Below are positions 1-36,000 of a stretch of DNA of 36,000 nucleotides, in pieces. The notes beneath the pieces are model-generated. The model was not told the origin of the DNA. It made no database searches and saw nothing but the letters and a program-made list of their open reading frames with translations. This DNA is from a virus: positions 1 through 36,000 of the IMG/VR virus record IMGVR_UViG_3300027801_000072; one strand, written 5' to 3'. The first letter of the stretch is position 1; each line of letters begins with the position of its first letter. The translations under genes were made by a program, and so were the position numbers.

Positions 1-2
1 GT

Positions 3-725
3 AGCATAATGTCACACGCTGACGGTTCACAACTGCACAGTGCTGGTGGACGTATGGATCTGAAAGGTAAAAGGATTGATTTAAACTCAGGAGGTAAATC
101 TGCACCGTCATATGGTTGCAGTTGGTTAACACCCGAGCATGAGAACGTGGCAATTATTGTTACAGATGGCAAAGACATAGATGTAGAAAAACCAATCAAA
201 GAAGGTGGTGATCCAAACACGCTAGATGTTAAAACAACAGTGTCGGACTTTGTGACACACGAGCCATACGCAAGACAAAGCAGTCAAGCACGTAAGAAAA
301 AATATGTTAGCCAGATAATAGAAGAAATTAAAAAAAGTAATCCAGACATGTCGTCAGCAAAATTAAAAGAAATAAAAGAAACATTAATGGCAAACAAAAC
401 AGTAGCCGGAGTATCAGATCAGGTTAAAAAACTTGTGGCATTAAATGACGACGTAACCTTAAAAGTTGAACAAATAACCGGAATAGTCGATACAGCAAAA
501 AATCTTGAAAATATAATCAAACAAGAAGCATTAGGATTTGTGCAAGGTATGTTATCAGGCAACATATCTGAAAGTGTGGCCCAAATAAAACAATATGCCA
601 CTATTGCAGAAAACTTCTTTTTAGGATCTAAAACTGGACCAGCCGGTATGTACAGAAATCCATCAGGAATATCCACAGCATTTAAAAGTGCAGGCGAATT
701 CCTTACTAAATTAAAGTTTTGGTAG
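3..725 (+). CDS. Probable gp5-like baseplate hub protein, C-terminal part (5' end outside window)
   Basis: The reading frame is open to the left edge of the window, so the ATG at 9 is probably internal and the gene is 5'-truncated here. The first visible residues contain histidine- and glycine-rich short strands (AGGRMDLKGKRIDLNSGG) like the beta-helical needle part of phage tail-spike hub proteins. A THEPYAR segment follows, similar to the THEPW stretch I recall from marine T4-like gp5 proteins. The remaining ~140 residues are charged and helical, ending in TKLKFW. No lysozyme domain is visible and would have to lie upstream. It sits 14 bases before gp25, matching the hub-gp25-gp6 order of marine T4-like phages. 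The role as baseplate hub/needle is inferred from position and these short motifs only. Confidence 0.5.
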   Translation, partial: SIMSHADGSQLHSAGGRMDLKGKRIDLNSGGKSAPSYGCSWLTPEHENVAIIVTDGKDIDVEKPIKEGGDPNTLDVKTTVSDFVTHEPYARQSSQARKKKYVSQIIEEIKKSNPDMSSAKLKEIKETLMANKTVAGVSDQVKKLVALNDDVTLKVEQITGIVDTAKNLENIIKQEALGFVQGMLSGNISESVAQIKQYATIAENFFLGSKTGPAGMYRNPSGISTAFKSAGEFLTKLKFW

Positions 726-739
726 AATAAATATTACAA

Positions 740-1153
740 ATGGCATACAATTCAAATTCATCAAATAGTACAGGCGGCGGGTCAGTCACGTTCAAAGGTT
801 TTTCATCTCGAGCAGAGCAGAAAAATTTTAAACTGTACGATTTTGAAGTAGCCAAACAGGATCTAATTAATAGATTGTCAGTGCGTAAGGGAGAACGTGT
901 TGAAAATCCGGAGTTTGGAACAATAATTTACGATGCTATATTTGAACCGTTCACAGAAGCACTTAAACAAGCAATACTTGAAGATGTAACTGCAAACTTA
1001 AATGGTGATCCGCGTATATCAACCAATGAAATAACAGTTAGAGAAGCAGATAAAGGCATAGCAATAGAGGCTTCAATAACATATGTTCCGCTAAACATCA
1101 CTGAAAAAATGTCATTTAACTTTGATGAAAACTCCCTGTTGCGCCTATCTTAA
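740..1153 (+). CDS. gp25: Baseplate wedge subunit gp25 (GPW/gp25 family)
   Basis: This 137-residue protein matches the usual gp25 length (T4 gp25 is 132). The family signature is visible: a start like KLYDFEVAKQDLINRLSVRKGERV, then the NPEFGTIIYDAIFEP segment, where the glutamate and the FG turn are typical of GPW/gp25 lysozyme-like baseplate proteins. It ends with beta strands rich in isoleucine. In T4, gp25 joins gp6 and gp53 in the wedge and helps start sheath assembly. The first ~25 residues are Ser/Gly-rich and probably disordered. There is no clear Shine-Dalgarno sequence before ATG 740. It lies directly upstream of gp6, as in cyanophage and pelagiphage genomes. Confidence 0.92.
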   Translation: MAYNSNSSNSTGGGSVTFKGFSSRAEQKNFKLYDFEVAKQDLINRLSVRKGERVENPEFGTIIYDAIFEPFTEALKQAILEDVTANLNGDPRISTNEITVREADKGIAIEASITYVPLNITEKMSFNFDENSLLRLS

Positions 1154-1172
1154 AGTACGCACTTAATATATC

Positions 1173-1181
1173 CTATAAATA
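1173..1181 (+). promoter_or_regulatory. T4-type late promoter (CTATAAATA)
   Basis: CTATAAATA matches the T4 late-promoter -10 element (TATAAATA) exactly. It lies in the 53-base gap between gp25 and gp6, with 25 bases from the end of the motif to the gp6 ATG. That leaves room for a start site and a short leader. In T4-like phages this element is read by the gp55 sigma-like factor. It probably drives gp6 and the giant gene behind it. The position was assigned by motif only. Confidence 0.6.
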
Positions 1182-1206
1182 CCATTGTTAATATTAATAA
1201 AAAACA

Positions 1207-4200
1207 ATGGCCACTACAGACAGACAAAATAGATTATTAGTTGCAGAGGATTGGAGAAAAATTTACCAATCTTTCCAACAAGCAGACTTTAAATCCTACG
1301 ATTTTGAAACACTTCGTAGAACAATGGTCAATTACCTAAAGGAAAATTATCCGGACGATTTCAATGACTTTGTTGAAAGCTCTGAGTATGTGGCACTTTT
1401 AGATTTAATTGCCTACATAGCACAGGCACTATCATTCAGAGTTGATCTAAATGCTAGAGAAAACTTTTTAGAAACAGCAGAAAGAAGAAATTCAATTTTA
1501 AGATTAGCAAGACTGATCAACTACAATGCAAAAAGAAATCAACCAGCAACTGGGCTATTGAAAGTAAATGCAATATCCACAACACAAGATGTAAGAGATT
1601 CATCTGGAGCAAATGTTTCCAATCAAACAGTTATTTGGAATGATTCTGCAAATTCAAATTATAGAGAACAATTTACAGCAATACTGAATGCGGCCAATCA
1701 AACAGGACAGCTATTCGGAAATCCAAGAGAGTCAAACAAGATTGGAGGCATTGACACAGATGTCTATACATTAAGTTCGAATCAATCAGACTTGCCAATG
1801 TTTAACTTCACCTCAAGTGTAGGCGGAGTAAACAGAGATTTTGAAATAGTGCCGTCAACACTAGAAGACTCAGAATCTATATACGAATCGAGACCAATAG
1901 AAGGCACAGGACTTACCTATACATATAGATCAGACGGTTCCGGAGACAGTTCCAACAACACAGGATTTTTCTTTTTGTTTAAACAAGGAAAAATGCAACA
2001 AGAGACTTTCATAATTGACTCAGCAATCACAAATTATATTCAATCGTTGACTACTCCAAATATTAATAATAATGATGTTTGGTTGTATCAACTAGATCAA
2101 TTTGGACAGATAACAAGAGAATGGACAAAGGTGCCATCATTATCAGGAAATAATGCAATTTATAATTCTTTAGCTAAATCAGAAAGAAACACTTATAATG
2201 TTGTTACAAAAGCTAATGACACAGTTGATTTAGTGTTTGGCGATGGAAACTTTTCTAATCTACCATTAGGGTCGTTCAAAATATATTATAGAACTAGTGA
2301 TAATGCCAAGTATGCTATTCAACCAGCAGATATGCAAAATGTAATACTTGCAGTACCTTATGTGGATGCTAACGGTGGACAACAAACATTAAGCATAACA
2401 TTAAGTTTACAAGCATCAGTTTACAACAGTGCCGCAACAGAATCAAACGCTTCGATTAAAGAAAAAGCCGGACAGGTTTATTATTCACAGAACAGAATGA
2501 TTACTGCTGAAGACTATCAAGTTGTGCCTTTATCTGCATCACAAGAAATAGTTAAAGTTAAATCCACAAACAGATCTGCATCAGGCATTTCGAGAGCAAA
2601 AGAGATACTAGATCCAACAGGCGCTTATTCGAATGTAAGTGTGTTTGCTGAAGACGGAATATTATACAGAGAAGAATCGACACAAAAATTTACATTTACA
2701 TTCAATAACAGAAGTAATATACAATCTACACTAGATGCAAAAGTAGAAGCAAAATTAAAAACAGCATATGCAAGACAGTTTTACTATTTGAAATATGGAA
2801 CAAAAGATGTAAGCACACTATCAGCTTCATGGAATTCAACAACAACGTCAACAAACACCAACACTGGATATATTGAAGCCGGAGGTCCTTTGGTGCTAGG
2901 TGACTTTGCCACATCAAACTTAAAATATGCTAAACCAGGAGCATTGGTTAAATTCACATCACCGGACACAAGAAAATTTTTAAATGGTGTGCTAGTTACA
3001 TCCACTACCGAAAACAGCCAAGATAGATCTTGGGCAAAAATTGGTGCTGTTGTTGGCGACGGTGCTAATGGCGGAATAGGAAATTTAGAGTCAGGGTTAG
3101 GTCCAGTAACATTAAACGATGTGTTACCAAACGGAGCAGTTATTGACTCCGTAATACCAAACTTTACAACAGCATTTTCAATAGAATTAGAAACAGACAT
3201 TATTGACAGAATTGAAGCATTCGAAGAGTTTGGATTGAGATATGATTGGGATTCAGAAACTTGGAAAGTTATTACATCAACAAACCTAAGTGCAAGTAGC
3301 ATATTCGGTCTAACAGATCAAGGATCTACAACAGGCACAAATGCAGATGCTAGTTGGTGGTTTAAGTTTACAAACGACGGAAACACTTACACAGTAACAT
3401 ACAGAAAATTAGATTACCTATTTGAATCTGAATCACAGAATAAATTTCATTTTGATGCACAAGAAAAAATTTACGATTATAAATTAGGGACAAGTGTTAA
3501 GGATACGATAAAAGTATTAAAAACAAACTCTCTTGTTTCTACAAGTAATTCAATTGGTTATCCAATAGTATGGCAGGTTGTGGACACAGTGACTGAAACA
3601 GACGGTTTTCAAGATAACAGAAAAGTAAAAGTAGGATTTTACGATAATGACGATGACGGCGTTGTAGACAATCCAGAAATATTTGATATCATTGTTGAAC
3701 CAGATTTAAGTGTTACTACAAAATTTGTATTCCAAGAGAAGTACATATCATACAATAACATAGAAAGATTTAAACCTTGTTCATCATCAAAATTCATAGT
3801 ATCAAAAAATGAAACAGACATTACTTTAAATTCATCAACATACACAGATGGACAGTTATTTTATTTTTATGACTCGGCAGAAGATGTTATTAAAAAATAC
3901 AGTACAACAACAAACACATTATCAACGTCAACAGATTACCTAGCAAGAAGAGGAAGAAGCAGTATAAACTTCCAATACAAACACAATGCAGGACAAAGTA
4001 CTAGAATTGATCCAAGTGTGTCTAACATTGTTGACATCTACATGCTAGAAAGAACTTATGATAATCTTTACAGGATATGGTTACAAGACGGCGGAGTATT
4101 GCCAACGCCATCGACATCAAATCAATTGAGAATAAACTATTCAGGTACGCTAAACCCATTAAAATCATTAGCAGATCAAATAATATATCATCCAGTAAAA

Positions 4201-4689
4201 TACAAAATATTATTCGGCACAAACGCAGACGAAAATTTACAAGCCACTTTCAAAGTTGTAAAAAATTCAAAAACAAATGTAACAGATGCAGTTGTTAAAA
4301 CAAGAGTTATTGCCGCAATCAATCAATTCTTTGCACTAGATAACTGGGATTTTGGTGATACTTTTTACTTTACAGAATTAGCCGCTTTCATACACAATGC
4401 ACTAGCACCAGACGTGCTTACAGCAGTAATTGTACCCAACCAGTCAGGACAGGGGTTTGGGTCTCTGTTCCAAATCGATTCAGCATCAGACGAAATTTTC
4501 ATCAGTGGGGCCACCGTTAATGATGTTTCAATTATTACAGCACTAGGAGCCAACCAATTGTCAGCTTCAGGTACTGTTGTAACAAACACATCAACATCCA
4601 CAGCAAGTACCACAACAGGATCAGCAGTGTCAGGCTCTACTACAACAGGTTCCAGTTCATCAACTGGCAGTAGTGGGGCTGGATACTAA
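1207..4689 (+). CDS. gp6: Baseplate wedge subunit gp6, enlarged
   Basis: This is a 1160-residue baseplate wedge protein, against 660 residues in T4 gp6. The N-terminal part (FQQADFKSYDFETLRRTMV, then YVALLDLIAYIAQALSFR) is the conserved wedge region of marine gp6 proteins. The conserved C-terminal part is at about residues 985-1085 (LKSLADQI, FFALDNWDFGDTFYFTELAA, VLTAVIVP). Between them, at about residues 520-960, is extra beta-rich sequence that accounts for the size. The last ~40 residues are almost only Ser, Thr, Gly and Ala. Known role: gp6 dimers link neighbouring wedges into the baseplate ring. The gene follows a late promoter and has no strong Shine-Dalgarno. Its stop overlaps the next ATG (TAATG). 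Confidence 0.88.
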   Translation: MATTDRQNRLLVAEDWRKIYQSFQQADFKSYDFETLRRTMVNYLKENYPDDFNDFVESSEYVALLDLIAYIAQALSFRVDLNARENFLETAERRNSILRLARLINYNAKRNQPATGLLKVNAISTTQDVRDSSGANVSNQTVIWNDSANSNYREQFTAILNAANQTGQLFGNPRESNKIGGIDTDVYTLSSNQSDLPMFNFTSSVGGVNRDFEIVPSTLEDSESIYESRPIEGTGLTYTYRSDGSGDSSNNTGFFFLFKQGKMQQETFIIDSAITNYIQSLTTPNINNNDVWLYQLDQFGQITREWTKVPSLSGNNAIYNSLAKSERNTYNVVTKANDTVDLVFGDGNFSNLPLGSFKIYYRTSDNAKYAIQPADMQNVILAVPYVDANGGQQTLSITLSLQASVYNSAATESNASIKEKAGQVYYSQNRMITAEDYQVVPLSASQEIVKVKSTNRSASGISRAKEILDPTGAYSNVSVFAEDGILYREESTQKFTFTFNNRSNIQSTLDAKVEAKLKTAYARQFYYLKYGTKDVSTLSASWNSTTTSTNTNTGYIEAGGPLVLGDFATSNLKYAKPGALVKFTSPDTRKFLNGVLVTSTTENSQDRSWAKIGAVVGDGANGGIGNLESGLGPVTLNDVLPNGAVIDSVIPNFTTAFSIELETDIIDRIEAFEEFGLRYDWDSETWKVITSTNLSASSIFGLTDQGSTTGTNADASWWFKFTNDGNTYTVTYRKLDYLFESESQNKFHFDAQEKIYDYKLGTSVKDTIKVLKTNSLVSTSNSIGYPIVWQVVDTVTETDGFQDNRKVKVGFYDNDDDGVVDNPEIFDIIVEPDLSVTTKFVFQEKYISYNNIERFKPCSSSKFIVSKNETDITLNSSTYTDGQLFYFYDSAEDVIKKYSTTTNTLSTSTDYLARRGRSSINFQYKHNAGQSTRIDPSVSNIVDIYMLERTYDNLYRIWLQDGGVLPTPSTSNQLRINYSGTLNPLKSLADQIIYHPVKYKILFGTNADENLQATFKVVKNSKTNVTDAVVKTRVIAAINQFFALDNWDFGDTFYFTELAAFIHNALAPDVLTAVIVPNQSGQGFGSLFQIDSASDEIFISGATVNDVSIITALGANQLSASGTVVTNTSTSTASTTTGSAVSGSTTTGSSSSTGSSGAGY

Positions 4690-7600
4690 TGGCAGACAGA
4701 GAAATCAACGCACTAACTAACAGCGAAGTTGTTAAGCAAGGTAAGAATGAATACAGAAGAACCGTACAACACTTGCCAGCATTTTATAGAACAGATGCCA
4801 ATCAAAGATTTTTATCAAGTACACTAGATCCACTAGTACAAAAAGGATCGTTAGAAAGATTAGATGGCTTTGTGGGTAGACAAGACGCCAAAACAAGAAA
4901 AAACATAGACAGATATGTGTCAGCGACTTCTAGAGATAGAATGGCCTATCAGTTAGAGCCTGCTGTAACTTACACAGACAGAGACACAACATCATTGAAC
5001 CCAGAAGATCAAGTCAAATTTACAGGAACATATGATGACTATATAAACCAAATTAAATTTTTAGGCGGTAATGTGGACAATCATGATAGACTGTCCAAAG
5101 AAACTGTATACTCCTGGAATCCAGCAATTGACTACGACAAATTAATTAATTACAGAGAATACTATTGGATGCCAAATGGACCTAGTGCGATATCATTAGA
5201 TTCTGTGGGGCCTAACACAGTTGCAGAATACTCCGTAAAAAATTTAGCAACAGGTGCCTATAATTTTACACACAGAGAAAATGAAAATAATCCTATACTA
5301 TCTTTATATAGGGGCAACACTTACAAATTTAATGTGGATGCAAAAGGACACCCGTTATGGATTATGACAGAACCATACAAAAACAAAGTTGGTGCAGACG
5401 GATCGACATCCACAATTTATTCCACAGGCGTAACAAATAACGGAACAGATTATGGAACAGTAACATTTACAGTACCAGCAACTGGGCCTTCGACGTTGTA
5501 CTATCAATGTGGAAATCATGATGCTATGTATGGTATATTACAGATTAAAAATGTTACATCAACAGCAAAAATAAAACCTCAAGATGATATTGTGGGTGTA
5601 AAAAATTACAGTTTAAGAACATTAGATCTATCAAATGGAATGAAAATAAAATTTGATGACGGTATAGTTGACGCAGAATATAAAGGCAAACAGTACTATG
5701 TAGAAGGTGTTGGAGAGTCAATAACACTTACTAACATAGATGATTTAATTACTCCTGGACCATATGCTGAGGAGTCAACAATACTTTATGATTCGGTCGG
5801 TTACGATACAAGACCGTACGCTAAATCATCTTACACACCAAAAGACAAAGATTATATTATAATAAAGAGAGATTCACGTGATCAAAATGCTTGGTCAAGG
5901 TATAACAGATGGTTTCACAAATCTGTAATTGAAGAGACATCGAGAGTGAGTGGGTATACACCAGTATTAAATGAAGACGATAGGGCAAAAAGACCAATTA
6001 TAGAATTTGATTCTGGACTAGAACTTTACAATCACGGAAAAGTTGCTAAAAAATCTATAACACTGTATGACACAGTAACAACAGATGCATTTTCAACAGT
6101 GGTTAAACAATCAGGTTACATCATTGACGGGTTGGCAGTAGTAGACGGCATGAGAATCGTTTTTGCTAACGACACAGATCCTTTAGTAAACGGAGTAATT
6201 TATGATGTTGCATTTGTTACAGCAGGAGACTCAACACAGGTTATAGCACTAACAAAAGCAACTGATGGAACACCCACAGCTGATGATTCGATTTTTGTAG
6301 AGTACGGAACAGCACACCAAGGAAAAACTTTATATTACAACACTACTACAAAACGTTGGGCAGAAGCACAACAAAAAACAACATTAAACCAACCACCGTT
6401 GTTTAATTTATTTGATGAAACATTGACATCATTAGATGATACTGTAAAATATCCAAGTTCAACATTCGCAGGAGCAAAAGTTTTTAGTTTTGCAACAAGC
6501 GACTCTGCTGTTACAGACACAGTGCTTGGAATGAAAGTCAAATACAGCACCATTAATAATGTAGGTAATATAGTATTTGATTCAGATTATACATCGGACT
6601 CTTTTACATACAAAATAGATAATGATTCGATTTCTAAAAGATTAGCGTCAGGACACTTACACTATACTAATTTAACAAGCAAACAAAATTATTTAGGACC
6701 ATATGTTAAAAGAACAAGCCAAAGCAAACAGAGAGTAATTAGAACATTTACAGTAGACTCAACAGAAACACAACTATTTCCGATTGATTTTTATAAAAAT
6801 TCTTCTTCGCTTACAGATTTAGAAATATCAGTAGCAGTTAACGGTGTAAGAAAAACAATTACAACAGACTACACACTAGCTAACGGAACAACCAACAGAT
6901 ACGTTAAATTTAATAAAAAATTAAAAGTAGATGATCAGATAAGAATAGCAGGGTATAGTTCTGCTAATAAAATTATAGACAAAGGCATATACGAAGTGCC
7001 AGATAGTTTGTCTACAAACTGTGAGAATGAGTCGCTGGGTACATTTACCTATGGACAAATAATGAATCATGTCCAAGATATATTTGATAAAAATCAAGAC
7101 ATAACAGGACAAATACCAGGAACATCTAATTTACGAGATAAGCCTGATGCAAGATTAACAGGTGGAACAATACTTCAACACGAAGGATCATTGTTGCCAG
7201 CAGTGTTTGGACTGATAGATCAAGAGTCAAATCTTATTTCTGCAATTGACTACGCAACTTTAGAATATGAAAAATGGTATAGTGCATTTTTAACACACTC
7301 AATAGGCACAGCATACGAAGGTGTTGCTAGAGACAGAGTCGACGAAATAATTGCTTCTATAACACAAGGAAGAACAAGTTCTTTCCCATTTTATTATGAG
7401 GATATGGTGGGTTGGGGAAATAATGTTTCAACTAGAACACACACAGTTGCAGGTGCATCACAAACCGAATACGCAATAGATTCACAATTTGATATAACAG
7501 CATTGAGCAACAGAGCAGTGTACATTTACCTAAACGATGAACTTTTAATATTAGGTGCTGATTATACATTCAGCAAAGTTGATGATAGTATTGATGTAAC

Positions 7601-10600
7601 ACGGACTCTTGCTGAAGGTGATAAAATTGTAATAAAAGATTACTCAGATACCAAAGGCAGTTACTTGCCACCATCACCATCTAAACTTGGAATGTATCCA
7701 ACGTATAAACCAGAAATAATCTCAGACGACACGTACATAACAACAACGTCGATGATTAGAAGACACGATGGGTCATTCATAAAAGCATACGGTGATGAAA
7801 GAGATGATTTAATAATAGAGTTAGAAAGAAGAATCTACAATAATATTAAAACATCATATGATTCTTCAATGATAAAACTTGACGATGTGATGCCAAGCAT
7901 CTTTACTGCAACAGATTACACACTTAATGAAATTAACGATGTAATGTCAACAGATTTTCATATTTGGGCAGGTCGTAACAATGTACAGTACATAAACAAC
8001 ACAACATTCTCCGAAGGTTCACCTTTTACATACAACTATGCAAACAGCACAGATAGAATTAAAAAAGAAAAATTGCCAGGATACTGGAGAGGAATATACA
8101 ACTACTTCTATGACACAGATGCACCGCATGTAAGACCGTGGGAGATGTTAGGACATTCTGAAAAACCTAGCACGTGGGACGCAACATATGGCACTGCGCC
8201 ATACACAGCTGGTAATGATGTATTATGGACGGCTATTGCAACAAAATCAGGCAGATACGGTAAGCCAGACATAAAAAATTATTTGCCGGTTGATGCATCG
8301 GGAAATTTATTAGATCCTATTGCGGCTGGACTAATAGATGTTTTAGCAATTCCAGGAAGAAGAGCTGGGTGGAAAGTAGGAGATCAATCACCTGCAGAAA
8401 CGGCTTGGAGAAAATCACCAGCATATCCGTTTACAGTAATAAAAACATTAGCATTAACACAACCAGGCAGATTCTTTTCTAATATGTTTGATCCGTCTAG
8501 ACAAACAACAAATATTGGTGGCAACCAGATAGACAAAGAAACTAAAGTTAGAAGAATATTTAAAACTGCAAAATATCATTTGCAAACATCGACAAACAAT
8601 GCAAGTGGAGTAACAACAACATACCTAACAGCAGGTTATCAACCACTAGTGGTAAACTATCTAATATCAAAAAATATCAACACAGATACGTTCTACTACA
8701 AAAAAATGACAAATCTTAAAACACAACTAGCATACAAACTAGGTGGGTTTACAGATAAAGACAATTTAAAAATATTAACAGACTCGGTATCTCCAGGATC
8801 AGCATCTGGATCTAAATTTATTCCAGATGAGAACTACAAGATATTATTTAGAACATCAAACCCAGTACACTCTTTTAATTACTCTGGTGTGCTTATAGAA
8901 AAGAACACAGAAGTTTCTCGAGACGGATCAACAATACTAGGAGGGTTTAGAGTTTTAGGATACTCAACATCTAAACCATATTTCAAATTTAATTACCCTG
9001 TTAAAACTTCTATTGGAAACAAATTATCAGTGGAAGGTTCACAAGAAGTAGTAAGTTATAACGATTACAAAGAAACTGTACAAACAATACCATATGGATA
9101 TGTGTTTGACACTGTGCAAGAAATTGCAGACTTTTTACTTGGTTACGGAACTTATTTAGAACAACAAGGATTTAAATTTAACAAATATTCAAATGAGATT
9201 AAAGAAACACTAAATTGGCAAAACGCAGTACGAGAGTTTTTATTCTGGACAACTCAAGAATGGGCACCAGGTTCAGCAATCACTGTTTCACCTGCCGCAC
9301 AAGGATTTGAGATAGACACAGAAAATTCAATAGTAGGCAAACTACAAAATTTAGCCGGAGACTATTCATTGCTAGACGCAGGCGGAAGAAAAATTCCTAT
9401 AAGACAAGTATCTACAAAAAGAATAGGCAAAACATTTGACTTAGAAATAAAAGATGAAAATACTGGCTTGTATAACATAGTGTTAAGCACTGTACAAAAA
9501 GAACATGTTCTTTTATTTGATAATAAAACTGTGTTCGCAGATATTATTCATGAGCCTACAACAGGATTTAGACAAGCAAGGTTAAAAGTAGTAGGATGGA
9601 AAACAGCAGGATGGAACGGAGATTATTATGCTCCGGGCTTTATGTTTGATTCTGCACAGGTAACATATTGGACTGCAAACACAGATTATAAAATAGGCGA
9701 CAGCATAGAGTACCAAGGTAAATTTTATGTGGCAAAAGTAAATCACGGATCGGGCTCATTGTTTGACACTGCAAATTGGGTATTAAAATCTCAAAAACCA
9801 GCACCACAGCTAATTCCAAACTTTGATTACAAGATATCACAGTTCAATGATTTCTATGATTTAGAATCAAACAACTTTGACGAGTCGCAACAGAAACTAG
9901 CACAAAAACTAATAGGCTATCAATCAAGAGACTACTTGGACAACCTATTTGTTAATGATATTTCACAATACAAATTTTATCAAGGATATATCAGAGAAAA
10001 AGGAACACAAAACGCAATAGATAGATTGTTAAAAGCCAAATACGAAGGACAGGACATTTCACTTGATCTATATCCAGAGTGGATGTTAAAGACAGGAAAT
10101 TTCGGAAATGTAGATTCGATTGAAAATATACAAATTCGCTTATTAGATGATGTAGTAACAGCAAATCCTAACAGTTTTGAATTGTTTGATACGTCAAACG
10201 AAACAGTAGAGTACGCAAGATCAGATGCAGTAGCAAAAGATAACATGTATTACAAACCAGTAGACTACACAGCTTCAACAACTTTTAGCAGATTAGATTA
10301 TTCTAAAGAAGGCACTAGTAGAGACCATGCACAGGTTTATAAAACTGCAGGGTATCCTCAACTATCACAAGTACATCATACAGCATTCGATGTAATTGAT
10401 TTACTAAAACTTGATATGGAAGCAGTTGAACCAGGACAATTAATATGGGTAGCAAACAAGTTAAACAATGATTGGGACGTGTTTAGGTTGACTAATCAAC
10501 CATATAAAATATCTCAACTTAAAAGAATTAACGAAGCTACACAGCTAGAAATAACTTTTTCAGAACCTCATGGATTATCGGCAGGCACAACAACAAGCCG

Positions 10601-13600
10601 AGCAGACTATTTCGGTATAACAAATGCTAAAACTGAAAACTTAAACGGTGTGTATGAAGTATTTTCTGTGTTAGATCATAAAACTATTGTAATAGACTTT
10701 GCATTGAATACGCCGTTCTCAGAAAGTGTTTCAGACAACTCAACAGCAGACTCGTATGGAAATGTTTACAAGTTTATTTCAGTAAGATTACCATCTATTG
10801 ACAATGTAAATGATATATTAAAATATAGCGACTATCAAGACAGAAATTCAGCAGTAGGATATACAGGTGATAGAGTTTTTACTGATGCTGACAGTTCAGG
10901 ATTATGGCGTGTGTATGAAAAACAAGATCCGTACACAACATCAATTCAATTGTCTCCGGATACTTTAACAGCAGATCAACATTTTGGACAGCAGATTGTT
11001 GCTAGAAATGATGGTCGGACAGTAGTTGTATCATCACCAGGAAAAGCACAAGGAACTGTTAACTTCTTATTTAGAAGAGAAGCAACAGCCGGATCAACAT
11101 TTGAAACACAGTCTACACTAACAACAACAGCAGGTAGTGATGTCACCACTAAATTAGGTGAATCATTATCGATGAGTACAGATGAAAACTTTGTTGTAGC
11201 CGGTGGCCCATATGCAAACTCATTAGGATCAGATGGTAGCACAGTATTTGCAGATGCAGGTCTAATTAAAATATTCCTTTGGAATCCAAGCACATTTAAG
11301 TATGGAACATTAACAACACTACTACCACCAACAGATGCGGCATCGCAGAATTTTGGGTGGGCACATAAAATTACGGAGTCGGGAGTCGACTCAGTTAGAA
11401 GCACAACACAAAAATATCTTTTTGTATCGGCACCAGGACACAGCACCAACAAAGGTAGAGTGTATGTGTACACTTGGGGAGTGGGAGCAGACGGTTCAAC
11501 ATACGATAGATGGACAAAAGATTACACACTAGAAGCACCAGCTGGCGGTAGCGGACAAAGATTTGGACATAGACTACAAGCTAACGATAACGGTGATGTA
11601 CTAGCAGTTAGTTCATTAGCACCAGGTAATGCAGGCAAGGTAGAAATATTTGTAAGATCAGGATCAGACGGAAGTTCAGCAAATACATTTACACTTGCAC
11701 AAACACTTACAGGTGTAACAGCAGATGGATCAACGGCAAACACTGCATTTGGTGACGCACTTGCAATGAGCAAAGATGGAAATACTTTAATAATAAGTGC
11801 ACCTGGAGTTGATAAATCAGATCAAGCAGATGCTGGAGCAATATACTATTACAAATGGAATGCAGACGGGTCGACAAACACTTACACTTTACAGCAAACA
11901 ATTAATGCACCGGATTTACAAGTTAACATGAAGTTTGGAACTACACTTGCAATAAATCCAGCAGGAACTCGAGTAGTAATAGGTGCCGAAAGTTTTGCAA
12001 GTCCACGACAAATGAATTTTGATATAGGCGGCACAACTTTTGATTTACAAGATACATCATTTATTGATTCTAACATACAGTCAGGTGGAGCATACACAGC
12101 CACTATGTATAATACAAAATTCATAGTTGATGATAGGTTAATGACTGATAACGTTACAGCAATGGATGATTTTGGCAGAGGCGTTTGTGCAATAGACAAT
12201 GCAGTGTTTGTAGGAGCACCACAAGATGATGGAAATGTAACATCAGACGGAAGCACTAGAATTACAAATGATGGAACAGTTACCGTTTTTGATCTAACAG
12301 AAAACAACAAGTATGCATGGAAAGACATAGTAACTGAGGAAGCATTAATTGATATAAGCAAAGTGGGACAAGTATTTGAATTTGATAATAGATCAAAAGA
12401 AATCAGAGATCATTATGACTTGTATGATCCTATAAAAGGAAGAATACTAGGAATTGCAGACAGAGAAATTAATATCAAAACAACATGGGATCCTGCAATA
12501 TATAATACAGGCGATAATGCCAATACAAAAACTCCATGGGGTGAAGAACATATTGGTGAAGTTTGGTGGGACTTATCTAAAGTGAAATGGATTTGGTACG
12601 AACAAGGATCACAAGAATACAAAGTTAATAATTGGGGTAAAACATTTCCTGGATCAAGTATAGACATTTATGAGTGGACAGAGTCTATTTTAACACCGAC
12701 TGAATACAACATTCAATCTAACACATTAAGCGGCGGAACAGTGTTGGATGAAAGCAAATACACAGTACAACAACGATATAATTCAACACTAGATACGTTT
12801 GTTAATTACTACTACTATTGGGTAAAAGATGTAACAACTATACCAGCAAACAGTGTGGTTAAACGAAATAATTCTATATCATTTACAGCAAATCTAATTA
12901 GAGATCCAAAAAACTTTGGCCTAAAATATTATTCAATTACAGACACAAACAAATTTGTTCTTAACAATGTGTCTAATTTAACAAACGGTGATATAATTTT
13001 AAGTGTTGATATTAGATCAAACACATTTGAAGGTGATTCTCACTCTGTGTGGAAATTAGCAAGAGAAGGTGACCCAGATTATAGACCAAGTACACAAATA
13101 GAAGGACATTGGTGGGATTCACTAATAGGTCAAAACACAGCAGGAGACAAAGTGCCTGATCTTGATCTTCCACTAAACCAAAGATACGGAAACAATATAC
13201 GTCCAAGACAAGGTTGGTATGTAAACAGATTTGAGGCACTAAAGGAAATTATTGATTATGCAAACACAGTGCTTAAAAAATATCAACTAGTTGGACAAAT
13301 TAATTTAATAAATCTAGATTCAAAAGAACCAGAGCCAACTGCACAAAGTTTAGAGTGGGACGCAACTGTTGACACTTATGCAGAACTTACATATGTTAAT
13401 ACAGCAGATCTATCAGGGACTGTGAGATATTTGGTCCATGCAGATGAAACATCAAATAACTTTTGGGCAATATACACATGGGACGGAACAGTTTGGTCAA
13501 GAACTAAATTACAAACTTATAATACATCAAACTATTGGAGTTACACAGATTGGTATGGAACAGATCCTGCTATACACGAAATGGTTCACAGCGAAAATAC

Positions 13601-16600
13601 TCCTATTGATAATCAAGTAACATATGAATATGAACTAGACGGATTAGATATTGTTCCTGGCAAACATGTTAAGGTTACAAATGCAGATACAGGTGGTTGG
13701 AAATTGTTTATGAAGACAATCACAGGTTGGATAAATGTAGGAACAGAAAACGGCACAGTTAGATTGTCAACAAAATTATACGATTACACTCAAGACGCTA
13801 CAGGTTTTGCTGGCGAAGACACATTTGATGAAAACTTCTTTGACCAAGAACCAGCAAACGAAACAAGAATGATACTTACAGCATTGAGAGATGATCTGTT
13901 TATTGGCGATCTTGCAAAAGAATACAACACATTGTTCTTTACAGGATTGAGGAAAGTATTAGCAGAACAAACTTATGTGGACTGGGTGTTCAAAACATCT
14001 TTCATAAATGTTAAAAATTCTGTTAGAGAATTAGATCAACGAAAGAGTTATGAAACAGGTACAGACGGTTGGATTGAAAGTTACATAAACGAAGTAAAAC
14101 CATTCAATACAAAATTAAGAGAATATAAATTAGGTTATACGGGAAATGATATACAAGACGGAATATTTACAGATTTTGATAATCCACCGTTGTATGATAC
14201 AACAACCAAAAAAATTAGACCACTAGATGTCAATATAGATACAGCAAAATTAAATGAATACCCATATCAGATGTGGAACGACTACCACAAAAAATATGTT
14301 GCTTCAATAATAGTAACAAAAGCTGGATCGGGGTATGAAGTTGCTCCTGAAGTCACTGTATTAGGCGGAACGGTGGGCAGTACAGGACCATTCCAATTGC
14401 AAGGAACTAGCAACAGTGGTGCAACATCAGGCAGTTATGGATATTACTATCCAATGTTTACAAGTGAAGCCCAAGCAAAAATTTATGATTCACAAAACAG
14501 CGGAAGTGGTGCTGTACACAGTCATACGTTTGATGACTTTACAGGCACGTTCTATATGCCTACTGGATCAACGAATCATGCACAGACAACTAAATCAAAC
14601 ACATTTAAAATGTATGTTGCTCCTAACACAACACCAGCAAAAGCAACAGCAATAATTCAAGGCGGAAAAGTTACAAAAATAATACTGTCAGACACAGGTG
14701 CAAATTACACAACAACACCAACAGTAGCATTAACAGGCGGACTGAAAGCTGGAGGAACACCGACTGACACAGCTAAAGCATATGCAAATCTAAATAATGA
14801 TCTTGTTAGAGATTTTGACACAACAATTAAATTTGATAGGGTATCAAGCACATCTAGAGTTAAAGATTGGAAAGCATCTACATACTTTGCATATGGAGAT
14901 TTAATTAGATACAACAATCAACTGTACAAAGCAACAAGCGCCTTTACAGCAACTACAAAGTTTGACGATAATATTGGCAATGTATATAAAGTGTACGGTA
15001 ACGAAACAGGACTAACAGCCGCAGACAGAACAAAAGGATTTTACACACCAGGCGCAGGCATGCCAGGCAACGAATTGTCACAAGTAATGACAGGTGTTGA
15101 TTACGGTGGCACAATGGTTACAGGATTATTATTCTCACAAGAAGCAGGGTGGGACAAAGCAGGTTGGTATGATTTCCCATTTGATAATTATGGTGTATCT
15201 AGAGTAAAAGCATTTACGGCAGACGGTTCAACCACTGCTTATACTTTTGCTACTGCACCTGCAACAACAGAAGTATATCAAGTTTATATAACACACGGAG
15301 ATAGCACAAGAAGAAAACTTTCAGATGTAATCAGAGGTGACGGTAATACAGTTACTTTTAATATTAGTGAAACAGCAGGTTCAAATGCATTGGTAGAGTT
15401 TATACCATTTGATGATGATCAAGTATTAACACCGACTGATGATAGAACATTAGACTCGATTGTTAAAGGTGGATTATTTACATCAGCACTTGGTCATGCA
15501 CCAAGTGATATTTTATTAGAAGGTGATGATTTTATATCACCAGATACAAGTTACGCACCGGAAGAAACTGTTCCAGGACAAATGTTTGACACAGTGGACA
15601 TTAAAGTTTACACGTCTCCAGAATCTGGAGTACCATTTATAAGTGAAAACAATTATATAGGTGATGGAACGACAACAACGTTTGCAATTGGAGATTATCC
15701 AGGAACACTTGGATCAGTGACTGTAAGTGTTGATGGTGTGGTTAAAAAACTTACAACTGACTATACAGTAAACATAACAAACAAAACAATTACATTTGGA
15801 TCAGCACCAGCAGATTTAAGCAAAGTATCTACGAAAATGTTTGCAATCAGTGGAGAGAATTACAGAGTATTGGATCAATACACAGGGGATGGAAGCACAG
15901 TAACATACACAACTTCGACTAGTGATGATTTCTCATTTGATTCAACAGCATCTGAAATTTACATCACAATAGACGGTGTACCTACAACTGCTTTTACAAC
16001 AAGCAGTGTTAGAAAAAGATTAGAAGTAACATTTAGTTCTGCTCCGGCGGCAGACGCATTCATACAAGTTGCAGGATTTGCCAAAACAGCAACCAGCACA
16101 CGAAGTTATGCAAGTGTTAGAAATCAAGAAGTAACATATGCCAGTGGAACAAATAGGTACACATTAACATATCCGTCAGGATCAATTGGACCATTCTCAG
16201 GTTTAACGACAATTGAAGTTAACGGTAGAGTGTTAAGAGGACCGGACAACACTTACTATGTTGGTGACGGAAGCACATACACTTACGGGGTAGTATCAGG
16301 TCTAGGTGATGACTCAACCGTTGATCCTGCAAAAAATATTACAAATGCAAACCAAGTTCAGGTGTTTGTGAATGGTGTACAAAAATTACTCAACACAGAC
16401 TACACAGTGGACATAGGAAATCAAAATGTTGACTTTGTTACAAGTCCAACATCGACAGACGTAATTTGTATTTCAACACTAGTTGACAATCATTACTATA
16501 ACGAAGGTACAGATATCATATTAATTCCAAGTGCTATAACATCGCCATACTCGATCAGCAACGGTGATAAACTTTCAGTTACAACATTTAACAATGCACT

Positions 16601-17504
16601 TGGCATGAAACACAGAAGAGAAGTATTAGAGGGTAGAACAAACGGCATATTCAAATTGAGATTTGATCCACTAAATTCTACATACACTTATGTTTGGTTA
16701 AACGGAGAACAGCTAATACAAAACAGTGATTACACATTAAGTGGCAACACAGTAACAGTTTTTGGCAAAACAATAACATCATCGGACAGATTGGATATTA
16801 TGTATTTTGCTTTAGAATCAGCGACAGGAGCCACAGGATTTAGAATTTTCAAAGATATGTTGAATAGAACATTCTACAAACGTATCAATAAAAATGCAAC
16901 AACAGAATTAACACAAGATTTAATTGATGGATCTAGAACTATCACAGTAAAAGACGGAAGTATAATGCCTACACCAGATATATCAACCAATCAACCAGGT
17001 GTAATCTTTATAGACAAAGAAAGAATAGAATATTTTACCAAGACAACTAACGTATTAGGACAAATTAAACGTGGAACTCTTGGAACAGGAATTAAGGTAC
17101 ATGGATCAGGCGCCGAAGTGGTAGATGCGTCAGGTACTCAAACCATACCTTATGCGGACACAGTACACACCAACACCTTCACAGGTGACGGCAGTACAAC
17201 AGTGTTTGCACTATCACAAACCCCAGCCTCTGCTAGTGAGTTAGACATATTCATTGGTGGCCAACGATTGTTGCTTACTAGCGAGGACGGATCAACTATT
17301 AACTACTCTGTGGACGGATCTAGCACAACAGTGACTTTAAGCACTGTACCGGCTGACGGAACACAGGTTAAAATCTTACACAAGAAAGGACAGGTTTGGT
17401 ATAATGGCAAAGATGGTAATCCAGCGGATGGTAAAGGATTACAAGCGTCTACGACTCAACAGGCTAGATTCATAGCTGACGAGCCAACAAATGCACCTGA
17501 ATAA
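4689..17504 (+). CDS. Giant multidomain baseplate/tail structural protein
   Basis: One uninterrupted frame encodes 4271 residues, about a third of the window. The start ATG overlaps the gp6 stop by one base. Visible domains in order: an N-terminal conserved region (~1-190); a cupredoxin-like domain (~195-290) with H221, C274, H277 and M280; two GDYT-type beta repeats (~690-770 and ~915-990); a YWTANTDYKIGDSI carbohydrate-binding-like module (~1658-1697); seven FG-GAP repeats (~2098-2540) forming a probable beta-propeller; a Trp-rich region (~2615-2900); a second WKASTYFAYGD module (~3391-3435); and at least five GDGST-type beta repeats to the C-terminus. It occupies the T4 gp7 position, so a wedge-attached structural role with receptor-contacting parts is inferred. 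No membrane segment or catalytic triad was recognised. Confidence 0.8.
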   Translation: MADREINALTNSEVVKQGKNEYRRTVQHLPAFYRTDANQRFLSSTLDPLVQKGSLERLDGFVGRQDAKTRKNIDRYVSATSRDRMAYQLEPAVTYTDRDTTSLNPEDQVKFTGTYDDYINQIKFLGGNVDNHDRLSKETVYSWNPAIDYDKLINYREYYWMPNGPSAISLDSVGPNTVAEYSVKNLATGAYNFTHRENENNPILSLYRGNTYKFNVDAKGHPLWIMTEPYKNKVGADGSTSTIYSTGVTNNGTDYGTVTFTVPATGPSTLYYQCGNHDAMYGILQIKNVTSTAKIKPQDDIVGVKNYSLRTLDLSNGMKIKFDDGIVDAEYKGKQYYVEGVGESITLTNIDDLITPGPYAEESTILYDSVGYDTRPYAKSSYTPKDKDYIIIKRDSRDQNAWSRYNRWFHKSVIEETSRVSGYTPVLNEDDRAKRPIIEFDSGLELYNHGKVAKKSITLYDTVTTDAFSTVVKQSGYIIDGLAVVDGMRIVFANDTDPLVNGVIYDVAFVTAGDSTQVIALTKATDGTPTADDSIFVEYGTAHQGKTLYYNTTTKRWAEAQQKTTLNQPPLFNLFDETLTSLDDTVKYPSSTFAGAKVFSFATSDSAVTDTVLGMKVKYSTINNVGNIVFDSDYTSDSFTYKIDNDSISKRLASGHLHYTNLTSKQNYLGPYVKRTSQSKQRVIRTFTVDSTETQLFPIDFYKNSSSLTDLEISVAVNGVRKTITTDYTLANGTTNRYVKFNKKLKVDDQIRIAGYSSANKIIDKGIYEVPDSLSTNCENESLGTFTYGQIMNHVQDIFDKNQDITGQIPGTSNLRDKPDARLTGGTILQHEGSLLPAVFGLIDQESNLISAIDYATLEYEKWYSAFLTHSIGTAYEGVARDRVDEIIASITQGRTSSFPFYYEDMVGWGNNVSTRTHTVAGASQTEYAIDSQFDITALSNRAVYIYLNDELLILGADYTFSKVDDSIDVTRTLAEGDKIVIKDYSDTKGSYLPPSPSKLGMYPTYKPEIISDDTYITTTSMIRRHDGSFIKAYGDERDDLIIELERRIYNNIKTSYDSSMIKLDDVMPSIFTATDYTLNEINDVMSTDFHIWAGRNNVQYINNTTFSEGSPFTYNYANSTDRIKKEKLPGYWRGIYNYFYDTDAPHVRPWEMLGHSEKPSTWDATYGTAPYTAGNDVLWTAIATKSGRYGKPDIKNYLPVDASGNLLDPIAAGLIDVLAIPGRRAGWKVGDQSPAETAWRKSPAYPFTVIKTLALTQPGRFFSNMFDPSRQTTNIGGNQIDKETKVRRIFKTAKYHLQTSTNNASGVTTTYLTAGYQPLVVNYLISKNINTDTFYYKKMTNLKTQLAYKLGGFTDKDNLKILTDSVSPGSASGSKFIPDENYKILFRTSNPVHSFNYSGVLIEKNTEVSRDGSTILGGFRVLGYSTSKPYFKFNYPVKTSIGNKLSVEGSQEVVSYNDYKETVQTIPYGYVFDTVQEIADFLLGYGTYLEQQGFKFNKYSNEIKETLNWQNAVREFLFWTTQEWAPGSAITVSPAAQGFEIDTENSIVGKLQNLAGDYSLLDAGGRKIPIRQVSTKRIGKTFDLEIKDENTGLYNIVLSTVQKEHVLLFDNKTVFADIIHEPTTGFRQARLKVVGWKTAGWNGDYYAPGFMFDSAQVTYWTANTDYKIGDSIEYQGKFYVAKVNHGSGSLFDTANWVLKSQKPAPQLIPNFDYKISQFNDFYDLESNNFDESQQKLAQKLIGYQSRDYLDNLFVNDISQYKFYQGYIREKGTQNAIDRLLKAKYEGQDISLDLYPEWMLKTGNFGNVDSIENIQIRLLDDVVTANPNSFELFDTSNETVEYARSDAVAKDNMYYKPVDYTASTTFSRLDYSKEGTSRDHAQVYKTAGYPQLSQVHHTAFDVIDLLKLDMEAVEPGQLIWVANKLNNDWDVFRLTNQPYKISQLKRINEATQLEITFSEPHGLSAGTTTSRADYFGITNAKTENLNGVYEVFSVLDHKTIVIDFALNTPFSESVSDNSTADSYGNVYKFISVRLPSIDNVNDILKYSDYQDRNSAVGYTGDRVFTDADSSGLWRVYEKQDPYTTSIQLSPDTLTADQHFGQQIVARNDGRTVVVSSPGKAQGTVNFLFRREATAGSTFETQSTLTTTAGSDVTTKLGESLSMSTDENFVVAGGPYANSLGSDGSTVFADAGLIKIFLWNPSTFKYGTLTTLLPPTDAASQNFGWAHKITESGVDSVRSTTQKYLFVSAPGHSTNKGRVYVYTWGVGADGSTYDRWTKDYTLEAPAGGSGQRFGHRLQANDNGDVLAVSSLAPGNAGKVEIFVRSGSDGSSANTFTLAQTLTGVTADGSTANTAFGDALAMSKDGNTLIISAPGVDKSDQADAGAIYYYKWNADGSTNTYTLQQTINAPDLQVNMKFGTTLAINPAGTRVVIGAESFASPRQMNFDIGGTTFDLQDTSFIDSNIQSGGAYTATMYNTKFIVDDRLMTDNVTAMDDFGRGVCAIDNAVFVGAPQDDGNVTSDGSTRITNDGTVTVFDLTENNKYAWKDIVTEEALIDISKVGQVFEFDNRSKEIRDHYDLYDPIKGRILGIADREINIKTTWDPAIYNTGDNANTKTPWGEEHIGEVWWDLSKVKWIWYEQGSQEYKVNNWGKTFPGSSIDIYEWTESILTPTEYNIQSNTLSGGTVLDESKYTVQQRYNSTLDTFVNYYYYWVKDVTTIPANSVVKRNNSISFTANLIRDPKNFGLKYYSITDTNKFVLNNVSNLTNGDIILSVDIRSNTFEGDSHSVWKLAREGDPDYRPSTQIEGHWWDSLIGQNTAGDKVPDLDLPLNQRYGNNIRPRQGWYVNRFEALKEIIDYANTVLKKYQLVGQINLINLDSKEPEPTAQSLEWDATVDTYAELTYVNTADLSGTVRYLVHADETSNNFWAIYTWDGTVWSRTKLQTYNTSNYWSYTDWYGTDPAIHEMVHSENTPIDNQVTYEYELDGLDIVPGKHVKVTNADTGGWKLFMKTITGWINVGTENGTVRLSTKLYDYTQDATGFAGEDTFDENFFDQEPANETRMILTALRDDLFIGDLAKEYNTLFFTGLRKVLAEQTYVDWVFKTSFINVKNSVRELDQRKSYETGTDGWIESYINEVKPFNTKLREYKLGYTGNDIQDGIFTDFDNPPLYDTTTKKIRPLDVNIDTAKLNEYPYQMWNDYHKKYVASIIVTKAGSGYEVAPEVTVLGGTVGSTGPFQLQGTSNSGATSGSYGYYYPMFTSEAQAKIYDSQNSGSGAVHSHTFDDFTGTFYMPTGSTNHAQTTKSNTFKMYVAPNTTPAKATAIIQGGKVTKIILSDTGANYTTTPTVALTGGLKAGGTPTDTAKAYANLNNDLVRDFDTTIKFDRVSSTSRVKDWKASTYFAYGDLIRYNNQLYKATSAFTATTKFDDNIGNVYKVYGNETGLTAADRTKGFYTPGAGMPGNELSQVMTGVDYGGTMVTGLLFSQEAGWDKAGWYDFPFDNYGVSRVKAFTADGSTTAYTFATAPATTEVYQVYITHGDSTRRKLSDVIRGDGNTVTFNISETAGSNALVEFIPFDDDQVLTPTDDRTLDSIVKGGLFTSALGHAPSDILLEGDDFISPDTSYAPEETVPGQMFDTVDIKVYTSPESGVPFISENNYIGDGTTTTFAIGDYPGTLGSVTVSVDGVVKKLTTDYTVNITNKTITFGSAPADLSKVSTKMFAISGENYRVLDQYTGDGSTVTYTTSTSDDFSFDSTASEIYITIDGVPTTAFTTSSVRKRLEVTFSSAPAADAFIQVAGFAKTATSTRSYASVRNQEVTYASGTNRYTLTYPSGSIGPFSGLTTIEVNGRVLRGPDNTYYVGDGSTYTYGVVSGLGDDSTVDPAKNITNANQVQVFVNGVQKLLNTDYTVDIGNQNVDFVTSPTSTDVICISTLVDNHYYNEGTDIILIPSAITSPYSISNGDKLSVTTFNNALGMKHRREVLEGRTNGIFKLRFDPLNSTYTYVWLNGEQLIQNSDYTLSGNTVTVFGKTITSSDRLDIMYFALESATGATGFRIFKDMLNRTFYKRINKNATTELTQDLIDGSRTITVKDGSIMPTPDISTNQPGVIFIDKERIEYFTKTTNVLGQIKRGTLGTGIKVHGSGAEVVDASGTQTIPYADTVHTNTFTGDGSTTVFALSQTPASASELDIFIGGQRLLLTSEDGSTINYSVDGSSTTVTLSTVPADGTQVKILHKKGQVWYNGKDGNPADGKGLQASTTQQARFIADEPTNAPE

Positions 17505-17513
17505 ATACACTAG

Positions 17514-18239
17514 ATGACACAAGATACTAAACACACAGAACTAAAAGAAGAAAACAAAAAGCCCCAGGATAACACAGGTGTTATGATGACAGGGCATATT
17601 AAGATATTTGACCCTGAAACTGGCGAAGTAATAGTAGATAAAAGAAATGCTATCCACTACGAAAATATGTCTCAGGCATTAGCAAACTCATTAGCAAATA
17701 AATCAAACGGTTTTGTACACGAGTTAGCACTAGGAAACGGCGGAACATCTGTAGACACAACAGGAGTTATTACATACCTAACACCAAACAGCACAGGCAC
17801 AAACGCCGCACTGTACAATCAAACATATTATAAAGTAATAGATGATAACTCTGCTACCAACAAAGATGTAACAAGAAACAAAATGGAAGTAAGACACACA
17901 GCAGGTAACAAGTACACTGACATTGTTGTTACTTGTACACTTGATTATGGTGAGCCAACAGGACAAGCGGCTTTTGACAACACAACAAATTTTAACGGTG
18001 ATTATGTTTTTGACGAATTAGGATTAAAATCATGGGAAGGAACAGAGAACGGTGGTACAAACAAATTGTTAACACACGTTGTATTCCACCCAGTACAAAA
18101 ATCTTTAAACAGATTAATCCAAATTGATTACACTTTGAGAATACAATCATTGACAACATTCACTGAAACTAGTTCTACAGCATTATCAACATCAAATACT
18201 GTAAGCGGAACAACTTCAGGAAGTAATACTGGATACTAA
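17514..18239 (+). CDS. Structural protein, probable baseplate or tail-fibre connector
   Basis: This 241-residue protein starts 9 bases after the giant gene. The N-terminus is charged and looks disordered. It is followed by GHIKIFDPETGEVIVDKRNA and a HYENMSQALANSLAN helix, a pattern I associate with hypothetical structural proteins beside tail fibres in marine myoviruses. The middle is beta-rich and contains YVFDELGLKSWEG. The last ~30 residues are a Ser/Thr-rich tail ending in NTGY, closely resembling the end of gp6. Placement between baseplate and fibre genes supports a virion role; the exact function is unknown. Confidence 0.6.
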   Translation: MTQDTKHTELKEENKKPQDNTGVMMTGHIKIFDPETGEVIVDKRNAIHYENMSQALANSLANKSNGFVHELALGNGGTSVDTTGVITYLTPNSTGTNAALYNQTYYKVIDDNSATNKDVTRNKMEVRHTAGNKYTDIVVTCTLDYGEPTGQAAFDNTTNFNGDYVFDELGLKSWEGTENGGTNKLLTHVVFHPVQKSLNRLIQIDYTLRIQSLTTFTETSSTALSTSNTVSGTTSGSNTGY

Positions 18240-18242
18240 TAA

Positions 18243-19751
18243 ATGGCATACACAGTAAACAAAAGCAATAATGCGGCATCGCCAAATCAATACACAGTTC
18301 AGGACGGAGTTGTTAATTCTCAAACTGATCTAAGTTTTATTGGAAAAGGTTATGCAGGGTACGGTGAAAGTATTGCAGAAAACTTTTTACACCTATTAGA
18401 AAACTTTTCAAACACGTCAGCACCAACAAAACCAATTCAAGGACAACTATGGTGGGATAGTTCAAATTCAAAATTAAAAGTGTACAACGGTACTGCATTC
18501 CAAACAGCAGGTGGTAGTGCACCATATGAAGCAACAGCACCATCAGGATTATCGCAAGGTGACTTGTGGATTGATTCAGACACAGCTCAACTGTATCTTT
18601 ACAACGGTGCAAGTTCAGTACTAGTAGGCCCTCCAGGTGCAACAGGAACAACAAACGGATTTACATACGACACTATTTTGGATTCTGCAGATGCAACCCA
18701 GAATATTACAAAATGGTTTAATGACGGGAACCTTATTGCAATCGTTTCAGAAGATACATTTACTCCAAAATCAGGAATCACAGGATTTGCAAGTATTAAA
18801 AAAGGTATAACTTTAACAACAGCAATAGCAGATACAAAATTTCAAGGCACAGCCACAGATGCAGATGCACTAGGAGGCGTAGCGGCGGCAAACTATTTGA
18901 GATCAAATGCCAACGATGCAACGTCAGGAACTTTATCAGTTGCTAATGATGGTGGTGTAATTGTTGGTGCAGACTCAGACTTAACTTTAACAGTTGATGC
19001 CAGCGGTGCAATTATTTCTAACACAGTTGCAAACACAGATATAACATTCAAAGTCAATGACGGTGGTACAACAACCACAGTAATGACAATAGATGGTGCA
19101 GATGCTAGAGTAGGTATTGGAACAGCAACGCCAACTGCAAAACTAGATGTCAATGGCGTAATCAAAGCAACATCAATCGAAACAGCAGTAGCAGGAAACG
19201 TTACAGGAAATGTAACTGGAAATGTAACAAGCACAGGTGCCAACACAATGGGCACATTAACAATAGCAGGTACACTAACAGGAAAAAATATTTTACCTGA
19301 TGCAAATTTATCATATGATATAGGCTCAAACACTAAAAAATACAACACAGTATATGCAAAAGCAACATCGGCACAATACGCTGACTTGGCTGAGATATAT
19401 GAATCCGACGACGAGTATGAAGTGGGCACAGTTGTTATATTTGGCGGCGAAAAAGAAATTACAGTTTCGAGTATGGGTGCAGATCCAAGAGTAGCAGGTG
19501 TTATCTCAGAAAATCCAGCATACTTAATGAATAACGAAGCAACAGGTCAAGCAGTAGCATTACAAGGAAAAGTACCATGTAAAGTAGTAGGACAGATTAA
19601 CAAAGGTGATATGCTGGTTACACACTCACAACATCCGGGTGTGGCTAGAAAAGGTATAGATCCTAAAATGGGAACAGTAGTAGGAAAAGCACTAGAGGAA
19701 TACAATTCAACTGATATAGGCACAATTAATATTGTGGCGGGAAGACAATAA
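18243..19751 (+). CDS. Tail fibre-like protein A (N-terminal attachment module, C-terminal YADLAE domain)
   Basis: A 502-residue fibre-like protein and one of three paralogues in this window. The N-terminal module (~1-135) contains VQDGVVNSQTDLSFIGKGY, GYGESIAENFLHLLENF and two short GQLWWD...LKVYNG / GDLWID...LYLYNG repeats. The middle has GGVAAANYLRS and VGIGTATPTAKLDVNG, the latter a common phage fibre shaft motif, and three tandem GNVT units. The C-terminal ~125 residues (from about 377) form a domain starting AQYADLAEIYESDDE, which reappears in the 24485 gene. It may be related to phage fibre tip or chaperone domains of the peptidase G2 type, but I cannot confirm that. The virion-bound, host-contacting role is inferred. 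Confidence 0.72.
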   Translation: MAYTVNKSNNAASPNQYTVQDGVVNSQTDLSFIGKGYAGYGESIAENFLHLLENFSNTSAPTKPIQGQLWWDSSNSKLKVYNGTAFQTAGGSAPYEATAPSGLSQGDLWIDSDTAQLYLYNGASSVLVGPPGATGTTNGFTYDTILDSADATQNITKWFNDGNLIAIVSEDTFTPKSGITGFASIKKGITLTTAIADTKFQGTATDADALGGVAAANYLRSNANDATSGTLSVANDGGVIVGADSDLTLTVDASGAIISNTVANTDITFKVNDGGTTTTVMTIDGADARVGIGTATPTAKLDVNGVIKATSIETAVAGNVTGNVTGNVTSTGANTMGTLTIAGTLTGKNILPDANLSYDIGSNTKKYNTVYAKATSAQYADLAEIYESDDEYEVGTVVIFGGEKEITVSSMGADPRVAGVISENPAYLMNNEATGQAVALQGKVPCKVVGQINKGDMLVTHSQHPGVARKGIDPKMGTVVGKALEEYNSTDIGTINIVAGRQ

Positions 19752-19761
19752 ATATAAACAA

Positions 19762-21159
19762 ATGCCATACACAATAAACAAAACAGACGGAACAAATATA
19801 GCAGTAATCCAAGACGGTACTGTTAATAATACTACCAGTTTAACACTTTTTGGAAAAAGCTATTCTAACTTTGGTGAGTTATTAAACGAAAACCAAATTA
19901 AATTACTAGAAAATTCAGCATCAACATCTTCACCAGCGGCACCATTAAGAGGTGAACTATGGTTTGATACAACTACAGGACAATTAAAAGTTTACGATGG
20001 TTCAGCGTTTGAACCGGCAGGCGGAGCAAATTCATCTGCGTCACAACCAGTATCTCCAACAGCAGGTGATTTATGGCATGAAACAGGCACTGATCAAATC
20101 CATGTTTACACAGGTTCAGCATGGCAGTTAGTAGGACCAGTATACTCATCAGGACAGACACTTTCAGGTTGGAAAATTGAAACACTAGGCAGTGCAGGCG
20201 GAAATAAAGTTGTTTCTTCTATGTACGCAGGCAACACAAGAGTTGCAATACTTTCAAAAGAAACATTTACTCCGAGTGTAACACAAACAGGATTTGCTTC
20301 AATCAAAGCAGGATTAACATTAAACTCTACACTAGGTGCAGTGTTTGATGGTACTAACACACAGGCTACTTTTGTTGATGTGTCAACAACAACAAATACG
20401 TCAAGTTCAATAGTTGCAGGTGGAAACTTTATAAGAGCAGACGTGGCAGACACTATGGCAGGTGCATTAACAATTGATAACGATGCAGGATTAACAGTTG
20501 GTAACGCACAAGAGTTATCACTAACAGTTTCAAGCAACGATGTAACAGTTGCACAAACATCACAAGACAAAGATTTAAGTTTCACAGTAAATGACGGTGG
20601 AGTTACAAAAACACCTATCACATTAACAGGAGCCACAGGAGCAATAGGCTTAACAGGCAACGTTACTGTTACTGGTAACTTAACAATTACTGGCGAATTT
20701 GAAAATAGTTCAAGTGAGGTTAACATAGTAAACGATGCTTTCTTAAAACTAAACACAGGAAACGGTGAAGCAGATGCAGGAATTATTGTTGAAACAAATG
20801 ATACGGATGATGCAAGAGTATTTTATGATGTATCAGAGAACAGATGGACAGCAGGTGAGAACCAAACTTATTCTAAATTAGTATTAGATTCAGATGCAAC
20901 AGCAGACGGAAATGCAAACAAAAATTCAAAATTTTTAAGAACAACAGCGGCAGGATTGTTAACAGTAACAAACATGAATTTAGCGGCAGTTGGTACAGCA
21001 ATAACAACCTCAATGACATCAAGCACTTCGGTTCCAACTATTGGACAAGTGTCAACTTATGGAAACCTTTGGGGTGGTGCAACGAAATACGTTTCAACTA
21101 GCAATCCAACAGGTAGTGATGGTGTTGACGGAGATATTTGGTTTGTAAGGGAGGCGTAA
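19762..21159 (+). CDS. Tail fibre-like protein B (paralogue without the YADLAE tip)
   Basis: I place the start at ATG 19762 (MPYTINKTDG), not at an in-frame ATG at 19732. This aligns with the MAYTVNKS and MAYKINNT starts of the two paralogues and removes an overlap with the previous gene. The protein has 465 residues. The N-terminal module repeats the pattern of its neighbour (LFGKSYSNFGELLNENQIK, GELWFD...LKVYDG, GDLWHE...IHVYTG). The middle carries FTVNDGG and GNVTVTGNLTITG strands. The C-terminus differs from the other two: it ends with GNLWGGATKYVSTSNPTG and DIWFVREA rather than the YADLAE domain. It is probably an adhesin or fibre subunit with its own tip specificity. Confidence 0.7.
   Translation: MPYTINKTDGTNIAVIQDGTVNNTTSLTLFGKSYSNFGELLNENQIKLLENSASTSSPAAPLRGELWFDTTTGQLKVYDGSAFEPAGGANSSASQPVSPTAGDLWHETGTDQIHVYTGSAWQLVGPVYSSGQTLSGWKIETLGSAGGNKVVSSMYAGNTRVAILSKETFTPSVTQTGFASIKAGLTLNSTLGAVFDGTNTQATFVDVSTTTNTSSSIVAGGNFIRADVADTMAGALTIDNDAGLTVGNAQELSLTVSSNDVTVAQTSQDKDLSFTVNDGGVTKTPITLTGATGAIGLTGNVTVTGNLTITGEFENSSSEVNIVNDAFLKLNTGNGEADAGIIVETNDTDDARVFYDVSENRWTAGENQTYSKLVLDSDATADGNANKNSKFLRTTAAGLLTVTNMNLAAVGTAITTSMTSSTSVPTIGQVSTYGNLWGGATKYVSTSNPTGSDGVDGDIWFVREA
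21147..21154 (+). promoter_or_regulatory. Strong ribosome binding site (AAGGGAGG)
   Basis: AAGGGAGG lies inside the last codons of fibre gene B, 11 bases before ATG 21166. It supports this start for the glycine-rich Hint protein. Several neighbouring structural genes have no such site. Confidence 0.6.
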
Positions 21160-21165
21160 TCCTTT

Positions 21166-22602
21166 ATGGTCGCAATAGTTAATAAATTTTCCTACACAGG
21201 TACAGTACAAGAAGTAACAGTTCCACCAGGAACTATTTCTATCGATGTATATCTATGGGGCGGCGCCGGAGGCGGTGGTGGACCAGATGATAATCCAGGT
21301 GGTCCAGGTACAGGTGGGCATTTCATGAAACACATAGGTTACACCGGAGCAGGTGCGGCCTCGATAGCAAGTAATATAGGAAACACTTTACAAGTCGCAG
21401 TAGGCGGCGGAGCAGGAGGTGGATCATCAGGAGGTGGAGCACCAGGTGGACACAACGGAAAAAGTTTAACAGATTATTCAGGCGGAACAGGCGGATCAGC
21501 AGGACCAAGACCATACTCAGGTGGTGGAGGTGGTGGCGGAGGAGCCACACTAGTAACACTTAACGGAACAGCAATACACATAGCCGGCGGTGGGTCAGGT
21601 GGAGGTGGTGCAGGTAATCACTCAGGATCAACATCGGGAATTAATACAAACTCAGCACACGGACAATCACCAAGTACACTAGGACAAAATGGTGGAGGCC
21701 ACTCTGGAGACGGAGGTGGTGGTGGTGCTGGCGGCGGCGGATTTGTCGGCGGCAGTGGTGGAGCAGGTGGATCTGGAGACAACACAGGGCAAGGCGGACA
21801 CTCAGGTTTAAGTTTGGTACAAACTGGAGGCACAGGTGTATTAGCATCAGGAGTAACACCAGGTGGTACAGGAGAAGCATACTATCACGGAGGATCAGTT
21901 GGAGGAAGTCCAGCAAGTACAGGATCAAACGGTTATGCAGTTGTTGTGATGAACGTCAGTGTACAAGCAAACACAAAAGTTTCAGGCACATGGAAAAGTG
22001 TTAACAACATGTTTACAAAAGCATCAGGCGTATGGAAACAGGTTACAGCAGGATACATTAAAGTAGGTGGAGCATGGAAAGCCATGTTTAACTCAGGAAT
22101 TAATTTTATTTCAACAGCAAATGGCTTTGGTAACTCATCAGGGGCCAGTGGAGCATCAGGTGGATCAGGTGGCGGTGGTTGTTTCATAGCAGGCACAATG
22201 ATATCTATGCATGACGGTTCATTGAAACCAGTAGAGCAAGTAGACATAGGCGATACAGTTTCGGTTGGTGGAAAAGTATTTGCAACAGGTAAATTCTTAA
22301 TAGACAATTTGTATGATTACAACGGCATCCAAGTATCAGGAACACACATGGTTAAAGAAGATGGCGCATGGACGAGAGTTGAAGACAGTAGACTTGGCAA
22401 ATCATTAGGTGATGACGAAGTAATAGTGTATGTGTTTGGTAACGAAAATAGAAGAATTATCATTAACAACACAGAGTTTACAGATTACTTTGAATTGAGT
22501 GAACAACAAGAACTAACCAACCACGGCGAACAATTTTTTAGTAATTGGCAAGATCATGATAGACAGATACATGATAAAAATGTTAATATACTAAATGCTT
22601 AA
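21166..22602 (+). CDS. Glycine-rich tail protein with C-terminal Hint (Hedgehog/intein) domain
   Basis: This 478-residue protein has three parts. Residues ~1-265 are a Gly-rich adhesin-like region, with runs of Gly broken by Ser/Ala after an IDVYLWGGAGGGGG start. Residues ~270-315 are short WK repeats (SGTWKSVNN, SGVWKQVTA, GGAWKAMF) seen in phage tail proteins. Residues 339-478 are a Hint domain: C339 begins block A (GCFIAGTMISMHDGS), VEQVDIGDTV follows, and block B is VSGTHMV with H394. This fold normally performs an N-S acyl shift at the first Cys, which would allow self-cleavage or ester transfer. There is no downstream extein and no His-Asn end, so it is Hedgehog-like rather than a splicing intein. 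A surface-exposed virion role is inferred. Confidence 0.78.
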   Translation: MVAIVNKFSYTGTVQEVTVPPGTISIDVYLWGGAGGGGGPDDNPGGPGTGGHFMKHIGYTGAGAASIASNIGNTLQVAVGGGAGGGSSGGGAPGGHNGKSLTDYSGGTGGSAGPRPYSGGGGGGGGATLVTLNGTAIHIAGGGSGGGGAGNHSGSTSGINTNSAHGQSPSTLGQNGGGHSGDGGGGGAGGGGFVGGSGGAGGSGDNTGQGGHSGLSLVQTGGTGVLASGVTPGGTGEAYYHGGSVGGSPASTGSNGYAVVVMNVSVQANTKVSGTWKSVNNMFTKASGVWKQVTAGYIKVGGAWKAMFNSGINFISTANGFGNSSGASGASGGSGGGGCFIAGTMISMHDGSLKPVEQVDIGDTVSVGGKVFATGKFLIDNLYDYNGIQVSGTHMVKEDGAWTRVEDSRLGKSLGDDEVIVYVFGNENRRIIINNTEFTDYFELSEQQELTNHGEQFFSNWQDHDRQIHDKNVNILNA

Positions 22603-23263
22603 TAAATCATATTACCACGGACAGCAAGGCGAATGCTTCCTAAAACTAGAAAAACATTTTGCAGAGATCAAACATGAATTTGATTCCCAACCCAACAAGA
22701 TATTCTTAGATCCAGAAGACTTCTCAGACAGCGTAAGGGGACTTCCGGATGACTTCGATGACAAGTCTGGTGACTATGTGCATGGGCAGTGGAAAGCATT
22801 GGGAGTGCAATCAGGCGAACACGAAGGTCAATCATTTAACGATTATCCTATGCTGTATTCGATACTAAGAAAATTTCCGTACAAAACAAATGTAGCAATA
22901 ATGACTGTAGGTCCTGAAACAAAAATTGGTAATCATACTGATGATGAGGGAGGGTGGAGATATCAGATGTGTTTAGACGATGGTGGAGGACCTGATAGTG
23001 GTATGTATGTGATGAATCCTGAAACTAAAAAGCAGGAACTGTACACTTGGAAAACAGGTGAAGCGTATGTATTCCAACCAGACATACAACTACACAACGG
23101 ATTCAATAACAATCCAGGTGAGAGAACTACATTATTAATTGACTTTTACAAAGAATCACTATACACTAAAGAGAAGTTTGAAAAGTATTACCAACACTAT
23201 TCAGAATGTTTTGAAGGACTAGAAAATCTAGTAGATGTATATGAATCAAGAAAACAAAAATAA
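22595..23263 (+). CDS. 2-oxoglutarate/Fe(II) oxygenase, aspartyl/asparaginyl hydroxylase-like
   Basis: This 222-residue protein overlaps the Hint gene by 8 bases. The likely iron ligands are H114 and D116 in GNHTDDEGGWRYQMCL and H167 in QLHNGFNNNPGERTTLLIDF, with R177 placed to bind 2-oxoglutarate. This HxD...H...R arrangement with a double-stranded beta-helix pattern fits the aspartyl/asparaginyl hydroxylase-like group common in marine phages. Such enzymes hydroxylate a protein or small molecule using O2 and 2-oxoglutarate. The substrate is unknown; the location among tail genes suggests a virion protein, which is inference. The last bases overlap the next gene by 29 bases. Confidence 0.75.
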   Translation: MLNKSYYHGQQGECFLKLEKHFAEIKHEFDSQPNKIFLDPEDFSDSVRGLPDDFDDKSGDYVHGQWKALGVQSGEHEGQSFNDYPMLYSILRKFPYKTNVAIMTVGPETKIGNHTDDEGGWRYQMCLDDGGGPDSGMYVMNPETKKQELYTWKTGEAYVFQPDIQLHNGFNNNPGERTTLLIDFYKESLYTKEKFEKYYQHYSECFEGLENLVDVYESRKQK

Positions 23264-23816
23264 GATTGCTATAATTGGTCATACCAAAGGTATAGGCAAA
23301 GCCATATCTGATCTGTACAGAAAAAAGAATTATCAAGTTGTAGGATTAAGCAGAAGCAACGGCTATGATTTAGCAACAAACCAAGAAGCAATAATTACAA
23401 AGATTGCAGATTGCGATCTAGTTGTAGTAAATGCATACGCAGGTACAGGACAATATCAATTGCTAAAAAGAATTTACAGTTCATTTCATCATCATTATAA
23501 AAAGATTGCAGTTATAACAAGCACATCCGGAACACCAGAAGGTAAAGATGAGGATAATTATGGTGCCGACTACAATGAGTACTGTTGGCACAAAGAACAT
23601 TTGATTCAATATGTAAGTGATCTACAAGAAGATCTATTTACTAAACCTTTGTCAGTGTATGATATTTGTCCGGATGTTGTCGATACAGATATGATAAAAG
23701 GTATGTGGGAAAGTCTTCCTAAATTAAAAACAGACGAAGTAGCAGAAGCAGTGCGTTACTGTTTCGAATCAACATTTAACATTAACAGAATAGTGATACA
23801 AAAAAATGCAAGATAG
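23235..23816 (+). CDS. Short-chain dehydrogenase/reductase-like protein
   Basis: A 193-residue Rossmann-type protein. The nucleotide-binding turn is GHTKGIG (G15, G19, G21). NAYAG at 66-70 replaces the usual NNAG, TSTSG at 96-99 offers the catalytic Ser, and Y116-x3-K120 (YCWHK) is the active-site pair. PDVVDTDM follows, like the PGxxxT segment after the sixth strand. It is short against the ~250 residues of classical SDRs, with a compressed C-terminus. All catalytic residues appear present. An NAD(P)-dependent oxidation or reduction is expected, but the substrate cannot be told. The start may be ATG 23235 or 23241. It overlaps both neighbours, so coupled translation is likely. Confidence 0.72.
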   Translation: MYMNQENKNKIAIIGHTKGIGKAISDLYRKKNYQVVGLSRSNGYDLATNQEAIITKIADCDLVVVNAYAGTGQYQLLKRIYSSFHHHYKKIAVITSTSGTPEGKDEDNYGADYNEYCWHKEHLIQYVSDLQEDLFTKPLSVYDICPDVVDTDMIKGMWESLPKLKTDEVAEAVRYCFESTFNINRIVIQKNAR

Positions 23817-24276
23817 ATTATGGAATAGAGATACTGATTATGACACACTGGTTAAGTGGTGGACTGACTGGGAGTTTGGTGTGGTGCCAAAAGAGTGCCT
23901 ACCACCGGACGGGATTATTGTGGAAGATGAGGGCAAACCTATATGTGCCGCAGGACTGTACATAGGTATAGGAACAACATTCTCTTTCATGGAGTGGGTT
24001 GTGGTTGATATGAAGGCAAAACCGATACAGACACACAAAGCATTGGTCCTGTGCATAGATAAAATAATGCAACTAGCAAAATCCAAGGGCATGAAACTGG
24101 TCTACACAGCAACAGGTGAACAAGCACTGCACAAACGATATCAAAAATACCACAAAATGGTGCTTACAGAGAGTAATGTTAAGACCTTTTTGCGTGATTT
24201 AGACGGATCTTACACCAAAGACTTAGAATGGATATCAGATGACGAGCAAATCGAAAAGCAACGATCTAAACAATAA
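23806..24276 (+). CDS. GNAT-like N-acetyltransferase candidate
   Basis: This 156-residue protein overlaps the SDR gene by 11 bases. Its pattern resembles small phage GNAT proteins: YDTLVKWWTDWEFGVVP, LPPDGIIVEDEGKPICAAGL, a MEWVVVDMKAK strand, then a helix (ALVLCIDKIMQLAKSKGMK) and LVYTATGE before YQKYHKMV. The canonical acetyl-CoA loop (Q/RxxGxG/A) is not clearly seen, so activity is uncertain. The C-terminal ~30 residues are acidic and basic and may be disordered. It may act with the SDR and oxygenase in one pathway, based only on gene clustering. Confidence 0.5.
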   Translation: MQDRLWNRDTDYDTLVKWWTDWEFGVVPKECLPPDGIIVEDEGKPICAAGLYIGIGTTFSFMEWVVVDMKAKPIQTHKALVLCIDKIMQLAKSKGMKLVYTATGEQALHKRYQKYHKMVLTESNVKTFLRDLDGSYTKDLEWISDDEQIEKQRSKQ

Positions 24277-24279
24277 ATA
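24272..24279 (+). promoter_or_regulatory. Possible late promoter variant (AATAAATA)
   Basis: AATAAATA differs from the T4 late motif TATAAATA at one position. It spans the stop of the GNAT-like gene and leaves 20 bases to ATG 24300. The same octamer occurs at 726, 17500 and 19747, but there it lies only 6-7 bases from the next ATG. This is the only variant copy with room for a leader. Confidence 0.25.
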
Positions 24280-24299
24280 AGCATAAGGAGTACATTTAA

Positions 24300-24476
24300 A
24301 TGGCAACAAAAGAAGAAGTAGCAGACTATATCAACGATAATTTCGAGTCTATATGGACAGCAGAAGAGCAGGCAAAGATGGATCAAATGCTGACACCAGA
24401 ATATGCAGAAATTTTAATTAAATTAGTAGGTGATGTCAGTTTCTTAACAGAAGTTAGAGACAACAAATCCAACTAG
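24300..24476 (+). CDS. Small hypothetical protein (58 aa)
   Basis: A short frame in the gap between the GNAT-like gene and fibre gene C. It starts at ATG 24300, nine bases after AAGGAG at 24285-24290, one of the best ribosome binding sites in the window, and stops with TAG at 24474-24476. The product starts MATKEEVADYINDNFESIW and is acidic and mostly helical (AEEQAKMDQMLTPEYAEILI), with no cysteine and no membrane segment. I do not recognise a family. A small accessory or assembly protein is possible. The ribosome binding site and the fit into the gap make it likely to be a real gene. Confidence 0.7.
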   Translation: MATKEEVADYINDNFESIWTAEEQAKMDQMLTPEYAEILIKLVGDVSFLTEVRDNKSN

Positions 24477-24484
24477 AATAAGAT

Positions 24485-26095
24485 ATGGCATATAAAATTA
24501 ACAACACATTCGGAACCTTATTGGTTAGCCTAGCAGACGGAACAATTGATGTTGCGACTACTGACCTTACACTTATAGGAAAAGGCTATGCAGGTTTTGG
24601 TGAGAAACTAAACGAAAACCTTGTTAAACTTTTAGAAAACTTTAACAACACATCTGCTCCCAACAATAAAATTCAAGGTCAACTTTGGTTTGATCAGACA
24701 AACAAACAAATTAACGTTTACGACGGAACAAAATTTAAGCCAGTTGGATCAACAGCTAACTCGACAACCGCTCCGGCAAATGCCGTACTAGGCGACACAT
24801 GGTTTGACACAAACAACAGACAGTTGTATGTTTATAATGGCACTGCTTGGACACTGATTGGACCAACAACAGTTGCAGGAACAGGACAAACAGTTTTTTC
24901 AACAGATTCTGTAGAGGACTCAACAGGAGTTAACAGATCAATCTTAAAAATGATTGCCAATGATGCTGTGGTAGGCATAGTATCCAACATAGCATTTATA
25001 CCAAGCTCAACAGCCACTTCAGGAACTGCATTAGTAACAGCAGGCTTTAGCACAGTTGCACAAGGGTTAACATTATCAACAGCAGTAACATCAAATAAAT
25101 TCAGAGGCACAGCTACAAACTCAGATTCACTGGGCGGAGTTGCCGCGGCAAACTATCTACGTTCAGATCAAAATGATTCAACAACAAGTTCTTTTAGTAT
25201 TCTAAATGATACAGGTTTAATACTAGGTGCTGGTTCAGATATTACAATGAGTTTAGTGAGTGATAACTTAACTATTGCACAAACCACACAAGATAAAGAT
25301 ATTATTTTTACAGTAAATGATGGTGGAACAACGAAAGAAGCATTAAGAATTCAAGGGTCAACAGGAAGAATAGAACATTTAAGAGTTGGTGACATAACAG
25401 TTGAAGGTACAAACACTGTGTTGAACACAACAACACTATCTGTTGAAGATAACATTATAGAATTAAACAGAAACATATCTAACAATGCAGGTATGCCAAA
25501 CTACTCAGGTTTAAAAGTAAACAGAGGCGAAGCATCAACAGTAACTGAGCAAGATTTATATTGGGTATGGGATGAAACATTCGCCGGCGATGCGGGCGGT
25601 GCCTGGACAGCATTTAAATCTGCATCAGACCAAGATTTATTTCCATCAGCGGCTACACTGGTAGATATAAGAGCAAACATAGTACACGCAACATCAACAT
25701 CGGCACAATATGCTGACTTGGCAGAGAGATATGAAGCTGATTGTGAGACCGAAGTGGGCGATGTAGTGATGCTAGGCGGTCATGCAGAGATTACAAAATG
25801 CAACAAAGAGCTGTGCGATCAGGTTTTTGGTGTAGTAAGTGACAGTCCGGCGTTTTTAATGAATGCTCAAGCAGGAAACAATGACACACATCCTATGATA
25901 GCACTCAAAGGACGTGTAATGGTAAAATTAGTGGGCATAGGCAAAGCGGGTGACCGTTTAGTGAGTGCCGGAAATGGTGAAGCAAGGGTGGCAGAAATAG
26001 ACGAATGTACCGCTTTTAACACCATAGGTAGGTTGATCAAACATAAATACAACGAAGAAACAACATTAACAGAATGTGTGATAGGAGTTAATTAA
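24485..26095 (+). CDS. Tail fibre-like protein C (paralogue with YADLAE tip)
   Basis: This 536-residue protein is the third member of the fibre paralogue set. The N-terminal module again has LIGKGYAGFGEKLNENLVK, GQLWFD...INVYDG and GDTWFD...LYVYNG. The middle shares LGGVAAANYLRS and TTQDKDIIFTVNDGG with the other two, then SVEDNIIELNRNI, which resembles the VNDAFLKLN stretch of paralogue B. From residue ~407 it has the YADLAERYEADCETEVGDV domain also found in paralogue A, with a DNA stretch of 39 bases differing at only 3 positions. This domain has two extra cysteines (CNKELCDQ). A host-contacting virion role is inferred. Confidence 0.72.
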   Translation: MAYKINNTFGTLLVSLADGTIDVATTDLTLIGKGYAGFGEKLNENLVKLLENFNNTSAPNNKIQGQLWFDQTNKQINVYDGTKFKPVGSTANSTTAPANAVLGDTWFDTNNRQLYVYNGTAWTLIGPTTVAGTGQTVFSTDSVEDSTGVNRSILKMIANDAVVGIVSNIAFIPSSTATSGTALVTAGFSTVAQGLTLSTAVTSNKFRGTATNSDSLGGVAAANYLRSDQNDSTTSSFSILNDTGLILGAGSDITMSLVSDNLTIAQTTQDKDIIFTVNDGGTTKEALRIQGSTGRIEHLRVGDITVEGTNTVLNTTTLSVEDNIIELNRNISNNAGMPNYSGLKVNRGEASTVTEQDLYWVWDETFAGDAGGAWTAFKSASDQDLFPSAATLVDIRANIVHATSTSAQYADLAERYEADCETEVGDVVMLGGHAEITKCNKELCDQVFGVVSDSPAFLMNAQAGNNDTHPMIALKGRVMVKLVGIGKAGDRLVSAGNGEARVAEIDECTAFNTIGRLIKHKYNEETTLTECVIGVN

Positions 26096-26098
26096 CAA

Positions 26099-27070
26099 AT
26101 GGCATATACAGCAGGCGCAACAATATTAGATGACGAATACAACGCATTCGTTAACAACAGTTCAAGTCCTTTCGGATACAATCACTTTGCAGGAACAGGG
26201 TCTGCACAGTACGGATTAGGACAATCAGCAATTTCAACAGTTTCAGCGGGTGGTACAGTAAATGCATCACAGTGGAACGCACTAATGACAGGAATCACTA
26301 ACGTCGCAAATCACACTAACGATACAATGACTTCTAGATCAGCAGTTTCATCAGGTGACACAGTAGCTATTTTGTCGGCGGTTGCCTCAGACTTGGCAAC
26401 ACTAGCGGCTTCGGTTGCAGGTGGTTCGACAAGTGCAACAGCACTTACAACTTCAAGTGCAAAACAAACTTCAGATTCAAGTTCAACGTGGACAGGCGCA
26501 CACACAGTAGAACACTCAGTAACTTTTTCAGACGCAAACAAAATGAGACACTTTTTTAACGCAGGTGGAAAAATTAGAGTTGCAAAATCAAGAACAGGTA
26601 ACGGCGCAACAGGCGGTGGAGCAACTACTAAAGACTCCAACTGGACTAACTTGTATGCGGCACTAGGTAACATTGACATAGCATCACAGGCTTCAACAAG
26701 ATCAGGATCAGGCGAAACATTAACAACAAATGGTTTAGCAAATGGGTTCCATGATCTAGGCACAGGTTACACACACCTTATTAGATTAACAGAAGCAACA
26801 TCACCATACACTGCTAACTACATCGACGTTCATGTTAAATTGAATGCATCAGTTGGTTCAGCTACGATAATGACTGTTAAGACGACAGCAAATGACGGTG
26901 CGGCAGATGACACTTACACAAGTGGTAACACTTCAAGTGTAGATGCAACTCCGGACAGAAATGGAACACACAGAGCCCAAATATTTGTTACAAGTGTAAC
27001 AAATGCACAGGGTTTAAGTTCAGCGATTGTTGAAAGTTCAACTGCGGTTGTGTCTAACTCGACATCATAA
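26099..27070 (+). CDS. Virion structural protein, fibre or adhesin candidate
   Basis: This 323-residue protein is rich in Ser, Thr, Ala and Gly with few charges, like other tail-surface proteins here. It starts MAYTAGATILDDEYNAFVNN, then a GQSAIST...GGTVNASQWNALMTG segment similar to the start of marine phage structural proteins of unknown function. The middle contains SDANKMRHFFNAGGKIRVAKSR, and the C-terminus is a beta-rich TANYIDVHVKLNA...IMTVKT region. AGGAG at 26083-26087 lies 11 bases before the ATG. It is the last gene of the structural region before a non-coding gap. I cannot name a specific family. Confidence 0.6.
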   Translation: MAYTAGATILDDEYNAFVNNSSSPFGYNHFAGTGSAQYGLGQSAISTVSAGGTVNASQWNALMTGITNVANHTNDTMTSRSAVSSGDTVAILSAVASDLATLAASVAGGSTSATALTTSSAKQTSDSSSTWTGAHTVEHSVTFSDANKMRHFFNAGGKIRVAKSRTGNGATGGGATTKDSNWTNLYAALGNIDIASQASTRSGSGETLTTNGLANGFHDLGTGYTHLIRLTEATSPYTANYIDVHVKLNASVGSATIMTVKTTANDGAADDTYTSGNTSSVDATPDRNGTHRAQIFVTSVTNAQGLSSAIVESSTAVVSNSTS

Positions 27071-27076
27071 TAACTT

Positions 27077-27110
27077 AACCAAATAACTTTTAGTTGGTTG
27101 GCTTTTGGCC
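27077..27110 (+). terminator. Possible weak hairpin terminator after the structural genes
   Basis: AACCAA at 27077-27082 pairs with TTGGTT at 27094-27099, with three inner TAA/TTA pairs beyond one A-G mismatch and a CTT loop. A second small TGGC/GCCA stem with a TTTTG loop follows directly. There is no long U run after the stems, so termination is probably partial at most. Confidence 0.35.
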
Positions 27111-27126
27111 ATAATTACTGTATACT
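27098..27126 (+). promoter_or_regulatory. Possible sigma70-type promoter, start site near the next ATG
   Basis: TTGGCT at 27098-27103 and TATACT at 27121-27126 are separated by 17 bases. They match the sigma70 -35 and -10 consensus at 4/6 and 5/6 positions. The predicted start site, about 7 bases later, falls on or beside ATG 27133, which has no Shine-Dalgarno. A leaderless message is therefore possible. Short AT-rich motifs like this also occur by chance. Confidence 0.35.
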
Positions 27127-27132
27127 TACGGT

Positions 27133-27444
27133 ATGAATGCAGGCGAACTAAAACAAAAAGCAGATCTATCTTATGATATTTCAGTTGCAAAAAAGAACGC
27201 ACTGGAAAGATCAGAATCGAGACAGATAATTGCACACAACGAGCATCTATTCAAAGCAGATGCCCAAACAATCTGTTTGGTAAAAACTTTAAGCGAACAC
27301 AAGGACACATTTTTTGTGCTGGACACAAACAACAATCCTTGCGAGATTAAAGATCCAACGGAATTTCTTAACAAATTACTAGAGAGAAATCAAGAAACAC
27401 TGAACGCCTACAGTCAGATACACGAAACTTTTAAAAGGAGATAG
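27133..27444 (+). CDS. Small hypothetical protein (103 aa), first gene of the modification cluster
   Basis: The product starts MNAGELKQKADLSYDISVAK and is highly charged and mostly helical. One beta-like stretch (TFFVLDTNNNPCEI) precedes a C-terminal helix (EFLNKLLERNQETLNAY). It contains two cysteines. I do not recognise a family. It is preceded by a possible promoter and followed after one base by a glycosyltransferase-like gene, whose ribosome binding site lies in this gene's last codons. It could be a chaperone, adaptor or peptide substrate of the enzymes downstream, but nothing in the sequence decides this. Confidence 0.6.
   Translation: MNAGELKQKADLSYDISVAKKNALERSESRQIIAHNEHLFKADAQTICLVKTLSEHKDTFFVLDTNNNPCEIKDPTEFLNKLLERNQETLNAYSQIHETFKRR
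27434..27440 (+). promoter_or_regulatory. Ribosome binding site (AAAAGGAG region)
   Basis: AAAGGAG at 27434-27440 is five bases before ATG 27446. Strong sites like this recur before most genes of the 27446-32835 cluster and support the starts chosen there. Confidence 0.6.
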
Positions 27445-27445
27445 T

Positions 27446-28195
27446 ATGTCTACAGGTGTGTTGTTGTATTGTTCAAATACCCCTACCTACGACTATCATC
27501 GAATTGCAGAACGTTGTGTTGAACTAATCAAAAAGAATCTCAAGTTAGAAATCACCATAGTAACAGATGCAGAAACTTTTAAAAAGTTTAAGCCCTTGGG
27601 AATGATCAATTACAAGTTGATAGAACCAGAACTGGGCAATAAAAGGAATAAAGAGCAGTGGAATCAACTAGAAAGATGTTACGCATATGAGCATTCTCCC
27701 TATGATACTACAATTCTTATGGACTGTGATTATTTTTGCTACACAGATAACTTATTAACCTACACAAACATTGATAATGATTTTCTAATACATGATAAAA
27801 TTCATGACCTCACAGGCAAGGATGTATATAATTTCAGACAAGATTCAATAATACCTATGCTATGGGCAACAGTGATAGTGTTTAAAAAGACACATAGAGC
27901 AAAACGTATATTTGATATGGTCAAATATATCAAACAGCATTATCAATATTTTTGTAAACTTTATAGAATAAGTTTTCCTAACTTCAGAAATGATTATGCC
28001 TTTAGTATGGCAATGAACCAAGTCAACGGAAACACACAGCAAACATTTTTGCCTGGCAAGATACCCACATTGCCTGCACTTGCAAAAATACTTGAAGTAA
28101 AAGACACAGGTATTGTGTTTGAATATGATGACAAAATAAATGAAATAGAGAATCAAGATGTACATTTAATCAGCAAGGAGATATTCAATGTCTAA
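27446..28195 (+). CDS. GT-A-like glycosyltransferase candidate 1
   Basis: A 249-residue protein with a Rossmann-like start (TGVLLYCSNTPTYDYHRIAE), a nucleotide-sugar type strand (LEITIVTDAE) and a DxD motif, D93-C94-D95 in ILMDCDYFCY, at the usual position after the fourth strand. DxD binds the metal and sugar-nucleotide phosphates in GT-A enzymes. RNDYAFSMAM near residue 190 resembles the acceptor-side acidic segment of such enzymes. The length fits small phage glycosyltransferases. Donor and acceptor are unknown. It overlaps the next gene by 8 bases and shares fold features with it. Confidence 0.65.
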   Translation: MSTGVLLYCSNTPTYDYHRIAERCVELIKKNLKLEITIVTDAETFKKFKPLGMINYKLIEPELGNKRNKEQWNQLERCYAYEHSPYDTTILMDCDYFCYTDNLLTYTNIDNDFLIHDKIHDLTGKDVYNFRQDSIIPMLWATVIVFKKTHRAKRIFDMVKYIKQHYQYFCKLYRISFPNFRNDYAFSMAMNQVNGNTQQTFLPGKIPTLPALAKILEVKDTGIVFEYDDKINEIENQDVHLISKEIFNV

Positions 28196-28979
28196 AGGAT
28201 TTCTTTGGTTTGCACAGAACAATGATACAACAGATTATGTTAAATGTAGCATAGCACTTGCAAAATCTATCAAACAACACAACAAAGAAAATGCAATCTG
28301 TGTTGTAACAGATGAGAAAAGTAAATTTGAGAGTGAGTATGTGGATGTTGTTAAAGTTATGCACACAGACGAAAGTGCAGAACACAAAATTAAATGGGCA
28401 AATGAATATAAAGCATTTCAATTGTCTCCGTTTACACACACAATAAAATTAGAAAGTGATATGCTGTGGACAGCAAATACAGATTGGTGGTGGAATTATC
28501 TGTGGCAACACGATTTAGTTTTTGCTGTGGACTGTAAAGATTACAAAGACAATAATATTAAAAATATATCTTATAGAAAACTATTCATCAGAAATAATTT
28601 GCCCAACCTTTATAATGGTCTAAGTTATTTTCGAAGAAGCACACATGCACAAGAGTTCTTTAAACTATGCGAAGAAATAACATTAAACTGGAAAGAAGTA
28701 AAAGAAACAATGTTGGTTGCTTGTCATGATGAATACCCAAGCACAGATGTCGTGTATGCACTTGCATATAGAATAATGGACCCAACACAACAGCAATTGA
28801 TCAATTATCCGTGGTTTAAATTTGTACACAACAAACCAGACATACAAGGTAGAACAACAGAATACTTGTCGCCATTTAAAATTAATGAAAAGATTATAGT
28901 TGGAAGCCAACGAATGCACAGAGTTTGGCACTACTTGGACAAAACTATACCGGAGGACCTAGATGCCAGGATTTTTTGA
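28188..28979 (+). CDS. GT-A-like glycosyltransferase candidate 2
   Basis: This 263-residue protein is similar in layout to the previous gene: a start like KGFLWFAQNNDTTDYVKCSI, ICVVTDEKS as the nucleotide-binding strand, and an IKLESDMLW segment with E89-S90-D91 where the DxD normally sits. The first Asp is thus replaced by Glu, a change seen in some GT-A families. YPSTDVVYALA and a C-terminal MHRVWHYLDK histidine pair complete the pattern. AAGGAG at 28175-28180 lies seven bases before ATG 28188. It is probably a glycosyltransferase; activity is less certain than for its neighbours because of the altered motif. Confidence 0.58.
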   Translation: MSKGFLWFAQNNDTTDYVKCSIALAKSIKQHNKENAICVVTDEKSKFESEYVDVVKVMHTDESAEHKIKWANEYKAFQLSPFTHTIKLESDMLWTANTDWWWNYLWQHDLVFAVDCKDYKDNNIKNISYRKLFIRNNLPNLYNGLSYFRRSTHAQEFFKLCEEITLNWKEVKETMLVACHDEYPSTDVVYALAYRIMDPTQQQLINYPWFKFVHNKPDIQGRTTEYLSPFKINEKIIVGSQRMHRVWHYLDKTIPEDLDARIF

Positions 28980-29268
28980 GGCAATGAAAAACCTAGAACC
29001 TATCAAAGAGAAGGTTCACACAGTGACCATAGCAGGTCAAAGTATGGTTGTAACACTGGAAAAGAAATTAGAAGTAATGCGTAATGGAGAAGATGCTTAC
29101 AAATGGAAGTCAGCAACAGAGTTTGTTTTGAAACCAAAACCCAAAGTTGGCATTGTGTATCCGCAACTACGAAAAGCAGACAAAGGTTATAATTTTTATG
29201 ACAACGATCCATATTATCCCAAAGACATAGTAGAGGAAGGCTTTGCATGGCAAATAGATACAGAATAA
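28963..29268 (+). CDS. Small hypothetical protein (101 aa)
   Basis: It starts 17 bases inside the previous gene, with GGAGG at 28952-28956 six bases before the ATG, and overlaps the next gene by 22 bases. The N-terminal half (VHTVTIAGQSMVVTLEKKL) looks like a small beta domain. The C-terminal half is Lys, Pro and Tyr-rich (KPKPKVGIVYPQLRK, then YNFYDNDPYYPKD). No family is recognised. Its place between two glycosyltransferase-like genes suggests a partner or substrate, which is inference. Confidence 0.6.
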   Translation: MPGFFEAMKNLEPIKEKVHTVTIAGQSMVVTLEKKLEVMRNGEDAYKWKSATEFVLKPKPKVGIVYPQLRKADKGYNFYDNDPYYPKDIVEEGFAWQIDTE

Positions 29269-30146
29269 GTGATTTAGATTTTGTGTACATCAGCTACATG
29301 GAACCCAATAAAGAAGAGAATTGGGCTAACCTCAAGAACAAGGTACCATGGGCAAAACGTGTTGACGGTGTAAAAGGATTTGATTCAGCACACAAGGCCG
29401 CGGCAGAAACAGCAGAAACAGATTTCTTTATTAGTGTGGACGGTGATAATATTATTGATGAAACGTTCTTACTACAAACACTAGACTTTGAAAAAACAGA
29501 TAGAAAAGCAGTACACAGATGGAGAGCAAAAAACAGTATCAACGGCCTTGTTTATGGCAATGGCGGTTTAGTTGGGTGGGACAAAGAAACTTGCCTCAAC
29601 ATGCACACACACGAAAACGCCAAAGACAAAAAAGCAGAGATAGATTTTTGTTGGACAGTAAAACATGAAAACCTGCACAACTGTTATTCCACAAGTGTGA
29701 TAAACAGTGAACCTTTCCAAGCCTGGATAGCAGGATATAGGGAAGGTGTTAAAATGAGTTTGAACCAAGGCGAACACATCAAGCCAGAAGATTTTATGAA
29801 AACCATATGGGGACCAAATTTAAGAATTCTCAGCACGTGGATGACTGTGGGTGCTGACATACACAATGGCAAGTATGCCATGTTGGGTGCAAGAATGGGT
29901 TGCTATGCCACAACGATAGATACCAAAGAATGGATACAGGTCAGAGACTTAGACAAAATGGTAGACCTATATGAGAATGCTGTGATACCTAAAAAAATTG
30001 ATGAGGATTTAAAACTGTATGGTGAGAGCATAAGACAGAGAATTGATTTACCCGTGGCAGAATTAGACGAGAGTCAAAGTAAATTTATGAAATTTATATA
30101 TCCACCACACAAGAATACAGGAGTGCAAGATCGTGAGTACAAGTGA
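29247..30146 (+). CDS. GT-A-like glycosyltransferase candidate 3
   Basis: A 299-residue protein starting MANRYRISDLDFVYISYMEP. The GT-A pattern includes VPWAKRVDGVKGFDSAHKAAAE, a family-2-like donor segment, and ISVDGDNIIDE with D65-G66-D67 as the DxD motif. It further contains GLVYGNGGLVGWDKE, a Gly-rich strand often seen near the acceptor site. It is longer than the other two candidates and looks like a separate subfamily. GAGGAAGG at 29233-29240 precedes the ATG. The acceptor is unknown; nearby Ser/Thr-rich virion proteins are possible targets. The stop overlaps the first radical SAM gene by 14 bases. Confidence 0.68.
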   Translation: MANRYRISDLDFVYISYMEPNKEENWANLKNKVPWAKRVDGVKGFDSAHKAAAETAETDFFISVDGDNIIDETFLLQTLDFEKTDRKAVHRWRAKNSINGLVYGNGGLVGWDKETCLNMHTHENAKDKKAEIDFCWTVKHENLHNCYSTSVINSEPFQAWIAGYREGVKMSLNQGEHIKPEDFMKTIWGPNLRILSTWMTVGADIHNGKYAMLGARMGCYATTIDTKEWIQVRDLDKMVDLYENAVIPKKIDEDLKLYGESIRQRIDLPVAELDESQSKFMKFIYPPHKNTGVQDREYK

Positions 30147-31509
30147 TTATAAATCAGATGCATTAGAAGCCAGAGAAAAATTGGACAGCGTTTCGCCTAC
30201 CATGTGTCTGGCCAAATGGAACCAAACATCTTTACACTTGCCCACAGGACTAACAAACAGTTGCTATCACCCGCCACTGCATCAGATAGATCCTACTAAA
30301 CTTGCGGATAATCCTGCGGCACTGCACAACACCGCAGAGAAACTAGAACAAAGATCACAAATGCTCAAAGGCGTGCGACCCGAGGGTTGCTCATATTGCT
30401 GGAAGCTAGAGGACACTGGAGAAATGTCAGACAGACAGTACAGATCCGGTGAACCATGGGCCATGCAAGACTTTGAAACAATACGACAGAATCCAATGGA
30501 CGAACGTTGGACACCCAGGTATGTGGAAGTTAATTTTAACAACGCTTGTAATTTCAAGTGTAGTTACTGTTCGCCGCAGTTTTCCACTGCTTGGGGCAAA
30601 GAAACGGACAGGTATGGGGCATATCCCACAACTACTCCGCACAATGCTCCTGAACACTTTCAGGGTAGAAGACGTCCAATACCCAACAGAGAAGAAAATC
30701 CTTATGTTACTGCTTTTTGGAAGTGGTGGCCTACTCTGTACAAGAACTTGAAACACTTCCGTATGACAGGCGGAGAACCTATGATGGATGTTAACACATA
30801 CAAAGTATTCCAATACATAATGGACCACCCCAAAAAAGACCTACATCTAAACGTAACCAGCAATATGTGTCCTCCAGACAAAAAACTAAAAGCCAAGTAT
30901 TACAACATGGCACAGAATATATGCATGGAAGAGAAAGTGGAACACATGATGCAGTTTGTTTCAGTGGATGCGTGGGGCAAACGAGCAGAGTATATACGTA
31001 ATGGATTAGACTTTAACTATATGATGGACAATGTGGAAGAATTCTTAGAGCGTATTCCTGTGCGGAATTCAATAACGTTCATATGCACATACAACAATTT
31101 AAGCATAACAAGTATGGACAAGCTGTTAGAGAAGATACTGGAACTGCGTACCAAATACAGCACAACCTATCAGAGGGTATGGTTTGACGTACCGCTTTTA
31201 AGACAACCTGCATGGCAACAGATCACAATGCTACCAGAGTCATACCAAGACATACACAAGGACAACATTAAATACATGCAGGACAATTCCGGAGAGGATA
31301 ACGGGCTACACATATTCAAAGACTTCGAAATTCAAAAAATGCAACGCAATCTAGCTTACTGGCAAAAAAACGCAGACGCAAGTAAGCAAAATAAAAAAGA
31401 TTTTTACGCATTTTTTAACGAACACGATCGAAGACGTACTACTAGATTTTTAAACACATTTCCCGAGATGGAAGAATTTTGGGTGGAGTGCAAAAACGCA
31501 AATGAATGA
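30133..31509 (+). CDS. Radical SAM protein 1, N-terminal cysteine motif
   Basis: A 458-residue enzyme with a GTG start at 30133, supported by AGGAG at 30119-30123. The radical SAM cluster motif is C139-x3-C143-x2-C146 (NNACNFKCSYC), and GGEP at 213-216 is the SAM-binding motif. Before the core is a second cysteine set: PTMCLAKW, SCYHP and EGCSYCWKLED. Such cysteines usually sit after the core in SPASM/twitch enzymes; here they come first. Homolysis of SAM to a 5'-deoxyadenosyl radical is expected. The substrate is unknown, and peptide or sugar modification are both possible. It is closest in layout to the next gene. Confidence 0.85.
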   Translation: MSTSDYKSDALEAREKLDSVSPTMCLAKWNQTSLHLPTGLTNSCYHPPLHQIDPTKLADNPAALHNTAEKLEQRSQMLKGVRPEGCSYCWKLEDTGEMSDRQYRSGEPWAMQDFETIRQNPMDERWTPRYVEVNFNNACNFKCSYCSPQFSTAWGKETDRYGAYPTTTPHNAPEHFQGRRRPIPNREENPYVTAFWKWWPTLYKNLKHFRMTGGEPMMDVNTYKVFQYIMDHPKKDLHLNVTSNMCPPDKKLKAKYYNMAQNICMEEKVEHMMQFVSVDAWGKRAEYIRNGLDFNYMMDNVEEFLERIPVRNSITFICTYNNLSITSMDKLLEKILELRTKYSTTYQRVWFDVPLLRQPAWQQITMLPESYQDIHKDNIKYMQDNSGEDNGLHIFKDFEIQKMQRNLAYWQKNADASKQNKKDFYAFFNEHDRRRTTRFLNTFPEMEEFWVECKNANE

Positions 31510-32845
31510 TTTAGAATATAAAAAACAAATACTGGATCCAAAGAGTGCAAGTTTCTGCGGAGCCAAATGGTATAATGCGACTATATGGTTAGGTAGTGGA
31601 ATGACCACAAGTTGTCATCACCCACTTCCGCATAAGATAGATCTAGAAGCAATAAAAACAAATCCAAGTGCAATACACAACACAGTACAGAAGAAAGCAG
31701 AACGTAAACAAATGCAGTGCGGAGATAGACCCAAAGGCTGTGAGTACTGTTGGAAGATAGAAGATATTAACAGAGACAATATTAGTGATAGGGTTTACAA
31801 ATCAAAGATATTTACAAATGAAGCATTAGACTATGCACACAAAACTGATCCTAACACAGACGTAAATCTTAAAACATTAGAAATAGCATTTGATAGGACT
31901 TGTAACTTTGCTTGTACATATTGTAATCCTGCATTTAGTTCTACATGGGCAAACAACATTAAAAGGCAAGGACCATACACAGACATGGTAACTGACGGAC
32001 GTAATCACTTTACTCACAGTCATGAAAGTGCAGAGCCATACAAAAAAGATGAAACAAATCCTTACGTTGAAGCATTCTACAAATGGTGGGAAACAGACCT
32101 ACACAAAAGTTTAGATGAATTAAGAATAACAGGCGGAGAACCTATGATGTCACCTAATTTATGGAGACTACTAGATTGGATAGAAACACAGGGAGACAAA
32201 ATGAATCCCGATATGCGTATTGCAATTAACTCTAATTTGGGTGCAAAGCAGAGTATTATTGATAGATTTAAAACAAAACTTAAAGGATTTAAAAACTTTC
32301 ATCTGTATACCAGCATGGAAGCAACACACAAACAAGGAGAATACATCAGAGACGGATTAGATTACGGCGAATGGTTCTCAAATTTCTTACATATGATGGT
32401 TGATAAAGTACCATCAGAGATTCACAATATGTGTACTATAAATGCATTGTGTTTAGAGTCGTTGCCCGAACTTTTAGAGAAGATAGTATGGTTCAAGAGT
32501 GCCAGTAAAGTTTATGGACCAAAGGTTAACTTCACATTGAATATATTACGGTTTCCGAGCTTCCAATCACCGCTTGTACTACCCGACGACCTAAGAAATA
32601 AATTTAAGGGTGACTTGGTAAAGTTTTTAAATAGTAATGAGAAACATTTAGAACACATGGAAGTAAATCAAACACAACGATTAATTGACTATCTAGATGT
32701 TGTTAAAACACCACACGCAGGTGCGGCCGAACAGAGTAAACTACAAAAAGACTTTAAAGCATTTTACAGTCAATACGACAAACGTTCAGGAAAAGACTTT
32801 GCAAAGACTTTTCCAATAATAGGAGAATGGTACAATGGCATATGA
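31502..32845 (+). CDS. Radical SAM protein 2, paralogue of protein 1
   Basis: A 447-residue protein with an 8-base overlap with the previous gene. The cluster motif is C134-x3-C138-x2-C141 (RTCNFACTYC) and GGEP starts at residue 211. The N-terminal set is FCGAKW, TSCHHP and KGCEYCWKIED, the same single-Cys-plus-His form as in protein 1 and unlike proteins 3-5. The two share further segments (NPYVxAFxKWW, YIRDGLDY) and the end KxFPxxxE, so they look like a duplicated pair. The separate specificity of the copies is unknown. Confidence 0.85.
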   Translation: MNDLEYKKQILDPKSASFCGAKWYNATIWLGSGMTTSCHHPLPHKIDLEAIKTNPSAIHNTVQKKAERKQMQCGDRPKGCEYCWKIEDINRDNISDRVYKSKIFTNEALDYAHKTDPNTDVNLKTLEIAFDRTCNFACTYCNPAFSSTWANNIKRQGPYTDMVTDGRNHFTHSHESAEPYKKDETNPYVEAFYKWWETDLHKSLDELRITGGEPMMSPNLWRLLDWIETQGDKMNPDMRIAINSNLGAKQSIIDRFKTKLKGFKNFHLYTSMEATHKQGEYIRDGLDYGEWFSNFLHMMVDKVPSEIHNMCTINALCLESLPELLEKIVWFKSASKVYGPKVNFTLNILRFPSFQSPLVLPDDLRNKFKGDLVKFLNSNEKHLEHMEVNQTQRLIDYLDVVKTPHAGAAEQSKLQKDFKAFYSQYDKRSGKDFAKTFPIIGEWYNGI

Positions 32846-34127
32846 GTATGGGGCTAAAGAGCCTGAGAAACTAAAGATCAAAGACATGACTCCTAGAGAA
32901 AAAGAGTTGTTGATAGAAAGTGATAACTTTTGTATGTTACCATGGATGCACCTTCATGCATTTCCAGATGGTAGAGCATACCCTTGTTGTTTCGCACTAG
33001 ATAAACTCCATGTTGGGAACGTAAACGAACAATCGATGGAAGAAGTATTCAATGGTCCTAAGATGAAGCAGATGCGTTTGAACATGTTAGCCAATAAGAA
33101 ATCCAGAGAATGTGCAAAATGCTATGATCAAGAAGATTCAGGATTCTTTTCACTGCGTCTAAGTTCAAACAAACACTTTGGACACAACATAAGCATGACA
33201 GAGAACACAAAACCAGACGGCACAGCAGACTTTATAATAAAGTATTGGGATATACGTTTTTCAAACCTATGTAACATGGCTTGTAGAAGTTGCGGTACTT
33301 GGTTCAGTTCAAATTGGTATGAAGACCACAAGAAACTTACAGGAGCTCCACCTAATCATGCAAAGATTATGAAAGCAGGCAGAAGCGGCAATGACATATG
33401 GGATCAATTACTAGAACAGTTTGATCATGTGGAACAGTTTTACTTTGCAGGCGGTGAACCGATTATTATGGAAGAGCACTTAAGGATCTTAAAAGAATTA
33501 GACAAACGTAAAATGTATCATGTGAGATTGATTTACAACACAAACTTCAGTAAATCTCATTTTAAAGGCACAGATATATTTGAATTATGGAACAAATTTG
33601 ATTCAGTATCAATTGGTGCAAGTTTAGATGCAGAAGGACCTAGAGCAGAACTTATGCGTAAAGGTACTGTATGGGAAGAAACAGTAGCAAACAGAAAACG
33701 AATGTTGGAAGTTTGTCCACAGGTAGACTTTTATATTTCTGCAACAGTTGGATTATCGAATTGCTTACACGTTTTAGACTTCCATAAAAGTTGGGTAGAA
33801 AAAGGATTTATTAAACCTCAAGACTTTAACTTTAATCTATTACAGTACCCGATGTGGCAACGTATGGATTTACTACCACAGAATGAAAAAGAAAAAGTTA
33901 CTGCAAAATATAAAGAACATATAGAATGGTTAAAATCACAGGATCACTTAACAAGAGCATCTAAAGGATTCGAATCTGCACTAGACTGGATGAACAAAAA
34001 AGATATGACTCGTCATTTGCCAACGTTTGTGGGAGAAACAAGAAAGTACGATAAAATTAGAGATGAGAATTTTACTGATGTATTCCCCGAATGGAAAGAA
34101 TTATTTGCACAGTATGAAAAGAATTAA
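32835..34127 (+). CDS. Radical SAM protein 3, SPASM-like CC motif at N-terminus
   Basis: A 430-residue protein starting 11 bases inside the previous gene, with AGGAG at 32821-32825. The core motif is C146-x3-C150-x2-C153 (NLCNMACRSC), and AGGEP follows at ~206. The N-terminal region reads FCMLPWMHLHAFPDGRAYPC with a second Cys next, then HVGNVNEQSMEEVFNGPKM and ECAKCYDQE. This copies the usual SPASM sequence order (C...PC C...GN...W/F...C..C) but placed before the core. SPASM domains bind auxiliary Fe-S clusters and often mark enzymes that modify peptides. The substrate is unknown. Confidence 0.87.
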   Translation: MAYEYGAKEPEKLKIKDMTPREKELLIESDNFCMLPWMHLHAFPDGRAYPCCFALDKLHVGNVNEQSMEEVFNGPKMKQMRLNMLANKKSRECAKCYDQEDSGFFSLRLSSNKHFGHNISMTENTKPDGTADFIIKYWDIRFSNLCNMACRSCGTWFSSNWYEDHKKLTGAPPNHAKIMKAGRSGNDIWDQLLEQFDHVEQFYFAGGEPIIMEEHLRILKELDKRKMYHVRLIYNTNFSKSHFKGTDIFELWNKFDSVSIGASLDAEGPRAELMRKGTVWEETVANRKRMLEVCPQVDFYISATVGLSNCLHVLDFHKSWVEKGFIKPQDFNFNLLQYPMWQRMDLLPQNEKEKVTAKYKEHIEWLKSQDHLTRASKGFESALDWMNKKDMTRHLPTFVGETRKYDKIRDENFTDVFPEWKELFAQYEKN

Positions 34128-35397
34128 GCCCAGCGAAGGTAACAAAACATTCTGTATGGCGCCATGGACGCACACATACCTTTCACCTCAAACAGAAAGA
34201 CGTATGTGTTGTGCATCCAGAGAGCCTGCACAAAGTTTCAAGCAATACATAGACACAGGCAATGATGCTAAGGAATATAAACCACTAACACTGAAAGAAC
34301 ACTGGAATTCAGAGCATATGAAATCTGTTAGACTGCGTATGATGGCAGGGGAAGAACTATCAGAATGTGAAGTGTGTGATCACAAACTGTTAAACACTGA
34401 TGTATATAGATCATATTGGAATCAGCTGTTCAAAGACAGGGTAAACGAAGCATACGAAAGCACAGATGAGACCGGTGCAACCACAATGCAAACTATCAGT
34501 TTTGATTATAGGTTCAACAATCTATGCAACTTTAAATGTAGAATGTGTGGTGACATGTTGAGTAGTAGTTGGGAAGCAGAATCTAGGAAAAACAAAACAT
34601 GGACTAAAGAATCACAACCATGGATGGCGTCACCGTTAAGAGAACAGATCATAAAGTTTCAAGACACACAGGTTGTACAAGAGTTTGTTGAAGCAGTAGA
34701 AACAAAAAGAATAAAAGAAATATATTGGTGCGGTGGAGAACCGTTGATGTGGGATATGCATTGGAAAGCCATGCAGAGGATAATAGAATTAGGATTTGCA
34801 AAAGAAGTGTATGTGAGATACAACACAAATTTAAGTAGAACATCATTTAAAGGAACTAAACTGTTTGATTTACTGCCACAGTTTCAAGACTGGCAGATAT
34901 GTTCATCACTGGACGGTACAGGAGAAGTTGGAGAGTATATCAGAGACGGATTAAACTATGAACAATGGTTACGTAATTTCAAAGAGGGAATGGCAGTTGC
35001 AAAAACATCTAGGGAGATGAGATTAGATTACACAATAACAATGCCTGGATTATTAGAACTTAAAAATATGTTTAATTTAAGCAGGGAGTTAGACACGGAG
35101 ATACTAACAAAAGTTATGTTTACTTTTAGCAATGATGAGATTTTAAGTCCATTAGCACTGCCTAAAGAATTACTACACACCATCATTGACGAAGCACTAG
35201 CATACATGGAACCTCTTGCTACACGAAAACAGAGAGCATTACTCGACGTAATAAAGAACTTAAAAAACAGAGAAACCTTTACGCCAACTAAAAAAGGAAA
35301 ACAAAGACAAGAAAGTATTGATAAGATTAGACGACAGGATATAACAAAAATATTAAGCAGAGATGAAAGGGTGTTAGACTGGTGGACAAGTATATAG
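34114..35397 (+). CDS. Radical SAM protein 4, SPASM-like CC motif at N-terminus
   Basis: I use ATG 34114, giving 427 residues, because it places the N-terminal motif (FCMAPWTHTYLSP, then MCC) at the same distance from the start as in the neighbours. An earlier in-frame ATG at 34027 would overlap the previous gene by 101 bases. The core motif is C138-x3-C142-x2-C145 (NLCNFKCRMC), and GGEP follows at ~207. HWNSEHMKSVRLRMMAGEE and ECEVCDHK complete the N-terminal set. The C-terminus is Lys/Arg-rich. It ends inside the start of the next gene, a 16-base overlap. Confidence 0.85.
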   Translation: MKRIKPSEGNKTFCMAPWTHTYLSPQTERRMCCASREPAQSFKQYIDTGNDAKEYKPLTLKEHWNSEHMKSVRLRMMAGEELSECEVCDHKLLNTDVYRSYWNQLFKDRVNEAYESTDETGATTMQTISFDYRFNNLCNFKCRMCGDMLSSSWEAESRKNKTWTKESQPWMASPLREQIIKFQDTQVVQEFVEAVETKRIKEIYWCGGEPLMWDMHWKAMQRIIELGFAKEVYVRYNTNLSRTSFKGTKLFDLLPQFQDWQICSSLDGTGEVGEYIRDGLNYEQWLRNFKEGMAVAKTSREMRLDYTITMPGLLELKNMFNLSRELDTEILTKVMFTFSNDEILSPLALPKELLHTIIDEALAYMEPLATRKQRALLDVIKNLKNRETFTPTKKGKQRQESIDKIRRQDITKILSRDERVLDWWTSI

Positions 35398-36000
35398 ATT
35401 CAAACATATGCCCATTACCGTGGAATCATTTAGAAGTTGACGTAAATGGTGGTGCATCTCCTTGCTGTCTGTACAAGGGTAGTATTCCAGGTGTTAAAGT
35501 GTATGAACAAAGTTTAAAATCTATACAACAAACAGAGTATATGGAACTTCTGAGAAAGAAGTTTAGAAATGGTGAACGTCCAAAAGGATGTCAGAGCTGT
35601 TGGCAAGAAGAAGATGCAGGCAAAACATCTAAAAGGCAAAACTCAATTTACAAAATGCGTAGCAGTTTAGAAAACTGGACACCTAATAGCGAGCCAACAC
35701 TAAAGTTTATAGACTTTAAGTTGGGCAACGTATGTAATCTCAAATGTAGAATATGCGGATCGTGGAGTTCCTCAAAATGGGCCCAGGAAGAAATAGATTA
35801 TGAAACAGCCAAAGGTGGGGATAACCCTATTGCTAGAAAACAATTAAAAGAAGGCGGATGGCCTAAAAAGAACCCACAATTTTTCGAGGATCTAAAAGAA
35901 GATTTAAAATATGTGGAGTACTTTGAATTCACAGGCGGAGAACCGTTCATGATCAAGGATCACTTTAAAATACTGATGCACTGCGTTGAAAAAGGATACG
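35382..36000 (+). CDS. Radical SAM protein 5, 3' end outside window
   Basis: The frame opens after a TGA at 35364 and runs to the window edge. GTG 35382 is the only standard start before the first motif, as at 30133. The N-terminus has NICPLPWNHLEVDVNGGASP then CC, KGCQSCWQEED, and the core C118-x3-C122-x2-C125 (NVCNLKCRIC), with TGGEP at ~185. It is clearly a fifth family member with the CC form. About 206 residues are visible, roughly half of the expected length. Whether more members follow cannot be seen here. Confidence 0.82.
   Translation, partial: MDKYIDSNICPLPWNHLEVDVNGGASPCCLYKGSIPGVKVYEQSLKSIQQTEYMELLRKKFRNGERPKGCQSCWQEEDAGKTSKRQNSIYKMRSSLENWTPNSEPTLKFIDFKLGNVCNLKCRICGSWSSSKWAQEEIDYETAKGGDNPIARKQLKEGGWPKKNPQFFEDLKEDLKYVEYFEFTGGEPFMIKDHFKILMHCVEKGY

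Follow-up and report, generated by a model that had tools for sequence, protein, structure and literature searches.

An ordered array of five radical SAM genes beside glycosyltransferase-like genes in a myovirus late operon

What would a phage do with five radical SAM genes in a row? The question is raised by a 36,000-nt (36 kb) stretch of DNA from an uncultivated aquatic phage, here called the window (virus record IMGVR_UViG_3300027801_000072, positions 1–36,000), in which the genes follow one another on the plus strand as R1 (30133–31509, GTG start), R2 (31502–32845), R3 (32835–34127), R4 (34114–35397) and R5 (35382 to past the window edge at 36000). Dozens of related phages keep the genes in the same order, beside putative glycosyltransferases and a fibre-like gene, so the array probably makes an unusual sugar decoration.

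Five genes of one radical SAM family

All five frames are intact, each with one CxxxCxxC and one GGEP motif, and neighbours overlap by 8 (R1/R2), 11 (R2/R3), 14 (R3/R4) and 16 bases (R4/R5), hence the adjacent, overlapping frames and motifs noted in a sequence-only reading of the window were borne out. That reading also had the array running past the window edge, which is true of R5, but no further radical SAM gene follows. In contig L001, which is near-identical to the window (R1 100% identical), the complete R5 encodes 392 aa (L001:15250–16428) and the next gene is SGNH-like; other genes, among them a cupin, come after it, and there is no sixth radical SAM gene. An array of more than five members was therefore ruled out.

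The five proteins all exceed the curated whole-protein cut-off (170 bits) of the NCBIfam family NF033640 (twitch domain-containing radical SAM protein, N_Twi_rSAM), far above chance, with 323 bits for R1, 299 for R2, 406 for R3, 319 for R4 and 202 for the half of R5 inside the window. Pfam alone gave weak radical SAM scores; PF13186 (SPASM) was found at the N-terminus of R3, R4 and R5, while R1 and R2 carry the cysteines without a Pfam SPASM match. The putative ligands of the auxiliary cluster are Cys 25, 44, 86 and 89 in R1, Cys 19, 38, 80 and 83 in R2, Cys 33, 51/52, 93 and 96 in R3, Cys 14, 32/33, 85 and 88 in R4, and Cys 10, 28/29, 70 and 73 in R5. The CxxxCxxC motif itself reads CNFKCSYC in R1 (30547–30570), CNFACTYC in R2 (31901–31924), CNMACRSC in R3 (33270–33293), CNFKCRMC in R4 (34525–34548) and CNLKCRIC in R5 (35733–35756). 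Loss of the ligands in homologues was looked for and did not occur: CxxxCxxC is kept in 258 of 258 non-identical full-length orthologues and GGEP in 257, and the four N-terminal cysteines are conserved in every class from R1 to R5. As the cluster ligands are universal, degenerate copies were ruled out. R1–R5 are predicted radical SAM enzymes which, judging by family and ligands, would cleave SAM.

Among solved structures, BtrN (2-deoxy-scyllo-inosamine dehydrogenase, PDB 4m7s/4m7t) was the only confident sequence match to the twitch domain (E 5e-7), with its four cysteines aligned. BtrN oxidises an aminocyclitol, and shares with the phage proteins a homologous twitch auxiliary-cluster domain and a radical SAM core. 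The domain is C-terminal in BtrN (residues 165–237 of 269), however, and N-terminal in R1–R5 (around residues 30–100). The phage enzymes may thus work like BtrN, yet with this different domain order they are not members of the BtrN-like dehydrogenases. Whole-model comparison pointed elsewhere: the AlphaFold model of R3 (pLDDT 91.3) gave anSME, CteB and viperin as best Foldseek matches. The radical SAM/SPASM peptide and protein modifiers anSME, CteB and SuiB were among the best matches to this model (E 5e-7 to 1e-4), but with low TM-scores (0.33–0.39) and a different domain order; the phage loci have no visible precursor peptide, and two single-sequence queries found no PqqD-like gene in them. 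SPASM and twitch domains are commonest in peptide modifiers.

Conservation and order of the array

When viral contigs were scanned with R1, 80 loci were recovered, 52 of them long enough for gene order to be counted; records carry 3–12 family members each. The order R1-R2-R3-R4-R5 was found exactly in 45 of the 52; in the other seven every class is present, together with a member that has been inserted or swapped. Nothing separates R2 from R3 or R4 from R5 in any of the 52 loci; insertions separate R1 from R2 in 32 (SGNH-like genes in those inspected) and R3 from R4 in 10 (alternative oxidase PF01786 in those inspected). The array is a real unit, kept in dozens of related phages, and the conserved co-occurrence that the sequence-only reading had seen as a mark of a system was found in place of scattered single copies. 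The conserved order and overlaps also fit coupled translation and joint work, as had been proposed. So dense an array next to tail genes had been called unusual, but dense radical SAM sets have precedents in marine phages (PMC5332604, PMC7029224), and loci of up to 17 kb with 1–8 members of the family were common in a metagenomic scan seeded with members from Vibrio phages.

The five classes differ from one another by ~70–80%, and in a tree that also included further members from viruses and bacteria they group across divergent phages, with high support for R2 and R5 and weak support for R1, R3 and R4; recent tandem duplication was ruled out on these two grounds. R1–R5 are thus paralogues that diverged long ago, and purifying selection on them is strong, with dN/dS of ~0.02–0.16 between relatives where dS is unsaturated. 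In close relatives R2, R4 and R5 mostly show 84–97% identity, compared with ~50–76% for the neighbouring glycosyltransferase and fibre genes (g3 reached 90% in one). R4 occurs in two types (~84–97% or 52–58% identity) which do not track the other genes, hence single array members appear to have been exchanged. That five distinct radical SAM enzymes are kept in order under strong selection implies a complex product of value to the phage.

Some loci carry further redox or Fe-S genes. Between R1 and R2, one contig encodes a radical SAM protein of another type together with a 2OG-oxygenase-like gene (L011:12560–13591), and between R3 and R4 another encodes a phage alternative oxidase (PF01786, E 4e-78; L005:12227–12838, also L021 and L033). 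The alternative oxidase was rejected as a general partner, being present in only three of 35 array records, as was IscU, found in none of the 35. With an A-type carrier in four of 13 records and PaaD/SufT-like proteins in three of 35, support for Fe-S assembly is occasional. One such PaaD/SufT-like gene lies directly 5' of R1 (L065:9320–9652), in the same island as an acyl carrier protein (L065:6014–6310).

The surrounding operon and relatives elsewhere

The array sits in a myovirus late operon, at the 3' end of the tail-fibre operon. The sequence-only reading placed it next to tail genes, but the genes directly upstream (27446–30146) are glycosyltransferase-like, the nearest virion-like gene being g4. 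Further upstream in the window are gp25- and gp6-like baseplate genes, a 4271-aa protein and fibre-like proteins; the nearest isolates for the gp6-like protein are large phages, e.g., Sinorhizobium phage Phosso and Agrobacterium phage Atu_ph07, at ~35% identity. The 4271-aa ORF (4689–17504), with FG-GAP and a carbohydrate-binding module (CBM_5_12), occupies the place of VrlC in pelagimyophages and is a candidate VrlC. Two accessory genes on the plus strand of the same operon encode an Asp/Asn beta-hydroxylase-like protein (PF05118, 22595–23263; its cluster in 26 loci) and a short-chain dehydrogenase-like protein (PF00106, 23235–23816; its cluster in 27 loci).

A constant cassette of plus-strand genes precedes R1. 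It begins with g4 (26099–27070), a tail-fibre-like protein of 323 aa with a conserved FNAGG motif, no cysteine and 28.8% Ser+Thr, the highest content measured in the window; g4 had no PHROG or Pfam match. Next come g5 (27133–27444), a conserved 103-aa protein with no assigned function, and two GT8-like genes, g1a (27446–28195), a predicted glycosyltransferase with a DxD motif whose family profile matched glycogenin weakly (E 0.04), and g1b (28188–28979, phrog_1903). The small gene g7 (28963–29268; 101 aa, no assigned function) is present in 61 loci. The last gene, g3 (29247–30146; 299 aa), overlaps R1 by 14 bases and has a VDGDN motif and a predicted GT-A fold. Its AlphaFold model (pLDDT 92.5) gave ppGalNAc-T2, HddC, RmlT, SunS and TarP as best Foldseek matches at low TM-scores (~0.3), and a sequence search against solved structures returned nothing useful, hence the fold rests on prediction. 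The GT8-like and GT-A assignments are likewise predictions from fold and weak profiles.

The gene g4 lies at the same place in 76 of 81 loci. A search with g3 recovered 65 more distant loci with the same glycosyltransferase core, g4 being in place in 59. Of these, 42 bear radical SAM genes 3' of g3, from one to six or more, and 23 have none; the latter usually have a further glycosyltransferase-like gene instead, after which the operon ends in the loci inspected. The core g4-g5-GT-GT-GT-A was found in 38 of 43 radical SAM-bearing and 21 of 22 radical SAM-free distant loci. As the core persists without radical SAM genes, it is the more widespread part and the array an accessory extension.

Downstream, a carbamoyltransferase (PF02543) was detected in 34 of 35 array records compared with one of 17 array-less records, a contrast softened by the array-less records being mostly short fragments, although three of 67–109 kb still have no PF02543. 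It lies 1.2–4.6 kb from R5 in the 25 records measured. Homologues of PF02543 carbamoylate sugars or sugar-like natural products. Other island neighbours include SGNH-like proteins (some DUF6071), DegT, an NDP-sugar epimerase, a UDP-sugar dehydrogenase, NeuB, a cytidylyltransferase, methyltransferases including FkbM, and Asp/Asn hydroxylases.

Relatives are rare among isolates. In 50,697 isolate phage records the family matched only Vibrio phages K566 and K567 and one single-cell virus contig; R1, g3 and g4 had no match in these records, and R3 and R5 had weak matches only. K566 has four family members, two above and two below the NF033640 cut-off, in an island with GT8-like genes 0304 and 0309, a GT4-like gene 0307 and a tail-fibre-like gene 0311 (the last three assigned partly by eye), a PagP-annotated gene, and a glycosyltransferase matching a lipopolysaccharide galactosyltransferase model. 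The published account regards this island as acquired, names a glycosyltransferase and a lipid A gene in it, and makes no mention of radical SAM (PMC12028318). The single-cell virus contig, AG-345-D19, has one family-like protein beside what appear by eye to be a carbamoyltransferase, two SGNH proteins, a sulfotransferase and an amidinotransferase.

The family also has many relatives across bacteria. Bdellovibrionota carry several paralogues each and have relatives of R2, R3 and R4 at 43–46% identity. Clusters of 3–5 members occur there, including relatives of R1, R2, R3 and R4 (L228:7375–11230, L164:3182–8765, L192:8734–16139). Some bacterial relatives lie in O-antigen-like or polysaccharide clusters, others between housekeeping genes without glycosyltransferases. 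PqqD-like genes near bacterial N-twitch radical SAM genes (L354:4389–4751, L168:13862–14164) hint at peptide substrates there, and the Elusimicrobia MAG bin-0981 (L169, L172, L174) has head-to-tail fusions of TPR and N-twitch radical SAM domains on several contigs. The phage cassette was also found on MAG contigs assigned to Pelagibacter (L161), Verrucomicrobia (L162) and Rickettsiales (L236), which were rejected as hosts because these contigs are probably binned phage DNA.

Possible products of the array

The sequence-only reading proposed virion proteins or a small peptide as the target. A glycan or glycosylated virion protein is pointed to first, rather than a small peptide, because the context is one of glycosyltransferases, carbamoyltransferase and nucleotide-sugar enzymes. 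We judge it about evenly balanced that the array supplies the radical chemistry in a line of phage enzymes that tailor a glycan, its conserved paralogues being translated together and working in order or jointly. From the BtrN match and the sugar-enzyme context, glycan or glycopeptide tailoring is our preferred reading, with a virion protein (g4 or a fibre) or the host surface as the putative target. The GT8-like and GT-A proteins would attach sugars, most likely to the Ser/Thr-rich g4 just upstream, or to a fibre. Each radical SAM enzyme would generate a 5'-deoxyadenosyl radical at CxxxCxxC, and the BtrN-like N-terminal auxiliary cluster may help to oxidise, epimerise or rework one position of the sugar unit or glycopeptide. 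The linked carbamoyltransferase, SGNH-like and nucleotide-sugar enzymes would finish the decoration, which could act in receptor binding or shielding at the virion or host surface. Counting against this are the peptide-modifying matches of the R3 model, the bacterial relatives beside PqqD-like genes or without glycosyltransferases, the occurrence of the core without radical SAM genes, and the predicted folds and weak profiles behind the glycosyltransferase calls. A wider but doubtful proposal is that the virions of large, uncultivated aquatic myoviruses bear a radical-tailored, carbamoylated glycan (or glycopeptide) of a new class, made by an ordered five-enzyme line of permuted BtrN-like enzymes partly shared with Bdellovibrionota.

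Direct protein modification without sugars is a serious rival, if on balance an unlikely one. Here, the radical SAM enzymes would alter side chains or the backbone of a fibre protein, for example g4, by epimerisation, crosslinking or oxidation, and the glycosyltransferases would act on the same protein independently. The position of the array 3' of g4 and the fibre genes, the Asp/Asn hydroxylase in the same operon, the protein- and peptide-modifying SPASM enzymes among the top R3-model matches, and the presence of g4 in nearly every locus are all consistent with this. However, 21 of 22 array-less loci still have g4, so it does not need the array; it diverges freely (38–59% identity) where R2, R4 and R5 keep 84–97% in most close relatives, it has no cysteine for thioether chemistry, and the near-obligate carbamoyltransferase linkage points to sugars. 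The sugars might instead be placed on the host, with the island altering lipopolysaccharide or capsule to block superinfection and the radical SAM enzymes making the altered sugars, which we consider improbable. This would agree with the view taken of GT8 genes in the passages on pelagimyophage host-recognition islands (PMC7029224), with the PagP-annotated gene and lipopolysaccharide-type glycosyltransferase of K566, and with the O-antigen-like clusters of some bacterial relatives. Yet the glycosyltransferase core is syntenic with the fibre-like gene in many divergent phages, within the late tail operon, and it stays while host glycans vary between hosts. Least probable by far is a RiPP-like pathway in which the array matures a small phage peptide, even though radical SAM/SPASM enzymes typically modify peptides, the small conserved genes g5 and g7 are close by, and PqqD-like genes accompany some bacterial relatives. 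The gene g5 is also present in array-less phages and g7 is absent or replaced in several loci, so neither is array-specific; no precursor-peptide gene is visible in the packed operon, which leaves no room for another, and a weak search with two single-sequence queries found no PqqD-like gene in the phage loci.

The preferred glycan reading, if true, would extend the means by which phages are known to decorate their particles or hosts to radical chemistry, provide a function for the large unassigned family NF033640, and offer enzymes with new sugar or protein chemistry. Phages rich in oxygen-sensitive radical enzymes abound in aquatic metagenomes, yet have few isolate matches; with K566 and K567, Vibrio phages in culture, the question can be tested directly. 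We found no description in the open-access literature of the five enzymes as an ordered array, of the linkage to a carbamoyltransferase, of the BtrN-like domain, or of K566/K567 as a test system. Within that literature, and as far as we found, the single family, ordered five-class array, constant glycosyltransferase cassette and carbamoyltransferase linkage are new, as are the permuted BtrN-like domain, the exchange of array members, the Bdellovibrionota relatives and a cultured phage for tests.

The closest published precedents are TARA_ERS488813_N000010, a T4-like metagenomic genome listed with 12 radical SAM genes (Nishimura 2017, PMC5332604), and the radical SAM cassettes and GT8 genes of pelagimyophage host-recognition islands (Zaragoza-Solas 2020, PMC7029224). 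These too combine tail fibres, GT8 genes and radical SAM cassettes in a myovirus genome or island, but in the passages concerned both accounts give counts and cassettes in passing and describe neither an ordered array nor a family, a carbamoyltransferase linkage or a mechanism. Mycobacteriophage glycosyltransferases glycosylate virions, the targets being capsid and tail tube (Freeman 2023, as cited in PMC12619734); the glycans are likewise on phage virion proteins, but radical SAM involvement is not described in the part of that source dealing with them. The K566/K567 island (VPK566_0302-0314) shares four family proteins beside GT8-like, GT4-like and tail-fibre-like genes, although its members have only ~20–26% identity to those of the window and gene order and strands differ. 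Finally, all five proteins share with NF033640 an N-terminal twitch domain followed by a radical SAM core; that family is defined by sequence without an assigned function, whereas the phage set described here consists of five fixed paralogues in an ordered, overlapping array.
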